Assembly: GCF_020614395.1 (NCBI RefSeq)
Contig: NZ_CP085324.1
Coordinates: forward strand, 501,564-565,563
Origin: Salarchaeum japonicum
GTDB lineage: Archaea > Halobacteriota > Halobacteria > Halobacteriales > Halobacteriaceae
Direction: 5' to 3'
DNA: 64,000 nt
The position numbers were made by a program, and so were the translations under genes. Of the stretch, positions 1 through 64,000 are shown piece by piece; position 1 is the first letter of the stretch; each line of letters begins with the position of its first letter. The notes under the pieces are model-generated. The model saw only the letters and a list, made by a program, of their open reading frames with translations. It did no database searches and was not told where the DNA came from.

Positions 1-1235
1 ACGTCCACGACGCGTTCGAGCGCGATGGGCGTCCCCGCGACCACCGCGTCCGGACTGACCGCGTCGATGGTCGCTTCGAGGTCGGCGACCTGAGCGTCCG
101 AGTACCCCATCGCCGGGAGGACGCGGTCGAGGTGGTCGTACTCGTCGAGCACGTCCGCGATAGACCCGACCGCCGCGCCGCGCGGGTCGAGGCGTTCCGC
201 CGCGCCGCACTCCTCCGCGGCGACCGTCCCCGCGCCGTACGCGGCGTCCCCGTGCGTGAGCGTCGGCCCGTCCTCCACCACGAGCACCGACGCCCCCCGA
301 ATCGGGTCGGGGTCGTCGGCGGTGACGACGGAGTCCGCGTGATAGACGGGCGCGTCGGAGTTCGCGTCCCGCACCCGGGAGACCGTCTCCGCGATGTCGT
401 CCTCGCTCGCCGCGTTCTCCTTGTTCACGACGACCGCGTCCGCGGCTCGGAGGTTCGCCTCCCCCGGATGGTAGGTGTCGGTGTCCCCCGGGCGCAGGGG
501 GTCTGCGAGCACCACGTGGGCGTCCGGCCGCACGAACGGCAGTTCGTTGTTCCCGCCGTCCCACACCAGCACGTCGCTCTCGTCGCTCGCGCGCGCCAAT
601 ATCGCCTCGTAGTCCACGCCCGCGTACACCGTGTGGTCGCGCTCCACGTGCTGTTCGTACTCCTCGCGCTCCTCCACGGTCAGACTGTCGAGGTCGCCGA
701 CGGTGTCGAAGCGCTGCACGCGGTTCGCGGCGAGGTCGCCGTACGGCATCGGCTCACGAACCACGCCCACGTCGAACCCCCGCTCCTGGAGTTCGTCCGC
801 GAACGCCCGCGAGAGCTGTGACTTCCCGCACCCGGTTCGCACGGCGTCCACCGCCACCACCGGCACGTCCACGGCGAGTTGCATCTCGTCCGGGCCGACG
901 AGCCGGAACCCCGCGCCAGCGCCGAGCGCGCGCGACGCCGCGTGCATCACGCGCTCGTGTGAGACATCGGAATACGAGAAGACGACCGTGTCCGCGTCCT
1001 CCTCGCGCACGATGTCCTCCAGCTCGGCTTCGGGGCGAACGGGGATGCCGTCGGGGTACCGGGGGCCGGCGAGTTCGGGCGGGTAGCGGTCGTGTCCCGC
1101 GTCGGTCTCCCCGAGGTTCTGGCCGGGCGCGCGCGTGAACGCCACGACCTCGACGGACTCGTCACCGCGGAAGACGGTGTTGAAGTCGTGGAAGTCGCGG
1201 CCCGCCGCGCCCATGATGACCACGCGTTCTGCCAT
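1..1235 (-). CDS. Cyclic 2,3-diphosphoglycerate synthetase-like GTPase/ATPase (C-terminus cut by window edge)
   Basis: Reading the minus strand from the ATG at 1235 gives an unbroken frame of about 411 residues that runs off the left edge. The N-terminus (MAERVVIMGAAGRDFHDFN) is the nucleotide-binding start typical of the archaeal cyclic 2,3-diphosphoglycerate synthetase family. A second P-loop-like segment (AVRTGCGKSQLSRAF) lies near residue 135, followed by VREPMPYGDL and, near residue 200, VDYEAILARA and WDGGNNELPF, all family hallmarks. In methanogens the enzyme closes 2,3-diphosphoglycerate into its cyclic form with ATP. Many haloarchaea carry this homologue without demonstrated product, so the substrate here is inferred. 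The next gene on the same strand starts 950 bases upstream, so this one probably has its own promoter. Confidence 0.85.
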   Translation of the reverse strand, partial: MAERVVIMGAAGRDFHDFNTVFRGDESVEVVAFTRAPGQNLGETDAGHDRYPPELAGPRYPDGIPVRPEAELEDIVREEDADTVVFSYSDVSHERVMHAASRALGAGAGFRLVGPDEMQLAVDVPVVAVDAVRTGCGKSQLSRAFADELQERGFDVGVVREPMPYGDLAANRVQRFDTVGDLDSLTVEEREEYEQHVERDHTVYAGVDYEAILARASDESDVLVWDGGNNELPFVRPDAHVVLADPLRPGDTDTYHPGEANLRAADAVVVNKENAASEDDIAETVSRVRDANSDAPVYHADSVVTADDPDPIRGASVLVVEDGPTLTHGDAAYGAGTVAAEECGAAERLDPRGAAVGSIADVLDEYDHLDRVLPAMGYSDAQVADLEATIDAVSPDAVVAGTPIALERVVD

Positions 1236-1276
1236 ACGGGAACGAGGGCGGGGACGCCCAAAAGTCCGGAGGCCGC

Positions 1277-2185
1277 CTAGAGGAGGACGGCGGGGAGGTA
1301 GCAGAGGAGACAGGCGAGCGCGCTCCGCCGCTCCATCGCGCCCTCCCGCGCGAGCAACGCGAGCACGACCGCCGACACCCCGGTCATGTACGCGATTGGG
1401 AGGAGGACGTTCCCGGAGACGGCGAGGCCGCCGACGGCCGCGCCGACGCCGAGCGAGAACAGCGGGTCGGTGATGTTGCTCCCGAGGAGGGTGCCGACGG
1501 CGATGCCCTCGCGGTCGCGGCGCACCGCGAGCACGGCGACCGTAATCTCGGGGAGCGTCGTGCCGAGGCCGGTGACGACGCCGACGAGGTACGCCGGCAC
1601 GCCGGTCTCGACGGCGAGCGCGCGCCCGCTGGACACGAGAACGTGCCCGCCCGCGACCACGAGCGCCAGCCCGACGACGGTGCGGAGCGCGGCGCGGGCG
1701 CGCGTCGTGTCGCTCGTGCGCTCGGCCAGCCCCCCGTAGTCCTCGTGTTCGTAGAGTGCGGCGAGGAACACGACGTAGAGCGCGACCGCGAGCACGCCCT
1801 CCAGGTGGCTGACGCCGCCGCCGGTCGCGACGAGCGCGGCCATCACCGTCATCGCGGCGAGCATCCCGCCGCCGTACGCCGCGACCTTCCCCCGGGAGAC
1901 GACGAGCGGGCCGACGAGCGCGACCACGCCGATGCCGAGCGTTATCTGGGACGTGGCGGAGCCGACGATGTGGCCGACCACGAGGTCGCCCGCGCCGTAC
2001 AGCGACCCGTATATCGCGGTCGCTATCTCGGGGAGGCTGCTGCCGACGGCGACGACGGTGATGCCGACGAAGAACGTGGAGACGCCGTACCGGCGGGCGA
2101 GCGCGCTCGTGCCCTCGACGGCGCGGTCGCCGCCGAACACGAGCATCGCGACGCCAACGACGAGCAGGGCGACGGTCGCGAGCAC
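1277..2185 (-). CDS. CaCA-family sodium/calcium exchanger
   Basis: A 302-residue integral membrane protein made of about ten hydrophobic segments in two homologous halves, the layout of K+-independent Na+/Ca2+ exchangers. The alpha-1 repeat (AVGSSLPEIATAIYGSL, residues about 46-62, then GHIVGSATSQ) and alpha-2 repeat (GLGTTLPEITVAVLAV, then GTLLGSNITDPLFSLG) carry the conserved acidic ion-binding residues (SSLPE and TTLPE). It is expected to expel Ca2+ across the cytoplasmic membrane using the sodium gradient. The start is GTG. Length is normal for the archaeal/YrbG type. Ion selectivity cannot be read from sequence. Confidence 0.92.
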   Translation of the reverse strand: MLATVALLVVGVAMLVFGGDRAVEGTSALARRYGVSTFFVGITVVAVGSSLPEIATAIYGSLYGAGDLVVGHIVGSATSQITLGIGVVALVGPLVVSRGKVAAYGGGMLAAMTVMAALVATGGGVSHLEGVLAVALYVVFLAALYEHEDYGGLAERTSDTTRARAALRTVVGLALVVAGGHVLVSSGRALAVETGVPAYLVGVVTGLGTTLPEITVAVLAVRRDREGIAVGTLLGSNITDPLFSLGVGAAVGGLAVSGNVLLPIAYMTGVSAVVLALLAREGAMERRSALACLLCYLPAVLL

Positions 2186-2221
2186 GCCCGGGCTTCGCCC
2201 GCCACCCCGAAAAAGAACGGT

Positions 2222-3046
2222 CTATCCGGTGACGGTGCCGGCGACGAGGTCGGCGAGTTCGCCGGTGACGCTGTACGCGGGCGTGTCCACCCGCACCGTC
2301 GTCGCGTCCGTGATGTCGTCGAACCGGAGGTGGAGTTCGTAGAAGCCGTCGTCGCCGATGGGCGCGGCCTCCTGCTGGCCGGACTCCACGGCGGTCGCCC
2401 ACGCGTACTCGCCGCCGTACGCGGCGTCGACGCGGCCGTCGATGTGGTAGGCGGCCGGTTTCTCGAAGTCCGTGCCCGCCATCGGATAGCTCTGGTCGTG
2501 CCACGTCCAGAACCCCTCGTCGATGACGTACACGTCCGTGTAGTCCGCGGACTGGAGGGCGGACGCCCGGATGGAGGAGAGGTGGTGGGGACAGCCGCAG
2601 TAGGCGACGACGCGGTCGTCCGTCGGCCAGCCCTCGACGGGGCCGCCGGACGCCTGCGTCTGCGCGGGACTGTTCACCGCGCCGTAGATGTGTGAGTGCT
2701 CGTACTGGGTCTTCGGGCGGGCGTCCACGAACCGCGCCTCGCCGCGGTCGTACCAGTACTTCGCCACGTCGATGGGCGCGAGTTTCACGGTTTCGCCCTC
2801 GACGTCCAGCGTCTCGAACGCGTCCGTGTCGATGGAGCGCTCCGCGGGCGGGTCGTCGAACTCGGGCGGCAGGCCGTCCGCGGGGTCGGGGTCGTCGGGG
2901 TAGTCGCCGTTCCGGACGAACGTCGCCTCTAGGTTCCCCGCGTGGTAGAGCGCGGACGTGCCGCTTCCACTGCTCCCGCCGAGACAGCCGGCGAGTCCGG
3001 CGGCGGCCGCGCCGCCCACCGCGCCGAGGAACGCGCGTCGGTTCAT
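2222..3046 (-). CDS. Rhodanese-domain lipoprotein with Tat signal
   Basis: A 274-residue protein beginning MNRRAFLGAVGG, a twin-arginine signal followed by the lipobox LAGC, so it should be exported folded and lipid-anchored. Residues about 90-185 form a rhodanese domain: RFVDARPKTQYEHSHIYGA (CH2A-like), then VVAYCGCPHHLSSIRAS, in which the Cys of YCGCPHH fits the active-site loop. A roughly 85-residue beta-rich C-terminal domain follows. Likely roles are persulfide or thiol chemistry outside the membrane, but no substrate is evident. A second ATG six bases upstream would add two residues; the chosen start places the Arg pair normally. It stands alone between the exchanger and a small acidic protein. 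Confidence 0.85.
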   Translation of the reverse strand: MNRRAFLGAVGGAAAAGLAGCLGGSSGSGTSALYHAGNLEATFVRNGDYPDDPDPADGLPPEFDDPPAERSIDTDAFETLDVEGETVKLAPIDVAKYWYDRGEARFVDARPKTQYEHSHIYGAVNSPAQTQASGGPVEGWPTDDRVVAYCGCPHHLSSIRASALQSADYTDVYVIDEGFWTWHDQSYPMAGTDFEKPAAYHIDGRVDAAYGGEYAWATAVESGQQEAAPIGDDGFYELHLRFDDITDATTVRVDTPAYSVTGELADLVAGTVTG

Positions 3047-3089
3047 ACCCATGTCAGGGACTCGGATAAGTTAGGGTTGACGCAGTCGG

Positions 3090-3350
3090 CTACGCCCGCG
3101 CTACGTCGGTGACGACGCCGAACGTCGCCCAGCCGTCGCCCGCGTTCCGTCCGACCACGAGGTCGTCGCCGTCCGTCACCAGGCGGTAGTCGGCGTCGTC
3201 GTCCACTCGGGCGGCTTCGCCCTGGAAGTCCTCCTGGAAGAACTCCGCGCTCTCGATTTCGAACTCGTGCGTCTCTCCGTCGGCGAACGTCAACGCGACG
3301 GGGTCGGGCGCGACGTTGTACACGCGTTTCGCGTGCTCGTTCAGGCTCAT
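3090..3350 (-). CDS. Small acidic haloarchaeal protein, unknown function
   Basis: An 86-residue acidic protein with no Cys and no membrane segment (starts MSLNEHAKRVYNVAPDPVAL). It looks like a small beta-sheet domain: alternating hydrophobic pattern in ALTFADGETHEFEIESAEFF and in DYRLVTDGDDLVVGRN. The acidic codon-constrained frame distinguishes it from a much longer open frame that continues upstream on the same strand and is not coding. It is divergent to the FAH-family gene, about 80 bases apart. I do not recognise a named family. Confidence 0.7.
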   Translation of the reverse strand: MSLNEHAKRVYNVAPDPVALTFADGETHEFEIESAEFFQEDFQGEAARVDDDADYRLVTDGDDLVVGRNAGDGWATFGVVTDVARA

Positions 3351-3428
3351 ACTCGCCGGGAGGGCGCGCACTGGCAAGGCGGTGTCGGGAGCGCAACGCC
3401 TACGGCGGCCTCCCGCGAACCCGAGCGC

Positions 3429-4136
3429 ATGAAACTCGCTCGCGCCCGCATCGACGGCGAGGTCGTCGAGGGACGCTACGAGGACGGCGCGCTCGTCACC
3501 GCTGACGCCGAGCACGACGTGCCCACCGAGGACTTGCTCGCGCCGTGTTCGCCGTCGGCGCTCTACTGCGTCGGCCGGAACTACGCGGCGACGCTCGACC
3601 AGATGGAGTACGAGCGCCCCGACCAGCCCGACTTCTTCATCAAGCCCCCGGTGTCCGTCATCGGCCCCGGCGACGAAATCCCGTACCCGAGTTTCTCCGA
3701 GGAGGTGACGTACGCCGGCGAACTCGCCGCCGTCATCGACGAGGAGTGCACGAACGTCTCCGAGGACGACGTTCCCGAGGTCGTGCGCGGGTACACCATC
3801 ATGAACGACGTGGACGCGCTCGACCAGCCCGGCCGCACCGCCCGGAAGGCGTTCGACGGCTCCGGCCCGCTCGGCCCCTGGATAGAGACCGACCTCGACC
3901 CCACGAGTATCGACATGCACACCGTCGTGGACGGCGAGCGCCGCCAGGAGTCCAACACCGAACTGATGCTGTTCGACCCGCACGAGATAGTATCCTTCCT
4001 CAGCGAGCGGTTCACGTTCAAGCCCGGTGACGTGGTCGCGTTCGGCAGTCCCGCGAACCCCGGAACCGTCGAACCCGGGAGCGAGGTGTCGATTACGTAC
4101 GAGGGCGTCGGCACCCTCGAAAACACCGTCCGTTAG
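3429..4136 (+). CDS. Fumarylacetoacetate hydrolase (FAH) family protein
   Basis: A 235-residue FAH/2-hydroxyhepta-2,4-diene-1,7-dioate isomerase-type protein. The fold signatures are YCVGRNYAATLDQM (residues about 45-58), FIKPPVSVIGPGDEIPYP, and the metal-binding region VTYAGELAAVIDEE, where the Glu and Asp pattern (E-x-E) binds Mg2+. GYTIMNDVDALD and KAFDGSGPLGPWI complete the active-site shell. The family covers hydrolases, isomerases and oxaloacetate decarboxylases; Met-Asn-Asp in place of the usual NDVTARD leaves the reaction open. A TTG-initiated longer frame upstream was rejected because it would extend into the divergent gene. Its stop overlaps the convergent cupin gene by four bases. 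Confidence 0.88.
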   Translation: MKLARARIDGEVVEGRYEDGALVTADAEHDVPTEDLLAPCSPSALYCVGRNYAATLDQMEYERPDQPDFFIKPPVSVIGPGDEIPYPSFSEEVTYAGELAAVIDEECTNVSEDDVPEVVRGYTIMNDVDALDQPGRTARKAFDGSGPLGPWIETDLDPTSIDMHTVVDGERRQESNTELMLFDPHEIVSFLSERFTFKPGDVVAFGSPANPGTVEPGSEVSITYEGVGTLENTVR

Positions 4137-4501
4137 AGCCGCTCCGGGTTCTCGACGGTTCGCTCGGACGCGTCGGCGTCGCCCGTGTTCAGGGTGCCCG
4201 CGGGTTCGACGAGGAGGACTTTCGCCTCGCCGTCGCGCGCGACCGGTCTGTGTTCGACGCCCGCCGGCACGACGACGAGTTCGCCCGCCGCGAGTTCGAC
4301 GGAGTCGCCGTCGCGGAGCTCGATGGTGAGGCGGCCGTCGAGGACGTAGAACAGTTCGTCCGCGTCCTCGTGGGCGTGCCAGACGAACTCGCCCTCCAAT
4401 CGCGCGGCCTTCACGTGCTGGTCGTTCGCCTCGGCGAGCACGCGCGGACTCCACTGCTCGCTGAACGAGTCGAAGGCGTCGTCGAGACTGACTTTCTCCA
4501 T
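4133..4501 (-). CDS. Cupin-domain protein
   Basis: A 122-residue single-domain cupin. Motif 1 is visible as VWHAHEDADELFYVLDGRL (residues about 38-56), with the His-x-His...Glu metal ligands, and motif 2 as GELVVVPAGVEHRPVA with the last His. The predicted fold is a small beta barrel binding one divalent metal. Proteins of this size are often annotated as mannose-6-phosphate isomerase-like or dioxygenase-like, but the reaction cannot be assigned. It is convergent with the FAH-family gene and the stop codons overlap. Confidence 0.88.
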   Translation of the reverse strand: MEKVSLDDAFDSFSEQWSPRVLAEANDQHVKAARLEGEFVWHAHEDADELFYVLDGRLTIELRDGDSVELAAGELVVVPAGVEHRPVARDGEAKVLLVEPAGTLNTGDADASERTVENPERL

Positions 4502-4608
4502 ACGCTCCGATGGGCGGCGGCCGGAATGAGGGTTCGGGACGCGGAGCCATGGCACGGCCGGGCGTATCCGGGGGGTTCTTCCGTCCCCGTCGCGTTCTCC
4601 CGAACCCA

Positions 4609-4788
4609 ATGGGCTTCGGAAGCTACGACGAGTCCGAGCAGAAAGACCAGAGCGCGAACGTGGACGAGGACGCGGGCGTGAACGTCCACGAGAACGACCA
4701 CGAGGGCGAAGTCGCGCTGGAGGGCGGCGACGACACGGACGCGCTCGTGGACGCGCTCAGCGACATGAAAGACAGCGACGACGACTAA
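4609..4788 (+). CDS. DUF5786-type small acidic protein
   Basis: A 59-residue, extremely acidic protein starting MGFGSYDESEQKDQSANVDE and ending in an Asp/Ser-rich tail. This opening is highly conserved among haloarchaea (DUF5786 family); its function is not known. The ATG at the MGFGS start is chosen over an upstream in-frame ATG because the sequence before it has no acidic codon bias. The protein is too short for an enzyme and probably natively flexible. Confidence 0.75.
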   Translation: MGFGSYDESEQKDQSANVDEDAGVNVHENDHEGEVALEGGDDTDALVDALSDMKDSDDD

Positions 4789-4845
4789 CGCTCGGTTCTT
4801 CGCCTTCTGGTAGCGAGTGACACGCCACCGGGTGTTTCAGAACCC

Positions 4846-4852
4846 GTTTAGG
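4846..4852 (+). promoter_or_regulatory. TATA-like box of the YchF gene
   Basis: GTTTAGG centred about 26 bases before the ATG of the YchF gene, preceded by the purine-containing stretch AGAACCC that could serve as BRE. This spacing would give a leaderless transcript. Position and composition only; no experimental signal is visible. Confidence 0.45.
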
Positions 4853-4874
4853 CGCGAATCGTCTCTTTCGGGTA

Positions 4875-6062
4875 ATGAGTTACAAGATCGGTCTCGTGGG
4901 CAAGCCCTCGGTGGGGAAGTCCACGTTCTTCAACGCGGCGACGATGGGTGACGTGCCGGAGGGCGCGTACCCCTTCACGACCATCGACCCGAGCCTCGGC
5001 GAGGCGTACGTTCGCGTGGACTGCGCGGCCCCGGACTTCGACGAGACGTGCGAGCCGAACACGGGCTACTGCCGGGACGACAAGCGCTTCGTCCCCGTGA
5101 AACTCGTGGACGTGGCGGGCTTGATTCCGGGCGCGCACGAGGGGAAGGGCCTCGGGAATCAGTTCCTCACCGACCTGAACGAGGCGGACGTGCTCGTGCA
5201 CGTCGTGGACTTCTCCGGGGAGACGGACATGGAGGGCGAACCCACGGAGGGCCACGACCCCCGCGACGATATCGACTTCCTCGAAGCGGAACTCGACCAA
5301 TGGTACCTCGGGATTCTGGAGAAGGGTATCGAGCGCTTCGAGACCCGGCACATGGCCGAGACGGAACTCGAAGTCGAACTCGCGGAGCAGATGAGCGCGT
5401 TCGGCACGAACAAGGACGAGATCAAACAGGTAATTCTCTCGCTCGGCCTCGAACTCGACCCCGAGACGTGGGACGACGCGGACGAACTCGAACTCGCCCG
5501 CGAAATCCGCAAGCGCACGAAGCCGATGGTCGTCGCGGCGAACAAGATGGACACGCCCGAAGCCCGCGCGAACTACGAGGAGATTACGAGCGACCCCGAC
5601 TACGACCACCTCACCATCGTCCCGTGTAGCGCGCACGCCGAGAAAGCGCTCAAGACCGCCGAGGAGAACGGCGTCGTGGAGTACACGCCGGGCGCGAGCG
5701 ACTTCGAGATCACGGGCGACGTGAGCGACGAGCAAGCCGCGGGCCTCGAACAGATTCGGGAGTTCGTCTCCGAGTTCGACGGCTCCGGCGTCCAGCGCGC
5801 GCTCGAAGCCGCGCTGTTCGAGGAACTCGACGCCGTCGCCGTCTTCCCCGGGAGCGCGAACGGGAACTGGACGAACGGCCCGTTCCCCGACTGCTTCGTC
5901 CTCCCCGCGAACGCGACCGCCGAGGACTTCGCCTACCACCTCCACTCCGACATCGGCGACGGCTTCCTCCACGCCATCGACTGCCGGACCGACCGCCAGA
6001 TCGGCGCGGACACCGAACTCGAAACCGGCGACGTGGTCGAAGTCATCTCCACGAACCAGTAA
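4875..6062 (+). CDS. ychF: YchF/OLA1-family redox-regulated ATPase
   Basis: A 395-residue P-loop NTPase of the OBG/YchF group. G1 is GLVGKPSVGKSTFFN (residues 6-20), G3 is LVDVAGLIPGAHEGKGLGNQ, and the G4 region reads VAANKMDTPEARA. The Leu-rich coiled insertion and a C-terminal TGS domain (AVFPGSANGNWTNGPFPDCF through to the terminal VEVISTNQ) match the archaeal form in length and order. The family binds ribosomes and prefers ATP over GTP. It is a housekeeping gene with its own promoter and acidic haloarchaeal composition. Confidence 0.95.
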   Translation: MSYKIGLVGKPSVGKSTFFNAATMGDVPEGAYPFTTIDPSLGEAYVRVDCAAPDFDETCEPNTGYCRDDKRFVPVKLVDVAGLIPGAHEGKGLGNQFLTDLNEADVLVHVVDFSGETDMEGEPTEGHDPRDDIDFLEAELDQWYLGILEKGIERFETRHMAETELEVELAEQMSAFGTNKDEIKQVILSLGLELDPETWDDADELELAREIRKRTKPMVVAANKMDTPEARANYEEITSDPDYDHLTIVPCSAHAEKALKTAEENGVVEYTPGASDFEITGDVSDEQAAGLEQIREFVSEFDGSGVQRALEAALFEELDAVAVFPGSANGNWTNGPFPDCFVLPANATAEDFAYHLHSDIGDGFLHAIDCRTDRQIGADTELETGDVVEVISTNQ

Positions 6063-6105
6063 CCACCAGAAGACACTTCCGCCTACTGACTGTTTCTCCG
6101 GGAAG

Positions 6106-6477
6106 ATGCCCATCACCCGTCGGTGGTTCGTTCGAACCGCGCCGCTCGCCGCACTCGCACTCGCCGGGTGTAGTTCGTCGCGGGAAACCGGCGTCACCGA
6201 CCTCTCCCTGACGAACCACACCTCAAGCGAGGTGACGGTCACTGTTCGGGTCGTTCGCAAGGACGACACGCGAGTACTCGCCGACACGGTTTCGATAGCC
6301 GTCGGGGCGACTCGAACGTACGAAAACCCCGTCGACGGGTCGACGGTTCGCGTCAGCGTCGATGTCGAGAACGGGCCGGAAGGGACGCGTGAGTGGACGG
6401 AGTGGGCGAGTGATTCGTCCGGGCTGTTCGTCGATATCCGCGAGCGGGACGTGTCGTTCTCCGTGGTCGCCGCCTAG
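6106..6477 (+). CDS. Small Tat-exported lipoprotein, unknown function
   Basis: A 123-residue protein opening MPITRRWFVRTAPLAALALAG with lipobox LAGC at Cys22, so it is predicted to be Tat-exported and lipid-anchored. The mature part is a single beta-sandwich-like domain (repeated alternating pattern in TDLSLTNHTSSEVTVTVRVV and GSTVRVSVDVENG), common among haloarchaeal surface lipoproteins. No catalytic motif is present. Its stop overlaps that of the convergent DUF5518-like gene by four bases. Confidence 0.75.
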   Translation: MPITRRWFVRTAPLAALALAGCSSSRETGVTDLSLTNHTSSEVTVTVRVVRKDDTRVLADTVSIAVGATRTYENPVDGSTVRVSVDVENGPEGTREWTEWASDSSGLFVDIRERDVSFSVVAA

Positions 6478-6821
6478 TACTCTTCTTCGAGGTAGCCGCC
6501 GATGTAGCCGCCGGCGGCGCTCAGGGCGGCCGTGATGCCGACGACGAATACGACGACGAAGAGGACGGCGACGATGCCGAGCGCGGCGAATTCGATGGGG
6601 ACGAAGGGGAGCGCGGCGGAGAACACCGCGAGCACGAGAATGATGGGGAGGGAGGCGACGAGTCCCGATATCGCGCCGACGCGCGCGCCGTCTCCCGGGC
6701 CGTTCGCCTGGAGGTAGCCGGCGGCCGCGCCGCCGAGGACGGGTGAAACGCCCGTGAAGGAGAGGACGACCGTGACCGCGGCTCCGATGAGGGCGTTGAT
6801 GAGCGTGTTGTCGTTCGCCAT
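6474..6821 (-). CDS. DUF5518-like small membrane protein
   Basis: A 115-residue membrane protein with four hydrophobic stretches (LINALIGAAVTVVLSFTG; VLGGAAAGYLQ; ISGLVASLPIILVLAVFSAA; IVAVLFVVVFVVGITAALSA) and the glycine-rich turn YLQANGPGDGARVGA, which is characteristic of haloarchaeal DUF5518 proteins. Function is unknown. Convergent overlap with the preceding lipoprotein gene. Confidence 0.75.
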   Translation of the reverse strand: MANDNTLINALIGAAVTVVLSFTGVSPVLGGAAAGYLQANGPGDGARVGAISGLVASLPIILVLAVFSAALPFVPIEFAALGIVAVLFVVVFVVGITAALSAAGGYIGGYLEEEY

Positions 6822-6862
6822 ACGCGTCAGAACGCGGCCCCGGGATAAGTCGGTTGTGTCGG

Positions 6863-7909
6863 TTAGGCGCGCGCGGCGGTGACGGTGCGTTGCCACGCGG
6901 CGAGCCAGTCGTCGAGGGAGGCGGCGAGCACGTCGTAGGCGGGGTTGACGGTGGCGTCCGGGGTGCGGACGTACTGGTCGAAGTCCTCGGGGAGCGCGGC
7001 GTCCTCGATGACGGGGAGCGCGCCGGTGAGCACCGCGAGGCGGCCCTGGACGTTCGGTTCGAGGAGGAACTCCGTGAAGGCGTCCGCGTTCTCGGGGTTC
7101 GCGGCGTCCGCGAACCGGCCGACGCCCTCGACGTGTCGGTAGGCCGCCCCGTCGAGGAACTGCACGCGGTAGCGTTCGAGGTCGAGGCGGTCGCGCGCGG
7201 CGAACAGGGTCGTAGTGGACGTGCCGACGAGGAGCGCGCCGAGGCCGTTCCGGTAGGCGGTGCGGGCGGCCGTGCTCGACGCGACGAGGTGGGCGCCCGC
7301 GTCCAGGAACGCGCGCCAGCGCTCGCAGGCGTCCGCCAGGCCGAACTCGCGCACCGACCACGCGAAGAACGCGCGGCCGAGCGCGTCCGTCCGGGGGTCG
7401 GGGACGAGCGTGAGCGGCGCGTACTCCGGGGAGAAGAACGACGCGAACGACGCGGGCGGGTCTATTCGCGTCTCGTCGTACACGAGACACACGTCCGAGC
7501 GCGTGACCGGGAGCACGCGCTCCTCGGGGTCGAACTCGTACGCGTCCAGCACGCGGTCGTAGCCGTTCGCGGCCGCGAACAGGCCGTCGGTGCGGTCGCG
7601 CGCGGTGGCGAGCGCGGACGGCGTGACGCCGAGGAAGGCGTCCGCGTCCACCGCCGCGCCCTGGAGGTGGCGGGCGACGTACGCGGACAGCGCGCCCGGC
7701 GGCGTCTCCCAGGAGAGCGAGGTTTCGGTCTGCGCTCGGAACTCCTCCGCGAGCCAGTTCCCGGCGACTTCGGCGTCGGGACTCGACGCGACGAACTCGC
7801 GGGTCGCGCCCGCCGTCAACGTCTCTGCGGGCGTACTGGAGTCCGCGCACCCGGCGAGGCCGGCGAGCGCGCCGGAGGCGAGCGACGTGAGGAGGGCGCG
7901 ACGACGCAT
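6863..7909 (-). CDS. ABC-type substrate-binding lipoprotein (thiamine/iron-type, ThiB-like)
   Basis: A 348-residue protein beginning MRRRALLTSLASGALAGLAG with a lipobox Cys near position 21: an exported lipid-anchored receptor. The mature part resembles cluster D extracellular solute-binding proteins of the thiamine/Fe3+ type (LPVTRSDVCLVYDETRIDPP; LTLVPDPRTDALGRAFFAW; NAFTEFLL-type closing helix). No permease or ATPase gene is adjacent, so it either works with a transporter encoded elsewhere or has another extracellular binding role. The ligand is inferred from family likeness only. The start is the ATG that places the Arg-rich Tat motif at the N-terminus. Confidence 0.75.
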   Translation of the reverse strand: MRRRALLTSLASGALAGLAGCADSSTPAETLTAGATREFVASSPDAEVAGNWLAEEFRAQTETSLSWETPPGALSAYVARHLQGAAVDADAFLGVTPSALATARDRTDGLFAAANGYDRVLDAYEFDPEERVLPVTRSDVCLVYDETRIDPPASFASFFSPEYAPLTLVPDPRTDALGRAFFAWSVREFGLADACERWRAFLDAGAHLVASSTAARTAYRNGLGALLVGTSTTTLFAARDRLDLERYRVQFLDGAAYRHVEGVGRFADAANPENADAFTEFLLEPNVQGRLAVLTGALPVIEDAALPEDFDQYVRTPDATVNPAYDVLAASLDDWLAAWQRTVTAARA

Positions 7910-7950
7910 CACTCGGTTCTCGTCACACGACGACCTTAGGCTTTTACGAC

Positions 7951-8121
7951 CTACACGCCGCCGTACATCGCGTGGTTCTCCTCGTCGACGAGGTTGTGGA
8001 GGCGGCGTTCGGAGGAACCGAACTGGTGTTGACAGCGCTCGACCCACGAGGTCGCGTCCTCGATGGTGGGGTGGTCGGTCGTCGATGCGGGCGTCGCGGT
8101 CGGTGTCGTGCTCTGACTCAT
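7951..8121 (-). CDS. Small haloarchaeal protein, unknown function
   Basis: A 56-residue protein with a Ser/Thr-rich flexible head (MSQSTTPTATPASTTDHPTI) and a compact helical tail containing one Cys and several His (WVERCQHQFGSSERRLHNLV). It is divergent from aIF1A across about 200 bases that hold AT-rich promoter-like sequence. The internal ATG is preferred to an upstream one because the extension has no acidic bias. No family recognised. Confidence 0.55.
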   Translation of the reverse strand: MSQSTTPTATPASTTDHPTIEDATSWVERCQHQFGSSERRLHNLVDEENHAMYGGV

Positions 8122-8322
8122 CTGGGTGGTGGTGACTCGGGTGGATAGCGGGCGGGGCTGTCGGGGGCGTGCTGGCGTGCGAGTGCGTGTACGGATAACA
8201 TCACGAGTACTCCCACACGCGAGACTATCATAAATGTTCATGTTTATACTGGGTGTTGCCACTACGAGCCGTGCTACCACACATATCGGATGACTTTACC
8301 GTCTCCCCACCCAAACTAAACT

Positions 8323-8607
8323 GTGAGTGAAGAAAGTGGCCGCCGGAACCTCCGGATGCCAAACGACGACGAAGTCTTCGCCGTGGTCTCCCAACACAAC
8401 GGGGGCAACCACGTCGAACTCCAGTGCGCAGACGGCAAAACACGCATGGGCCGCATCCCCGGCCGCATGAAGTACCGCGTCTGGATCGAGGAGGGCGACG
8501 TCGTCCTCGCCGAACCCTGGGACTGGCAGGACGAGAAAGCCAACGTCGAATGGCGCTACGACGACCAGGCAGCAGAACAGCTCCGCGAAGAAGGCCACAT
8601 CGACTAA
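8323..8607 (+). CDS. eif1A: Translation initiation factor aIF1A
   Basis: A 94-residue S1/OB-fold protein: [20 protein letters not shown], then [20 protein letters not shown], and [20 protein letters not shown], the exact core of archaeal eIF1A. It binds the 30S A-site and scans for start codons with aIF1. The start codon is GTG; the basic N-terminal tail RRNLRMP follows as in other archaea. It is the last chromosomal gene before the AT-rich island. Confidence 0.97.
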
Positions 8608-8657
8608 CAGACTTCTCACGTCGTTTCCCGCCGCACAGCCACGGGTATCGCGAAAAC

Positions 8658-8670
8658 GGCCTCGGCACTC
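8658..8670. repeat. Candidate left attachment site (13-base direct repeat copy 1)
   Basis: GGCCTCGGCACTC occurs here, 50 bases after the aIF1A stop and exactly where base composition drops, and again at 50317-50329 where it rises. The two copies are identical and in the same orientation. The site is not in a recognisable tRNA gene. Together with a tyrosine recombinase inside the bracket this suggests attL. Confidence 0.45.
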
Positions 8671-8782
8671 GAACCAGTAATTATTACCGACTCACAAAAT
8701 TATTTATAGATGAAATTCAGTTCTCATTCAAACCGACAGACGACGATGGGATACGCCGGACGATGCGCCCTATGTATTGGAA
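8665..8782. repeat. Border direct repeat, copy 1
   Basis: A stretch of about 118 bases beginning GCACTCGAACCAGTAATTAT and ending CCTATGTATTGGAA. It matches the sequence at 8858-8976 at most positions, offset 193 bases. On the minus strand both copies keep an aligned 20-codon frame without indels that ends in Arg-Phe-Glu-stop, followed by an AT-rich TATA-like segment. It overlaps the last six bases of the candidate attachment site. It could be the eroded end of a duplicated gene or of a small mobile element. This and the second copy account for most of the gene-free stretch 8608-9101. Confidence 0.7.
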
Positions 8783-8857
8783 CCCGTTTCGACTGAAGGC
8801 AGCAATCCACACTACCCAAACAAAGTAAACTGCTTTGCACGCTTTTTGGACGAACAC

Positions 8858-8976
8858 GCACTCGAACCAGTAACTATTACCGGCTTACGAAAGATTTTAT
8901 AGAAGAAAATTCGATTCTCACTCAAATCGATAGACTGCGAAGGGATGTCCTCTCAGATGCGCCCTATGTTGTGGAA
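8858..8976. repeat. Border direct repeat, copy 2
   Basis: Second copy of the roughly 118-base repeat (GCACTCGAACCAGTAACTAT to CCTATGTTGTGGAA). The outer 15 bases and the CAGATGCGCCCTATGT core are nearly unchanged, while the middle has diverged. The minus-strand frame is preserved here too (HRAH...RFE-stop). Confidence 0.7.
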
Positions 8977-9101
8977 TTCCTCTCCAGCTCTCGGGAGTGT
9001 TGCACGCTACCGAAAAGTAGAGCCACAGTTTGCTGGAATCGTCATTCATCCGTAGAATAATAATACCGTGGTGGTTTTGTCCAGTCGACAAGAGTGAATA
9101 T

Positions 9102-10331
9102 ATGTCTCTCAGGCCCATACAACAGGTGGAAGACGATTATTTCGATAATTTAGGTGTTGTCGCTCGGGATAATCCAGAAGATATCATCGAATTTCTCGAA
9201 GATATTTACGAACACGTGGAGCAAGGTGCGCTGCAAGAGGGTGGATACGAATACGAAAATTATCTCACTAGATTTGCTAGCGATACGTTCTGGGATACTA
9301 TAGACGACCTGCTAAGCGCAGATTCTATTGAAACGGACGCTGACACGGATGACATCAGATTCGGGCTGTTCGTCTTGATGATAAAGCGTGCAATACACCC
9401 AGACCCTTCCGACTTCAACACGCTCTCTGGGCTAGATGAAGATTATCGGGACTTAGTTCCAGACAGACCCACGAAGCCGTATTTCCGCTCACTACTGTAT
9501 CGCTACGGGTATGAGCGTGGACATCGGCAGACAGGGATTCAGTTAGCGTATGAAGCGGTAGATGCGCAAATAGAGAATCCATCTATTTACGATAATTTCG
9601 CAGCTCAGGTAGTCGAAGTTGACGACCAATTTGGCATCGAATCCATCGATTTGGACATAGGCGATAGTGATGTTAGCGAACTCGCACTAGAGTACGCCGA
9701 GAAAGCTGTTCGGCAGGATTCTACCGAAGCCGAATACTATGCGACACTGGGGCGGGTGTATTCTCTTCGTGGCGAGTTGGACGAAGCTGAGCGGAATGTT
9801 CAACGAGCTATCGAACTCCGACTAGATGAAGAAACACAAAGACGACCTAATACGGCCTCCTTTAGGAGTATCCTGAGAACAATCAAGTCGAAAAGGAAGA
9901 TACAGAAGATAGAATCTCAATACGAGAAGGCCCAAGACCAACTTGAGGAAATCTCAGAGAAGCACGACTCTCTCGAAGAGCAATACGAATCTCTGGATGA
10001 GAAATACAATAGTATAGAATCTAAACTTGAGGATGCGGTAGAAAAATATCGCACTCAGACGTTACAGTTCATTGGATTCTTTACAGCCCTTCTCGCTGTC
10101 GTAGTGACCTCTGTCCAAGTTACAGAAATCACGAGCTCAGTTTCCGAAGCGAGGTCGCTCATTATCACACTAATCGGTGGTATACTCGTTTCATTTGGCG
10201 GTTTCAGTCTTATGCTGCCTGATAAGGAAAGTGGATACTCGAAACCGCTTCGGATTGGAGGTCTAATACTAATTGGGACTCTCCTCTTATTGGCCTCTAT
10301 CGTAGATGTTCCGTACCTCAGTGGAATTTGA
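9102..10331 (+). CDS. TPR and coiled-coil protein with C-terminal membrane anchor
   Basis: A 409-residue protein. Residues about 1-190 are helical and acidic; around 200-265 there is a TPR pair (ALEYAEKAVRQDSTEAEYYA, LGRVYSLRGELDEAERNVQR). Residues 270-335 form a coiled coil (heptads in QYEKAQDQLEEISEKHDSLE), and the last 80 residues contain three transmembrane helices (FIGFFTALLAVVVTSVQ; IITLIGGILVSFGGFSLML; LILIGTLLLLASIVDV). The layout is that of a membrane-tethered sensor or scaffold seen in defence islands, but no enzymatic domain is visible. ATG at MSLRPIQQ is chosen because the extension upstream is Trp/Ile-rich and lies within promoter-like sequence. Confidence 0.75.
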   Translation: MSLRPIQQVEDDYFDNLGVVARDNPEDIIEFLEDIYEHVEQGALQEGGYEYENYLTRFASDTFWDTIDDLLSADSIETDADTDDIRFGLFVLMIKRAIHPDPSDFNTLSGLDEDYRDLVPDRPTKPYFRSLLYRYGYERGHRQTGIQLAYEAVDAQIENPSIYDNFAAQVVEVDDQFGIESIDLDIGDSDVSELALEYAEKAVRQDSTEAEYYATLGRVYSLRGELDEAERNVQRAIELRLDEETQRRPNTASFRSILRTIKSKRKIQKIESQYEKAQDQLEEISEKHDSLEEQYESLDEKYNSIESKLEDAVEKYRTQTLQFIGFFTALLAVVVTSVQVTEITSSVSEARSLIITLIGGILVSFGGFSLMLPDKESGYSKPLRIGGLILIGTLLLLASIVDVPYLSGI

Positions 10332-10345
10332 CAGGTTACATAACG

Positions 10346-11065
10346 CTATGATATACTCAGTTTCTTTGCCTTCTCAGGCGCGTCTCGCAATTGTTCAAAA
10401 TGCTCCTCGTTCCTGATATTCTGTGCTAAGGTGAGTAATTCTCTCCCTCTCAGTTCAAGCCACGTTGTCCCAAGGCGACTCCGCTCTTCCTCAGTCGCCG
10501 GCATCCAGTAACAATCTCCGATGAATTTCTTGCTACCCTTGGACGCAAACGCGAATGCAGTAGTTTCCTCCGGCACCGAGGCTAACGCGTCCTGAGCAGC
10601 AATCAGATACTTGGTCCCCAATGCGATGAAGACCAAGTCGTAGCCTTTGGCAAGGATTTGCCGGAGGTCTTGAGGGATATTCTTCTCTCGACTGACGGCG
10701 TCTATCAACTCGTTGTTGGTCATCTCACCTACGTCAAATCCGAATCCCTCCGCTCGTTCTCGAACCTGCTCAATCTCGTTAAATGTGCGCTCGTAGGAGG
10801 GAATCTCTGTACTGGAGGAGGGCACTCCAAATCCGGCGGAGATGATACACCAATCAACGTTGGCGACCTCCGAAAGCCGCTCTACGGCAGACTGGGTATG
10901 TCCGTGTTCCCTCCCCGTGTACATCTCAGCCGCCGGAGCCACAGACTCGGGGAACTCCTCAACCAATACCTCCCTTGACTTCTCGTCGACCCGTCTACAG
11001 TCAGCTACTGCCTCGTATCGCTTGCTTCCAGAGCAAGGTGACACGACGAGGACGTCCAGTTCCAT
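10346..11065 (-). CDS. DUF6884/YaaA-like protein
   Basis: A 239-residue soluble protein. The N-terminus LDVLVVSPCSGSKRYEAV carries the Pro-Cys-Ser-x-x-K motif, followed by APAAEMYTGREHGH and IISAGFGVPSSSTEIPSYER. This trio (CSxSK, MYTG, SAGxG...PSYERTF) is the pattern of DUF6884 and related YaaA-like proteins, which are linked to DNA/tRNA base-modification enzymes or stress. Catalytic activity is not established. An ATG 54 bases upstream would add 18 residues. It is divergently transcribed from the membrane-protein gene at 11138; the two share a roughly 70-base promoter region. Confidence 0.6.
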   Translation of the reverse strand: MELDVLVVSPCSGSKRYEAVADCRRVDEKSREVLVEEFPESVAPAAEMYTGREHGHTQSAVERLSEVANVDWCIISAGFGVPSSSTEIPSYERTFNEIEQVRERAEGFGFDVGEMTNNELIDAVSREKNIPQDLRQILAKGYDLVFIALGTKYLIAAQDALASVPEETTAFAFASKGSKKFIGDCYWMPATEEERSRLGTTWLELRGRELLTLAQNIRNEEHFEQLRDAPEKAKKLSIS

Positions 11066-11137
11066 GATTTCAGTTGCTACCGGGTGAATCGTACATCCTA
11101 CGGTTTCTTGAAGATTCACCGGAACATTCAGCTAAGC

Positions 11138-12802
11138 ATGGACTTTCGCGCTCTCCCTGATTTCCCGCGATTCAATCTCGGGGTGAGTCTCCTTATTGGA
11201 CTACTTTCATCCGGTCTCTTGTTGATTCTCCCTGCCGACTCCATCTCATCGTTGTTCCAAGTCTTAGCACTCGCACAGGCATCCCTGTTAGCGATTATCG
11301 TCTCGGTCGGCCTATTGAGTGTCCAAATCGCTGCTAACCAGTTCACTCCCCTAATTGGACGACGCTTCGAAGAAGACGAATTCCTCACGAGTACGATTCT
11401 GCGTTTCGGAGCTTCAATCGCTCTTGCTCTGATTGCTATGCTTCTCATTCCTGAATTGTACCCACTCACGGGGCGACTCCCCTTATTCGGACTTGTTCTG
11501 CTCATCGCTGCCGGAACCGGTGGTGCGACGTTCAGTTTCCTTTCGGTTATTGAGGTCAAGGACGATATGCTCAATTATTTGAACCCTGAATCGATACTCG
11601 ATGATTTGCTTGAGGACGTGTCTTTTGAAGCGTATCGGAGTTTTTCCGAAGAACTGCAAGAGAACGGTCCCACCGCCCGGAGCCCTGTATTAGAGATTTT
11701 CCAGATTGGTCAACGGGCGTTCGAGGACAACGATAATCACACGGCGTTATACGCTATCCACACTTTGGACAAGGCTAGCCAGAAGATACTGACCGAATAC
11801 GGCGAACTCACTGAAGAGGAACGTCGAGATGTTAGTTTCCATCAGCGGGACCTGTTCGACTACTGGAAGCGACTTATTGACTCTGCCGTCGAAAACGGGA
11901 CCGATAAAACACTCTATCAGATTGTCCTCAGTCAAAAGGAGATAGCAACAGTAGCAGCAGAAAATCGATTGTCTAGTGTGGGCGGTGAAGCAGCGAAAAC
12001 ACTCCAGTACCTTTGTGAACAAGCGTATCAGCGGGACAGACTGGATAAAGGCTACTACGCACGATTCAAGCATATCCTCGAAGCCAGCATCAAATACGAC
12101 GTTCCAGGGATTGCCAACTCGACGGTTATCTACATGAAATCGTTTGCCTTCACCATCACTCGAGATTTCGAGCACGAGGGCGAACACCGGAGTTGGGAGG
12201 AAAGCATCGTCGACAACCTATTTGCGTACCTTCGAGACACTTGGTCGAAGGTGTTTGAGGAAAAGAGCGGCCAAATTAAGGACGGAGAGTATCGGGACCT
12301 TCACGACCGGTTTGAGAAAACTATCGGTCATTACGTATCTACCTGCTGGGCGTTCGACCGTCCGTATCCCTCGAATTTAGAATCAGACTTGACCTCTGTA
12401 GCTATCTCGGCAGCAGAAAATGACGAACAGTGGGCCGTCTCGCGCATTACTCGAATGCTCATTGAGCTGTGGGTTATCACCGAGCGCCGAGATAGTCGAC
12501 GAATTAACGGCTTGGCGAGGATAATCGATTCTGGAGGTCGTAAAGGTGTTGAGGATGCATTCGACCATATTCTGTCCTACGAGCACGTAGACCCGGATGA
12601 TATGGGAGAACCGGTAGTTATTGGGGAAGATGACTGGGAAGAGAAAATGGAACAGCAGAGTTCGAAAATGTACGACAATGTAGTCGAGGGCATTGGTCGG
12701 CTGAATTCAGTACCGGACTTCAGAGAGCACGTAGTTGGGCTTAGAGAACAGATGGAAACCCGCTATAACGACTTTTTCGCTGATTCAGATACGCAGAGGT
12801 AG
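11138..12802 (+). CDS. DUF2254-like multi-pass membrane protein
   Basis: A 554-residue protein with four N-terminal membrane helices (LGVSLLIGLLSSGLLLILPA; AQASLLAIIVSVGLLSVQIA; LRFGASIALALIAMLLIPEL; LFGLVLLIAAGTGGATFSFL) and a long helical cytoplasmic part. The QIAANQFTPLIGRRFEED segment between helices 2 and 3 resembles DUF2254 proteins (QxAxxQfsPR). The C-terminal 380 residues are acidic helical repeats without a recognised catalytic motif. Membrane plus long helical domain again fits a sensing or effector role in an accessory island, which is inference. Confidence 0.6.
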   Translation: MDFRALPDFPRFNLGVSLLIGLLSSGLLLILPADSISSLFQVLALAQASLLAIIVSVGLLSVQIAANQFTPLIGRRFEEDEFLTSTILRFGASIALALIAMLLIPELYPLTGRLPLFGLVLLIAAGTGGATFSFLSVIEVKDDMLNYLNPESILDDLLEDVSFEAYRSFSEELQENGPTARSPVLEIFQIGQRAFEDNDNHTALYAIHTLDKASQKILTEYGELTEEERRDVSFHQRDLFDYWKRLIDSAVENGTDKTLYQIVLSQKEIATVAAENRLSSVGGEAAKTLQYLCEQAYQRDRLDKGYYARFKHILEASIKYDVPGIANSTVIYMKSFAFTITRDFEHEGEHRSWEESIVDNLFAYLRDTWSKVFEEKSGQIKDGEYRDLHDRFEKTIGHYVSTCWAFDRPYPSNLESDLTSVAISAAENDEQWAVSRITRMLIELWVITERRDSRRINGLARIIDSGGRKGVEDAFDHILSYEHVDPDDMGEPVVIGEDDWEEKMEQQSSKMYDNVVEGIGRLNSVPDFREHVVGLREQMETRYNDFFADSDTQR

Positions 12803-12864
12803 CCGAAGCGAGATACCAGACTAACCTCTTTGTATCATCGTCCGAGTATCTACGCCTATTCAAT

Positions 12865-13575
12865 ATGGAACGTCAACGCGATATCGACCGATTGTACCAT
12901 CTACTCGAAAAGCTTGAGGAGACTGTCGGCGGGAAACAGAAGCTCAAGGACTGTACCGGCTATATGGACTGGCCCGACCGAGGGGTCTACTTTTTCTTTA
13001 CACCAGACGAACACCGCGACGCCGACGACCAACTCCGAATTACTCGCATCGGGACTCACGCTGTCTCCGAGGGAAGCAGTACCTCGCTCTGGGACCGACT
13101 CAGAACACATCGCGGAGCAAAGCGGGGAACCTACGAAGGCGGCGGGAACCACCGAGGCTCCGTCTTCCGGAAACGAGTCGGTGAGGCATTCGTTGAGCGT
13201 GCTTCCCTGAATGATGAGTATCCCCATTGGGGCAAGGGGTCAAGCGCAAAGCGGGAACGCCGACTTGATGAACTTGAGATGGAGCGGCGAGTAAGCGGCT
13301 ATCTTCGGGACCTGCCGTTCCTCTGGCTCAACGTTGACGACGAACCAAGCGCCGAGAGTCAACGGGCCTACATCGAACGAAACACGATTGCGCTCCTCAG
13401 TAACTACCAGCGAGAGGCCGTTGATGCTCGCGCAGATAATTGGCTGGGAAATCATAGTCGGAGCAAGAAAATCCGCGAATCCGGACTGTGGAATGTGAAC
13501 CACGTCGATGAAGACTACGACCCTGATTTTCTCGACCTCCTCCGCGACCAGATAGAGGAAACTTCGTCAGTCTAA
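12865..13575 (+). CDS. GIY-YIG nuclease-like protein
   Basis: A 236-residue protein with the GIY-YIG hallmarks: RGVYFFFTPDEHRD (GVY), ITRIGTHAVSEGSSTSLWDR (RIG in place of YIG), the catalytic-type Arg in LRTHRG, and a downstream Glu in RAYIERNTIALLSNY that fits the metal ligand. The region between (GNHRGSVFRKRVGEAFVERA) is an insert seen in stand-alone archaeal members. It probably cleaves DNA. It lies 62 bases before the DUF262-HNH gene in the same direction, which suggests a functional pair of nuclease-type proteins. Confidence 0.7.
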   Translation: MERQRDIDRLYHLLEKLEETVGGKQKLKDCTGYMDWPDRGVYFFFTPDEHRDADDQLRITRIGTHAVSEGSSTSLWDRLRTHRGAKRGTYEGGGNHRGSVFRKRVGEAFVERASLNDEYPHWGKGSSAKRERRLDELEMERRVSGYLRDLPFLWLNVDDEPSAESQRAYIERNTIALLSNYQREAVDARADNWLGNHSRSKKIRESGLWNVNHVDEDYDPDFLDLLRDQIEETSSV

Positions 13576-13605
13576 GAATCGACCGCCATCGTAGCGACAG
13601 GACAC

Positions 13606-13615
13606 TATTATAATG
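13606..13615 (+). promoter_or_regulatory. TATA-like box of the DUF262-HNH gene
   Basis: TATTATAATG centred about 27 bases ahead of the ATG at 13638, in otherwise mixed sequence. The spacing fits a leaderless archaeal transcript. Confidence 0.5.
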
Positions 13616-13637
13616 GTAATGTCTGTACAGCAATAGT

Positions 13638-15026
13638 ATGGCAATCTACGTCGATGACCCTCTCAATTCGAATGACGAAGACTGGGACATCAGCAAGTTC
13701 CACAGCGATAGCGAATACTTCGTTAAGCGGCCACCCTACCAGCGAAAGACCGTCTGGGATACCGGAAAGAAGAAGGAACTAATCGATAGCTTCGTTCGCC
13801 AACTCTACGTCCCGCCTGTTGTAATCCGACAAGTTGTCCTCGACGGTAACGACCTCCGTCTCGAAGTCGTCGACGGCCAACAGCGAATCACCGCGATTCA
13901 AGAGTTCTTCGAGGACGAATTCTCACTCCCCGATAGCCCCGAACTCCGTGAACTCAACCCGGAACACGAGATTGCTGGGAAACGATACTCCGAACTTAGC
14001 GAGGACGTCCAGGAGTATATCGACTCTCAGTGTTCGCTCAAAGTCATCAAGCTTCGGGGTATCGACGACCCCGACGACAAGCGCCACCAGGAGTTAGCGA
14101 CGAAGGTATTCTGGCGACTCCAGCAGGGCGAACACCTGACCAACATCGAGAAGAACCACAGTAAGACCTACAGCCCCGTTCGGAACTTCATCGTCCGGAC
14201 AGCCGACGACATCAGCTTCGACCGAGAGAATTACGAAAGCCGCAACGACAACCCAAATCGCCACGAGTTCTTCACGCTTCTCGCTCGGAACAACGACCGA
14301 CTTCAGCAACTCTCACTCCTTGCTCGCTTCATCCTGATTGAGATTGATGAAGGCCCGACGAAGGTCACCGGGAAGGAGGTCACCAAACTATTCGATTGCA
14401 AGCGAGAGGGGTTCACTGTCCACGAGGACTTAGAGGAGTTCAAACAACGCGATGAGATTCAGCGCGTTCAGCGGATGCTCGACCTCCTTACGGAACTGTA
14501 CCGAGATACCGACCTGAAGAACGGGAACGGAGAAATAGAGTTCCTAAACAAGGAGTACTTCATCCTCAGCCTGTATTCGCTCATCCGTGAGTTAGAGTAC
14601 GGCGATTACAACTTCGGGCGAGACAACTACGACGAGGTTCGGGACTTCACCGAGGAGTGGTTCAAGCGGTTCGAAGTTGAGGATACAGACGACAGCGAAA
14701 TGCTCCAATTCAAGGAGGCTCGCCAGCAGAACCGAGGAGCAGTCAACAAGCGACACTACATCCTCGAAAACGCCTTCTGGGAGACAGAGCCCGATATTCA
14801 AGAGACGGACAGCCAACGGGCATTCTCCCGAGCGCAGCGAATTAAGCTCTTCATCGAGAGTGACCGTATCTGCGAGATGTGCGCAGAGGAAGGGAAAACC
14901 GAAGAGGAGGCAAAAGTGTCTTGGAGTAATTGGGACGCCGACCACATCGAGGAACACTCACAGGGCGGCCAGACTGTTCTCGAAAACGCACGGGTCCTCT
15001 GTCCCCATCATAATCGGAGCCGATAG
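13638..15026 (+). CDS. DUF262 (ParB/Srx-like) protein with C-terminal HNH nuclease
   Basis: A 462-residue protein. The DUF262 domain shows YFVKRPPYQRKTVWDTGKKK (residues about 28-47) and the signature VVDGQQRITAIQEFF. The C-terminus is an HNH nuclease: CEMCAEEGKTEEEA, DADHIEEHSQGG and ARVLCPHHN provide the Cys pairs, the Asp-His and the terminal His-Asn. This architecture is found in GmrSD-like and other modification-dependent or NTP-dependent restriction proteins. Target and trigger are not visible. It follows the GIY-YIG gene and is 55 bases from the next small regulator. Confidence 0.85.
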   Translation: MAIYVDDPLNSNDEDWDISKFHSDSEYFVKRPPYQRKTVWDTGKKKELIDSFVRQLYVPPVVIRQVVLDGNDLRLEVVDGQQRITAIQEFFEDEFSLPDSPELRELNPEHEIAGKRYSELSEDVQEYIDSQCSLKVIKLRGIDDPDDKRHQELATKVFWRLQQGEHLTNIEKNHSKTYSPVRNFIVRTADDISFDRENYESRNDNPNRHEFFTLLARNNDRLQQLSLLARFILIEIDEGPTKVTGKEVTKLFDCKREGFTVHEDLEEFKQRDEIQRVQRMLDLLTELYRDTDLKNGNGEIEFLNKEYFILSLYSLIRELEYGDYNFGRDNYDEVRDFTEEWFKRFEVEDTDDSEMLQFKEARQQNRGAVNKRHYILENAFWETEPDIQETDSQRAFSRAQRIKLFIESDRICEMCAEEGKTEEEAKVSWSNWDADHIEEHSQGGQTVLENARVLCPHHNRSR

Positions 15027-15081
15027 CGTCCTGCAGTATCATTAACATCCTGACAGCTATCTGGTTAAATGGCGATTCTCG

Positions 15082-15285
15082 ATGACTGATGCACCATTAG
15101 CGCCCCGTCGACCGATGGACGACAACAAAGGATTAGGCGAGGGGATGACCAGCGTCGACATCTACTGTCACCGCCAGCACAAAGGTCAATGGCAGCAAGA
15201 AGCCGAAGAACAAGGAATCAGCCTGAGTCGGTATCTGGTCGAACTCGTCCAGGAAGCTCGCTGGCAGCGCCATAACGACGACTGA
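15082..15285 (+). CDS. Small DNA-binding-like protein, paralogue of the next gene
   Basis: A 67-residue protein whose core (DIYCHRQHKGQWQQEAEEQG, then SLSRYLVELVQEARWQR) aligns with residues 28-70 of the next gene. The short strand plus two helices resembles a ribbon-helix-helix unit as used by integrase-linked regulators in haloarchaea. Probably a repressor or recombination accessory factor; that is inference. Confidence 0.6.
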   Translation: MTDAPLAPRRPMDDNKGLGEGMTSVDIYCHRQHKGQWQQEAEEQGISLSRYLVELVQEARWQRHNDD

Positions 15286-15393
15286 AACGAACCATTCCGA
15301 AAGTCTGTTTTCCCCCGAAATCGGGACATAGAACGCGTTTCTACCGGTAATCTCATTAACCTAACAGACAAATGATTATTTGGCGATTTTCGT

Positions 15394-15903
15394 ATGACAG
15401 AAGCATCTCTAGCCAGCTCTGACGACGAACAGAGCTTCCAAACACTCCACGAAAACACGACGAGAGCCGAACTCTTCCCCGCGAAACAGCACAAAGAAGA
15501 ATGGTGGGAAGAGGCCGAACACGAAGGGTCCAGCCTCAGTGGGTACCTCTACGACCTGATTCAGGAAGCCAGGATGTACCGAGATAGCGGCGCACCCTTC
15601 ATCCAAACGCAAGACCAGACGGTCAAGCAACTCCAGAACAAAATCGACGACCTCCAAGCTCAACTCGAACAAGCCCAACAAGGGGGAGGCGGTCGAACTC
15701 ACCTCAGTATCGATGACCTCGTAACCCGAATTCTGAACGAGCAGTATCAATCGCTAGACGAACTCATCGAACGAATCTCTGCCAGCGACGATGTAGCCAA
15801 TCATCTGCAAGGGCAAATCGAGAATCGACTGTACTCTCTGGCAGAGAACGGGCAAGTAGAATATCAACGCGGTCACGGATGGCGGCTCAAGGAGGAGAAC
15901 TAG
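15394..15903 (+). CDS. RHH-like, coiled-coil, winged-helix regulator upstream of integrase
   Basis: A 169-residue protein: N-terminal ELFPAKQHKEEWWEEAEHEG, SSLSGYLYDLIQEARMYRD (RHH-like), a coiled coil around residues 72-95 (VKQLQNKIDDLQAQLEQAQQ), and a C-terminal winged-helix-like segment (IENRLYSLAENGQVEYQRGH). The stop is one base from the integrase start, so the pair is translated from one mRNA. This small-regulator/integrase pairing is common in haloarchaeal integrative elements. Confidence 0.65.
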   Translation: MTEASLASSDDEQSFQTLHENTTRAELFPAKQHKEEWWEEAEHEGSSLSGYLYDLIQEARMYRDSGAPFIQTQDQTVKQLQNKIDDLQAQLEQAQQGGGGRTHLSIDDLVTRILNEQYQSLDELIERISASDDVANHLQGQIENRLYSLAENGQVEYQRGHGWRLKEEN

Positions 15904-15904
15904 C

Positions 15905-16840
15905 ATGGGTGCTGAACCCGGTTCATCGAAAATCTATGAGAATAAGCACGACGAGGTCAACTACTTCATCACCCGGAAGAAGGCAACAGACCGCAGTACG
16001 AGAACACTCAACTCGTACAGCCGGGTTCTCCGTGAGTTCTATCACGACCAATTCCCAGACCTCAATCCCGACGAAATCAAAACAGGACACGTCGAGAATT
16101 ACGTAATCGCCTTAGACGAACGAGGTGTCTCGCAGAACTCGAAAAAGAAGTATCTCGAAGTCCTCTCCAGCTTCTACAATTATATGCTAAAACGGGACGA
16201 GTTCGAGTCTATCACGAGTAACCCCGCTGCGGTCGTGATGGAGGAGATATCTCGAGTTCGCCCTGACCGACCGGACTGTGCGACGTGGGAGAATGCCTGT
16301 AAACTCATCCATGCCATTCCAGACCCACGAGACAAAACTGTAGCCATCATCTTAGCGAAAACGGGAGCCCGTCTCCTCGAAGCTCTCTCAATCGAAGAGG
16401 ACGACGTAGACTTAGAGAAGGGATTCATCCGACTCCGAGAACGCAAAGGCGGAGGTCAGACTGTAGTACCCATTGACGACGAGACAATCTACGCTATCAA
16501 ACGCTATCAGTTCATCAACGTCGATTCCGATTCTCCGTATCTCTTCACGAGCAATCTGGGAGGGCGTCTCAGTAAAGAAAGAATCCGACGAGAAGTAAAA
16601 GCCGCAGCAGACCGCGCTGGCGTCGCCCCCAAGGAAGAACGGCGGTTCGAGAAGAAGTTCACACCTCATACGTTCCGAACGGTATTCACGACCCTGATGC
16701 GCAAGCAGGGGATGAAGCCGTACATTCTGAAATACATCCGTGGTGACGCCAAGACCGAGACGATGGACATCTATACTCGCATCGACCGGGATGATGCGAA
16801 AGAGGAGTACCTGAACTGCATCAAAGAAATCGGGTTGTAG
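15905..16840 (+). CDS. Tyrosine recombinase/integrase
   Basis: A 311-residue phage-type integrase. The N-terminal SAM-like core-binding domain spans residues about 15-100 (RTLNSYSRVLREFYHDQFPD). Catalytic residues are visible: Arg in AKTGARLLEALSIEEDD, Lys in RLRERKGGGQTVVPI, HTFR in KFTPHTFRTVFTTLMRKQG, and the nucleophile Tyr in TETMDIYTRIDRDD. The usual LGH before Tyr is replaced by IRGDA, a variation seen in archaeal Xer-like enzymes. It should catalyse insertion and excision of the surrounding element; the 13-base border repeats are candidate sites, although the gene lies well inside the island. Confidence 0.9.
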   Translation: MGAEPGSSKIYENKHDEVNYFITRKKATDRSTRTLNSYSRVLREFYHDQFPDLNPDEIKTGHVENYVIALDERGVSQNSKKKYLEVLSSFYNYMLKRDEFESITSNPAAVVMEEISRVRPDRPDCATWENACKLIHAIPDPRDKTVAIILAKTGARLLEALSIEEDDVDLEKGFIRLRERKGGGQTVVPIDDETIYAIKRYQFINVDSDSPYLFTSNLGGRLSKERIRREVKAAADRAGVAPKEERRFEKKFTPHTFRTVFTTLMRKQGMKPYILKYIRGDAKTETMDIYTRIDRDDAKEEYLNCIKEIGL

Positions 16841-16851
16841 AAGGGAGAAGA

Positions 16852-17166
16852 ATGGTCGAAGTCATCATCTACAGAAAGCCGTGGGAGGACCCTGAGGAGG
16901 TCGCCCGAGTCACCATTGAGGGTGAGGTAAAAGGCGAGACGCCAACGGCTGAGTCTCTACGAGGCCGGATTCAGGATGAACGTGACCCAATCATCAGCGA
17001 GTACACGGATGGCCGCGAACTCCTCCGCTACATTGCTTCGTCGTACTCGAATGGCTATGTCATGGCGAACTACGATAGCGATGAGTCCCGGCGAGTCGTT
17101 GAGGGCCTGAGCGAAGGAGCATACCGCGACTGGGTTCAAGACTCCGGGCTCGACACCCGACTCTGA
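16852..17166 (+). CDS. Hypothetical protein downstream of integrase
   Basis: A 104-residue acidic protein (MVEVIIYRKPWEDPEEVARV...). It begins 11 bases after the integrase and is probably cotranscribed. The pattern of two strands and three helices suggests one small alpha/beta domain, with no Cys or catalytic motif. Not recognised. Confidence 0.6.
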   Translation: MVEVIIYRKPWEDPEEVARVTIEGEVKGETPTAESLRGRIQDERDPIISEYTDGRELLRYIASSYSNGYVMANYDSDESRRVVEGLSEGAYRDWVQDSGLDTRL

Positions 17167-17171
17167 ATCTC

Positions 17172-17288
17172 TCAGACTGTACGCTGGTGGTAATCCCTCA
17201 ACAGCTCACACATTTCTGAGCGAATCGAATAGATTGGCTCATAACTTTCACCGAATGATTCTGCGAGCCCATTGGTTACGTTGAGTTC
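17172..17288 (-). pseudogene. Possible remnant of a protein-coding gene
   Basis: On the minus strand a frame without a normal start reads ELNVTNGLAESFGESYEPIY and continues to CELLRDYHQRTV before its stop. The composition is protein-like, but upstream there is an in-frame stop, so only a C-terminal fragment remains. It may be chance; nothing supports function. Confidence 0.25.
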
Positions 17289-17385
17289 CTATCTTCACCA
17301 GCCGTCTCAAACAAAGGGAGGGCGAAGATTCTCGAAGTATCTTGGAGAATCTTTAAGCATCTCTACTACATGGCATACAACGACG

Positions 17386-17991
17386 ATGGATGAAATCGAA
17401 TTCAGGGAAGACGGGATTGCGTTATTAGAAGAATCATTCGGCGGGCTGAACACCAGCGAATTTTTTGTTCGGTACGATGGGCTGGATGACTTCGAGATAC
17501 GTGTTAATTCGAATGGGTTCGTTCGGCTCGATGAGCTTCTAACAATGGAAGATGATGGATATCCACGACTCAATCTGGCTGTTCTATCTGATGGTGACGC
17601 TCGGATACGGAAGGTCGAATCTAGTAAAGAGACTCAGGAAACCGAGGAGAAGAAAAAGACGGACGGCATCAGCTCTAGAGTATCGCTCAATTCACGGCCT
17701 GAAAGTATGCCTTCTGTCCCAGAGGTTAATTCATTCAAAACGGGAACCGATGAGAGACATTACAAGCGACTCAAAAACAACCCAGATTCACAACCAGCTG
17801 TTTATCGCCGGCTCATCAGGAACGAAGGTGAGATAGTGAGAAGGCAGTTTGACAATTGGACAGAGAGACACGGATTCGACCCGACTGGTGGAAGCCATAA
17901 TGCATCGTTGCTTGTTCTCGACCGTGTGACGAATGAGATTGAGCGACACGGACGGGGCGATGACCAGCGCTTGGTATGGATAGGGGAGTAG
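17386..17991 (+). CDS. Hypothetical protein
   Basis: A 201-residue hydrophilic protein (MDEIEFREDGIALLEESFGG). The first 80 residues look like a small alpha/beta domain, followed by a charged linker and a helical C-terminus (HYKRLKNNPDSQPAVYRRLI; EIERHGRGDDQRLVWIGE). A longer TTG-started frame was rejected because the sequence just before this ATG contains TATA-like CTTTAAG at suitable distance. Not recognised. Confidence 0.55.
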   Translation: MDEIEFREDGIALLEESFGGLNTSEFFVRYDGLDDFEIRVNSNGFVRLDELLTMEDDGYPRLNLAVLSDGDARIRKVESSKETQETEEKKKTDGISSRVSLNSRPESMPSVPEVNSFKTGTDERHYKRLKNNPDSQPAVYRRLIRNEGEIVRRQFDNWTERHGFDPTGGSHNASLLVLDRVTNEIERHGRGDDQRLVWIGE

Positions 17992-18220
17992 TAGAGCCGG
18001 TCTCGAACACTCGTTGAAATCTCAGCCCCATGTTCTCGTGATTGCTCCAGAGAACGGATTGTTGTTCTCGATGATGATTGGTATTCGATTGATGATTGAC
18101 GCGTTCTCTGTTCTTTCAGCTTGGACCTTCACGCCATTGCAGACCAAGATATGCTGAATCAGTCCGCTGCTCGGGAGTCTTATGATGGAACAGAGTAATT
18201 ACTGAATACGGTGATTCGAC

Positions 18221-18430
18221 GTGGCATTGCTCTTTCTGGGACTCAACGAAGACAGGAACGGCTGGGATGTCCTTGGGAAGATTGCTGACGGCGAGATAGT
18301 CGAGGACCCAACCGGCGAACTTGAGGAAACGGTGCAGGGAGCGTATGATTTGGACGATGAAGACCACCTGAGGAGAGCGTTCAATAACCACTACATCAAC
18401 GCCGTTCCGCTGGCAGAGGACGGGGAGTAG
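18221..18430 (+). CDS. Small acidic hypothetical protein A
   Basis: A 69-residue protein starting at GTG (MALLFLGLNEDRNGWDVLGK). It resembles the next gene in layout: a short hydrophobic strand, an acidic helix, then a tail. The genes are three bases apart and presumably cotranscribed. Confidence 0.5.
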   Translation: MALLFLGLNEDRNGWDVLGKIADGEIVEDPTGELEETVQGAYDLDDEDHLRRAFNNHYINAVPLAEDGE

Positions 18431-18433
18431 CTA

Positions 18434-18646
18434 ATGCGGATTCTTTTTCAGATGTACCACGACGGCGAGCTACACGACCTCGGAGTAATCGAAGACGGTG
18501 ACGTAATCGAAAGCATTGAGGAGGGTTTTGAGGACTGGATTCGATGGGAGTTGAGCCAACCGACGACTCCCGACCTCGATGACTCAGATGGAATCTTGGC
18601 AGCGTATGAGGGACCACATCTGATTACGAAAGTCGTTGACGAGTGA
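18434..18646 (+). CDS. Small acidic hypothetical protein B
   Basis: A 70-residue acidic protein (MRILFQMYHDGELHDLGVIE) that follows protein A with a 3-base gap. The repeated DGDVIE/DGEIVE-type motif in the two suggests distant duplication. No known family. Confidence 0.5.
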   Translation: MRILFQMYHDGELHDLGVIEDGDVIESIEEGFEDWIRWELSQPTTPDLDDSDGILAAYEGPHLITKVVDE

Positions 18647-18777
18647 CTGTAGTAAATATAGTATAAATGGGGGAACCCACAGAGCGACTCTTTTGTTTCG
18701 TCCAGTATGGGTGTTCGACCTGAATTGAAGAACATCCTCGCTCTCCGTCCGCGCCTGCTTGAGAATTTTACTCTGGA

Positions 18778-19083
18778 TTACCAATCCATCGCGTCACCGG
18801 GCTGTTCTGGTTCTCGTTGGTTGACCCACTTGGTAGACTCAGGCTTCACCTTCACTCGCATGGTCGTTCTATCCGGGAGGCTGAAAATTCGCTCTCCATC
18901 CAGATAATCAGGGTACTCATCGCGGGTGAGGAAAGCCAGCGCAGGCTTAGTACATTGTTTGCGGCCACAACGAATTGCTGTTTCTGGATAGCCGACCGGT
19001 TCAATTCCTGCGACATACGTATATTCCGTCCCGTTTGGTGGTCCGTGAGCCTCACATCTTGGGAGGATACGTGATGCTCTCAG
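18778..19083 (-). CDS. Small Cys-containing protein with no canonical start codon
   Basis: The minus strand encodes a convincing protein: RILPRCEAHGPPNGTEYTYV, then AGIEPVGYPETAIRCGRKQC, TKPALAFLTRDEYPDYLDGE and RTTMRVKVKP. This resembles a widespread family of about 90-residue proteins with a Cys pair near residues 40-45 and the phrase GYPETA..CGR. Their function is unknown. Between the upstream in-frame stop and the RILP start there is no ATG, GTG or TTG; the only near-cognate is CTG at 19083, used here. The gene may have lost its start or use a non-standard one. It lies inside the otherwise unassigned stretch 18647-19348. Confidence 0.5.
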   Translation of the reverse strand: MRASRILPRCEAHGPPNGTEYTYVAGIEPVGYPETAIRCGRKQCTKPALAFLTRDEYPDYLDGERIFSLPDRTTMRVKVKPESTKWVNQREPEQPGDAMDW

Positions 19084-19251
19084 AGACCTATTATGAGTAT
19101 TAGCATCTCAGCCGTTATCAGCGACAAGAGAGACAGTTTCGATACCCCGGAAATGAGGCTCTCATTAGATTTTATCTATAATTCCTGACAAGAGTTAAAT
19201 CGGTGAACGACCTAGCCGTGAACAACGCGAACGATGATAGAGGAATGGATA

Positions 19252-19296
19252 GTCTGTAGAGGGGAGCGCTACAGACGGGGCTGCTGGGCAAAGCAG
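19252..19296 (+). other. Two consecutive hairpins ahead of the primase-like gene
   Basis: GTCTGTAG (19252-19259) pairs perfectly with CTACAGAC (19269-19276) around a nine-base loop, and CTGCT (19281-19285) pairs with AGCAG (19292-19296). A TATA-like TTTATCTATAATT lies about 80 bases upstream. The stems could be part of a structured leader or a small RNA affecting the gene that starts at 19349. Confidence 0.35.
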
Positions 19297-19348
19297 TCGG
19301 GGAGGCCGATGACACTCCCTGTCGTTGTATCGCGTGAGGAGTTATCGT

Positions 19349-20905
19349 ATGCCACCGACATCTGACAAGAAGCCCCGAACCCATAATAAGATACCGAGTG
19401 ACCCCTCAGAGTCCGCAGAACAAGCGATTGATGACTCAGGCTGGGAGGAATCAATTCTTCACCCTGGATTTGATGATGATATCTATTATCCACATATCAG
19501 ATACGGTCGTTATACAGACGGAGAGTTCCATCAAACAGCACTTCAACACCTAAGCGAACCAATCCCAGAGAGCGCTACGACAGCCAGTACAGGAATTTAC
19601 TTTCTCACCCGGAAAGAGCAACAACGGGTAAAGTTCGGGGTCAGCGCAAAGACAATTCAAGAATCCTGCGAACAAGACGGGCGCGTCGCCTATACTATCG
19701 TTGCAGAGAGTGACGCACTTGAGAAGAAAATCCCAGCCCAAACAATCGTTAGCTGGCTGATGACCTTTGCTCAGGAAGTCTTAGCAATTGAGCAAGACGA
19801 ATACCAATTACTCTACTCAGGGGGACGCTCAATCCATCTTCATACGGATTACTATGTCGCTCAGAGATGTCTAGAAGACCTCAAAGCGGATGTCATCGAG
19901 TTCAACCAAACCGAGAACGCCGAACTTGACGTTAGTCTGTATAAGCCAAAAAGCCAATTCCGGCTAGTCGGTGCTCGCCACCGTGATACTGACCTTTCCA
20001 AGGTCTCAATCCAATCGGATGCAAAGAGGGCTGACCTGACATCGGCTGGAAACCAATCTCATCCTCTAGCACTACCTCATACTATCCCACATAAGAGGAA
20101 AAAGAATAGTCTTGTTGCAGGGAATGCCGATAGAAGCGTTTTACCTAATGAATACGAGACCCGGCTGCACCCTGCCTATATAAAGCAAAATTATTCAGTG
20201 GAGACTGTAGCGGTTCCAGAGTTCGATGAAAGCTACACAAACCGCTATTTCTCACCGTACGCCCTCACCGAAGACGGAGAACGCTCGGTCTGTATTCTGG
20301 AACCTACTGGTGGACCATATACGAAGCTTGAGAGTCAGGAGATATATGTCCCGAGTTATGTTTACGCGGCTCGTGGTGCTGACGGAGAGTATGAAATGTT
20401 TAGGCGCAAAGCGCCGGTTCTCCTCTCAAAACCTGACTTTGATAAGTGGAACTACCAGCTGGGCGACCGAGTTGTAATCATCGGTGGGCAGAGTCGGAAC
20501 TCTCGCATTTTCACCGTCGATAAATTCGATGCGGAGGCCGCTGCTGGAACACTCGCATTAGATGGCGACAATCGAGAAGATGCGCTGCGCTGGTTAGAGA
20601 TTCAAGAGTATGATATCGGTGCAAGCGGGATGCACGGCGAGCGAAAATTCAAGGCAACGTCCCAGGACGAGAAGATTCGCCAAATACAATCTGAACTTGA
20701 GCGAGGCGAACGAGAGCCCCGATATCCTGAGGTCTTGAGCGTCTCCTGTTCGCTACTTCAAAATGGAGGCTGGCAGCGAGCGTGGGATTGGAATAAGAGT
20801 GTTTGGGACGACAAATTCGACCCTGAAGAGACTCATAGATTGTTATCCGATGTCATACAACGATACCCAGAAGATTACGGACATATCGAAATTCCACCGA
20901 GATAG
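19349..20905 (+). CDS. Archaeo-eukaryotic primase-like (AEP) protein
   Basis: A 518-residue protein. Around residues 165-215, QLLYSGGRSIHLHTDYYV matches the AEP motif II (S-G-R-x-x-H) of PriS-type primases, and LDVSLYKPKSQFRLVGARHR resembles motif III with its single Asp and the following RLxGxxH segment. Motif I, normally hDhD, is unclear: TIVAESDALEK is the best candidate and is atypical. The C-terminal 250 residues are unassigned alpha/beta and helical sequence. Such proteins serve as replication initiators or priming enzymes of archaeal plasmids, so this may be the replication gene of the left element. A TTG start eight codons upstream is possible. Confidence 0.55.
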   Translation: MPPTSDKKPRTHNKIPSDPSESAEQAIDDSGWEESILHPGFDDDIYYPHIRYGRYTDGEFHQTALQHLSEPIPESATTASTGIYFLTRKEQQRVKFGVSAKTIQESCEQDGRVAYTIVAESDALEKKIPAQTIVSWLMTFAQEVLAIEQDEYQLLYSGGRSIHLHTDYYVAQRCLEDLKADVIEFNQTENAELDVSLYKPKSQFRLVGARHRDTDLSKVSIQSDAKRADLTSAGNQSHPLALPHTIPHKRKKNSLVAGNADRSVLPNEYETRLHPAYIKQNYSVETVAVPEFDESYTNRYFSPYALTEDGERSVCILEPTGGPYTKLESQEIYVPSYVYAARGADGEYEMFRRKAPVLLSKPDFDKWNYQLGDRVVIIGGQSRNSRIFTVDKFDAEAAAGTLALDGDNREDALRWLEIQEYDIGASGMHGERKFKATSQDEKIRQIQSELERGEREPRYPEVLSVSCSLLQNGGWQRAWDWNKSVWDDKFDPEETHRLLSDVIQRYPEDYGHIEIPPR

Positions 20906-20992
20906 AGTCAACGCGTTTTCGCGCCCGGTGTCGTGCGCCCCATTATTTGTATAAATTAAACTTGAAATAATCCGCATTAATTATTCTTTCCC

Positions 20993-21062
20993 ATTCCAAA
21001 GGTTTGGAGAGAGTTTTAATCTTGGTTATGAGTTGTGAATAGTATTTCCAAACCTTTGGAAT
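20993..21062. repeat. Pair of TCCAAA-N2-TTTGGA palindromes in AT-rich gene-free region
   Basis: ATTCCAAAGGTTTGGA at 20993-21008 and its exact reverse complement TCCAAACCTTTGGAAT at 21047-21062 flank a 38-base spacer. Each copy is itself a palindrome apart from the central pair. They sit just after the primase-like gene in an AT-rich stretch (20906-21211) with no other gene. They could be operators, replication-initiator sites or a cruciform. The rest of the stretch shows only AT-rich promoter-like sequence. Confidence 0.7.
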
Positions 21063-21211
21063 TGTCACCCCGAGTTAAGCTTATATCCGGTGAAATTCTC
21101 GTTTCTAATGGGTCGTGAGAGGAGTAGCGGCCTGCTGACAGCACCCGATTTCGGCTTAGAACGGCAGAATCTAACTGAGAGACACCACCGTCTCTGAAAA
21201 ACGACATAAAA

Positions 21212-21844
21212 ATGACTAAAACAACATAAGTAGACGTTGGAGAATATTTCGAGAGCCTTCGAGAGGAACAGGATGTCCCGCAGCACATCTGCAATCGACT
21301 CCCACCAGAGGGGAATTACGGGAGAGTCGCTGACAAAGAAGAGCTAACAGAGGGATTGCTAAACCTGGTCACAGATGAAGTCAGGATGGAAGCCTCTGCT
21401 GATAGTGGGCATATCTATCTGGATGAACCCGAGGCGTTTCTCCTCAAGGTGGAATTCTTAAAACGAGGGGACATCGATGAGGTCAAAGAATATCGAATGA
21501 AAGCGCCTGGGCTCGACGATATGCTTCTCAACGAGAACTGTATTCTCTGCGGAGAAGACCACTTCCATGAGGTGAAGCCAGAAGTCATGCTTGGTGGTAT
21601 TGCAGAGTATGAATGCCCCTGCAACAACAGCTACGCACCAGACACCTACTATCTGATGCTATTCCATATGCGAGTATCAGTCCCCCCACGACATGATAAA
21701 TTGGGCGCGTGGAAAGCTAATGGACAACGATGGGTGGTTAAAAACGCCGCTACTTCCAGAGGAGGTTACTGCCGAGGATATGCAAATGAATGTGATATGT
21801 GGATGGTGATTGATGCTGAAATGACCTTCACTGATATTCGGTGA
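21212..21844 (+). pseudogene. Cys-containing hypothetical protein with in-frame stop near its start
   Basis: From an ATG at 21212 the frame reads MTKTT, a TAA stop, then continues as VDVGEYFEPSREEQDVPQHI and on through a protein-like 200-residue sequence with NENCILCGEDHFHEVK and AEYECPCNNSYAPDTYY, a possible zinc-binding set. If translated as an intact gene it must start at TTG 21356, giving 162 residues and losing about 40 coding-like residues. It is the last gene of the left part; composition changes right after its stop. Function is not recognised. Confidence 0.45.
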
Positions 21845-22576
21845 TTGTGCGTGAGTTTTGGGCAGGTACGCAATTACTGCGTACTTGTACTGGTCGGAGT
21901 CTGTGGTGAAGCGGATGGAGGCCGGGTTTCCTCGGTCAAGTTCGATCTGGTAGAGGGTAGAAATGCTGTTGGATTTGTGGTCTACGGAGACGGTGGTGTT
22001 CCCGGTGCTGTACAGTGCGTTGAATAGGAGTGGCAGCTGTTCCCTGGTGATCTTGTAGACATCGTCGGTGGATCCGTGATCTCCTGGACCGGTAAGATCA
22101 AGATCTGAGTTTTCCCGGTAGTCGATGAGGTTCATTTCTGGCCGGGGAATCATCGGGTAGATTGTCGATTCCAGGTTTGCTTGGTCCGGCCCTTCCAGGG
22201 TGTAGAGATGGTCGAGTTGGAACTGTTCAAGTTGGTTGCTGGCTCCGATGAGGCAGGCGTTGATTAGCCGTGAGCCGCTTGAGATGCTGACTGCGTTCGT
22301 ATCCCCTTGTTCCTGAAGTGTCTCTGAGACGTGCTGTGAGAGGGCTTTCGGGTTATTGACGCTGGGTGTGGTGGATAGATTGAGTTCTGCGTCTGTGTCG
22401 TATTCGCGGCAAATGGTTTCGACGCGTTGCCGGATGGTGGAGAGTATCTCTTTGTCGTCCTCGGGTACGAAGATCAGGATTTTCTCGGGTTTGTAGCCGC
22501 TTTCGATAGTTGCGATAAGCGAGTTCAGGAGTGGGGTGGGTCGGCTGTCGGTGACGCCGATCCATGTATCTGCCAT
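21677..22576 (-). CDS. CARF-like (Csx/Csa3-type sensor fold) orphan protein with chimeric tail
   Basis: A 299-residue frame. Residues 1-150 look like a CARF Rossmann-type domain: WIGVTDSRPTPLLNSLIATI, LIFVPEDDKEILSTIRQRV, the SSGSR loop in AVSISSGSRLINACLIGASN (where CARF proteins have a TGGTK-like loop), and LYTLEGPDQANL. Residues 170-240 resemble a winged helix (ITREQLPLLFNALYSTGNTT). From about residue 245 the sequence is the antisense of the neighbouring plus-strand gene and is unlikely to be native. No CRISPR array or cas gene is nearby. It may sense a cyclic nucleotide or regulate transcription, but ligand and output are unknown. Confidence 0.5.
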   Translation of the reverse strand: MADTWIGVTDSRPTPLLNSLIATIESGYKPEKILIFVPEDDKEILSTIRQRVETICREYDTDAELNLSTTPSVNNPKALSQHVSETLQEQGDTNAVSISSGSRLINACLIGASNQLEQFQLDHLYTLEGPDQANLESTIYPMIPRPEMNLIDYRENSDLDLTGPGDHGSTDDVYKITREQLPLLFNALYSTGNTTVSVDHKSNSISTLYQIELDRGNPASIRFTTDSDQYKYAVIAYLPKTHAQSPNISEGHFSINHHPHITFICISSAVTSSGSSGVFNHPSLSISFPRAQFIMSWGD

Positions 22577-22675
22577 TATTGCGGGAGATGAGCCCTTACC
22601 AAATATAACTGATTGAGTTGGCCAACGGGTTTTCCACGGGAAAGTGCTACCTGGTTCCCCGGTTTCGTTTGAAGG

Positions 22676-22683
22676 TTTTAAAA
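22676..22683 (+). promoter_or_regulatory. TATA-like box upstream of the coiled-coil gene
   Basis: TTTTAAAA centred 28 bases before an ATG at 22708, the spacing of a leaderless start. That ATG is out of frame by one base with the protein-like frame that follows (see the gene at 22793). Confidence 0.5.
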
Positions 22684-22792
22684 TTGAGTGTTACTCAACA
22701 CGTTTCTATGAACTCAGCCAGGGTGGTATCGAATCGCAGATCTGACGACGGATTCTGATTACACCCACCACGTCGACCCCATTTCCTCTTGG

Positions 22793-24394
22793 ATGTTGAA
22801 AGCGGTCTCCAACAGGTGGAGTCCCGAGAAGATGGCCGACCACCTCACTGAGTATACTGACGACGAGTTTTCTGCTACTACTGTTCGACGCCGTCTGAAG
22901 GGGTTGTCCGGCGAGAAAAAGAATGTTCCAAAGAAGTACCATACCGAGCAACGCTTACTGAAGAAGATTCCCCATCATCCAGATAATGCTATTAATTATG
23001 CCGTGACCGATGACGGAAGGGCCGTGGTCCGGGAGGTTGACATACCTCTAAATCTGAATATGCTCTCGGATTCGGGTTCGTTGGGCCGTGGTTTTGCGGT
23101 TTCTGGTTCTGAGGGTGGTGTTCGTCCGCATAAGTGCTGGTCGAGGGAGTTGGTGAGAAGGGGGTCTGGAGAGGCTGAGGGTGGTCTTTCTTGGGGTGAT
23201 CGGCGTGCTGTCTTGGGTGCGAAGGATATTCACTGGGAGGAGGTGAGTAAGGAGTTACCTCACAGGGAGCAGTCGGAGGTCGGGGAGTTGGTGCATCACG
23301 GGTCTGTCCGTTTGATCTTGTTCGAGAACTCGGTTCTTGTCCGATTCAGTCTTCCTGAGTCCGAGGATGGTATTTTCGAGGTCTTGGATGAGTGGTGGGA
23401 GACGCGGCGGGAGGCGTTGGATTGGCTGGAGTCTGTGTTTCCGGTCAGTGTCCGTAGTGCGCCGTTGGATGTATCGATGCCGTTGAGTACGCAGGAATGG
23501 GGTGATGTCAGGAACGAGTTCGCGGAGTGGATTGAAGATAATCCGGAGTTCCAGGACGACAGCCCTAATTCATTGTTTGAAGTGAAGAATGACTGTGGTG
23601 AGCGGGTTTTCCACGTCGACACATCCCCGAGTGATGAGTTAGGTAATGATATTGCTGAAGGGGAGTTTCCGCATAGTCAGTTCGGTGCCGGGCACATCAC
23701 GAATATGAAGCAGGCGGTGAAGTGGTTGGCCACACTGGGTGTGAAGCCTCAGGATTTCACCGCAGCTCAGTGGACCCGGCGGAACCAGAGTGAGTTGGAG
23801 AAGGTTGTCGAACTGGATGCCGAGGATCTCGTGGACAGGGTCGACGGCTTGGAGGTTTCTGTCGATGGTCTGCAGGAGGACGTTGATTCTCTTGAGTCTC
23901 AATTGACCAGGGTGAATGGGATGGTTGATGGGATCTCGGAGGGCGTGCAGAGTAACCGGGAGTGGATCAATGACGTCGAGGACCGTGTAGATGATGCTGT
24001 GAACCGGGTGGATGCGAGTAGAGAGGAGTTCCATGGTTTCCGTAGTGATGTAGTGGAAGAGGTGCAGAGTGTGGAGCAGGAACTGGAGTCTGTGGAGAAA
24101 TGGTTCAGTGAGGAAGTCCGTGATACGCAGGACCTGGTTCAGGAACGGGTCGGTGACGTCGAGTCTGAAGTAGGGAGTCTTAGGGAGACTGTTGAACAGG
24201 GTAATCGCCGTCAGGATCAATTGCTTGAAGCGATTTTACGGGAGCAGCGGAAGACTCGTAGGCTGCAGGAGAGAACGGTGTTGGACAAGGCCAGGGATAC
24301 AGTTCAGTCGGTGAAGGATCTGGTCGATACAGGGAAATCTGCAGTGAAGACGAGGCTCAGGAAGGCTGGAAGCGTGTTGGGTCGTCGAAGGTAG
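22793..24394 (+). CDS. Long coiled-coil protein with N-terminal HTH-like region; start probably frameshifted
   Basis: From the first in-frame ATG the protein has 533 residues. Residues 1-45 resemble a helix-turn-helix (RWSPEKMADHLTEYTDDEFS, ATTVRRRLKGL). A middle alpha/beta region of about 270 residues is unassigned. Residues about 340-500 are an unbroken coiled coil (VDGLEVSVDGLQEDVDSLES; VESEVGSLRETVEQGNRRQD), and the tail is basic (RLRKAGSVLGRRR). The same frame is protein-like for 27 codons upstream (TQPGWYRIADLTTDSDYTHH) and would join the ATG at 22708 if one A were absent. It may be a DNA-binding architectural or partition-like protein; no ATPase is nearby. Confidence 0.65.
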   Translation: MLKAVSNRWSPEKMADHLTEYTDDEFSATTVRRRLKGLSGEKKNVPKKYHTEQRLLKKIPHHPDNAINYAVTDDGRAVVREVDIPLNLNMLSDSGSLGRGFAVSGSEGGVRPHKCWSRELVRRGSGEAEGGLSWGDRRAVLGAKDIHWEEVSKELPHREQSEVGELVHHGSVRLILFENSVLVRFSLPESEDGIFEVLDEWWETRREALDWLESVFPVSVRSAPLDVSMPLSTQEWGDVRNEFAEWIEDNPEFQDDSPNSLFEVKNDCGERVFHVDTSPSDELGNDIAEGEFPHSQFGAGHITNMKQAVKWLATLGVKPQDFTAAQWTRRNQSELEKVVELDAEDLVDRVDGLEVSVDGLQEDVDSLESQLTRVNGMVDGISEGVQSNREWINDVEDRVDDAVNRVDASREEFHGFRSDVVEEVQSVEQELESVEKWFSEEVRDTQDLVQERVGDVESEVGSLRETVEQGNRRQDQLLEAILREQRKTRRLQERTVLDKARDTVQSVKDLVDTGKSAVKTRLRKAGSVLGRRR

Positions 24395-24740
24395 TGTTCT
24401 CGTCTGAGAAGCTATCTATCTCGATAGAATCTGTTTGGAAATCTTCCTCCCAGGGCTCTGCAGCAGGTTCTGTGAAGTCAGTTGGCGGTATCTCAGTCTG
24501 CGGCTGAAGGGGATCTGGCTCACGTATGCTTGTATGGTTCACTCGTTTTTGGGAGCCGAGTTTTTCGTCTACAGCGCAGTACCGCTTTCCGTCCGGTCCC
24601 CTGAAGCAGTTTTCAAGATTCACATCAGGGGATTTCTGGTTAGCTGCGTTTTGGAGCCTGTGTTGTGTCAGTGTGCCGGCGATTCCTTTTGCTGCGCCTT
24701 CGACGGCCTTTCCGGCGAGGTAGATTTCTACTCCAGTCAT
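24357..24740 (-). CDS. Hypothetical protein, convergent with the coiled-coil gene
   Basis: A 127-residue protein: a short Gly/Ala amphipathic head (MTGVEIYLAGKAVEGAAKGI), a middle with a Cys pair (NLENCFRGPDGKRYCAVDEK) and an acidic Pro-rich tail. Its last 38 bases overlap the convergent coiled-coil gene. Function unknown; the tail looks disordered. Confidence 0.5.
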   Translation of the reverse strand: MTGVEIYLAGKAVEGAAKGIAGTLTQHRLQNAANQKSPDVNLENCFRGPDGKRYCAVDEKLGSQKRVNHTSIREPDPLQPQTEIPPTDFTEPAAEPWEEDFQTDSIEIDSFSDENTTFDDPTRFQPS

Positions 24741-24798
24741 ACTGTGTGTTTATTAGTGGCACGGGAAGTGCTTTCCGCCGATGGGAATCTGGACTGGT

Positions 24799-25005
24799 TT
24801 ATTCGTCTTTGAGGCCGTCGACGATCTTGTCACGCATTTCGGTGGAGCGTGTTGGTACGTCCGGGTACTTTGATCGGTAATCTTCGACGTCGTCGACTTC
24901 GCCGGTGCAGTTCTGGCTTTGTAGGTGGCCTTTCTCGATGGTTTCGAGTTCTTCGCCGCATTCTCGGCATTTGATCGGGGCTGGGGCGTAGATTGTGCCG
25001 GTCAT
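24799..25005 (-). CDS. MucR/Ros-like zinc-finger protein
   Basis: A 68-residue protein with PIKCRECGEELETIEKGHLQ, then SQNCTGEVDDVEDYRSKYPD. The CxxC...H...C spacing followed by the Y-R-x-K-Y-P phrase resembles Ros/MucR zinc fingers, where the phrase reads EYRxKWG. Probably a small DNA-binding regulator. Confidence 0.55.
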   Translation of the reverse strand: MTGTIYAPAPIKCRECGEELETIEKGHLQSQNCTGEVDDVEDYRSKYPDVPTRSTEMRDKIVDGLKDE

Positions 25006-25026
25006 GGTTCGTATTTGTTGAGGTTG

Positions 25027-25179
25027 TTAGTAATAGGTCTCGGTGACGGTTCCGCCGAGTACGCAGTCGCAGCTGGGACAGACTACGAGTCCTGACGATC
25101 CGTAGTCCCCGCTCTGGTAGATATCAAGCCATTCACGACTGGCTTCCTCTGTGTGGCCGCATTCGGGGCATTTAGGCAT
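25027..25179 (-). CDS. Zinc-ribbon microprotein
   Basis: A 50-residue protein starting MPKCPECGHTEEASREWLDI with a second Cys set in LVVCPSCDCVLGG. CxxC...CxxC is a classic zinc ribbon. It is short but has an ATG, a clean frame and a neighbour of the same type. Possibly a regulator or a subunit of a larger complex. Confidence 0.6.
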   Translation of the reverse strand: MPKCPECGHTEEASREWLDIYQSGDYGSSGLVVCPSCDCVLGGTVTETYY

Positions 25180-25240
25180 AGCTGTATGCGGGATGTGATT
25201 TCGCTGTTACAAAAGTTGGTGGGGGCCGGGTTCGCCTGAG

Positions 25241-25274
25241 TTATTTAAATCGGGTTTGGTAATTCTGGTGTATG
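25241..25274 (+). promoter_or_regulatory. TATA-like box and shared 17-base start motif
   Basis: TTATTTAAAT at 25241-25250 is followed by GGTAATTCTGGTGTATG at 25258-25274. The same 17-mer with one change precedes and includes the ATG of the gene at 43275. Here the ATG opens a seven-codon frame (MKCIDYD-stop) whose stop overlaps the start of the Cys microprotein at 25288. Confidence 0.45.
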
Positions 25275-25287
25275 AAGTGTATAGACT

Positions 25288-25392
25288 ATGACTGACGACG
25301 ATGAGAAGTGCGTGGCTTGTGGCGATGGTTCTGATTCAGCTGAGGAACTCCAGGAGGCCTTGGAAGAAGAGGAGTCCTCAGATCCGGGGTGA
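25288..25392 (+). CDS. Cys-containing microprotein
   Basis: A 34-residue acidic protein: MTDDDEKCVACGDGSDSAEE and a Glu-rich tail. The single CxxC suggests half a zinc site. Its TGA overlaps the GTG of the next frame (GGTGA), the translational-coupling style that recurs in this run of genes. Confidence 0.45.
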   Translation: MTDDDEKCVACGDGSDSAEELQEALEEEESSDPG

Positions 25393-25741
25393 AGATTCTG
25401 GAGAAGCGGTTTAACGGGCAGTCTTACTCTTTGTCGTATCACGCTGATCTCCGGCATACGATGCGGATTGACGCTGAAGCCGTGTTTCTCAGGATGTTTT
25501 GGAGGAGGCGGTACCGTACACACTGGCTCGGGGGTATGAGCGTGGTTTCGTGAACTTCGAGGAAGAGATTGTGTTCCTGGTGGCGGGTGATACGATTGCC
25601 TCCACGATCCCGCTGGAGGGCTTTGATTTCTCCGAGGATGACCTTGAGTGTGAGAACTGCGGTGCCAGGATCCAGTGTAGCTGTAGGAAGCCGGTGAAGT
25701 GCCGTTTCTGCGGTGAACGTGTCCAGGGTGGTATTCCGTGA
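25389..25741 (+). pseudogene. Zinc-ribbon protein gene with apparent two-base insertion
   Basis: From GTG 25389 one frame reads MKILEKRFNGQSYSLSYHAD and on to RIDAEAV. At about 25482 the protein-like sequence moves to another frame, continuing SQDVLEEAVPYTLARGYERG, FVNFEEEIVFLVAGD and ending with a double zinc ribbon (ECENCGARIQCSCRKPVKCR, FCGERV). Removing one GT from GCCGTGTTTCTC would fuse them. Alternatively only the 80-residue second part is made from TTG 25499. Either a real frameshift, recoding or a base error. Confidence 0.5.
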
Positions 25742-25902
25742 CTCCTACGTGTGAGGGCTGCGGTAGCGACCTTCACGTCAGTTCTGTGGAGAGGCCGCAT
25801 ATTGACTGGGTGAAGGTTGTCTGCAGCGAGTGTGGGCACATTACTGATGTCTCGATGATCCGGTTGGTGGCTGAGCGGAAGATGGGAGGTGAAACCCGAT
25901 AG
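25738..25902 (+). CDS. Zinc-ribbon protein, small
   Basis: A 54-residue protein from a GTG that overlaps the preceding TGA (GTGA). It contains PTCEGCGSDLHVSSVERPHI and VKVVCSECGHITDVSM, a CxxC/CxxC zinc ribbon. Its TAG overlaps the following GTG start by one base. It belongs to a tight run of short genes and is probably cotranslated with its neighbours. Confidence 0.55.
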   Translation: MTPTCEGCGSDLHVSSVERPHIDWVKVVCSECGHITDVSMIRLVAERKMGGETR

Positions 25903-26432
25903 TGGGCCTTACAGAGGAAGAACTTGAGAGAAACGAGGACGGTGAAATCATAGGTTATGAAGGTGATTGGATGCCAGTTGCCCTCGGGGTATTCTTCGGA
26001 GTATTAATCGGTGTTCTCACCACGGGATTGATAGTTAATACAGGTACATCCAGTACCTCTGTGTCCGATATCAGTGTGAATGGCTCTACTGCCTACGATG
26101 TATGTCTCAGCAGGAACTACGATTCTGAGCAGTGGACCTCGAGCCATTTCATGCACTGTGAGGATACCCTGGAACTCTGCCATGAATCTGAGGAGTGCTT
26201 GATTACGTACAAGGAGAACAGGAGTACGGGTGAGTACGCTCATTTCTACGCTGAGGGCGATCCACTGTTTCTAGGTTGGCAGATCAGGCTGTTGGAAGAC
26301 GAGCTGCCTGGAATGGTTACCTTGGGCACGAACTACCCGAACGCCAGTAACTACGAGGAAGGTACAGTAGGGTGGCAGATCTGGAAGGAAGGTCAGGAGA
26401 AGCGAGCGAAACTGAGGGGTGGAACCCGGTAG
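25902..26432 (+). CDS. Single-pass membrane protein with extracellular Cys-rich domain
   Basis: A 176-residue protein: 28 acidic N-terminal residues, one transmembrane helix (PVALGVFFGVLIGVLTTGLI), then an outward domain with four Cys (YDVCLSRNYDSEQ; HFMHCEDTLELCHESEECL) likely to form disulfides, and an NAS sequon. Start GTG shares a base with the upstream stop. Function unknown; topology N-in is inferred. Confidence 0.55.
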   Translation: MGLTEEELERNEDGEIIGYEGDWMPVALGVFFGVLIGVLTTGLIVNTGTSSTSVSDISVNGSTAYDVCLSRNYDSEQWTSSHFMHCEDTLELCHESEECLITYKENRSTGEYAHFYAEGDPLFLGWQIRLLEDELPGMVTLGTNYPNASNYEEGTVGWQIWKEGQEKRAKLRGGTR

Positions 26433-26644
26433 TGGCAGGTAGAACTGATCTGAATGGTTTTCAGGTGTTCTTCGCGGTCGCCCTGTACTTCATCGGCGGA
26501 GTGACCGTACTTCTCAGCACTGGATATCGTTACCTGCCTGGTGTCGCTATCGGATTTTTGCTGATTATTGGATCCTTCACGTACGAGAGAATCTGTATCC
26601 GGGAGAAGCAGCTGGACGATGAGGTGGTCGGTAATCGAGAGTGA
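26432..26644 (+). CDS. Small two-helix membrane protein
   Basis: A 70-residue protein from a GTG overlapping the preceding TAG. Two hydrophobic helices (VFFAVALYFIGGVTVLLSTG; PGVAIGFLLIIGSFTY) and a charged C-terminal tail. Probably associated with the preceding membrane protein because of the direct coupling. Confidence 0.5.
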   Translation: MAGRTDLNGFQVFFAVALYFIGGVTVLLSTGYRYLPGVAIGFLLIIGSFTYERICIREKQLDDEVVGNRE

Positions 26645-26933
26645 TGCCCCGTTTGCGGTTCACGCTGTCGACCGTGTAGAGCACTACATGGAACTGATGA
26701 GTGTTGACGAGGAGGACTTAGGCCTGATTTTGGCTCCTTGGCTGCGACAGTACGACGATATCTCGACAGGCGAGCTCCTGGAGGAAGAGGATCAAGTCTT
26801 CGAGATGCACGTCCACGGCCGGGATGTCGATGCTCTCCGCGATCCCGATGTTGATGCCAGCTATGATTTTGACGCGGTAATCGAGTTCGACTACGACGAT
26901 CTGGATGTGGAGGAGTTCGTCGACGTGGAGTAG
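26619..26933 (+). CDS. Acidic hypothetical protein with protein-like sequence beyond its TAG stop
   Basis: A 104-residue acidic protein (MRWSVIESDAPFAVHAVDRV) that overlaps the preceding gene by 26 bases in another frame. After its TAG at 26931 the same frame continues RTWISVFEEEFPDAELYYPD to a second TAG about 25 codons on. The extension is as acidic and protein-like as the body, suggesting a recent nonsense mutation or read-through. No family recognised. Confidence 0.5.
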   Translation: MRWSVIESDAPFAVHAVDRVEHYMELMSVDEEDLGLILAPWLRQYDDISTGELLEEEDQVFEMHVHGRDVDALRDPDVDASYDFDAVIEFDYDDLDVEEFVDVE

Positions 26934-27030
26934 AGGACGTGGATCAGCGTGTTCGAGGAGGAGTTTCCGGACGCGGAACTATATTACCCTGATCCAGAGA
27001 ACCACTATTAGAACGAAGACGGGTGGTGAC

Positions 27031-27501
27031 TCAGTCTTCCAGGTCGTCGAGGAAGTCGTAGTAGAGTTCCAGGAACTCGTCCAGCTGGGGCTGAGGTTTG
27101 ATCTCGCTTCTGATCAGCCGAGAGCCTTTCTCGGCGTAACAGTTGAGCACCTGAATACCGTTATCGGAGAGTCGGGTGTTGCTTTCGGAGTCCAGCAGGT
27201 TCAGCATGAGTTGCCGGATTTCCTCTTTTTGACCCCAGGGGATCCCTTCGCGTTCAACCTCGGCTACGATTAGGGAGCCGTAGATCTCGTATTTCTGGTC
27301 GTCGTAGGCTGGGATGACGTAGTCAAGGAATTGCTGGCTTGCGGGTGGTTCTTCGTCGTCTGGGACGCGGCTTCGGGCTTTAATCCCGGCCATGGCGGAG
27401 AGGTAGTATTTGTCCCAGTCGGTTTCCAGTTCGTTGAGTGAACTGGCTTTGTTGATGTTCCCGAAGTAGCTGCGGGCCTCTTTGCTGAGTCTGAAGGACA
27501 T
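27031..27501 (-). CDS. Fourth Pbe-type gene: small helical protein (PbeD position)
   Basis: A 156-residue helical protein (MSFRLSKEARSYFGNINKAS; LGVQVLNCYAEKG-type C-terminal helices). It starts one base after the stop of the SMC-like ATPase and is the last gene of the phosphorothioation cluster. By position it corresponds to the fourth gene of the PbeABCD set in archaeal Dnd systems. No catalytic residue is apparent; it likely binds the ATPase. Confidence 0.55.
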   Translation of the reverse strand: MSFRLSKEARSYFGNINKASSLNELETDWDKYYLSAMAGIKARSRVPDDEEPPASQQFLDYVIPAYDDQKYEIYGSLIVAEVEREGIPWGQKEEIRQLMLNLLDSESNTRLSDNGIQVLNCYAEKGSRLIRSEIKPQPQLDEFLELYYDFLDDLED

Positions 27502-27502
27502 T

Positions 27503-29440
27503 TTAGGCCACCTCCTCCAGTTCTTCCTCTTCGGATTGGAAGTCCATGAAGTACTCTTTGTCCAGGCTTTTCTCGACTGCTCCCGGTGTCTCGGTTTTGT
27601 GAACGGTACAGTATTTGATGTCGCCAGAGTCCAGTTCGTCGACGAAGCGTTCCCGTTCCGAGGAGATCACGAAGATCACCAGTTGGTCGAACAGGTCGGA
27701 GATGATGGGTGCGACTTCTGCTCGTTTCTCGTAGTCAATACTGACTGCGGGGCTGTCGATGATGAATGGGACGTCGATAGCGGAGTCCTCGAATAGGGTG
27801 GAGAGGTATGCGTATGCGATTGACAGGCTCTGGCCTTCGGAGACGTCCTCTTTCCCCTTGATTTTGATCGAGTTGTCGATGTCCTCGATCTGGACCTGTG
27901 AGAGACCGAGGATTTTCTGCAGGCGCTGATTGGTTTCGTCGATCTGGTTTTGCTTCAGGGTGGAGAGGTATTCGTCGATGAAGTCGTCGAAGATGTCTTC
28001 GAGGATATCTGCTCGTTTCCCGAAGTTGACGGTGTTGCTGGCTTCTCGGACCCGTTCCTTCCGCTCCTCGACTTTTTGCCGGCAGAGGTGGATGTTGTTC
28101 TTCCAGTTCAGCCCGAGTTCCTCTCGCTCGTTCTTGTCGGTACTGGTCAGCTTCCGGAGTTCCTCTTCCTTCTGTTTCTTGTTCCGTTTCTCCTCCTGTT
28201 TCTCCTCGGTGATCTCTTGGAGGCGTTCGTTCATGTCCGGGTCGTCGAGGTCTACCCGGCCTTTCTCCTGCTTTTTCTGCTCCAAGTCCCCGCGTTTGTC
28301 TTCCAGGTCTTCGAACTTGTCTTCGTAGTCCTCAAAGTCAGGGATTCCACGCAGATCCTCCTTGAGAAGGTTGAGTACACCGATGTCTTCCTCAGAGAGG
28401 TAGTGGTCCGCGTTCTCCAGGATTTTCTCTGCGTGCTCTTCGTCGATCTCTCTTCCGCAGATGCATTTCGGTCGCTCAGATAGCTCGGTGAAGAACTCCT
28501 GGGAGGTCGGCTTAGGTAGTCCTATCACGTTCATTTTCTTCACCAGTTTCTCCATGTCGTCGTTGAAGTCTTCGTGGAGCTGACTGGGGTTCCGCATCAG
28601 GGATAGGACTTCGTCGGTAGAGTCTTCTATGTCGTTCCGGAGTTCCTGGATCTCACGGTCGAGGCGTTTGTCCTTCTCCAGTTGCTCTTGGTTCTCTGCC
28701 AGGATTTCACTGCGTTCTGTGCTGAGTGACTGGATTGCTTTGTCGTGCTCTTTGATCTCTGTCTTGAGGGTTGATTCGCGTCGTTCCAGCTCATCCAGTT
28801 TCTCTTTCGCAGTGTCCAGCCGGCCCTTCACGTTCCGGTACCCTTTCTCGCTGTTGACGCTGTCCTCGTCCTGACGTTCCTCAACCTCTTGCTCGATCTT
28901 GTTCCGCTGGTCTTCGAGACGGTTGAGGTAATTGACCGTCTTCAGGGCGTTCTCTGCTTCATCCTTCCCGGTCTGGATAAAGTCCTGCGTGAGCTCGCCG
29001 TTGAAGACGAACAAGTTGGCGAAGGATTCGTTGATGACTGTCCGGAGCTGAGTTGGCAGGGAGTGGCCCAGCATGTCTCCTCCGCCTACTTCGCTTGGAC
29101 GGATGGTCCGGTATTCGTATTCGTAGGTTTCATAGTCGAGATCTAAGCGGAAGGTGAACTGATCTCCGTTCGATTCAAAGTCTACCTCGAACGAGCCTTC
29201 GATTGCGTCGAACTCTTCGGGTTCAAGTGATTCAACAGTGAGTCCATCGTCCTCGTTGAGTTCCTTGCCGACAAGCACCGTCCGGATCAGATCCATGGTG
29301 GTGGTTTTCCCGGTGCCGTTCGGCATCTGGACAAGGGAGATGTGATGGGTATCTCCGTCTTCTCGGGTTAGGTCAATCTCCAGATCGTTGAACTCCCGGA
29401 TGTTCTTGTACCGGATTCCTTTGATTCTAAGATCCATCAA
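27503..29440 (-). CDS. SMC/Rad50-like ATPase with Zn-hook (PbeC position)
   Basis: A 645-residue protein: Walker A in LVQMPNGTGKTTTMDLIRTV (residues about 36-55), two long coiled-coil arms (DRLDTAKEKLDELERRESTL), a hook segment RPKCICGREIDEEH, ABC signature VSEGQSLSIAYAYLS and Walker B VPFIIDSPAVSIDYEK. This is the DndD/Rad50 type of DNA-linked ATPase. In a phosphorothioation cluster it is expected to survey unmodified DNA and gate the effector. Its start overlaps the preceding small gene by 14 bases. Confidence 0.85.
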   Translation of the reverse strand: MMDLRIKGIRYKNIREFNDLEIDLTREDGDTHHISLVQMPNGTGKTTTMDLIRTVLVGKELNEDDGLTVESLEPEEFDAIEGSFEVDFESNGDQFTFRLDLDYETYEYEYRTIRPSEVGGGDMLGHSLPTQLRTVINESFANLFVFNGELTQDFIQTGKDEAENALKTVNYLNRLEDQRNKIEQEVEERQDEDSVNSEKGYRNVKGRLDTAKEKLDELERRESTLKTEIKEHDKAIQSLSTERSEILAENQEQLEKDKRLDREIQELRNDIEDSTDEVLSLMRNPSQLHEDFNDDMEKLVKKMNVIGLPKPTSQEFFTELSERPKCICGREIDEEHAEKILENADHYLSEEDIGVLNLLKEDLRGIPDFEDYEDKFEDLEDKRGDLEQKKQEKGRVDLDDPDMNERLQEITEEKQEEKRNKKQKEEELRKLTSTDKNEREELGLNWKNNIHLCRQKVEERKERVREASNTVNFGKRADILEDIFDDFIDEYLSTLKQNQIDETNQRLQKILGLSQVQIEDIDNSIKIKGKEDVSEGQSLSIAYAYLSTLFEDSAIDVPFIIDSPAVSIDYEKRAEVAPIISDLFDQLVIFVISSERERFVDELDSGDIKYCTVHKTETPGAVEKSLDKEYFMDFQSEEEELEEVA

Positions 29441-29615
29441 GCTCCTCCTCGTCTTCGAGTTCGATTGTGTTGATCAGTCCGTGTAGGTCGTTTCCACCGA
29501 GATTGTTCTCCACGGTATTCTCGTAGAAGTTGAGAAACCGTTTCTTGACGTCGTCAGACTGATCATATTCTTCCATTACTTCCTCTGCGATTCGTTCGAC
29601 TTCAGGGCTTGCCAT
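29427..29615 (-). CDS. Small acidic helical protein (PbeB position)
   Basis: A 62-residue, all-helical acidic protein (MASPEVERIAEEVMEEYDQS). It lies between the helicase and the ATPase and overlaps the ATPase start by 14 bases, so the two are translated together. A very similar arrangement recurs at 49493. Possibly a subunit stabilising or loading the ATPase. Confidence 0.6.
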   Translation of the reverse strand: MASPEVERIAEEVMEEYDQSDDVKKRFLNFYENTVENNLGGNDLHGLINTIELEDEEELDGS

Positions 29616-29617
29616 AG

Positions 29618-31576
29618 TTAGTTGTCCTCCGTCTTTGTGACCTTGCTAAGGTTTGTGAGCCAGTCATACCGGATTTTGTCTGGGGGGATATCCACTTCGT
29701 CGTCTTCCGGTTCTTCTTCGATGTCACTTCTAACCACAAAGTCGACTATGTTAGCTGTTTTCCCAGGGTTCTCGGGATTGGTTCTGAGAGCTCTGCCGAT
29801 GCGCTGGATGGTGGTGCCTTTGGAGCGGTTGGATGTGAACAGGATAATGTTTTTGACTGATTTGATGTCGATGCCTTCGGAGATCGCTTTACTGCTGACG
29901 AGGGTGCCAATTTCTCCGTTCGAGAAGGCTTCGAGTGTTTCCTCAGGGTCTTCTCCGTAGTAGGTCCTGTAGCTCTTGGTGTGGTCGTGGATGATTTTCT
30001 GGACCTTGTGTCCGTATTCCTTGGTTTCGACGAATACGAGGGCGTCTTCCAGGACATCAGGGTTCTTCTCTAAGTATTCCCTGAAGACGGGGAGTTTCTC
30101 CTCCGAGGTTTTCCGGACCTTAGCCAGCATGATGTACAGCTGGCTTTTCGGGATGTTCGGGTTCTTCTGTTTGAGGCCTTTGAACTTCCCGAACGCTGCT
30201 TTCTGCTCCTCTTTGTCTTCTTCTGAGAGTTCGTAGAACAGGGGTGTGTAGTCGGTCTCGCAGAGGATTCCCCTCCTGATTGCGTCTTCAGCGGAGAACT
30301 CGTAGACTACAGGACCAACTTCGTCTCTGAGGAAGTCGTTTCGATCCGGGTCGTAGGGATCGAAGGGTGTGGCGCTGAGTCCGAGACGGTGTTTGAAAAC
30401 GTCAAGCTCCCCGGTGAGGTTGGCTTGCCTGGTGTCGCTGCCCATATTGTGGACTTCGTCTGCGATGAGCAGGCTTTGCTGAAGCTTGTTGTTGATGTCA
30501 CCGTCGATGGCCTCGTGGAGATTGTCGTAGGAGATTATCAGTGCCTCGAGCTTGTCCCTGTTCTTTGTCAGGAACTGCCCGAGGTCGTGGTTTCCTCCGT
30601 ATTCCTGGTAGATCCACATCTCATCGGCGCTGAAGTTTTCGGAGAGGGTGCCGTACCATTGATCCAAGAGATCGTTTCCTCTGGTGGCGACGACGACGTT
30701 CTCTACGCCCCCCTGTCTAAGAAGACGGTTCAGGATTTTGAGGGAGGTCCGTGTTTTCCCTGTACCGGTCGCCATATCGAGGATCCCGTGACCGCTTTCC
30801 AGGAACTTGTTTACAGCTACCTCTTGGTGCCTCCATCGGTAGGCACTGGTCATCTTCTTGGACTCCGAAGGGTTGTCGTACGGCCGGTCGTCGCTCCGTA
30901 GTTCCGCTATGTCGAGGGAAATGCTGTCGGGAAGTGAGATGCTGTGTACGCCCTGCTTCGCGTTGTCCCAGATCTCGTCGAATCGTTTTTCGTGTTGGTC
31001 GATTCTCTGAGCTTCTCTGTCGGACATCCAGGAGGCGAATACGGAGTAGGATTCGTAGTTGGAGAATCCTTTCCTACTGTCGTTCTGTGACCCGTGGAAG
31101 GCGATTTTGTCGTCGTTGGGGTCTCTGACGATCCCCCATTTGTCGTGGAAGTCGCCGGACAGGTTTTCCCCGGTAATTGCGATCCGGATGTCGAGGAGTC
31201 CGTCGGCGATCATCCAGGCGATGGTGTTCTGGGTTTCTTTTTCGAGTCCTTCCTCGATGTCGGAGACCATGTGGTTCAGCCGGTCGTACAGCTCCTGGTC
31301 TCGCTTTGCTTCTTCTCCTTTTTGTAGTGCTTCCCAGTCACCTTCCTCCAGGATGGGGCTGATGATCCATTTGGCTGTTCCGCCGTTTTCTGCAAGTCCT
31401 TTCAGCCCTCTTGCTGCGAACTGGAACCAGGAGCTGGTGAAGTAGCCGACACCTCGTTTGTATTCTTCTGCTACGCTCAGAGCGGGGTTGTAGAAATCCT
31501 CCGCGAAGTCAACATCGGATGTTTCTATCAGTAACGGGAGATCGAGGTCCCTCAACCCTTTGGGAGGGTCTGACAT
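29618..31576 (-). CDS. PLD-domain SF2 helicase (PbeA position)
   Basis: A 652-residue protein. The N-terminal 230 residues form a phospholipase-D-like domain with an HxK motif (FHDKWGIVRDPNDDKIAFHG, then SQNDSRKGF). The helicase core follows: motif I DMATGTGKTRTSLKIL, motif II LLIADEVHNMGS, motif III LGLSATPFDPYD, motif VI TIQRIGRALRTNPEN. PLD-SF2 fusions are used by defence systems to process or block DNA. Here it opens a four-gene operon behind dndA, separated from it by about 150 bases with its own control region. Confidence 0.88.
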   Translation of the reverse strand: MSDPPKGLRDLDLPLLIETSDVDFAEDFYNPALSVAEEYKRGVGYFTSSWFQFAARGLKGLAENGGTAKWIISPILEEGDWEALQKGEEAKRDQELYDRLNHMVSDIEEGLEKETQNTIAWMIADGLLDIRIAITGENLSGDFHDKWGIVRDPNDDKIAFHGSQNDSRKGFSNYESYSVFASWMSDREAQRIDQHEKRFDEIWDNAKQGVHSISLPDSISLDIAELRSDDRPYDNPSESKKMTSAYRWRHQEVAVNKFLESGHGILDMATGTGKTRTSLKILNRLLRQGGVENVVVATRGNDLLDQWYGTLSENFSADEMWIYQEYGGNHDLGQFLTKNRDKLEALIISYDNLHEAIDGDINNKLQQSLLIADEVHNMGSDTRQANLTGELDVFKHRLGLSATPFDPYDPDRNDFLRDEVGPVVYEFSAEDAIRRGILCETDYTPLFYELSEEDKEEQKAAFGKFKGLKQKNPNIPKSQLYIMLAKVRKTSEEKLPVFREYLEKNPDVLEDALVFVETKEYGHKVQKIIHDHTKSYRTYYGEDPEETLEAFSNGEIGTLVSSKAISEGIDIKSVKNIILFTSNRSKGTTIQRIGRALRTNPENPGKTANIVDFVVRSDIEEEPEDDEVDIPPDKIRYDWLTNLSKVTKTEDN

Positions 31577-31667
31577 CTAGTGTGATGGACGCTTACTGAC
31601 CATTTGAATCCTTTGCCGCCCTCCGGTTTTACAGACGGCGATTAATACAGTAGAAGAGTTAGTACAG

Positions 31668-31694
31668 CAATTAGTTGTATCAACCAATCAGTTG
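31668..31694. repeat. Direct repeat in the dndA/effector intergenic region
   Basis: CAATTAGTTG at 31668-31677 and CAATCAGTTG at 31685-31694 differ by one base and are 17 bases apart. They lie in the control region ahead of the PLD-helicase operon and behind the dndA stop, so they may bind a regulator of the effector genes. Confidence 0.3.
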
Positions 31695-31729
31695 CCAGGT
31701 GGGGGCTGGCTATTCCCCTGTCAGGCTTT

Positions 31730-32908
31730 TTAGAAGGTGAGGTTGCGGAGCCGGTTGACGATCTTGATTACTTCGTCAGTCGCGTACTCGATTTCTTCTC
31801 GGGTGTTGTCTTTCCCGAGTCCGAACCGGATTGCGTGGTGCCAGACCTCTTCGTCGTCGGTGATTGCCTGGAGTACGTGTGAGGCTTCGACTGTGCCGGT
31901 GGTACAGGCTGATCCTGCGGAGACGGCGATGTCCGGCTGCAGGTTTTTGACCAGGGCTTTGTTCTCTACTCCGGTGAAGCTGATGTTGAGGTTGTTAGGG
32001 ATCCGGTCTTCCGGGTGGCCGTTGAGGACGACGTCGTCCAGTTCGTCGTTCAGCCGGTCCCACATGTAGGAGGTGAGTTCATCGACGTGCTGACTCCGTT
32101 CCTCCAGTTTTTGATCCGCCATTTGCACGGCTTTTCCGAATCCGACGATTGCAGGGACGTTGAGCGTCCCGGAGCGCCAGCCTCGTTCGTGGCCTCCTCC
32201 GTGAAGTAACGGGTTGAGTTTGACTTTCGGGTTCCGTCTTCTGACGTAGAGTGCGCCGACGCCCTTCGGCCCGTAGATCTTGTGTGCGGAGATGGACATC
32301 AGGTCGATACCCATCTCTTCGACGTCGATAGGGAGGTAACCGAGTGCCTGGACTGCGTCGGTGTGGAAGAATACCTCGTTCTCTTTGGCGACTTCCCCGA
32401 TCTCCTTTATCGGAGCTATGGTGCCAATCTCGTTGTTGGCAGCCATGATGGAGATCAGGATGGTTTCGTCCCGGATTGCGTCCTGAATGTCTGCCGGGTC
32501 TACTTTCCCGTTTTCGTCGACGGGTAGGTAGGTGACGTCGAAGCCGTCTGTTTCCAGGTCTTCGCAGACTTCGAGTACTGCTTCGTGTTCGGTGACGGCG
32601 GTTATGATGTGGCTGCCTTTGTCGTTGTCATCTGCGTAGTCTGCTGCTCCTCTAATAGCCAGGTTGTCGGACTCGGTTGCTCCGCTGGTGAAGATGATTT
32701 CTTCTTCGCGGCAGTTTATTGCCTCCGAGACTCGTTCTCGGGCCTGGTTTACGGCCTGCTTCGCTTTTGCCCCGAATATGTGGTCTTCGCTGGCTGGGTT
32801 GCCGTAGCTTTCTGTGAAGTAGGGGGTCATCTCCTCAACGACCTTTTCGTCGACGGGTGTGGTGGCGTGGTGGTCGAGGTAGATGGGTGTGTCCACGTCA
32901 GAAGTCAT
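31730..32908 (-). CDS. dndA: DndA cysteine desulfurase
   Basis: A 392-residue PLP enzyme of the IscS/NifS class. The start is YLDHHATTPVDEKVVEEMTP; PLP-binding Lys is in SISAHKIYGPKGVGALYV; the persulfide Cys is in VSAGSACTTGTVEASH. It takes sulfur from cysteine and passes it to DndC for DNA phosphorothioation. Being fourth in the operon (C-D-E-A) matches the archaeal order, unlike the bacterial DndA-first order. It starts three bases after the dndE stop. Confidence 0.92.
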   Translation of the reverse strand: MTSDVDTPIYLDHHATTPVDEKVVEEMTPYFTESYGNPASEDHIFGAKAKQAVNQARERVSEAINCREEEIIFTSGATESDNLAIRGAADYADDNDKGSHIITAVTEHEAVLEVCEDLETDGFDVTYLPVDENGKVDPADIQDAIRDETILISIMAANNEIGTIAPIKEIGEVAKENEVFFHTDAVQALGYLPIDVEEMGIDLMSISAHKIYGPKGVGALYVRRRNPKVKLNPLLHGGGHERGWRSGTLNVPAIVGFGKAVQMADQKLEERSQHVDELTSYMWDRLNDELDDVVLNGHPEDRIPNNLNISFTGVENKALVKNLQPDIAVSAGSACTTGTVEASHVLQAITDDEEVWHHAIRFGLGKDNTREEIEYATDEVIKIVNRLRNLTF

Positions 32909-32911
32909 TAG

Positions 32912-33313
32912 CTATCCTTCCTGTTTGGCTTCCAGTCCTTTTATCTCTCCGGGAACGAGGTCGTAGAAGTCGCTTAGGTCGCTTACGTTACCTGCTACTC
33001 GTTCGACGCCTCGGTTGAGGTGTGCGACGAACTCTTCGTACAGGTCCTCTTCGGGGTCTTTCCCTTCCTGGATGAGTCGTTCTTTCAGGAGGGCCATGTA
33101 GAGGGTGTCGTGTTCTCCGAGCAGGGTGTACCGGTTGAAGGTTTGCCCGTCAGTGTCGTACTGCTGCGGGTTTGGTGGCCGTGGCTCGTTGAGGGAGTAG
33201 CAGAAGCCAATTCTGCCGAGGTAGTTGGGTGTCATCCCGGTGTTGGCTTTCAGCATTTTCAGCTGGTTGGTGGCGTCGCTGTCGATGGTGATCCGGTTGA
33301 ATTTCTGGCTCAT
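32912..33313 (-). CDS. dndE: DndE
   Basis: A 133-residue protein with the DndE core: FNRITIDSDATNQLKMLKAN, TGMTPNYLGRIGFCYSLNEP. DndE is needed for phosphorothioate insertion and binds nicked DNA in bacteria. The start overlaps the dndD stop by four bases (ATGA). Confidence 0.88.
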   Translation of the reverse strand: MSQKFNRITIDSDATNQLKMLKANTGMTPNYLGRIGFCYSLNEPRPPNPQQYDTDGQTFNRYTLLGEHDTLYMALLKERLIQEGKDPEEDLYEEFVAHLNRGVERVAGNVSDLSDFYDLVPGEIKGLEAKQEG

Positions 33314-35337
33314 GATGTGATCTCCCCGAGTAATCGCTGATCTTCGTCGTCTTCGGTCCAGAAGTAGCCTTCCGAGGGAACGGTTTTCCCTTCCTCTTCG
33401 TCGTACTCCAAGCGGTATGCCTGGGAGATGTAGCCTTCCAGTTTCTGGTACTGGTGGTCGTCGATCTCCGTGTCGGTGGAGAAGATGATCACCTGGTGTG
33501 CTGCTTCTGGGAAGAAGTGGGTGATCAGGTTGTCTCTGTGATCGTTGTCGAGGCGGCCGAGCGGTGTGTCGACGATGAAGGGTAGTGGCCGGTCGGAGAT
33601 CTCTGCCAGTGCCCAGAGGAGGGATGTGGCGAAGATCTGCCGTTCTCCGGCTGAGAGTTCTGTGTGCGGCTTGCTGTTGCCGTGGATGGTCTTGATCGTG
33701 ATGTCGAGGTTTTCTTCGTCGATCTCGATTTTGTCGTAGAACTCGCCTTTGTTGGAGAGGGTGATGTAGCGTTCGCTGAGTTTCGACTCCAGTTTCCGCA
33801 GCTTCTTCTTGGCGAGTTCTTCGCGGAAGTCCTTTACCGTGTTCCGGACGTCGGAGGCGAGGTCTGCTCGTTCGGAGACATCTTCGACACGGGACTTCTG
33901 CTCAAGCTTGTTTTCGACCTCGTTCTCTTTCCGCTCTAACCGGGTCTGTGCTGTACTGATTTCTTCCTCCAGTTCTTCCAGCCGCGATTTGATGGCTCCC
34001 TTCTCCTCGGTAAGCTCGTTGAGGTCGTCGATCAGCGGTGAGATGACTTCCTGGTCAGGTGCCTTGTTGAGGCCGGATTCGACCTCTTGGAGTTCCCTGG
34101 TTTTGTCTTCCAGACTCTCGGTTAGGTCCGCAAGCTGGTCTGGGACATCGTTCAGGGCTCTGTCGGTAAGCGAGTAGATCTCCTGTCGCTGTGCCTCCGA
34201 GAACTGGTGGGCGAGTTCCGGCTCCTCGTCTTCGATTTCCAGCCGGCTTTTGAGTTTATCCTGGATGCGGTCAGAGAGCTGGCCGACTTGGTCTTCCGGC
34301 ATATCCATCTCTTCCCAGACATCCTCGTCACCGAGTACGTCGTCGAGTTCGTCGGTGAGCTCGTTCCTGGCGGTCGCCCGGTTCTGCCGTTCGGTCTCAG
34401 TCTTCAACCGGTCAACTACGGACTCACAGAGATCCGGTGCCAGGGTGAACGGGTACGCGCCTTCCGCAAGATCCCGGATCTGGTCTTCGAGTTGCTCGAT
34501 ACTGGCGTTCAGTTCAGCTCGGCGCTCCTTGAGTTCCTCTCGTTTGTCGGCGTAGGATCCACCCTCTTGGGCGATCTTCGATTCCTTGCTGTCGATCTCG
34601 TCCTCCAGCTCTGCCAGTCTTTGCTCCTTCTCTGCTCTCTCCTGTTTCAGGTCCTCAAACTCCTGCTCGATTTCGTCTCGCTGGTCCTGAAGCTCCTGGA
34701 TTTCGTCGTTGATGCCTTCTACACCGCTTTCTTCGAGCTTCTGGGAGATGTAGATGGATAAGTCGGTGTCCAGGCGTTCAATCAGGTCGAGGCCGAGGAG
34801 TGAGTACATCGAGTCCTCAAAGTCGGCGTCAGATTCGACTGCTGACGCAAGTTCCTGAATTTTCTCCCCGTCGAAGAAGAACAGTTGGGAGACTCCTGGT
34901 GGAACCAGTTCTTTCAGGAAGTCCTGCCACTGGTCCTCGTTGAGTTCGGATGGGATCTCTCCGTTCCTCCGGACTTTCAGGTCCTCGACGATGCTTTTGC
35001 CACGGTCGCGCCAGGAACGCTCCACGGAGTAGTGGTCCACTTCGCCCATGTGGGAGTACTCGAACTCGAGTCGGACGGCTGCTGTATCCGCTTTGCCGTC
35101 TGGGTATTCGTGGAGCTTGCTGCGGATTGCTTGTTCGTAGTCTTTCCTGGCGGTGCGCCGGCCGAGGGAGGATTTGCCGTGGAGGCAGAATCCGATTGCT
35201 TCGAATAGCGTGGTTTTCCCTGCCCCGTTTTTCCCGCCGAACAGTACGATGGGAGAGTCTTCAGTTGAGCTAAGCTCGATTTCGTTGCGTCCTCGGTAGG
35301 GGCCGAAGTCTGTGATGATTAGCTTGTTGATTCTCAT
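33310..35337 (-). CDS. dndD: DndD SMC-like ATPase
   Basis: A 675-residue ATPase: Walker A in VLFGGKNGAGKTTLFEAIGF, long coiled arms (ELQDQRDEIEQEFEDLKQER), ABC signature HTELSAGERQIFATSLLWAL, Walker B LPFIVDTPLGRLDNDH. No CxxC hook is visible, unlike the two other SMC-like proteins in the window. DndD supplies ATP-dependent DNA manipulation during phosphorothioation. It is 13 bases downstream of dndC. Confidence 0.93.
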   Translation of the reverse strand: MRINKLIITDFGPYRGRNEIELSSTEDSPIVLFGGKNGAGKTTLFEAIGFCLHGKSSLGRRTARKDYEQAIRSKLHEYPDGKADTAAVRLEFEYSHMGEVDHYSVERSWRDRGKSIVEDLKVRRNGEIPSELNEDQWQDFLKELVPPGVSQLFFFDGEKIQELASAVESDADFEDSMYSLLGLDLIERLDTDLSIYISQKLEESGVEGINDEIQELQDQRDEIEQEFEDLKQERAEKEQRLAELEDEIDSKESKIAQEGGSYADKREELKERRAELNASIEQLEDQIRDLAEGAYPFTLAPDLCESVVDRLKTETERQNRATARNELTDELDDVLGDEDVWEEMDMPEDQVGQLSDRIQDKLKSRLEIEDEEPELAHQFSEAQRQEIYSLTDRALNDVPDQLADLTESLEDKTRELQEVESGLNKAPDQEVISPLIDDLNELTEEKGAIKSRLEELEEEISTAQTRLERKENEVENKLEQKSRVEDVSERADLASDVRNTVKDFREELAKKKLRKLESKLSERYITLSNKGEFYDKIEIDEENLDITIKTIHGNSKPHTELSAGERQIFATSLLWALAEISDRPLPFIVDTPLGRLDNDHRDNLITHFFPEAAHQVIIFSTDTEIDDHQYQKLEGYISQAYRLEYDEEEGKTVPSEGYFWTEDDEDQRLLGEITS

Positions 35338-35350
35338 GTAGCCTTGTCCG

Positions 35351-36832
35351 TTAGACGTCTACTCCGTCGTATTCCCACGCTTCTATACGGTCTTCACCTT
35401 CGAGTTCTGCGACGATTTCCGACATGTCTCGCCAGTCTTCTCGCATGACTTTGTCCAGCTCGCTGTAGATGGATGCGCGGCGTTTCATGCCGTAGTGCTG
35501 GAACTCGGTGTCGAGGAGGCGTTTGACGAGTTCGGCAGGGACGTCGTGTTCTTCACAGACCTCGTTGAGGACTTCTGCTTCCAGCTCGCCGAAGGAGCCG
35601 AGGTCGTCGTGGACCCAGTCTAGGTCGTCGTCCATGACCTCGTTGTAGATGTTTGGTACGGAGTCCGCCCAGTCAGCTCGTTCTTCGCGCCAGAGACGCC
35701 GGATCTCTCTGAGTTCTTCCTCCCTGATCAGATCCATTTCCTCGTCTTCAGGGATTTTCTCGTTGACCTCTTTCTGGGTCTCCAGGAGTTTCCGGAGCAG
35801 GTCTTTGCAGAACTCGAACTTGTGGGCGCGGGGGATGATGCCGTCACTGCCGTTGGTCTTCTCTTTGACGTAGCCGTGTTGACGGCCTTTGACCATCCGG
35901 TAGTTCGGCTTCTTCTCGGGGTCCTGCGTTTCTTTGAGGAAGTCACGGAACTCGAGGAGGGGTTCCATCCATTCGTCGCCCTCGTCGATCATGTTCTCCA
36001 TCGCCTTGTCTTCGGAGACGACGGTGCAGGTCCAGCAACCGAATCGGCTGTTACCACAGGATGGGGTTTTCGTGTCGATCACCATCGGGCACTCGTCGTC
36101 CGCTTCCTGGTAGAGTGCGGCGAGATCTCGGTTGTTCTTACCCCAGGGGTTGTCGACGGCTTGGATGAGGTAGGTCCAGACGTCGTCGACGATCCAGTCC
36201 TCGATAGGTGTGTAGACGAAGGCGTTGGCGAACTTGTTGTGCCGTGAGAGGACGGTGCCGTCGATGCTGTGCATCTCCATTACCTGTTCTCGGGTGGCGG
36301 ATTCTGCTTTCCGTGCTCCGAGAATCACCACTACTTCGCCGTGTTCGGAGACCTGGTTCTCGATGAATCGGTCTGCAGGGTCGATTTTGAGGCGTTCCGT
36401 ACACCAGCGGAAGTTCTGGTTGGGTGCCGGGTAGCCGCGTCCGATGAGGTTGACCCAGAAGGAGTCGTCAACCTTGGGGGTGACCTTGTGGGCGGTGAAG
36501 GGCAGATTTTTCTTTTCTGCGTACTCGTTGATATTTTCCAGAGTAGAGATGATGTGGTTGACGATTTTCGGCGTCTCCACTAAAGTATCACTTGAGATAA
36601 CATGGATCGGTTTCTGCCTCTTCTCTTCTGGAAGGTCTTCGATTGCGTACCAAATTAGCTGGAGGGCAGTGGTGGAGTCCTTGCCGCCACTGTAGCCGAT
36701 AACCCAGGGGCGGTCATCCGCCAGATAGGTTTCCTGTATCTCCCCGTAGATGTCTTCGAGAGAACGGTTGTCGAAAACGGACTCGCCTTTTTCCTGGCCA
36801 GTCTTCGCAACCTCTAAATTATCTGTACTCAT
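35351..36832 (-). CDS. dndC: DndC PAPS-reductase-type sulfurtransferase
   Basis: A 493-residue protein with the PP-loop WVIGYSGGKDSTTALQLIWY, FRWCTERLKIDPADR, and the Fe-S cluster cysteines in DTKTPSCGNSRFGCWTCTVV. DndC activates the DNA backbone with ATP and transfers sulfur from DndA. It is the first gene of the C-D-E-A operon and has normal length for the family. Confidence 0.95.
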   Translation of the reverse strand: MSTDNLEVAKTGQEKGESVFDNRSLEDIYGEIQETYLADDRPWVIGYSGGKDSTTALQLIWYAIEDLPEEKRQKPIHVISSDTLVETPKIVNHIISTLENINEYAEKKNLPFTAHKVTPKVDDSFWVNLIGRGYPAPNQNFRWCTERLKIDPADRFIENQVSEHGEVVVILGARKAESATREQVMEMHSIDGTVLSRHNKFANAFVYTPIEDWIVDDVWTYLIQAVDNPWGKNNRDLAALYQEADDECPMVIDTKTPSCGNSRFGCWTCTVVSEDKAMENMIDEGDEWMEPLLEFRDFLKETQDPEKKPNYRMVKGRQHGYVKEKTNGSDGIIPRAHKFEFCKDLLRKLLETQKEVNEKIPEDEEMDLIREEELREIRRLWREERADWADSVPNIYNEVMDDDLDWVHDDLGSFGELEAEVLNEVCEEHDVPAELVKRLLDTEFQHYGMKRRASIYSELDKVMREDWRDMSEIVAELEGEDRIEAWEYDGVDV

Positions 36833-36914
36833 GATGATATCCTCTTGGTAAGATTGCTGTTCGGGAGATACTTGTATCTACCCGTACCTACCGGCAGATT
36901 GACGAGTGGCCCCG

Positions 36915-37340
36915 CTATGATCCGTTGGTTTTCCATTCTATATTCCCTGCGTTGACCTCCGATTTTTCTACCCTAATAGCGCCCTGCTCAACGGCTTGCT
37001 CGAGTGATAGTTTGTCTTTCATTAGGTAGATATCGTGGTTCCGGCGTTGCTTTCTCATTACTGAGTTGCTTAGTATCGCGTTTGAATCTGTTTCTTCGTC
37101 TGCGACGACACAGTACTCCTCTGGGGAGTCCTCTATCACCAGTTCGTAGAAGTAACTGTCCAGAGTTTGTTGTACCTCTTTCAGGTCCTCTTCTGGGACT
37201 TTGAAACGATATTTGTCCCTACTGTAGTACTTTTTGAGCTGGTTGAAGAGCTGTTCTTCGTCGAAGTACGCTGTGAACAAGTATGTGTTCCCGAAGTCGA
37301 ATGCTGTTATCTCCTCCGTGTCGACGTTGAAGCTGGGCAT
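36915..37340 (-). CDS. Hypothetical protein upstream of dndC
   Basis: A 141-residue protein (MPSFNVDTEEITAFDFGNTY), soluble, alpha/beta, with one Cys. It is 82 bases upstream of dndC in the same direction. It does not look like DndB, the usual repressor of the operon. It may be a regulator or unrelated. Confidence 0.55.
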   Translation of the reverse strand: MPSFNVDTEEITAFDFGNTYLFTAYFDEEQLFNQLKKYYSRDKYRFKVPEEDLKEVQQTLDSYFYELVIEDSPEEYCVVADEETDSNAILSNSVMRKQRRNHDIYLMKDKLSLEQAVEQGAIRVEKSEVNAGNIEWKTNGS

Positions 37341-37488
37341 TGGTTTTTCCCTCCTTCCAGCGTGGGGGGCTCTCCTTTCTAGTTTAAACTCTACTGTCTA
37401 ATACCTCCGCCAAGGGGAGTGAAAGTGGAACCGCGGGACGGCTGCCGTCTGATCATTAGGGAGGGGTTCGGGGGGAGAACCTTCTGAG

Positions 37489-37923
37489 TTACTCACGGTT
37501 TTTCTTGAATTGGAAGTAGCTTCCTGAGAGGACTACGCTTAGGATGGATGCTGAGGTGATGATGTAGCTTAGAGTAGAAACTATTCTATCTATCCCGGTT
37601 GTTGGCGGGTTGAATTGGTAGTATGCCCAGAAAATGATGAAAGGTGCGCCGGTGAAGAAGAATTTGTGCGCGGATTGCTTGACAAACTTGAGGTGACTTG
37701 GGTCGATGCTTCTGTAAACCGGTATTAGTCCGATTTGTAGGGGCCAGTATGCTGCGACGGGTACCGGGTTTCTCAGGATCCAGGTGTTGGTGTAGTTGAA
37801 TCCGTTGAGTAGGCCGGATATGGTGTATGTGAGAAGGAAGATGATTGTTCCTGCGCTGAATGCTCCGAGTTGGAGTTTCTGCGGTAGGGAGAGGTTCAGG
37901 AATCCATCTTCGTCGTCCGCCAT
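37489..37923 (-). CDS. Four-helix membrane protein
   Basis: A 144-residue protein with four hydrophobic segments (LGAFSAGTIIFLLTYTISGL; VAAYWPLQIGLIPVY; FFFTGAPFIIFWAYYQF; LSYIITSASILSVVLSGSYF). Divergent from the surface-protein operon across 65 bases. Not recognised. Confidence 0.5.
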   Translation of the reverse strand: MADDEDGFLNLSLPQKLQLGAFSAGTIIFLLTYTISGLLNGFNYTNTWILRNPVPVAAYWPLQIGLIPVYRSIDPSHLKFVKQSAHKFFFTGAPFIIFWAYYQFNPPTTGIDRIVSTLSYIITSASILSVVLSGSYFQFKKNRE

Positions 37924-37988
37924 AGGGTGTATTGGCTGTCCTGTGCTTTTAAAAATGACACTTCACCTATATTTCTTAGGCGGATATC

Positions 37989-38231
37989 TTGAGAGATGAC
38001 TTTCCAGAAAGGTTCATAGACGGGTCTGAAGAGAAGTCGTTCGGTAACGAACTGGACGAGGGATTGACGCAGGCTTTCAGATCCGGAGTAGGTAACTGCG
38101 AGTACAGTCAGAAGACAATTCTCTCCGCGATTATCGAGCCGTACCTGGAGGTCGTCGACGAAGAGGAACTGATTTTCAAAATCGACACAGAGGAGTTGAA
38201 CCTGGAGAAGTGGAGTGATCGCTATTCGTAA
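37989..38231 (+). CDS. Small acidic hypothetical protein opening the surface-protein operon
   Basis: An 80-residue acidic protein (LRDDFPERFIDGSEEKSFGN, SQKTILSAIIEPYLEVVDEE) from a TTG start. A TATA-like CTTTTAAAAA lies about 35 bases upstream. The last 17 bases overlap the next gene, whose GTG lies in another frame. Confidence 0.5.
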   Translation: MRDDFPERFIDGSEEKSFGNELDEGLTQAFRSGVGNCEYSQKTILSAIIEPYLEVVDEEELIFKIDTEELNLEKWSDRYS

Positions 38232-39456
38232 AGGACTGATACCGGTTTTAGCAGTAATTCTGTTTTCGTCTATCTCACTGGCACAGGTTCCAGAGTTCAA
38301 CGTCGTTCCAGATGGAGTCGACCGTGATCTCTCGGCTTACAACGATCATGAGATCGAGTTCTCCTTCACGAATCTGGACTCGTCGCGAGAGATCCACAAC
38401 GTGACCCTGGAGAATACGTCGTACCTGTCCTGGAACGAGAACCGGTTCAATTTGAATGCGTCTCAGACACGGACGGTGAACGCTTCGTTCTACACGGAGA
38501 ACATTACCTCGATCAACGACTCGCTGAGTTCGAGTTACAAGTACAGCGGTTCTGACAACGATTTCTCCGGGCCGAACATTTCGATAGACGTCTCCACGTT
38601 CTACCGGAATACCTCGGTAGATCTCTCTACGTTTGGAAGTAATTTCGAGTTACAGTTCGGGGAGAGTGATACCTCGGTGTTCAGGGTCCGGAATACAGGG
38701 AATGAGACGGCTTTCAACGTGTCTTTGGAAGCGGAGGATATCACGTTTGACCGGAGTTCCGGGTTCGATGTTCCTGCAGGTGAGGATACTCTTGTTCAGT
38801 ATGAAGTGAGTATTCCGAAGCCGGAGGAGAATGCGACAGCTGCCACGAACCAGACTTACCAGCGGACGGTCAGTGTTTCCGGTGAGAATTTCAACGAGAC
38901 TGAGTTCTCTGCCAGTGTTTTTGTCCCGTTCAAGCAGTATGATACTGATGAGGCGGAGCGTGAGGCTGTAGAGACGTTGGTTCAGTTCTGTAGTGATAAC
39001 CCTGAGTCGAATATCTGCAGTGGGGAGCAGATCGTGAGGTACAAGAATAATACGGAGACTGTCTACCGGACTCCTGAGGCGAATGTCAGTTTGACTGAGG
39101 AGGAGCTTACGTCGCTCAAGGTTTTGGCGAATACTCGTTCGGAGGATTACCGGGATATACTGCAGCGGGTTCGTCTTCAGCAGAATACGTTCCGCAGTGA
39201 GTTGAACAAGACTCGCAGCAATTTCTCTGAGAATTTGAATCAGGTTGAGGCTGAGTCTGAGGAGAATACCGAGATGATCCGGAGCTTGAACCAGACGATT
39301 GTAGAGAATAATGAAAGAGAGCTTCAGGAGGCTCGTAACAGGACGTTTTGGATGCAGCTTGGAGTCCTGATCTTGGTTTTAGCGGTTATCGTGAAGCTGG
39401 GCTGGTTTGTCTACGAAAATCTTGATGACTGGACTGATGATTCGAGGTGGACTTGA
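38215..39456 (+). CDS. Secreted/surface protein with signal peptide, coiled coil and C-terminal TM
   Basis: A 413-residue protein from GTG. Signal peptide RKGLIPVLAVILFSSISLAQ with cleavage after Ala-Gln; then two Ig-like beta domains (HEIEFSFTNLDSSREIHNVT; SVFRVRNTGNETAFNVSLEA) with many N-x-S/T sequons, a coiled coil (ILQRVRLQQNTFRSELNKTR) and one transmembrane helix (FWMQLGVLILVLAVIVKLGW) with a short cytoplasmic acidic tail. The design is that of a membrane-anchored stalk. Confidence 0.7.
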   Translation: MIAIRKGLIPVLAVILFSSISLAQVPEFNVVPDGVDRDLSAYNDHEIEFSFTNLDSSREIHNVTLENTSYLSWNENRFNLNASQTRTVNASFYTENITSINDSLSSSYKYSGSDNDFSGPNISIDVSTFYRNTSVDLSTFGSNFELQFGESDTSVFRVRNTGNETAFNVSLEAEDITFDRSSGFDVPAGEDTLVQYEVSIPKPEENATAATNQTYQRTVSVSGENFNETEFSASVFVPFKQYDTDEAEREAVETLVQFCSDNPESNICSGEQIVRYKNNTETVYRTPEANVSLTEEELTSLKVLANTRSEDYRDILQRVRLQQNTFRSELNKTRSNFSENLNQVEAESEENTEMIRSLNQTIVENNERELQEARNRTFWMQLGVLILVLAVIVKLGWFVYENLDDWTDDSRWT

Positions 39457-39459
39457 GTC

Positions 39460-42354
39460 GTGGAATCGAGTTGGAATACAGCTCAGAAGTATGCCGGGTT
39501 ATTCCTGTTCGAGATCGTGTTCTGGGCCTTGGTTCTGGCTCTCGGTTTCTGGCTAGGGTTCCCTGGGAACGGTTTGTTCGTCGGCGTGATCGCTGTCCTG
39601 AACATCATCATCGGGATGGCTGGATACTTCGTCACCCGTGACAGCAGCGAGTTCAGCAGCTTTCAGACCGCTACTAAGCGGCAGTTATCCGAGGAGGAGG
39701 CCTATAATCTGGCTCGGTATATGCTGCCGTACAGGAGAGGATATCGTGTTGAGAGGGTAGTGGATAGAGGTATTGATCCGGCAGTCTCTGCTTCGGATGA
39801 CAAGGAAGACGCTGTCCGCCTGTTTAAACTGGAGTTTGAGCCGTTGAATGTCTCTGGGAGGGCCACTCTCTATATGGATTTGGAGCAGGAGCTGTCGGTT
39901 GATCTTGATGATTTAGACTCTTTTGAGAATGCTATTGACAACGTTCAGAATGTCCGTATAGTGAAATCGTGGACGTCGACGAATTATGAGGAGAAGGTTC
40001 AGGAGGTGAAGGAGTCACTGGATTTTGACGTAGAGCTACCGTTTAGTTCGACGGTGGAGATCCTAGATTCTCGAGGAGCTTCTGACAGTATCTCGGTGAA
40101 TGTCTCTGAGTCTGATTCAGGTCTTCGAGAGCATAGTTACAGACATTCCTTGGACTTGCAGAGGGTGAACCGGACAGTTTCAGTGTTCAACGACGGTTCC
40201 TCAAGGATTGATTCTGGGCTTTCTCTGGATCTTCCAGGGAGTATTGTTGGGGTACAGTCTTGGGAAGACGCTGTCTCCCCGGATAGTTCGGTTACCAAGA
40301 CGGGTATCTCAGAAGGGGACTGGATCCGTAATGAGAGTGAGAGAACGTTCAGTAAATACGAAGATGAAGAGTTCAGACATGGAGAGGATGCTCAAAGGCT
40401 CGTGAACCGCACTGAACTTGTTGTCAATAACATACTGGGTATCCGATTCGACACCGTCAATATCTCCACGGAATGTAGTAGAGGGTCGACATCGTCAGTT
40501 CCGGCCGGAGAGGATACCATAGTTACGACAGACTGTAATCAGCCAACATTTGTGGTCGACACGATTAACGAGAAGATCACTGAAACCGGGGCTGATACAG
40601 GGTTTAGCCATAATTTGACTACTCAAGGAGTATACCAAGAGAAGAGGTTGAATGAGACCGGAGGAATTTCCTGGACTAGCGTGAATGTTTCCAGCCCATC
40701 AGTATCGTGGAGCTGTGAGAACTGTGCTCAGCGTAGTGTAGATCTTCCTGCATCGGAGACCCGCTCCTTGCTGTTCAATAGTTCCAGTGACTGGGTTGTT
40801 AATGAGTCGGAACCAAGTACGAAAATCGGGGAGGTGAATCCGTCAGAAGCAGATATCAACCAGCAGTTCCTGTACAATCAGAGCGGGTTACGGGTGGATA
40901 ATACGCAGAGTTTCGGATTTGACGATGTCGATATTTCCAGCAAATGTTCCTTGACAAGTTCCGCGGATATACCTTCTGGAGAGTCTATTGTAACGGAAGC
41001 GTGTAACAACAACAGTTTCTCCGGGGATTGGATCAAGAACGAGGAAAGTGGGTCAACAAAGTATGCTTCTGGACCAATTTTCATCGGGAAAGGATTCAAC
41101 AGGTCCTTCACTGCTACGCAAGGAGTAGAGGCCACGAACGTCCGAACCAGTACAGATCTTCAGGTCAACGTCGATTCCCTAGTTTCGGAAACCCCTGGTT
41201 GCTCCGTCGTAAACTCGTCTCAGCAGACGTTCTCCGCGGATAGTGTCTCCAGCTTCACCTTCCACAAATCCTGCAGTTCAGGAAGTCATTTGAACCGGAC
41301 TCCGGTTGTGAAGACGGAGGCTGATAGCTTCTACAAGTACGGTATTGAGTTCGGGTTCAGGGTAAATTCGAACTTGACTGAGGAGCAGGACGTGGAGTAT
41401 GTTGTGAAGAAGTCCTGGTTGGATAACTGGAATCGCCGTGATCCGACTGAGACCGAGGCTTTCGTTGACGGTAGCAGTAAGGACATCTCAATCCAGGAGC
41501 GAGTGATCAGCGGTACCGAGTACGTCATTTTCGTTATCGGCGACGAGCATGGGAACTCCTCTTTGCACCAGGGGATACACAGTGCTTCTCTAAGCTACTT
41601 CGAGTCGAAAAGCCCTGGATCTACCAGTGGAGGATCTGAAAGTGGTTCTGGAGGAAACAGTGGTGGAGGGCTGATCAGCGGTGGAAGTGGCAGTGAGACT
41701 CCGGTTGAAGAGGTGACGAGTGACAAGTACAATTGGAGTGTTTCAGCGATTACTTCGGAGGATTCCAGGAGTTTCCAGATCTCCGGTTATCCTGGAGCCA
41801 CGTTCGAGAAGTACATCGTGGTCCGGAACACGGGAGACAACAACGTCACCTTGGATGTTGACTGTGTCAGCCTTGAGGATCAGTGTAGCTGGGTGGACGT
41901 CGAGGTTGACCGAGTGGTTTTGAATCGGAACTCGTTCAGTGAGAAAACGATTGCAGTCAGTGGGACAGTACCTGAGTCGTTCCGTGAGAGGGATTCACCG
42001 GTACAGTTCAGTATCCAGGTTTCTGATCCAGAGTTTAACGGTAGTCAGTCGGGGCCTCACGTTGGCTACGTTGATTTCACGGTGACGGATGATCCGTTCC
42101 TCGGTAGGGCGTTGGATGTGGCATTGAAGATACTTGAGGGCCGGGAGCTTGAGTCGCCGGTGTCCTGGGGCAATTCGATCACTATTCCTTTCTTCCTGAT
42201 CCCGGTTTTCTGGGCTTCGCTGGTAATGGTTCTGTGGAGCATGGTTGAATGGTTGAATCCGCTTAGAAAGGATATCGCAGGCAGTGACTGGTCGACGAAC
42301 TTGAAGTGGGTTTCGACGGTAGGAGTATTCCTCTTTACCTACATCGTCCTCTGA
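39460..42354 (+). CDS. Large membrane-anchored surface protein with repeated Cys-containing domains
   Basis: A 964-residue protein from GTG, three bases after the previous stop. Two N-terminal TM helices (LFLFEIVFWALVLALGFWLG; VGVIAVLNIIIGMAGYF), a cytoplasmic-like 150-residue stretch, then tandem beta domains in which the pattern (FDTVNIS.ECSR...SVPAGEDTIVTTDC; FDDVDISSKCSL...DIPSGESIVTEAC) recurs with paired Cys. A Gly/Ser linker (around residue 725) leads to a last Ig-like domain (YIVVRNTGDNNVTLDVDCVS) and C-terminal TM helices (ITIPFFLIPVFWASLVMVLW). It carries many N-glycosylation sequons. Role unknown; adhesion or cell-surface recognition is inferred. Confidence 0.65.
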   Translation: MESSWNTAQKYAGLFLFEIVFWALVLALGFWLGFPGNGLFVGVIAVLNIIIGMAGYFVTRDSSEFSSFQTATKRQLSEEEAYNLARYMLPYRRGYRVERVVDRGIDPAVSASDDKEDAVRLFKLEFEPLNVSGRATLYMDLEQELSVDLDDLDSFENAIDNVQNVRIVKSWTSTNYEEKVQEVKESLDFDVELPFSSTVEILDSRGASDSISVNVSESDSGLREHSYRHSLDLQRVNRTVSVFNDGSSRIDSGLSLDLPGSIVGVQSWEDAVSPDSSVTKTGISEGDWIRNESERTFSKYEDEEFRHGEDAQRLVNRTELVVNNILGIRFDTVNISTECSRGSTSSVPAGEDTIVTTDCNQPTFVVDTINEKITETGADTGFSHNLTTQGVYQEKRLNETGGISWTSVNVSSPSVSWSCENCAQRSVDLPASETRSLLFNSSSDWVVNESEPSTKIGEVNPSEADINQQFLYNQSGLRVDNTQSFGFDDVDISSKCSLTSSADIPSGESIVTEACNNNSFSGDWIKNEESGSTKYASGPIFIGKGFNRSFTATQGVEATNVRTSTDLQVNVDSLVSETPGCSVVNSSQQTFSADSVSSFTFHKSCSSGSHLNRTPVVKTEADSFYKYGIEFGFRVNSNLTEEQDVEYVVKKSWLDNWNRRDPTETEAFVDGSSKDISIQERVISGTEYVIFVIGDEHGNSSLHQGIHSASLSYFESKSPGSTSGGSESGSGGNSGGGLISGGSGSETPVEEVTSDKYNWSVSAITSEDSRSFQISGYPGATFEKYIVVRNTGDNNVTLDVDCVSLEDQCSWVDVEVDRVVLNRNSFSEKTIAVSGTVPESFRERDSPVQFSIQVSDPEFNGSQSGPHVGYVDFTVTDDPFLGRALDVALKILEGRELESPVSWGNSITIPFFLIPVFWASLVMVLWSMVEWLNPLRKDIAGSDWSTNLKWVSTVGVFLFTYIVL

Positions 42355-42405
42355 AACTCGAGGTCACCAGTACTGTTTACCTATTAGAGACAAGGAACGT
42401 GGATA

Positions 42406-43221
42406 ATGCGTTTTAGATACGATCCTGTCAAGATCGGTGCCGGGATTTTCCTTTTAATTCTGGTATCGGTTATCGCAGTGCTGGCCGGGTTCTGGGAAGT
42501 ATTGACGATGAGGGAAAGAGCGACTGTAACTATCGGGAGTGTTGGTGCACTTGGTACGGCGGCTTTGGCGTTGGCTACGTTCTGGACGATTAAGCAGAAC
42601 GAGGAGACACTTGAGGACTTGGAGAAAGAGAGAAGGAAGCCTGTAGTCCTTGATTTCTTGGCTGAGGTTGTTGACCCGATCATCGAGAGAGCCGAGGATA
42701 GCAAGGAACCGTTGAGGAGTGGTCAACGGGTTTGGGGAGGTAACAGCAGGAACTCCAGTGTTGATGATGTCCGTCTTTCCAGGCCCCCAAGCTACCGTGA
42801 TATCGAGGTCTCGATTTGGCATAAGTTCGAGGAAGAGTATCCGGATCTGTATGAGAAGTGTATCACCTGGTGGGAACTGGTGGATGAGGTCAAAGATGCT
42901 GCTGGGGAGCTTGCTGAGGCCTTGCTTGATGCAGATGAGTACGATGGCGAGATATCGGATCGGGACAAGGCAGTGAGGACGATTATGAACACGGTACGGT
43001 ACTCTGAAGGAACTGATCGGCCGGTTGATGATGTCGAGGAGTACCGACGAACGATGTACCGGAATTATCCGGAGCTGCATCATCAGTATTGGCGGTCTCA
43101 GTGGGAGTTGCTTCAGTTGGTGGAGGATCTGCGTTCTGAAACTATTGAAATGAAGCGGGATCTGCAGGCTGAGTATGGGATATCGAATCGGGAGATCACG
43201 GAGTATCAGAATGTGTCTTGA
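42406..43221 (+). CDS. Two-helix membrane protein with helical cytoplasmic domain
   Basis: A 271-residue protein: two N-terminal TM helices (AGIFLLILVSVIAVLAGFWE; SVGALGTAALALATFWTIKQ), then a helical cytoplasmic domain. The layout (TM pair, then NEETLEDLEKERRKPVVLD) resembles proteins often labelled as putative abortive-infection membrane proteins, but similarity is only architectural. Same direction as the surface genes. Confidence 0.55.
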   Translation: MRFRYDPVKIGAGIFLLILVSVIAVLAGFWEVLTMRERATVTIGSVGALGTAALALATFWTIKQNEETLEDLEKERRKPVVLDFLAEVVDPIIERAEDSKEPLRSGQRVWGGNSRNSSVDDVRLSRPPSYRDIEVSIWHKFEEEYPDLYEKCITWWELVDEVKDAAGELAEALLDADEYDGEISDRDKAVRTIMNTVRYSEGTDRPVDDVEEYRRTMYRNYPELHHQYWRSQWELLQLVEDLRSETIEMKRDLQAEYGISNREITEYQNVS

Positions 43222-43243
43222 GGCCAGCTTTTCCACCCCTTCG

Positions 43244-43277
43244 TTTTAAAAAGGATTTTAGGTAATTCTGGAGTATG
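43244..43277 (+). promoter_or_regulatory. TATA-like box and shared 17-base start motif, copy 2
   Basis: TTTTAAAA at 43244-43251 followed by GGTAATTCTGGAGTATG at 43261-43277, whose final ATG is the start of the next gene. It matches the motif at 25258-25274 in 16 of 17 positions, with nearly the same TATA-to-ATG spacing. Confidence 0.45.
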
Positions 43278-43586
43278 GTTTTTCCGGATTTCGTAAAGGA
43301 ACATCCAGTTGCATCCTTCGTTTCAGTTCTCGCCTTTCTCGGTGGTCTCGGCTTGTTAGCTGTTGTATTCAGTCAGGGTTCAGTGGTCGGCCAGGGTGGC
43401 TGCGGATCCTGGAGTGCCGAAGTCAACCCGAATACTGGTGAACTGTTTCAGTCTAAGGAAGAGGTTCGGCAGTTCTACGATTCACAGAATGAGGAGATTC
43501 CGGAAGGGTTTGAGATGAGGCAGCGGTTCTTCGGGGAGCTGCAGATTAAGACGCCCTGCGGAAGTGTTGGAGGTGGTTCGAACTGA
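43275..43586 (+). CDS. Small single-pass surface protein
   Basis: A 103-residue protein: signal-anchor VASFVSVLAFLGGLGLLAVV, then an outward part with two Cys (GQGGCGSWSAEVN; LQIKTPCGSVGG). Its TGA overlaps the apparent CTG start of the next gene (CTGA). Confidence 0.55.
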   Translation: MVFPDFVKEHPVASFVSVLAFLGGLGLLAVVFSQGSVVGQGGCGSWSAEVNPNTGELFQSKEEVRQFYDSQNEEIPEGFEMRQRFFGELQIKTPCGSVGGGSN

Positions 43587-45466
43587 GACGTGCAATTATC
43601 CTGTTTTTGTCCCTGTTCTTGTTCGCAGGTCTTGGTTCTGCTACTGTGACCAGTGCCGACTCGATCACGTACAACTCGAATAATGAGTTCTTCGACGGCA
43701 CAGTCTTCGCCATTTCTGTCGCTGCAGATCAGTCGACGGATAAGATCGATATCTTCCTCGGTAAAGAGGAGTTGAGTGAGAAGACGAGTGGCGAGGTTCA
43801 GCAGGATCTACAGATTGATTTCACAGATCAGTCAACCAGCCTGCAGTACAGTACGTCGCCGTCCTCCGAATTGGTGAATATCTATACTTTTACGCCGTAC
43901 AATCAGGAAGGGTTCTCTTCTGCGGATGATGCGATTGCGGCGATCAAGTCGAACTGTTTCGATTTGAATGGGAACGGTGAGGGAAGCGGTGTCTACAATT
44001 ACGAGACCTCTTCCACGAGTTACGAGATCTACTGTTACACTCAGGACAAGTACCTGGGTACCCCAGCTTTCCTCGATAACCCTGAAGAGATCTTCTCGAC
44101 GAAAGCCGAATTGAAGGCGTCAGGCAAGGTGAAGCAGACAGCTACGTTGTCGAACGGCGATGCAGGAAGCGGTGTAATCACTGACCTCGGTAGTCACGCG
44201 AAGATCCGGTGGAACGGGAATCTAGATACCGGCGCTTCAACACCGGATAATTCTCGTGTCTATGCTTTACACGGGAATCGGTACAGCGGTTCCTGGAGGA
44301 TTATCGGTGAGACCGCGTACGACGACTACAGTACATACTTGGAAGGAGGTCAGGCTTTCCAGGCTTTACAGGACTGGGCGGATGGATACAATACTCGCTG
44401 GCAGATTGTGGAGCGGTTGAATAACCGTGCCTGGGATGCTGCGGAAGTCGATACGACCAGTGACCTGGCGTACACGACGGTAACTGATTCTTCGTACAGT
44501 AGCGGCCAGTTCAGCTACGATACAGAGGATCTCCTGGTCTATCCGATGTTCACGGTGTACGTTGATTCCGGGGAGAACGGTTACATCGAGACTTCGAAGC
44601 CGACCGGTGAACCGGATATAGTGTCGACGTCGTCGACGACGATCCCGGAGAGCGGTACTGGGACGATTTCTGCCACCGTTGAGAATGCCGGTGAGGCTCA
44701 GGGAAGTTTCTCTGGCCGATTAACCGGTTGTGATGATGGTTTTGTGTTCAGTGATACGCAGACGACGAAGACGGTGTATCCGGGTCAGAGTATTTCGTTT
44801 GACTTTGACGTGAGTTTCCAGTCTACGAGCCGTGAGCAGGGAGAAATAACCGGTAGCTGTGAGGTAGAGGTTCAGGATACTGGTAGTGCTGTCTCTGATT
44901 CGACGAGCATCTCCGTAACTGGGGAGCAGGTTTCAGAGTGTACTGCTGGTCACGAGAAACGGTTCTTGAATACTAATGACCGGTGGGAGATCCACGTCTG
45001 TAAGGATAATGAGCAGGGCTGGGAGAAGAGAAAGACCTGTGCTGAGGGTAAGAAGGCTGTTGCCCGGAGTGGCAACACGTTTGCCTGTGAAGAGGAGAAC
45101 GAGGGATCTGGTGGAAATGACGGCGGGGGATCTGGAGACGGAGGCGGTGGAGAGTTACCGTCTTGGATCAGCGATTTCCTGGATCAGCTTCATCTCGGGT
45201 TCTCTGTCCTGGCCGGGATTTCACTCGGTGTAGTAGGGTACAGAGGGACTAGATGGGTTGATGGAGAGTACCAGGTCAACGGCAGTTTCGAACCGTTCAA
45301 GAGTAGAAGCCTGGACCGTGTAAGCCGCGGTAGATTCATCATCGGTTCTGCAGGGGCAGTTCTTGGATTGGCCCTCGGTACGTTGCTGGCGTTGCAGGTT
45401 CCACTCGGTATCCAGGTGGTTGTCGTGCTTGGTGCTGGAGTCCTGATCTGGAAGAAACCTTGGTGA
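43583..45466 (+). CDS. Secreted/surface protein with Cys-rich domain and C-terminal TM; likely CTG start
   Basis: From the CTG that overlaps the preceding TGA the protein has 627 residues and a proper signal peptide (RRAIILFLSLFLFAGLGSAT, cleavage after VTSA). The first TTG, 24 bases on, would remove the positive n-region. The mature part has an N-terminal beta-rich region, an Ig-like domain (GTGTISATVENAGEAQGSFS, SFDFDVSFQS), a Cys-rich module (ECTAGHEKRFL; IHVCKDNEQG; KTCAEGKKAVA; TFACEEEN), a Gly-rich linker and C-terminal TM helices (LAGISLGVVGYRG; GSAGAVLGLALGTLLALQV). Surface location is well supported; function unknown. Confidence 0.6.
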   Translation: MRRAIILFLSLFLFAGLGSATVTSADSITYNSNNEFFDGTVFAISVAADQSTDKIDIFLGKEELSEKTSGEVQQDLQIDFTDQSTSLQYSTSPSSELVNIYTFTPYNQEGFSSADDAIAAIKSNCFDLNGNGEGSGVYNYETSSTSYEIYCYTQDKYLGTPAFLDNPEEIFSTKAELKASGKVKQTATLSNGDAGSGVITDLGSHAKIRWNGNLDTGASTPDNSRVYALHGNRYSGSWRIIGETAYDDYSTYLEGGQAFQALQDWADGYNTRWQIVERLNNRAWDAAEVDTTSDLAYTTVTDSSYSSGQFSYDTEDLLVYPMFTVYVDSGENGYIETSKPTGEPDIVSTSSTTIPESGTGTISATVENAGEAQGSFSGRLTGCDDGFVFSDTQTTKTVYPGQSISFDFDVSFQSTSREQGEITGSCEVEVQDTGSAVSDSTSISVTGEQVSECTAGHEKRFLNTNDRWEIHVCKDNEQGWEKRKTCAEGKKAVARSGNTFACEEENEGSGGNDGGGSGDGGGGELPSWISDFLDQLHLGFSVLAGISLGVVGYRGTRWVDGEYQVNGSFEPFKSRSLDRVSRGRFIIGSAGAVLGLALGTLLALQVPLGIQVVVVLGAGVLIWKKPW

Positions 45467-45473
45467 TGAAGAG

Positions 45474-45779
45474 TTGAAGAAGCTGATCTCAATTCTATCT
45501 CTGCTCGCTTTCCAGGTATCTTCTGTCGCTGGGCAAGGGTATCGGGAAGCGGTTAACCGTACTTTGAATCCGGAGAGTGTGGAGCAGGTCCGGGTGTTGT
45601 ATGAGACGCTTGGGTGGCGTGTCGCTGCTGTTCTGGCGGTGCCTTTACTGGGTATGTTCGTTTACGGAGGACTGCTCAGTGAATGGGAGCGGGAGAATTA
45701 CTGGCTTGTCCTGGTCCTCGGATTTGTTCTTGCAGTAGTCATCGTGATTGCGTTCCCGTTCGGCTTGAAAATGCTATAG
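45474..45779 (+). CDS. Small membrane protein with signal-like start
   Basis: A 101-residue protein from TTG: KKLISILSLLAFQVSSVAGQ looks like a signal peptide, followed by two TM helices (VAAVLAVPLLGMFVYGGLLS; YWLVLVLGFVLAVVIVIAFP). Eight bases from the previous stop; last gene of the surface operon. It may assemble with the larger surface proteins. Confidence 0.55.
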   Translation: MKKLISILSLLAFQVSSVAGQGYREAVNRTLNPESVEQVRVLYETLGWRVAAVLAVPLLGMFVYGGLLSEWERENYWLVLVLGFVLAVVIVIAFPFGLKML

Positions 45780-45849
45780 AGAAATCTTCCTAGTAGAAGT
45801 ACCGTGAAGTGCGGTAGTTTGAATAATCAAATCTGCTTACAACCTGTTA

Positions 45850-46770
45850 ATGCCGCGAGTAGAATCGGAGTCTCTGGATTCCATCGACCCCGATCAAACG
45901 ATTTTCCGGTATATGAGCTTCTCAAAGTTTGTTAATCTCCTCAAGACGAGGGATCTTCATTTTCATCAGGCCGCAGATTTCGGTGACCGGTTTGAGGGGT
46001 CAGTCCCGGAGATCATAGAGGAGGCTCGTGAACTCGAGTACCAGCGGGCTGCAGAGAGAGGTGATTTACGACCGGAAGGACACGAGATCCACGCTGAGAT
46101 CAATAAGTGTCTTCGCCGGTTCACATACCTCAGCTGTTGGCATATGACAGACGAGGAGTCTGTGGCGATGTGGGAGCATTACGGAGGCTCTGAAGGAGCT
46201 GTTGCGATCAAAACTACGGTAGGGGAATTTAGCTCTGCGCTGAATACACGGGACAGCCCCGATATCTACTTCGGGGAAGTGGATTATCAGCCGTACAGTA
46301 GTGAACATGAGTCAACACCAGATGTCGATGACATCGATATTGAGGAGGAGCTGGATGACCGGTTCTTCCTCACTCGGGAGGCTCACTCGTTAGTTCCATT
46401 CGTCCACAAACGGCAAGGGTACGAGTACGAGCAGGAGATGCGGGGGATTATCCAGAATCCTCCAATCGATGAGGACCTGGACCAGACGAAGGTTGAGATC
46501 GACGGTGAGGTCATCGACGTGGACTTCAAGATCCACACTGAGCATGGGCCACGGTACCTGGATGCCACGAAAGAAAACGATCAGAAGGGTATCGATGTCC
46601 CGGTGTATCTGGACGGGTTAATTCAGAAGGTTCACACCGCGCCCGACGCCTCCAGCTGGTTCAAGGAAACTGTCGAGAAGGTTGTGGAAGATTGTGATCG
46701 GTTGATGCGGGATCACGATCCAGAGGAAATCTTAGAAGATTCGATTCTGGACGACGATCCCTCGTTCTAA
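45850..46770 (+). CDS. DUF2971 family protein
   Basis: A 306-residue protein with the DUF2971 pattern: IFRYMSFSKFVNLLKTRDLH, FHQAADFGDRFEGS, YLSCWHMTDEESVAMWEHYG and GAVAIKTTVGEF. DUF2971 proteins are frequent in bacterial and archaeal defence islands, with unproved activity. Its stop overlaps that of the convergent SMC cassette by four bases. Confidence 0.8.
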   Translation: MPRVESESLDSIDPDQTIFRYMSFSKFVNLLKTRDLHFHQAADFGDRFEGSVPEIIEEARELEYQRAAERGDLRPEGHEIHAEINKCLRRFTYLSCWHMTDEESVAMWEHYGGSEGAVAIKTTVGEFSSALNTRDSPDIYFGEVDYQPYSSEHESTPDVDDIDIEEELDDRFFLTREAHSLVPFVHKRQGYEYEQEMRGIIQNPPIDEDLDQTKVEIDGEVIDVDFKIHTEHGPRYLDATKENDQKGIDVPVYLDGLIQKVHTAPDASSWFKETVEKVVEDCDRLMRDHDPEEILEDSILDDDPSF

Positions 46771-47378
46771 TCTCCAGTCTGTATACGGCCGTCGTCTTCG
46801 CGGGTAGGGATCTGAGTGAGATCATCAGAGATATCTTCTATTTTTTCCTGCCAGAAGTCCTCCATCTGGTCGAAATACCTCTCCAAGTCTAACTGGGTCT
46901 GGCTATCCCACTGCTCTTTGATGATCTCCACTCCTTCGTCAGCATGTGCGACAACGAGGTTCCAGACATTCTCAGGAATCTCCTCGTTTTCGTTATCGGA
47001 GTGTGAGGCGAGTTCGATTGCGATAATCCGGTCTATCAGTTCGATAGTGTAGGCGTGGTCTTCGTTATTATCCAAGACTTGGTTGATGTCGGTGAAGCGG
47101 TGATAGGGGTCATCTTCTCCTGCTGGTACAGAATCATCCGGCGATCCTGATGTCTCAGACTCTTCATCGCTATTGTACCTTCTGTCAGCCTCTTCTTCTA
47201 TGAGTTCTCCATCGTCCTCGATGTACCCGATGACTAAGGAAGCAGAGAAGAGTCCGAAACCGGTGCTGAATGGGTATGTTTCGCCTTCTTCTGCCCCACC
47301 GATTTGCGGGCTCAGTTCTGCGTAGACGTCTTTCTTCCTGGTTTTCAAGTCTCGGGTGAGGTTTCGTACATTAGTCAT
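46767..47378 (-). CDS. Helical partner protein of the orphan SMC cassette
   Basis: A 203-residue acidic helical protein (MTNVRNLTRDLKTRKKDVYA; GLFSASLVIGYIEDDGELIE; a C-terminal helix DLERYFDQMEDFWQEKIEDI). Overlaps the ATPase stop by eight bases, so the two are coupled. It holds the same position as the 156-residue gene after the Pbe-type ATPase. No catalytic motif. Confidence 0.6.
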   Translation of the reverse strand: MTNVRNLTRDLKTRKKDVYAELSPQIGGAEEGETYPFSTGFGLFSASLVIGYIEDDGELIEEEADRRYNSDEESETSGSPDDSVPAGEDDPYHRFTDINQVLDNNEDHAYTIELIDRIIAIELASHSDNENEEIPENVWNLVVAHADEGVEIIKEQWDSQTQLDLERYFDQMEDFWQEKIEDISDDLTQIPTREDDGRIQTGD

Positions 47379-49503
47379 CTGCAGTCACCTCTTCTTCGCT
47401 TCCTGCGGTCACTCCCCTATCGAAGTGATCCGGGTCGTGGTCAACTATCTCGGATGTTTCGTCTCCTGTCTGAATGATATCGTGGTGGTCAGCGATTGCA
47501 TCCTGTTCTCTGAGAAGTTCGATATCTTCTTCTCTCAGTTCGTTGGGCTGGTAGAACACAACCACTTGATCGACGAACTCCGGGAGGTTTTCTATCAGGT
47601 TCTCTTTGTGGTCCCCATCTAACCGGGCGATCGGAGTGTCGATCAGGATAGGTGCATCACGGGAGGAGAACTGGGCCAGTCCAGCGATGAAGGCGTATGC
47701 AATGATCTGTCGTGCGCCCCTACTCGGATCTTGATCGGGGATGGTGAATGTCCCGTCGTCAGTTTTGATCCTGAGTTGGTAGTTCTCATGGATGCTAAGG
47801 CCCTCATAGACCTCATTGTTCGTCATTTTCATGAACAGCGTGGAGGTCTTATCTTGGACGGAATCACGTCTCTCGTCTACGTACTCATCCTTTGCATCCA
47901 CGAACGCCGATTTGGCTTGTTTAGCGACTTCGATTAATTCTTGGTACCGTTCTTCTTCCTCGCTCGCACCTTCCATCTCCTCCAGTTGGCTTTCCAGATC
48001 GCTAACCTTCTCTTCCTGATCGGAGATGTCGTCCTTCAAGGACTCAAGTTCAACTTTCAGGCGCTCTATCTCCCGGTTGACTTCTTCGAGCTCCTCTCTG
48101 ATTTCGTCGACTTCGTCGGTTTCGAGTTCGGCGTTTTCTATAGTCTCTTCCAGACGCTCTATGCGCCGCATCCGTTTTGTCCGGTCCTGTTCAAGCCCGT
48201 CAATTTGAGAGGTGAGGAACTCGAATTGAGCTTTCTCGTGGCCCAGGTCGTACTCTTCCTCATCAGTTTGTGCTTGCAGACCGTCGACTAGCTGGTCGAT
48301 GTATTCGGCTTCGTCAGTGGATTCATTTCTTGCTTCGTCCAGTCTGTCTCGGAAGTCAGCAAGGGGTATATCTTCGATATTTTGACCGCAGACGTAACAG
48401 TCCTCAGGCACCTCATCTATCGTGTCTTGGAGGACTTCGATTATTCCACCAGGAGAGTCTAATGCGACAGTAGATCCGACTTGTTCTGCGGCGACTGCAC
48501 CTGCTATCGGCCCGAATCGGTCGTAAATTGCCTGCCGTTTCTTTCTGTTCTCCTCTAACTGGGATTCGATGCAGGGAGTTAGGTCGTCTATCTTGTCTTG
48601 TGAGAGATATTCGCGGGCTTTGTCGACGTTGTGAGCGCCGTATAGCTCAACTCGGGTTTCAATCAGCTGGTGATACTTTTCCCGGATGTCTCCTGCTTCA
48701 GCAAGCCGTTCTTCTACGTCGCTTTTCTCGTCGCGTTTGTCCTCCAGCTTGGACTGCTTCTCCTCTTGTTCTTTTTTGTACTCTTCGAGGAGGGTACGTT
48801 CTTCTTCAAGCTCATCTTTGGTCTCCCGGTATTCTTCGGCTTCTGAGTGGGCTTCCTGGAACTTTTCCTGATAGTGTTTGATTCCACGTTTTTCCAGGTC
48901 CGTCTCGGCTTTACGGAGTTCTTCGATGCCGAGGACCAGTTCGATTGCTTCTCGGACATCGGCGTCTTGCTGGCCGAATCTTTCGGCGTATTCGTCGATT
49001 TGTTCTCCGTCGAAAATGAAGAAGTGAGATGCGTCTTCTGGAAGAATACCGTCTCGGAACTCTCGGTAGTCGGTGATATCGTCGTCGCCTCTGGTATCGA
49101 TGATTATGCCGTCTTCTTCGTCCTCATCATCTACCTCTTTCTCTACGACGACATAGTGTTCGTCGACCTCCCTCTCTGATTTGGTATCGGCCTGGGAAAA
49201 TTCGAGGACTCGTTTGATCTCGTAGTCCCGGCCGTTATGTGCGAAGGAGATGGTGACTGCGGTTTCTCCGTCACCTTCTATAGCTGCTCTCCGGTTAATA
49301 CAGTAGTCTTGTTTCTTCTCTCTGTTTGGTCCGCCATTACTGTCGAAGTCGTAGAGGCAGAAGCGAATAGATTCGAGTAATGCGGTTTTCCCTCGGTCGT
49401 TTTTTGCTCCGAAGAGGGTGACGCCACTTTCGTCGCTGAAATGAATGGTGTCCTCTCCGTAGAACGGCTTGAAATTCTGGAGGGTTACTGATTCAAGCTC
49501 CAT
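47371..49503 (-). CDS. Orphan SMC/Rad50-like ATPase with Zn-hook
   Basis: A 710-residue protein: Walker A-like LFGAKNDRGKTALLESIRFC (residues about 31-50; Arg replaces the usual small residue), coiled arms (EEYRETKDELEEERTLLEEY; ELEEVNREIERLKVELESLK), Zn-hook EDCYVCGQNIEDIPL, a degenerate signature DPSRGARQIIAYAFIAGL, and Walker B APILIDTPIARLDGDHKENL. It resembles DndD in the C-terminal block but lacks Dnd neighbours. Starts 11 bases inside the preceding small gene. Likely the DNA-sensing motor of an anti-element system. Confidence 0.8.
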   Translation of the reverse strand: MELESVTLQNFKPFYGEDTIHFSDESGVTLFGAKNDRGKTALLESIRFCLYDFDSNGGPNREKKQDYCINRRAAIEGDGETAVTISFAHNGRDYEIKRVLEFSQADTKSEREVDEHYVVVEKEVDDEDEEDGIIIDTRGDDDITDYREFRDGILPEDASHFFIFDGEQIDEYAERFGQQDADVREAIELVLGIEELRKAETDLEKRGIKHYQEKFQEAHSEAEEYRETKDELEEERTLLEEYKKEQEEKQSKLEDKRDEKSDVEERLAEAGDIREKYHQLIETRVELYGAHNVDKAREYLSQDKIDDLTPCIESQLEENRKKRQAIYDRFGPIAGAVAAEQVGSTVALDSPGGIIEVLQDTIDEVPEDCYVCGQNIEDIPLADFRDRLDEARNESTDEAEYIDQLVDGLQAQTDEEEYDLGHEKAQFEFLTSQIDGLEQDRTKRMRRIERLEETIENAELETDEVDEIREELEEVNREIERLKVELESLKDDISDQEEKVSDLESQLEEMEGASEEEERYQELIEVAKQAKSAFVDAKDEYVDERRDSVQDKTSTLFMKMTNNEVYEGLSIHENYQLRIKTDDGTFTIPDQDPSRGARQIIAYAFIAGLAQFSSRDAPILIDTPIARLDGDHKENLIENLPEFVDQVVVFYQPNELREEDIELLREQDAIADHHDIIQTGDETSEIVDHDPDHFDRGVTAGSEEEVTADD

Positions 49504-49696
49504 TTTCCTCGTCTACGTGGTTTTCTAGAGCTGATTGAATCCCATCAGTGATTCCGTGACGTAGTTCCATAGTAGAAAGATCGTCCTCGAGATCGTAGAT
49601 TTCGAGCAGAAGCTCCTCTGTGATGGCTTCTCGGTTCTCTGCTTCCTGCCGAAGAAGCCGCTTGATTTGATCTTCCTCTTCTTCTGCTGCTCCCAT
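49493..49696 (-). CDS. Small acidic helical protein of the orphan SMC cassette
   Basis: A 67-residue acidic helical protein (MGAAEEEEDQIKRLLRQEAE; SALENHVDEENGA). It opens the three-gene operon and overlaps the ATPase by 11 bases. Size, charge and overlap match the 62-residue gene at 29427, though sequence likeness is weak. Confidence 0.6.
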   Translation of the reverse strand: MGAAEEEEDQIKRLLRQEAENREAITEELLLEIYDLEDDLSTMELRHGITDGIQSALENHVDEENGA

Positions 49697-49884
49697 GTGA
49701 TCGTGGTGCCACCAGCAGTAGAAAATGATTGTGGTGACAGGGATCGCACGGTTAATTGCGTGCCTGCTTGGGGTAACAAAGGATAGAGGTGCTGTATGAA
49801 TGTTTTATAGGTGGTTGTCCAAGTTCTATTCACTGAGATGTGTGAGGTGATGCCCGTATCGACGAAGGATTTGATGATTATTCG

Positions 49885-50217
49885 GTGGACAAGTTCCTGG
49901 AGAAAGTCGAGGAAAGAGAGAAGGAGCATTTGGAGGAGCAGTTAGAAACTGTAGAGGATATTCTTGAGGAGAGGGATTCGGTTCACCAGAGTCTGATCGA
50001 TGAGTTGGATGATGAGATTGAAGTCCAGTCTGATTTGTTGAGTAGTTCTGCTAAGAGCGATAAGCCGCGTATCAGGGACCGTCTTGAGGAGCTGTATCGT
50101 GAGAGACGTGAGGAAAGACGTGGGAACTGGCGTGACCGTGAGTCTTTGCGGGAGAGAAAGCTTGATTTGGAGGATGAGTTGGCTTCGCTGGGTGGGTTGG
50201 AGAACCTCGGTTCTTGA
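49885..50217 (+). CDS. Coiled-coil hypothetical protein, last gene of the island
   Basis: A 110-residue highly charged coiled-coil protein (MDKFLEKVEEREKEHLEEQL; LYRERREERRGNWRDRESLR) from GTG. Protein-like reading continues upstream without a start (DARIDEGFDDYS) to a stop at 49843, so the real beginning is uncertain. A TATA-like TTTTATAG lies near 49805. Divergent from the SMC cassette. Confidence 0.5.
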   Translation: MDKFLEKVEEREKEHLEEQLETVEDILEERDSVHQSLIDELDDEIEVQSDLLSSSAKSDKPRIRDRLEELYRERREERRGNWRDRESLRERKLDLEDELASLGGLENLGS

Positions 50218-50267
50218 GACTCCAGTCCCAGGGTTACTGGTTTAAGATTAGGCGTCGAAACCCTTAC

Positions 50268-50365
50268 TAAGCGGACGTGCGTGTTGCTTTCCGCCTATGC
50301 TTGGCACCAAAGGTGTGGCCTCGGCACTCATAGGGCTCGTCGTTCCGCGGGTGCCAGCCCGGGTC
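50268..50365 (+). ncRNA. Candidate structured RNA at the right island border
   Basis: After a TATA-like CTTACTAAG, the sequence CCTATG...CATAGG encloses GCACC-AAA-GGTGT, and TGGCACC can alternatively pair with GGTGCCA further on. The block is GC-rich, has no open frame, and holds the right copy of the 13-base border repeat. It could be a chromosomal small RNA used as integration target, as tRNA genes are for other elements. Strand and ends are guesses; nothing here identifies an RNA family. Confidence 0.3.
50317..50329. repeat. Candidate right attachment site (13-base direct repeat copy 2)
   Basis: GGCCTCGGCACTC, identical to 8658-8670 and in the same orientation, about 110 bases before the first chromosomal gene on the right. 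The composition change lies roughly 50 bases to its left. Confidence 0.45.
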
Positions 50366-50425
50366 GGAGCGGTGGTATCGTCATCGGCCGGTCGAAGGTA
50401 GCGCGTTCTCGGTTTTAGGGGTTTC

Positions 50426-51190
50426 CTAGATGCCCGTCGGTGCGTCCAGGACGGTCGTTTCGACGCCCCAGTCGTCGGCGAGGTCGGCGAGCGCGTTCAC
50501 GCCGAACGTCTCGGTCGCGTAGTGGCCGGCGAGGTAGACGTGGACGCCGGCTTCCTTCGCCTGATGGTAGAGTTTCTGCTTGCCTTCACCGGTGACGAAC
50601 GCGTCCGCGCCGCGCTCGACGGCGGCGTCGAACCAGTCCGCGCCGCTCCCAGTCACCACCGCTACGTCCTTGATGGCGTCCGGGCCGAAGTCGAGGTGGC
50701 GGACGCCGCCCGCGCCGTGGTCGAGGTCGGTTTCGAGCGTCTCCCGCACGCCCGCCGGGTCGAGGGCGTCGGCGGTGCCGGCGAGGCCGATGTACTCCGA
50801 CCCCATCGCGCCGAAGCGCTCGCGGCCCGCGAGCCCGAGGCGGTCGGCGAGGCCAGCGGCGTTCCCGAGGCTGGTGTGGCCGTCGAGCGGGAGGTGGGAG
50901 ACGTAGAGCGCCACGTCCTCCCGAATCAGGGGCGCGACCCGGTCGAAGTCGCGGCCGGTCACGCGCTCGATACCGCCCCAGGAGAGGCCGTGATGGGTGA
51001 CGAGCGCGTCCGCCCCCGCGGAAACCGCGGCCTCGATGGTTTCGACGGCGGCGTCCACCGCGAACGCGACGTGCTCGACCGTCCAGTCCCCGCTCCCTAC
51101 CTGGAGGCCGTTCGCGCTCGCGTCTACGTCCGCGTAGTCGCTCGTCCGCAACTCCTCGTCGTACCGCGCCGCGAGTTCGGAAACGTCCAT
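50426..51190 (-). CDS. NIF3-like dinuclear metal centre protein
   Basis: A 254-residue NIF3/DUF34 protein. Metal ligands are seen in ALVTHHGLSWGG (His pair), DGHTSLGNAAGLADRL and near the C-terminus HVYLAGHYATETFGVNAL. The fold binds two divalent metals in a toroidal hexamer; a GTP cyclohydrolase-like activity was suggested for some members but is not settled. The ATG at MDVSELAARYDEEL is preferred to an upstream one that lacks acidic bias. First chromosomal gene after the island. Confidence 0.9.
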   Translation of the reverse strand: MDVSELAARYDEELRTSDYADVDASANGLQVGSGDWTVEHVAFAVDAAVETIEAAVSAGADALVTHHGLSWGGIERVTGRDFDRVAPLIREDVALYVSHLPLDGHTSLGNAAGLADRLGLAGRERFGAMGSEYIGLAGTADALDPAGVRETLETDLDHGAGGVRHLDFGPDAIKDVAVVTGSGADWFDAAVERGADAFVTGEGKQKLYHQAKEAGVHVYLAGHYATETFGVNALADLADDWGVETTVLDAPTGI

Positions 51191-51339
51191 ACCCGATAAC
51201 GAACCGCCCCCGGCATAGGTGCGGCGAACCTTCAAATACGAAGCCGAACCCAGACGGGGCGTGCGATAACAGTCAGTCCGGGGCGTTCAGCGGGTGCGCG
51301 TCACGCCGCCCCGGAATCGCGAGTGACGCCTGCCAGCCC

Positions 51340-52140
51340 CTACGCCGAATCCGCGTGCGCGAACACGAACTCTCGGAGGAGCTTCGCACCCAACACCGCG
51401 GCCTGGCCGTCGTCGCGGTCGTTCACCTCCACAATATCGAACGCCGACGCCGCGGGCGCGATGTCGCGGACGAGCCGCCGCATCGCTCGACTGGAGAGCC
51501 CGCCCGGTTCCGGCGTCCCCGTCCCCGGCGCGAACGCCGGGTCGGCCGCGTCCACGTCCACCGAGAGGTAGACCTCGCCGTCGAACGACGGCGACCACGA
51601 CCCGACCTCGTCCGGTTCCACCACGGTCACGTCGGCCTCGCGGGCGCGCTCCCACTCCGCTTCGCTCCCCGAGCGCGCGCCGACGACGTACGCCTCCTCG
51701 GCGGTGTCGAGCGCGTGCCGCGTCACGGTCGAGTGACTCAACGGGTTGCCGTCGTACTCCTCGCGGAGGTCGAGGTGGGCGTCCAGCGCCACGAACACGT
51801 CCGGCTCCACCGCCCGCACGCCCGCCACCGAGACCGTGTGCTCGCCCCCCACCAGGAGCGGTACCGCGTCGTCCCACACCACGTCCGTGACCGTCCCCCG
51901 GAGGTAGTCGAGGTACTCCGCGGTGTCGTCCCACGCGTGCACGTCGCCCGCGTCGTGCACGCCGAGCGCCGAGAACGACTCATCCGTTCGGTGGTCGTAG
52001 TCCTCGAACGTCCGCGCGAACTGACGGACGCGATCCGGGCCGAACCGCGTCCCCGGCTGAAAAGACGTCGACACGTCGAGCGGTGCGCCGACGACCACGT
52101 ACGCCGCGTCCTCGCGGTCGGCGGTCGCACCGGGAAGCAT
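51340..52140 (-). CDS. speB: Agmatinase/ureohydrolase
   Basis: A 266-residue ureohydrolase. Mn ligands are visible: LLVGGEHTVSVAG (His), VALDAHLDLREEYDG (DAHxD), and YLSVDVDAADPAFAPGTGTP (DxDxxDP) plus EVNDRDDGQ. The predicted reaction is agmatine to putrescine and urea. It starts one base after the stop of aIF5A, so they form an operon; in haloarchaea agmatine metabolism feeds hypusine formation on aIF5A, which explains the pairing. Confidence 0.92.
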   Translation of the reverse strand: MLPGATADREDAAYVVVGAPLDVSTSFQPGTRFGPDRVRQFARTFEDYDHRTDESFSALGVHDAGDVHAWDDTAEYLDYLRGTVTDVVWDDAVPLLVGGEHTVSVAGVRAVEPDVFVALDAHLDLREEYDGNPLSHSTVTRHALDTAEEAYVVGARSGSEAEWERAREADVTVVEPDEVGSWSPSFDGEVYLSVDVDAADPAFAPGTGTPEPGGLSSRAMRRLVRDIAPAASAFDIVEVNDRDDGQAAVLGAKLLREFVFAHADSA

Positions 52141-52521
52141 CTATTCGAGAACCTTCCGCTTGCCCTCCCACTCCAGGTACTCGATCTCGTCGTCGGGACT
52201 GACAGACACGTCGTCGGGGAGTTCGATGGTGATGGTCTCGTACGTGTCGAGGTCCATCACTTGCACGACGTTGTCGGACTCCTTCGCGACGACCTGACCG
52301 CCCTTTCGGTTGACGATGGGCACCCAGACCTTCGCGTCGACAGGCTGACTGAAACTACGCTTCTTCTCGTCGAAGACGCCGCGAGCCTCGACGCGCGCCT
52401 TCGCGCTCCCGTGTTTCCCGGGCTTTGCGGTGGAGTACGCGTCGATCTTGCACGCCGCGTCGTCGATGATGACGTAGTTTCCTTCCTGGAGTTCGCGAAC
52501 CTGCTTCTGCTCTTTCGCCAT
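52141..52521 (-). CDS. eif5A: Translation factor aIF5A
   Basis: A 126-residue aIF5A with the hypusination loop in [15 protein letters not shown] (target Lys in GKHG) and an OB-fold C-terminus. It relieves ribosome stalling after modification by deoxyhypusine synthase. Normal archaeal length; the downstream agmatinase supplies polyamine chemistry. Confidence 0.97.
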
Positions 52522-52574
52522 GCACGCGGATTCTCGACGTGCGAGTATAAACCGTTTGGAACGCGACGACCGCC

Positions 52575-53639
52575 CTACGCGCGGAGGGCGGCGCTCACGC
52601 GCTCCAGCCCGTCTTCCAGTTCGTCGGTCGGCAGGCCGAACCCGATTCGGAAGTAGTCGTCGTACCCGAAGCAGTCCCCGGGCGCGAGCACGACCCCGGC
52701 GTCCTCCACGACCGTCCGGCAGAACTCACGCGACCCCGCGTACCCGTCGGGGACGGTGACGAAGCCGTTCACGCCCGTCGGGTCGTGCCAGTCGAGGCCG
52801 TGATTGTCGAGCCAGTCCGCGACGATATCGTGGTTTCTGGCCGCTATCTCACGGTTCTCCGCGAGAATCTCGTCCTCCTGCTCGCCGAGCGCCTGCCGGG
52901 CGACGTGCTGGCCGAACGCGCCTGGGGAGATAGTGGTGTAGTCCTTCCACTCGACGGCCGCCGATACGACCTCCCTGGGGCCGCAGAGCCAGCCGAACCG
53001 CAGGCCCGCCAGCCCGTACGACTTCGAGAGGCTAGACGTGCTTATTCCGTAGTCGCCCAGGCTCGCCACGGGCGGCGTCGGACTCTCGGCCAGCAGGCGG
53101 TACACCTCGTCGCCGAGCAGGTAGGCGTCGTGGGTGGCCGCCACGTCGTAGAGTTCCTTGACGGTCTCCGCGTCGTGGTGCTTTCCGGCGGGATTGTTCG
53201 GATTCACGAACGCCACCACGTCCGTTTCCTCTCGAACCGCGTCCCGAACCGCCCCCACGTCCAGTTCCCACTCCGGCGGGTCGAGCGGGACTTCGGTGAC
53301 CTCCCCGATGGCGTCGGGGACGGCCGTGAGCGCCTGGTAGGTCGGCGTGACGACGACGGCGTGTCCGCCCTCGTCCATCAGCGCGTGGTACGCGAGGAAG
53401 TTCGCCTCCTGCGCGCCGCACGTGAACGCGAGTTCGTCTCTCGTCCGATTGTGCCGGCCCGCTACTTCTTCTCGGAGCTCCGGGTCGCCGTCCGTCGGGA
53501 TGACGTACCCGAGTTCGCCCGGGTCGGTGTCGAAGCGCTCGCTGTCGAGACTCCTGATACCCGACTCCGCGAGCATGATGTCCGCGTCGTGCTCGTGCTC
53601 GTCGAACCACCGTTCCAGGTCGAACGTCGCGATGTCCAT
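52575..53639 (-). CDS. Class I/II aminotransferase
   Basis: A 354-residue PLP aminotransferase. [36 protein letters not shown], and the PLP Lys in [18 protein letters not shown] are clear; the C-terminal Arg lies in [17 protein letters not shown]. Related to aspartate/capreomycidine-synthase-like family members. Donor and acceptor are not determined by the sequence. Confidence 0.88.
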
Positions 53640-53692
53640 ACCCGATACAGGAACAGAACCGGGAAAAATAGGCGGGAGTCACCGACCCTGCG

Positions 53693-53863
53693 TTACCTGT
53701 CGCGTATCATCAACCCGAGTGAAGCGAGGAACGTGATGACGCTGGCGAGTAGGACGACCGGAACGACAGTCCACCGCTCGTTTACGGTGTAGAGAAGTCC
53801 CGCGAGCAGCACGAGATAAATCGAGACGAGAAGCCAATTCGTCGGCGACCTGTCTTTTTCCAT
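53693..53863 (-). CDS. Small two-helix membrane protein
   Basis: A 56-residue protein (MEKDRSPTNWLLVSIYLVLL) with two TM helices (LLVSIYLVLLAGLLYTV; VVLLASVITFLASLGLMI) and charged ends. It has an ATG, clean frame and lies between genes of the same strand. Function unknown. Confidence 0.55.
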   Translation of the reverse strand: MEKDRSPTNWLLVSIYLVLLAGLLYTVNERWTVVPVVLLASVITFLASLGLMIRDR

Positions 53864-53894
53864 CGGTCTCTCAAGTGGTTGTTCAAGTGGTATT

Positions 53895-55556
53895 TTATTT
53901 GTTTCTGCGCTCGCGGAGGTTCTGCCGCGTGAACTGCGGGGTCGCCTGCAGGCGCTTGCGCTTCCGGAACGACCGGTAGAGGTAGAACGCGCTGACGGCC
54001 GCGAGGCCGGCGGTCACGGCGGCCGCGCGGAGGTGGGCGTCCGCGTACAGGTAGGACGTTGAGAGCACGGACACCGCGAGCAGGAGGCCGAGCACGATGC
54101 GTTTGCCGAGGCGGTCGATGACGTCGTTCGAGTCCTCGATGTCGGCGCGGACGTAGAGGTCGTCGCGGTCGATGCGGTCGAGCGCGCGTTCGAGTTTCGG
54201 GGGGACGCGGACGGCGGACTGCGCGGCGCGCGCGAACTCCTCGCCCGTCTCCTCGACGAACTGGCGCGCGCCCTCCTCGCGGTAGCCGGTCTCCCCGAGG
54301 TAGTCGGTCGCGACCGAGACGAAGTCGAAGTCGGGGTCGAGCGTCACGCACACGCCCTCGACGACGGTGGCGACGCGGAGGACGAGCGCGAGGTTCGCGG
54401 GCAGGCGGAGCGGGAAGTCGTAGATGGTGTCCTCGACCTTCCCCACGATCTGCTGGACGCGATAGGTCTCGATGGACTCGCCGCGGGCGTCCCGTATCGC
54501 GAGTTCCATCACCTCGGCCATCGTCGCGCGGTCGGCGTCCGGGCTGAGCGTCCCCAGTTCGATGAGGGTGTCGAGGATGGCTTCGATGTCCTGGTTCGCG
54601 ACCGCGATGTAGAAGTCCACTATCTTCCGCTGGACGAACTCGTCCGCGCGCCCGCTCATCCCGAAGTCGTAGAACACGATGGTGCCGTCGTCCTGCACCG
54701 CGAGGTTCCCGGGGTGGGGGTCGGCGTGGAACACGCCGTCCTCGATTATCATCTGGAGGTACGCGCGCTCTAAGGTCTCCGCGACGGCGTGCCGGTCTAC
54801 GCCCCGGCGGTCGAGTTCCTCGACGTTCGAAATCTTCGTCCCCGGGACGTACGCCATCGTGAGCACGCGCTCCGTCGAGTAGTCGTCGTACACGCGGGGG
54901 ATGGCGATGCGGTCGTTCTCCGCGAAGTTCCCGCGTATCTCCGCGAGCATCTCCGCCTCCCGCCCGTAGTCCATCTCCTCCCGGATGGTCTTCGCGAACT
55001 CGTCCGCGAGGTTGTCGAGGCTGAACGCGCGCGCCTGCCCGACGAACCGCTCGACGAGCGGGAGCGCCCACCGAATCACGCGCAGGTCGGCCTCCACGAG
55101 GGCTTCGATGCCGGGCCGCCGCACCTTCACCGCGACCGGGTCGCCGTCGATTTCGGCCGTGTACACCTGGCCGAGGCTCGCGCCGCTGATGGCGTCCGCG
55201 TCGAACTCGTCGAACGCCTCGTTCACGTCCCCGACGTCCGCTTCCAGCACCTCGCGCGCCGCCTCCCAGTCCGCCGGCGGCACCTGGTCTTGGAGGCCTT
55301 CCAGCACGTCCACGTACTCCGGCGGGAGGATGTCGGGTCGGGTGGAGAGCAGTTGGCCGAGTTTGATGAACGTCGGGCCGAGCGTGAGCAGGCTGTCGAG
55401 CAACCGCTGGGCGCGCCGCACCCGCATCTCGCTCGACACCCGCCGCCGCCCCCCGAACAGGAGGTACTTCCGGCGGTCGCGGAGGTACGCGACGATGAGC
55501 GGGAGGAACTGCCAGAGCACGACGGCGAACCGACGGTACGCGCGCAGCACCGCCAC
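53895..55556 (-). CDS. ABC1/AarF/UbiB-family atypical kinase
   Basis: A 553-residue ABC1 protein from GTG. FIKLGQLLSTRPDILP holds the KxGQ motif; DGDPVAVKVRRPGIE the ATP-binding Lys; GVFHADPHPGNLAV the catalytic Asp-x-x-x-x-Asn; VFYDFGMSG the metal Asp. Two C-terminal TM helices (VLGLLLAVSVLSTSYLYA; AVTAGLAAVSAFYLY). Such kinases support isoprenoid lipid or quinone metabolism. Stop of hsp20 is two bases upstream of the start, so they form an operon. Confidence 0.93.
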   Translation of the reverse strand: MAVLRAYRRFAVVLWQFLPLIVAYLRDRRKYLLFGGRRRVSSEMRVRRAQRLLDSLLTLGPTFIKLGQLLSTRPDILPPEYVDVLEGLQDQVPPADWEAAREVLEADVGDVNEAFDEFDADAISGASLGQVYTAEIDGDPVAVKVRRPGIEALVEADLRVIRWALPLVERFVGQARAFSLDNLADEFAKTIREEMDYGREAEMLAEIRGNFAENDRIAIPRVYDDYSTERVLTMAYVPGTKISNVEELDRRGVDRHAVAETLERAYLQMIIEDGVFHADPHPGNLAVQDDGTIVFYDFGMSGRADEFVQRKIVDFYIAVANQDIEAILDTLIELGTLSPDADRATMAEVMELAIRDARGESIETYRVQQIVGKVEDTIYDFPLRLPANLALVLRVATVVEGVCVTLDPDFDFVSVATDYLGETGYREEGARQFVEETGEEFARAAQSAVRVPPKLERALDRIDRDDLYVRADIEDSNDVIDRLGKRIVLGLLLAVSVLSTSYLYADAHLRAAAVTAGLAAVSAFYLYRSFRKRKRLQATPQFTRQNLRERRNK

Positions 55557-55558
55557 CG

Positions 55559-55906
55559 TCAGCCCTCTATCTCTATCTCGCGGCCCCGCCCGGCCTTCGG
55601 GAGCGTCACGGTCAACACGCCGCCGTCCAGCGCCGCGGTCGCGTCCGCGTCGGTCGCGTCCGGCGGGAGCGGGAGTTCCGCGTCGAGGAAGAGCGCGCGG
55701 TCTTCGCGCTGGTAGGAGAAGCCCTCGGGAACGTCCTTCTCGCGGCGCGCCTCCACGCGGAGCACGCCGTCCTCGACGCGCACGTCGGTCGTGTCGCCGG
55801 TCGCGCCCGGCACGTCGATGACGACCCGGTAGGCGTCCTCGGATTCGAGGAGGTCCACGGAGACGGCGTCGGGCAGGTCGCGGAGCGCGTCGCGGAAACC
55901 AGTCAT
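55559..55906 (-). CDS. Hsp20-family small heat-shock protein
   Basis: A 115-residue alpha-crystallin-domain protein: YRVVIDVPGATGDTTDVRVE, GVLRVEARRE, then TAALDGGVLTVTLPKAG, and the C-terminal I-x-I-type tail EIEIEG. Short N-terminal arm. Chaperone that holds unfolded proteins. It precedes the ABC1 kinase gene on the same strand. Confidence 0.88.
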   Translation of the reverse strand: MTGFRDALRDLPDAVSVDLLESEDAYRVVIDVPGATGDTTDVRVEDGVLRVEARREKDVPEGFSYQREDRALFLDAELPLPPDATDADATAALDGGVLTVTLPKAGRGREIEIEG

Positions 55907-55970
55907 ACGCACGTGTTCGCGCGCCGGGTCGAAAAAACCGACGGGCATTCCCGGGTTCCGCGACCCGCTG

Positions 55971-55980
55971 GCTTTAGACG
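55971..55980 (+). promoter_or_regulatory. TATA-like box of the first moeA
   Basis: GCTTTAGACG, with TTTAGA about 27 bases before the ATG of moeA. The spacing implies a leaderless transcript for the moeA-moeA-dipeptidase operon. Confidence 0.45.
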
Positions 55981-56002
55981 GCCGACGACCCAATCCGGGG
56001 GT

Positions 56003-57208
56003 ATGAACGCAGACCGCCACGAGGCCGGGTTCAAGAACCGAACCCGGCTCTCGGACGCCCTCGACGCCCTCCGCGAGGTTGTCGGGCCGCACGGCCGCAC
56101 GGAGTCCGTTCCGCTCGCGGCCGCGGACGGTCGCGCGCTCGCCGAGTCCGTGACTGCGGCGCGCGATGTGCCCCACTACGACCGTGCCGCGATGGACGGG
56201 TACGCCGTTCGGGCGCGCGACACGTTCGGCGCGGGCGACCGCTCGCCCGCCGTCCTCCGACAGACCGAGGGCGACGTGGGGACGGGGGAGGCCGCGCGCG
56301 TCCACACCGGGAGCGCGATGCCCGACGGCGCTGACGCCGTCGTGATGATAGAACACCTCACCGCCGTCGGCGACGAAATCGAGGTGTTCGACCCGGTCGC
56401 GACGGGGGAGAACGTCGGACCCGCCGGCGAGGACGTCGAGGCCGGAACCCGGTTGTTCGACGCGGGCCACCGCCTCCGCCCGAGCGACCTGGGCCTCCTC
56501 CGCGGCACGGGCGTCGAGTCGGTGTCCGTGTTCGAGCGGCCGTCCGTCGCGGTGATTCCGACGGGCGAGGAGCTCGTGGACGCCGACCCGGGGCCGGGCG
56601 AGATGGTGGAGACGAACGGCCTCACCGTCTCCCGGCTCGTCGAGCGCTGGGGCGGAGCGAGTCGATACCGGGACGTGGTGACGGACGACGCGGACGAGCT
56701 CCGGGACGCCATCGAGCGCGACCGCGACGCCGACGTGGTGGTGACCACGGGCGGGTCGTCGGTGGGCGAACGCGACCTCGTCCCCGACGTGGTCGCCGAC
56801 CTCGGCGAGGTGCTTGTGCACGGCGTCGCGCTCAAACCCGGCCACCCGGTCGCGTTCGGCCGCGTCGCGGGGACGCTCGTCGTGATGCTCCCGGGGTATC
56901 CGGTCGCGTGCATCGTCAACGCCGTCCAGTTCCTCCGCCCCGCAATCGCCCGCCTCGGCGGGTTCGACCCCGCGCCCCACCCCAGTCGGGAGGTGACGCT
57001 CGACGGGAAACTCGCGAGCGAACCCGGCACGCGGACGTTCGCGCGCGTCACGGTCGAGGACGGGGTCGCGACGCCCGTCCGCACCTCCGGGTCGGGAATC
57101 CTCTCGTCGGTCGCGCTCTCCGACGGCTGGGTCGCCGTCCCCGAGGACGTGGAGGGCTACCCCGCGGGCGAGACGGTCACCGTCGAATTCTGGGAGGGCG
57201 AGCGATGA
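56003..57208 (+). CDS. moeA: MoeA molybdopterin molybdotransferase (copy 1)
   Basis: A 401-residue MoeA: YDRAAMDGYAVRARDTFGAG, AMPDGADAVVMIEH, VTTGGSSVGERD and MLPGYPVACIVNAVQF. It inserts molybdenum or tungsten into adenylylated molybdopterin. The full TTGGxSxGxxD motif is retained. Its TGA overlaps the ATG of the second copy (ATGA), so translation is coupled. Confidence 0.95.
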   Translation: MNADRHEAGFKNRTRLSDALDALREVVGPHGRTESVPLAAADGRALAESVTAARDVPHYDRAAMDGYAVRARDTFGAGDRSPAVLRQTEGDVGTGEAARVHTGSAMPDGADAVVMIEHLTAVGDEIEVFDPVATGENVGPAGEDVEAGTRLFDAGHRLRPSDLGLLRGTGVESVSVFERPSVAVIPTGEELVDADPGPGEMVETNGLTVSRLVERWGGASRYRDVVTDDADELRDAIERDRDADVVVTTGGSSVGERDLVPDVVADLGEVLVHGVALKPGHPVAFGRVAGTLVVMLPGYPVACIVNAVQFLRPAIARLGGFDPAPHPSREVTLDGKLASEPGTRTFARVTVEDGVATPVRTSGSGILSSVALSDGWVAVPEDVEGYPAGETVTVEFWEGER

Positions 57209-59076
57209 CCCGCAAAGAGTTCCGCGACCTCTCCTCGCTCGCCGAGGCCCAGGAGGTCGTTTCCGGCCTCGACGTCTCGCCCGGCACCGAACTCGTCGCG
57301 CTGGAGGACGCCCGCGGCCGCGTGCTCACGGAGCGCGTGGACGCCGACCTCGACGTGCCCGGGTTCGACCGCGCGTCGATGGACGGGTACGCCGTTCGGG
57401 CGCGCGACACGTTCGGCGCGACCGAAGCCGACCCCGTCGTCCTCGACCGCGCGGGCACCGTTCACGCCGGCGAAACCCCCGACGTATCCGTCTCGCCCGG
57501 CGAGTGCGTCGAGGTGTCCACGGGCGCGGTCGTCCCGGACGGCGCGGACGCCGTCGTGATGGTCGAACGCACCGTCGAACGCGAGTCCGGCGACCGCATC
57601 GAGGTTCGCACGGCGGTCGCGCCCGGCGAGGACGTGATGGTCGCGGGCGCGGACGTGGCGGCGGGCGAGCGCGCGCTCGGCCCCGGAACCCGCCTCACGT
57701 CACGCGAAATCGGCCTCCTGTCCGCGCTCGGCGTCGCGGACGTTCCCGTCCGGGCGAAACCCCGCGTCGGCATCGTCTCCACGGGCGACGAACTCGTCCG
57801 GCCCGGCGAACCCCTCGACTCCTCGCGCGGCGAAATCCACGACGTGAACACGTACACCATCGCCGCCGGCGTCGAGGAGGCGGGCGGCGACCCCGTGCTC
57901 TACCCGCACGCCGGCGACAGCGAGGCCGAGATGGAGCGCCAGCTCCGCACCGCGGCCGACGAGTGCGACCTCGTCCTCTCCTCGGGTTCCACGAGCGCGA
58001 GCGCCGTCGACGTGGTCTATCGAGTCGTCGAGGACCGCGGCGAACTCCTCCTGCACGGCGTCGCCGTCAAACCCGGGAAGCCGATGCTCGTCGGGGAACT
58101 CGGCGGGAGCGCGTACGTCGGCCTCCCCGGCTACCCCGTGAGCGCGCTCACCATCTTCCGGACGTTCGTCGCCCCCAAAATCCGGGACGCCGCCGGCCAA
58201 CCCACCCCGCCCTCCGCGACCGTCACCGGCCGGATGAGCGCGCGCGAGCGCTACGGCGAGGGCCGCACCCGCCTCATGCCGGTCGGCCTCGTCGCGGACG
58301 GCGACGGCGACACGCTCGTCTACCCCGTGGACAAGGGGAGCGGCGCGACCACCAGCCTCGTCGAGGCAGACGGCGTCGTCACCGTGGACGCGGACACCGA
58401 CTACCTCGATGCGGGCGAGCGCGTCGAGGTGCAGTTGTTCTCGCCGGACGTGCGCCCGCCCGCCCTGCTCGGCGTCGGCGAGGACGACCCCGCGCTCTCC
58501 CGCGTCCTCGACGGCGTTCGGGGGCCGCGCTACCTCTCCTTCGGCACCCGCGAGGGACTGCGACGGCTCCGCGACGGCCTCCCCGACGTCGCCGTCGCCA
58601 GCGGCCCGCTCGACCGCGACGTGCCTGGCGACGAACTCGCGTCCTGGACGCGCGAGTGGGGGCTCGTCACCGCACCGGACGGCCCGGACAGCCTCGCCGC
58701 CCTCGTGGACGGCGACTACCGGTTCGTCAATCGAACGACGGCCTCCGGCCTCCGCACCTCCCTCGACGCCGCGCTCTCCGACCTCGCCGCCGACCGCGAC
58801 ACCGACTCCCTCACGGAGCGAATCGACGGCTACGACTTCACCGTGAAGGCCCACGCCAGCCCCCCGCGAAAAGTCCTGGCGGGCCGCGCGGACGCCGGCC
58901 TCGGCCTGCGCGCGACCGCCGACGACCTCGGCCTCGACTTCGTCCCCCTCGGCCACGAACCCGTGCGCGTCTTCGTGAACCCCGAGCGCCGCGAGAAACC
59001 CGGCGTCGCCGCGCTCACGTCCGCGCTCGCCGACCTCGACGCCGTGCTCGCCGACCTCCCGGGGTACGACCGATGA
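57205..59076 (+). CDS. moeA: MoeA fused to a periplasmic-binding-type (COG1910-like) domain (copy 2)
   Basis: A 623-residue protein. The MoeA part (residues 1-405) has FDRASMDGYAVRARDTFGAT, VPDGADAVVMVERT and GLPGYPVSALTIFR, but the usual TTGGxSxGxxD is LSSGSTSASAVDVV, suggesting altered activity. The C-terminal about 200 residues (LLGVGEDDPALSRVLDG; KVLAGRADAGLGLRATADDL; FVPLGHEPVRVFVN) form a molybdate-binding-like domain. Haloarchaea typically have both copies in tandem; the split of labour is not known, possibly one for Mo and one for W. Confidence 0.93.
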   Translation: MTRKEFRDLSSLAEAQEVVSGLDVSPGTELVALEDARGRVLTERVDADLDVPGFDRASMDGYAVRARDTFGATEADPVVLDRAGTVHAGETPDVSVSPGECVEVSTGAVVPDGADAVVMVERTVERESGDRIEVRTAVAPGEDVMVAGADVAAGERALGPGTRLTSREIGLLSALGVADVPVRAKPRVGIVSTGDELVRPGEPLDSSRGEIHDVNTYTIAAGVEEAGGDPVLYPHAGDSEAEMERQLRTAADECDLVLSSGSTSASAVDVVYRVVEDRGELLLHGVAVKPGKPMLVGELGGSAYVGLPGYPVSALTIFRTFVAPKIRDAAGQPTPPSATVTGRMSARERYGEGRTRLMPVGLVADGDGDTLVYPVDKGSGATTSLVEADGVVTVDADTDYLDAGERVEVQLFSPDVRPPALLGVGEDDPALSRVLDGVRGPRYLSFGTREGLRRLRDGLPDVAVASGPLDRDVPGDELASWTREWGLVTAPDGPDSLAALVDGDYRFVNRTTASGLRTSLDAALSDLAADRDTDSLTERIDGYDFTVKAHASPPRKVLAGRADAGLGLRATADDLGLDFVPLGHEPVRVFVNPERREKPGVAALTSALADLDAVLADLPGYDR

Positions 59077-60083
59077 CGATAGACGGCCACACCGACGTGC
59101 TCCTGCAGTGCGTGGACGCCGACGACCCCGTCGCCGCGCTCCGCGCCCGCGAGAGCGGCCACCTCGACCTCGAACGCGCCCGCCACGCCGGCCTCGACGC
59201 CGCGTTCTTCGCGGCGTTCCCGCCGAGCCCCGAGATGCCCGACCCCGTCGTGGACGACGACTCGTATCGGTACCCGTTCGCGCCGACCCCCGACTTCGAG
59301 ACCGCGCGCGACAGCGTCCACCGGATGCTCTCCCTCCTCCACCGCGCCGCCCACGAACTCGACGGCCTCCACCTCGTCACCGCCCCGGGCGACCTCGACC
59401 GGAACGGACTCGGCGCGATTCCTCATCTGGAGGGCGCGGAAGCGGTTCGGCCCGACCGCTCGAACCTCGACTTCCTCTACGCCGCCGGCCTCCGGTCGCT
59501 CGGCCCCGTCTGGAGCCGCCCGAACGAGTTCGGGCACGGCGTCCCCTTCCAGTACCCGAGCACCACCGACACCGGCGACGGTCTCACCGACGCGGGCCGC
59601 CGCCTCGTCCGCGCGTGCGACGACCGCGGCATCCTCGTGGACGGCGCGCACATGAACGCCGCGACCCTCGCGGACACCCTCGCCGAACTCGACGCGCCGA
59701 TGGCGGTCACGCACACCGCCGCGCACGCCGTCAGCCCCCACTCGCGGAACCTCACGGACGACCAGCTCCGCGCCGTCGCCGACGAGGGCGGCGTTATCGG
59801 CTTGACGTTCGGCGCGAGCAGCTACGCCGACCAGCCCGACCCCGACGCGGGCGCGAGCGTCCACGACATCGCCGCGCACGCCGCCCACATCGCGGACGCC
59901 GTCGGCGTCGAACACGTCGCGCTCGGCTCCGACTTCGACGGCGCGCGCCTCGTGGACGAACTCGACGACGTGACAGACCTCCCGGTGCTCGCCGACGCGC
60001 TCCGCGACGCCGGCTTCAGCGAGACGGATCTGGAGAAGATACTGGGCGGGAACTGGGAGCGGTTACTCCGCCGCGTCCTGTAG
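59073..60083 (+). CDS. Membrane dipeptidase (peptidase M19)
   Basis: A 336-residue M19 enzyme: N-terminal IDGHTDVLLQ (His-x-Asp zinc ligands), AIPHLEGAEAV (Glu), PMAVTHTAAHAVSPHSRNL (His pair) and VALGSDFDGA. It hydrolyses dipeptides with a dinuclear zinc site. The ATG overlaps the preceding TGA; the last 21 bases overlap the convergent HAD gene. Confidence 0.92.
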   Translation: MTIDGHTDVLLQCVDADDPVAALRARESGHLDLERARHAGLDAAFFAAFPPSPEMPDPVVDDDSYRYPFAPTPDFETARDSVHRMLSLLHRAAHELDGLHLVTAPGDLDRNGLGAIPHLEGAEAVRPDRSNLDFLYAAGLRSLGPVWSRPNEFGHGVPFQYPSTTDTGDGLTDAGRRLVRACDDRGILVDGAHMNAATLADTLAELDAPMAVTHTAAHAVSPHSRNLTDDQLRAVADEGGVIGLTFGASSYADQPDPDAGASVHDIAAHAAHIADAVGVEHVALGSDFDGARLVDELDDVTDLPVLADALRDAGFSETDLEKILGGNWERLLRRVL

Positions 60084-60704
60084 GAGGGCGTCCACGCGCT
60101 CGATGCGCCGGTCGCCGAGCACGCACCGCCCCCGAACGCCGGGGTCGTGGCGCTCGACGTGCACGCCGTCCAGGCCAGCGTTCGCCGCGGCCTCGACGTC
60201 GCTCTGCCCGTCCCCGACGTAGACGCCGCGCGCGTCCGACTCCACGCCCAGCTCCGCCATCGCGAGTTCGAGCGGCCGCGCGCTGGGCTTGTACCCCGTC
60301 TCCGGCGAACAGCAGAGCCGGGTGTCGAACCAGTCCGCGATGTCGAGATGGTCCAGCACCGGCTCCGCGAGGAACTCCGCGCAGTGCGTCACCAGCCCGG
60401 TCGGTCGGTTGAGGTCGGCGAGCGCCGCCGCGTCCTCGTGCAAGTACGTCGCCTCCGCGCGCGCCACCGGGTCTTCCACGGCGTCGAGCGCCGTCCAGAA
60501 CGCGTCCGCGTCGTACCCCCACGCCGCCAACTGGGCGTCCCGACTCCCGCCGAGGCCGTGCCAGAGGACTTCCATCTCGCGCTCCGAGAACTCGACGCCG
60601 AGCCGACTCCCCACGTCGTCGAAGACCTCTCGCGCGTACGACCACTCCACGTCCACCAGCGTCCCGTCGAGGTCGAACAACCAGAACTCGTACCCGTCCG
60701 CCAT
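60063..60704 (-). CDS. HAD-superfamily phosphatase
   Basis: A 213-residue HAD hydrolase. Motif I WLFDLDGTLVDVEWSYARE, motif II region GLVTHCAEFLAE, Lys in TGYKPSARPLELAM and motif IV GVYVGDGQSDVEAAANAG are all present. Cap domain is C1-helical. Small phosphate esters are likely substrates. A GTG one codon upstream is the alternative start. Confidence 0.9.
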   Translation of the reverse strand: MADGYEFWLFDLDGTLVDVEWSYAREVFDDVGSRLGVEFSEREMEVLWHGLGGSRDAQLAAWGYDADAFWTALDAVEDPVARAEATYLHEDAAALADLNRPTGLVTHCAEFLAEPVLDHLDIADWFDTRLCCSPETGYKPSARPLELAMAELGVESDARGVYVGDGQSDVEAAANAGLDGVHVERHDPGVRGRCVLGDRRIERVDALLQDAAE

Positions 60705-60740
60705 CACCTCCGGCTAGGGCGCGAACGCGTAAGTACTCGA

Positions 60741-61106
60741 CTACTGCTTTTCCACGCTGCTCCCGAAGTACTTGTTCACGACCTCCGACACCGACGCCGC
60801 GTTGAACGCGTCGAGGTCGGCCTCGATTTCGTCCGTGAACGCCTCGTAGTACTCGTCGTCCGTCTCGAACCCCCGGTACTCGACGGCGAGCACGGGCACG
60901 TCAAGCGCGTCCTCCGTGAGCTCCCGGAAGTGCTTCCTATCGCTGAGCTCGCCCCGCCAGAGGTTGTCCCGGAAGAACAGCCATCCCGACTCGCCGGGAT
61001 CGTCCGCGGGCCGGTACAGCCGCGTCTCGAACTCGTCCGGCTCCACGGACACGTCTTTCGCCGGGTCAAGGCGGAATCGCACGTGGAAGACGTAGCGGGC
61101 GTCCAT
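60741..61106 (-). CDS. LWR-salt protein
   Basis: A 121-residue protein with the haloarchaeal hallmark FFRDNLWRGELSDRKHFREL (the LWR motif). Soluble, acidic, two-domain-like beta pattern. Family function is unknown. Immediately follows the stop side of the pterin dehydratase gene on the same strand (adjacent without gap). Confidence 0.85.
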   Translation of the reverse strand: MDARYVFHVRFRLDPAKDVSVEPDEFETRLYRPADDPGESGWLFFRDNLWRGELSDRKHFRELTEDALDVPVLAVEYRGFETDDEYYEAFTDEIEADLDAFNAASVSEVVNKYFGSSVEKQ

Positions 61107-61382
61107 CTATCGGAGCGCGTTCACGGCCTCCGCCAGTTCGATGTCCTTGCCCGTGATACCGCCCTCCTCGTGGCTCGTAAAGCGCACTTCGACCTCCTTG
61201 TACCGAATCACGAGTTCGGGGTGGTGGAACTCCTCCTCCGCGAGCTCCCCGACCTCAGAGGCGAACGCGACGCCCGCGAGGTAGTCGTCGAACTCGAACA
61301 CGCGCACGATTTCGCTCTCGTCGCGCGTCCAGCCCGCCGGCAGACGGTTCTCCACCTCGTCGTCGTCCAGTAGCTCGGCCAT
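61107..61382 (-). CDS. Pterin-4a-carbinolamine dehydratase
   Basis: A 91-residue PCD/DCoH protein with GELAEEEFHHPELVIRYKEV (the E-x-x-H-H-P catalytic segment) and VRFTSHEEGGITGKDIELAE. It dehydrates 4a-hydroxytetrahydropterin. The ATG at MAELLDDDEVENRL is chosen; a longer frame upstream has no acidic bias. Confidence 0.93.
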   Translation of the reverse strand: MAELLDDDEVENRLPAGWTRDESEIVRVFEFDDYLAGVAFASEVGELAEEEFHHPELVIRYKEVEVRFTSHEEGGITGKDIELAEAVNALR

Positions 61383-61420
61383 ACGTCGAGCGTTCTCCGC
61401 CAGCCCCAAAACAGTACTCG

Positions 61421-62722
61421 CTAGTCGTCCTCGGTCTCCGCGGCCGCCCACGCGCTCGGGTCTGCGTCCGCGAGCGGACTGCTGCCGTCGAGGTCGGGGT
61501 CGAACAGTTCGAGCGCGGTCGCGATGGTCTGCCAGTCGTCGTCCTCCGCCGCGTCCCGCAGACTCCGCGTGGGTGCGGCGAGAATCTGGGAGACGAGGGA
61601 GTCCGCGAGCGCCTCCACAGTCTCGCGCTGGGCGTCGTTCAGCTCGCCCTCCGCGTCGAGCTTCGAGAACGCGGTGTCGAGTTCGCGCGCCTTCAGGCGC
61701 TCCGCGCTCTCGTACATCGTCGCGATGACCTCGTCCGCGCGCTTTCGCTTGTACTGCGCGAGCAACCGCTCGAACTCCTCGGTGACGATGCGTTCGACCT
61801 CGCGCGCCGCGTCAGCGCGCTTGTCGCGCGTCGCCTCCGTCATCGCCTCGATGTCGTCGAGGTCGCGCACCGACACGTCCGCGACCTCCGAGACGGCGGG
61901 CGCGACGTCCCGCGGCTGTCCGAGGTCGACGAGGAACGTCTCGCCCGCGCCCTGCACGGTTCGCTTCGTCACCACGGGGTCGTCGCTCCCCGTCGCGGTG
62001 ACGACCACGTCCGCGGACGCGACGTGCTCCGAGAGCGCGTCCAGGCTCACCGCCGCGCTCGCCGTCTCCAGCTCTTCGAGCACCCACTCCGCGTGCGTGA
62101 CGGTGCGGTTCGCGACGACGAGGTTCGCCGCGGCGCTCGCGTCGAACGCCTTCGCGGCGAGCGCGCCCATCTCGCCAGCGCCGACGACGAGCGCGCTCGC
62201 GCCCGCCAGCCCGGCCTCGCGGTCGGCGAGCCGTGTCGCCGCGCTCCCGAGGCTCACGACGCCCTCGTTGATGGTGGTCTCGTTTCGCGCGCGCTCCCCG
62301 ACGTGCAACGCCTTCGTCACGGCCTCCCGGAGGACGGGGCCGACGCCGCCCGCGTCCCGCGCCGCCTCGAACGCGTCCCGGAGCTGGCCCATGATTTGGT
62401 CTTCGCCGAGCACCACGGATTCGAGGCCCGCCGCGACCCGGAGGAGGTGGCGGAGGCTCGCCTCGTGGTTCATCCCGACGACGGGCGCGTCACCGAACAC
62501 CGCGTCGAGCGCGCGGTCGCCCGTGGACTCGTCGTCCGCCACCACGTACGCCTCCACGCGGTGACAGGTCTGCACGGCGAACGCCTCCCGGACGCCCGGC
62601 TCGTCGAGCAACGACGCGACCACGTCCGCGTCGCTCCCCAGCCGTGCGGCCTCGATGTCGTCCAGCGTCGCGTGGTCGTGCGAGACGCGAACGCCCGCGA
62701 TGACGCCCAAGTTCTCGTTCAC
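61421..62722 (-). CDS. hemA: Glutamyl-tRNA reductase
   Basis: A 433-residue enzyme: catalytic Cys in FAVQTCHRVEAYVV, EDQIMGQLRDAFEAARDAGG, the NADPH site ALVVGAGEMGALAAKAF and VVANRTVTHAEWVLE, plus a C-terminal dimerisation helix. It makes glutamate-1-semialdehyde for tetrapyrrole synthesis. Start is the GTG that overlaps the TGA of the precorrin-2 dehydrogenase gene (GTGA); a longer frame upstream runs through that gene. Confidence 0.94.
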   Translation of the reverse strand: MNENLGVIAGVRVSHDHATLDDIEAARLGSDADVVASLLDEPGVREAFAVQTCHRVEAYVVADDESTGDRALDAVFGDAPVVGMNHEASLRHLLRVAAGLESVVLGEDQIMGQLRDAFEAARDAGGVGPVLREAVTKALHVGERARNETTINEGVVSLGSAATRLADREAGLAGASALVVGAGEMGALAAKAFDASAAANLVVANRTVTHAEWVLEELETASAAVSLDALSEHVASADVVVTATGSDDPVVTKRTVQGAGETFLVDLGQPRDVAPAVSEVADVSVRDLDDIEAMTEATRDKRADAAREVERIVTEEFERLLAQYKRKRADEVIATMYESAERLKARELDTAFSKLDAEGELNDAQRETVEALADSLVSQILAAPTRSLRDAAEDDDWQTIATALELFDPDLDGSSPLADADPSAWAAAETEDD

Positions 62723-63372
62723 GGTGAGTACTGCTCCCCGAGTTCGTCCGCGAGGACGACCTCGGCTTGTTGGCGAGGATTCGCCCCACGCGTACGTAAA
62801 GCCTTCCAAACCGACGGCGCTCGCACCAGCCGACGCACCGCCCTCCGTCGGTCAGCCGGCGGGACGCCAGCGGCCTTCAGCTCCGCTCGCACCTCGCCCG
62901 AGAGGTCGGCCATCCCGCCCGCGCCCGCGAGCTCGTCCCCGATGCGCTCCCGGAGGTGTTTCGCGAGCGCGGGACTCGCCCCGCCCGTCGAAACCGCCAC
63001 CGTCACCGGGTCGTCCTCGACGGTCGCGGGCACGGTCACGCTCCCCGCGCGCCGCCCCCCCGACTCGTCCGCGCGGTTCACGAGCGCGCCGTGGTCGCGC
63101 GCCGCCGCCGCGGCCGCGTCGTTCACGGTCTCGGAATCGGTCGCCGCCACGACGAGCACGGGGTCGGCGCGCGCCACCCACTCCCGAACGTCGTCCGGGC
63201 CGGGGGCCGCGCGAACGAGGGCCGCGTCGCCGAACGCGGCGTCCGCGAACTCGGGACTCACCACGACCACCGCGGCCTCCTCGGCGAACCCGCGGGCCTT
63301 CCGCGCGCCCACCCGCCCGCCGCCGAACACCAGCACGGTCTCGCCCGTGAAGTCGTGCGCCAGTAGCGCCAT
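62719..63372 (-). CDS. Precorrin-2 dehydrogenase / sirohydrochlorin ferrochelatase-type protein
   Basis: A 217-residue Met8p/CysG-N type protein. NAD-binding LVFGGGRVGARKARGF, VVAATDSETVNDAAAAAARD, LVNRADE and the serine-containing STGGASPALAKHLRERI are conserved. It oxidises precorrin-2 to sirohydrochlorin. It lies between ahbB and hemA with one-base and four-base junctions, forming a tetrapyrrole operon. Confidence 0.93.
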   Translation of the reverse strand: MALLAHDFTGETVLVFGGGRVGARKARGFAEEAAVVVVSPEFADAAFGDAALVRAAPGPDDVREWVARADPVLVVAATDSETVNDAAAAAARDHGALVNRADESGGRRAGSVTVPATVEDDPVTVAVSTGGASPALAKHLRERIGDELAGAGGMADLSGEVRAELKAAGVPPADRRRAVRRLVRAPSVWKALRTRGANPRQQAEVVLADELGEQYSP

Positions 63373-64000
63373 CTACGCCTCCGATTCCGACTCCGTGTTC
63401 GCGTCCGCGCGCTCCGCCATCCGAAGCCCCGTCTTCTTCAGAATCCGCGTCGAAAAGAGCGTGTCCCAGTCGTCCTCGCTCACGTCCCAGTACTCGCTCA
63501 TCACCTCTCGCACCTGCTCGATGCGCTCCTCGCTCTCCGCCTCGCTGCGGCCGTGCGTCATCGCGAAGAAGTTGTACGGCCACACGCCCTCGTGGCGCGG
63601 GCGCTCGTAACAGTGCGTCACGAAATCGAGGCCCGCGACCGCCGGCCCGACCTCGTCGACCACGTCGTCCGGCACGTCCCAGACCGTCATCCCGTTCTCC
63701 GTGTACCCGAGCGCGTAGTGGTTCGGAATCACGCCCACGCGCCTGACCTTCCCCTCCTCGTTGAACCGCCGGAGCGTCTCCACCACCCACTCCGCGTCCT
63801 GCCCGATATCTTCGGCGACGTCCGCGTACGGCGTCTCGGTGACGGGCAGGCCGTCCTGAATCGCGAGCACGAGGTCGCGCTCCGCCGGCGTCAACGCGTC
63901 CCGGTCGGTTCGCGCCGGACTCGGCCCGAGGTGCGAGAGGTCGATGTCGCCCTCCGGAATCGGGCCGTCCACGAGGAACTTCGCCTCCACCCGGAACTCC
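63373..64000 (-). CDS. ahbB: Siroheme decarboxylase (AhbA/B family), 5' end outside the window
   Basis: At least 205 residues. The visible half is an Lrp/AsnC-like HTH (LTPAERDLVLAIQDGLPVTE, PYADVAEDIGQ) followed by RRVGVIPNHYALGYTENGMT and CYERPRHEGVWPYNFFAMTH, the AhbB core with its His and Tyr. The frame remains open to the window edge past a possible GTG at 63990, and the sequence EAKFLVDGPIPEGDIDLSHL before the domain suggests an additional N-terminal AhbA-like domain. It decarboxylates siroheme in alternative haem synthesis. Confidence 0.85.
   Translation of the reverse strand, partial: EFRVEAKFLVDGPIPEGDIDLSHLGPSPARTDRDALTPAERDLVLAIQDGLPVTETPYADVAEDIGQDAEWVVETLRRFNEEGKVRRVGVIPNHYALGYTENGMTVWDVPDDVVDEVGPAVAGLDFVTHCYERPRHEGVWPYNFFAMTHGRSEAESEERIEQVREVMSEYWDVSEDDWDTLFSTRILKKTGLRMAERADANTESESEA

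What the first reader, a model, noticed from the sequence alone, without database searches (positions are those of the whole stretch)
46767..49696. Orphan three-gene SMC cassette that mimics the Pbe-type tail without Dnd genes
Small acidic helical protein (67 aa), Zn-hook SMC-like ATPase (710 aa) and helical partner (203 aa) overlap by 11 and 8 bases. The Dnd-linked trio (62, 645, 156 aa) has the same order and the same start overlap at the first junction (14 bases). The ATPase has an unusual Walker A (DRGKT) and a degenerate signature (SRGARQ). A stand-alone defence or plasmid-sensing system built on the same plan is plausible and I know of no name for it.
Basis: partly seen in the sequence, partly recalled or inferred. 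Interest (0 to 1): 0.7.

Follow-up and report, generated by a model that had tools for sequence, protein, structure and literature searches.

The report
PbeBCD defence genes lacking PbeA
Three overlapping archaeal genes are a known kind of anti-virus module (PbeBCD) that here lacks its usual helicase/nuclease partner PbeA; comparing it with relatives shows that its tiny first protein matches the piece of the DNA-sulfur enzyme DndC that clips onto the related ATPase DndD, which gives a job to a protein that had none.

Summary
The trio is real: 67, 710 and 203 aa, overlapping by 11 and 8 bases. It is not an unnamed mimic. It is PbeB-PbeC-PbeD of the haloarchaeal PbeABCD family (PADLOC 4e-10, 4e-138, 4e-16), and its PbeC falls inside a 14-member clade (support 100/99). 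The "unusual" Walker A and signature are family-wide. DndCDEA plus a complete second, distant Pbe module lies 10 kb away in the same 41.7-kb integrated element, bounded by exact 13-bp repeats.

What is unusual is that PbeA is missing. It sits beside PbeC in all 13 other clade members and in 43 of 44 related loci. The loss is derived. The trio stays open and keeps its catalytic motifs, but evolves fastest in its clade, and PbeD has lost family-invariant residues.

A finding I did not see in the literature I could search: PbeB is homologous to the C-terminal segment of DndC (profile match E about 1e-10, reciprocal), which published work shows docks on the DndD head. PbeBCD is thus laid out like DndCDE without the sulfurtransferase. 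Best reading: an accessory, PbeA-less PT-linked module; decay is the main rival; stand-alone defence is possible but unsupported.

The parts
49493..49696 (-). pbeB (67 aa): stand-alone homologue of the DndC C-terminal segment that docks on DndD
   Evidence: PADLOC PbeB 4.4e-10; homology of the family to the DndC tail
49523..49663 (-). PbeB residues 12-58, aligned to E. coli DndC 439-483; I33/E37/R46 correspond to DndC L458/E462/R471
   Evidence: mutants from PMC12193691
47371..49503 (-). pbeC (710 aa): Rad50-like ABC ATPase with Zn-hook
   Evidence: PADLOC PbeC 3.8e-138; Pfam AAA_23 2.9e-17; tree; AF2 model pLDDT 75 with Rad50/SMC matches in PDB
49384..49410 (-). PbeC Walker A, GAKNDRGKT (residues 32-40), family-typical
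   Evidence: alignment A1
48388..48399 (-). PbeC Zn-hook C369-Y-V-C372 (CxxC; CxC in the 10 aligned relatives)
   Evidence: alignment A1
47707..47727 (-). PbeC ABC-signature region PSRGARQ (residues 593-599), family-typical PSxGxxQ
   Evidence: alignment A1
47617..47649 (-). PbeC Walker B / D-loop ILIDTPIARLD (residues 619-629)
   Evidence: alignment A1
46767..47378 (-). pbeD (203 aa): DndE-cognate by published reannotation; most diverged member, with acidic insert
   Evidence: PADLOC PbeD 3.9e-16; 5 of 18 otherwise invariant residues changed
35351..36832 (-). dndC of the same element; residues 420-463 (35444-35575) are the PbeB-like docking segment
   Evidence: PADLOC DndC 2.6e-204
33310..35337 (-). 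dndD
   Evidence: PADLOC DndD 2.8e-209
32912..33313 (-). dndE
   Evidence: PF08870 6.5e-24
31730..32908 (-). dndA cysteine desulfurase
   Evidence: PADLOC DndA 1.7e-172
29618..31576 (-). pbeA of the second Pbe module (type 2); the only full-length PbeA homologue found in the genome
   Evidence: PADLOC PbeA 8.3e-176; own-genome search
29427..29615 (-). type-2 pbeB-like small protein (62 aa)
   Evidence: position; homology to the DndC tail not significant
27503..29440 (-). type-2 pbeC
   Evidence: PADLOC PbeC 5.5e-25; separate clade, 100/100
27031..27501 (-). type-2 pbeD
   Evidence: position; orthologues in L052 and L058
8658..8670 (+). left boundary repeat GGCCTCGGCACTC of the 41.7-kb integrated element
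   Evidence: the same core flanks a different insert in the congeneric genome
50317..50329 (+). right boundary repeat GGCCTCGGCACTC
15905..16840 (+). tyrosine integrase of the element
   Evidence: PF00589 6.3e-22

Best explanation
The trio is a type-1 PbeBCD module that has lost its PbeA, carried as cargo at one end of a 41.7-kb integrated element that also holds DndCDEA and a complete type-2 PbeABCD. Shown: family membership, derived absence of PbeA, intact ORFs and ATPase motifs, and homology of PbeB to the DndC segment that binds the DndD head. Inferred: PbeC dimerises through its ATP heads like Rad50/DndD, PbeD sits on the coiled coil and reads DNA, and PbeB docks on the PbeC head where DndC would dock on DndD. 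The complex therefore scans DNA like DndCDE but cannot add sulfur; its head site serves signalling or recruitment of an effector instead. Here it most likely works as an accessory sensor that reads PT status laid down by the neighbouring DndCDEA, acting weakly alone or through PbeA of the type-2 module.
For: Profile hits to PbeB, PbeC and PbeD. Clade support 100/99 and nesting among PbeA-bearing, Dnd-linked systems. Two other genomes carry type-1 and type-2 Pbe genes beside one DndCDEA, Actinarchaeum halophilum and Halorubrum salsamenti, so sharing one PT mark has precedent. pbeBCD without pbeA still gave low-level SNJ1 resistance with dndCDEA, while pbeB, pbeC and pbeD were each essential (PMC6459918). 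PbeB versus DndC tail: hhalign E 5.8e-10 and 2.2e-11; archaeal DndC tails are the next hits after PbeBs among 5,233 six-frame ORFs; the reverse search of about 6,400 short ORFs gives type-1 PbeBs as 18 of the top 19. The docking residues map with the same spacing. A tail-less DndC with a separate tail ORF exists in viral contig L075. All 79 PbeC positions invariant across the 14 members are present, and the 13 changes at positions invariant in the other 13 avoid the catalytic motifs.
Against: No binding, expression or activity data. No PbeA1 remnant was found, so how and when PbeA was lost is unknown. The longest terminal branch in the clade (1.34 against 0.73 for the next) and changes at family-invariant PbeD residues also fit relaxed constraint. 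PbeA2 is only about 30% identical to PbeA1, so cross-partnering is speculative. The PbeD model was too poor to test the DndE fold, and PbeD and DndE profiles do not match by sequence.
Confidence: 0.5

Rival explanations
1. Remnant: the trio is what is left of a PbeABCD module that lost PbeA, is not functionally relevant now, and is on its way to decay.
For: PbeA is present in all 13 other clade members, so the loss is derived. Fastest branch in the clade. PbeD has lost 5 of 18 otherwise invariant residues and gained an acidic insert. A complete second Pbe module is present, so redundancy is plausible.
Against: Three intact overlapping ORFs despite 1.34 changes per column on the terminal branch. 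The head/coil conservation contrast is like that of intact systems (46-55% against 26%). PbeC keeps 86% of the residues invariant in the others, the same as the intact L053 system at 87%.
Confidence: 0.27
2. Stand-alone defence: without PbeA and without needing PT, the trio has become a Lamassu- or Wadjet-like SMC sensor acting on phage or plasmid DNA by itself or with a nearby gene.
For: Own upstream intergenic region, and Dnd genes 10 kb away. PADLOC LmuB profile hit 1.8e-31 and fold matches to Lamassu and JetABC heads. Many other Pbe loci in haloarchaea lack Dnd genes in the neighbourhood (also PMC6459918).
Against: No nuclease or effector in the trio. The LmuB hit is far weaker than PbeC (3.8e-138). 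No other PbeA-less type-1 trio was found in two overlapping draws of 394 genomes each, nor in genome contigs, plasmids or viral contigs. The dndCDEA cluster is in the same element.
Confidence: 0.15
3. Counter-defence: the mobile element uses PbeB as a DndC-tail decoy, or PbeBCD as an inactive competitor, to blunt a host Dnd-Pbe system.
For: PbeB is a stand-alone copy of the DndC docking segment, and the element moves between hosts.
Against: The element itself carries DndCDEA and type-2 Pbe, so it would inhibit its own system. PbeB was required for, not against, defence in the tested system (PMC6459918).
Confidence: 0.06

Closest known systems
PbeABCD (Xiong et al. 2019, PMC6459918), equal to the CxC ABC-ATPase/DndE system (Rakesh et al. 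2024, PMC10853773)
   Same: PbeB, PbeC and PbeD in the same order and of similar size; family-typical ATPase motifs; PbeC inside the haloarchaeal type-1 clade; DndCDEA in the same element
   Different: No PbeA at the locus; Zn-hook CxxC instead of CxC; PbeD with changed family-invariant residues and an acidic insert; own position about 10 kb from the dnd genes
DndCDE (PT-installing complex)
   Same: Parallel gene order docking segment - Rad50-like ATPase - DndE-type partner; PbeB homologous to the DndC segment that binds the DndD head
   Different: No PAPS-reductase-like sulfurtransferase domain, so no PT installation expected
Type-2 Pbe module of the same window and of Halorubrum trapanicum CBA1232 plasmid pCBA1232-02
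   Same: Same order and overlapping start of PbeC in PbeB; also sits by DndCDEA
   Different: Separate, deep clade (100/100); has its PbeA; PbeB sequence not significantly related to the DndC tail
Lamassu (LmuACB)
   Same: SMC-like ATPase with Zn-hook and small helical partner; weak profile and fold similarity
   Different: No LmuA effector; PbeC profiles score far higher

Membership tests
PbeABCD / CxC ABC-ATPase system | PbeC: Rad50-like ABC ATPase of the CxC clade with Zn-hook | tested here: met
   PADLOC 3.8e-138; clade 100/99; hook present but as CxxC
PbeABCD / CxC ABC-ATPase system | PbeD: DndE cognate encoded after PbeC | tested here: met
   PADLOC PbeD 3.9e-16 and alignment with 8 relatives
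PbeABCD / CxC ABC-ATPase system | PbeD has the DndE two-RHH fold | tested here: inconclusive
   AF2 model pLDDT 50.6; hhalign against DndE 2%
PbeABCD / CxC ABC-ATPase system | PbeB: small protein encoded before PbeC | tested here: met
   PADLOC 4.4e-10; alignment with 10 relatives
PbeABCD / CxC ABC-ATPase system | PbeA: HKD nuclease fused to SF2 helicase | tested here: not met
   No PbeA1 in the window or genome; only PbeA of the type-2 module, about 30% identical
PbeABCD / CxC ABC-ATPase system | PT-modification genes in the neighbourhood (often, not always) | tested here: met
   DndCDEA at 31730-36832 in the same element
PbeABCD / CxC ABC-ATPase system | PT-dependent antiviral activity | not testable with these tools
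   needs infection assays
DndCDE | DndC sulfurtransferase domain | tested here: not met
   PbeB is 67 aa and covers only the DndC tail
DndCDE | DndD-docking segment next to a DndD-type ATPase | tested here: met
   homology and gene order; binding itself not tested
Lamassu | LmuA effector with LmuB and LmuC | tested here: not met
   No PADLOC LmuA/LmuC hits in the trio; LmuB profile much weaker than PbeC

The most novel reading that the evidence does not exclude
PbeBCD is a catalytically stripped twin of DndCDE: PbeB is a free-standing DndC docking segment, so the ATPase head site that receives the sulfurtransferase in Dnd is used for sensing or effector control in Pbe, and in this element the twin works without PbeA as a minimal PT-status sensor.
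Probability: 0.3. Interest if true: 0.75.

Novelty: new variant of a known kind. Interest (0 to 1): 0.5.

Why it matters
PbeABCD is a working antiviral system whose mechanism is unresolved, and PbeB was described only as a small, rapidly evolving, mostly disordered protein of unknown role. Recognising PbeB as the DndC docking segment turns it into a testable part: it predicts where PbeB binds, which residues matter, and that PbeBCD and DndCDE are parallel machines, one writing the sulfur mark and one reading or enforcing it. A natural PbeA-less trio is also a ready test of what PbeBCD can do without the presumed nuclease.

Tried and rejected
A direct genome-contig scan with the single protein found nothing; the alignment query worked. 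Unusual Walker A and degenerate signature: rejected as family norms. PbeA1 remnant upstream of the trio or elsewhere in the genome: none found. A conserved link with fusexin Fsx1: Fsx1 was found in 7 of the 394 genomes drawn, and only the own genome and G255 also had a close PbeC (G255 on different contigs), so not a conserved link. Phage records: no match for a type-1 PbeC. PbeD structure: model too poor to search. PbeD-DndE by profile: no signal. Type-2 PbeB as DndC tail: not significant. Lamassu and Wadjet: rejected on profile rank and missing partners.
Full report
Observation. The three ORFs exist exactly as described on the minus strand (49493-49696, 47371-49503, 46767-47378; overlaps 11 and 8 bases).

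Identity. PADLOC profiles name the trio directly: PbeB 4.4e-10, PbeC 3.8e-138, PbeD 3.9e-16. The Dnd-linked trio of the window matches these models much more weakly (PbeC 5.5e-25; its 156-aa protein has no Pbe hit), so the orphan is the more typical haloarchaeal Pbe and the Dnd-linked one the distant type. Between them lie PbeA, DndA, DndE, DndD and DndC and a fusexin Fsx1 gene. The Walker A and signature are shared by all relatives aligned.

Neighbourhood. In a draw of 394 genomes of the class, 11 had a close PbeC (E at or below 1e-60); with three further loci from genome contigs the type-1 clade counts 14 members. In all 13 others PbeB-C-D follows a PbeA and DndCDEA lies close by. I then read PbeC-like loci of more distant types: 8 among the first regions, 3 viral contigs and 20 further haloarchaeal loci. 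Across all 44 loci a PbeA-type gene is adjacent in 43; the exception, L117, is a distant branch next to a 1,862-aa helicase gene. The window trio is thus the only PbeA-less member of its clade. The own genome holds no other full-length PbeA homologue than that of the type-2 module, about 30% identical; no PbeA-like ORF or tblastn match lies in the 600 bases upstream. Two other genomes have type-1 and type-2 Pbe genes beside one DndCDEA (L063 Actinarchaeum halophilum; L069 Halorubrum salsamenti, where the type-2 part is cut by the locus end).

Mobile element. Comparison with the congeneric genome G010 puts the borders at window 8658-8670 and 50317-50329, an exact 13-bp repeat GGCCTCGGCACTC that also flanks a different insert of about 3.2 kb at the same place in G010. 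The interior has a tyrosine integrase and G+C near 0.51 against about 0.70 outside. The trio is the last large operon before the right border. The dnd-Pbe2 block is 86% identical over 10.3 kb to Halorubrum trapanicum plasmid pCBA1232-02, which has no type-1 trio at the sensitivity used.

State of the genes. In a maximum-likelihood tree PbeC of the trio nests in the type-1 clade (100/99) beside PbeA-bearing members, with the longest tip (1.34 changes per column; next 0.73). It keeps 79 of 92 residues invariant in the other 13, the same as the intact L053 system (79 of 91), and none of the changes is in a catalytic motif. PbeD departs at 5 of 18 such positions and has an acidic insert. Inference: most of this divergence happened under selection for protein function, because neutral drift of that length would have broken the frames; whether selection still acts is not known. 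The AF2 model of PbeC (pLDDT 75) has an ATPase head split by two coiled-coil arms and matches Rad50 and SMC heads; the PbeD model is unusable.

PbeB is a DndC docking segment. The PADLOC scan gave weak DndC-tail hits for PbeB. A profile of 14 type-1 PbeBs, run against 5,233 six-frame ORFs of the first loci read, returned PbeBs first and archaeal DndC C-termini next (for the count). Profile-profile comparison gives 96.6% and 97.3% probability, E 5.8e-10 and 2.2e-11. In the reverse search, a DndC-tail profile ranks type-1 PbeBs as 18 of its top 19 among about 6,400 short ORFs; the window's own PbeB scores lower (8.2 bits). NCBIfam DndC models also touch several PbeBs at the same place. Published work on the E. 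coli B7A complex shows that the DndD head binds DndC 433-482 and that the triple change L458D/E462A/R471A breaks the interaction (PMC12193691). An E. coli DndC read here carries L458, E462 and R471, and the PbeB profile aligns to 439-483; the corresponding PbeB positions are I33, E37 (13 of 14 members) and R46 (all 14). In viral contig L075 a tail-less DndC is followed by a separate 85-aa tail ORF and then DndD (a frameshift in one contig cannot be excluded). The small proteins of other Pbe types also score above background with the PbeB profile, 27 of 28 in the top 1% of short ORFs, though the type-2 PbeB shows no significant match to the DndC tail. PMC10853773 treats this protein as an independently acquired, mostly disordered small protein; in the passages I searched I saw no mention of a DndC relation, and PMC12193691 does not mention Pbe at all.

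Mechanism. By analogy with DndCDE, where the DndD coiled-coil-2 holds DndE and the head holds DndC (PMC12193691), PbeC would hold PbeD on its arm and PbeB on its head: a DndCDE-like scanner without the sulfurtransferase. In the tested PbeABCD system pbeB, pbeC and pbeD are essential while loss of pbeA leaves weak protection (PMC6459918).

Limits. The two class-level draws of 394 genomes overlap heavily, so they are not independent samples. No metagenome scan was available. Binding, expression and function are untested.

Noticed in passing
window 43607-45466: Fusexin Fsx1 (NF053506, 2.3e-238) lies between the dnd-Pbe2 block and the trio in the same integrated element; 7 of 394 class genomes drawn have a homologue.
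   Followed up: partly
window 27066-37339: The DndCDEA-PbeABCD type-2 block is 86% identical in DNA over 10.3 kb to Halorubrum trapanicum plasmid pCBA1232-02, the similarity ending with the block, which suggests recent transfer.
   Followed up: partly
L075 4717-8161 and L073 6237-9823: Viral contigs carry DndC-DndD pairs; in L075 the DndC lacks its tail, which is encoded as a separate 85-aa ORF (5810-6067), with a weaker similar case in L073.
   Followed up: partly
L117 8369-10420: A PbeC-like ATPase with its small protein but no PbeA, next to an 1,862-aa helicase gene: a possible different system built on the same core.
   Followed up: no
window 13638-15026: GmrSD-type/HNH protein with PADLOC matches to NsnA and PD-T4-2_A in the left part of the element.
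   Followed up: no
window 45850-46770: DUF2971 protein convergent with pbeD, matching candidate defence family PDC-S31 (8.4e-16).
   Followed up: no
window 8665-8715 and 8858-8908: Two 51-bp copies, 84% alike and 193 bp apart, at the left end of the element, the first overlapping the boundary repeat.
   Followed up: no
window 39460-42354: A 964-aa protein upstream of Fsx1 with no Pfam or PADLOC match.
   Followed up: no
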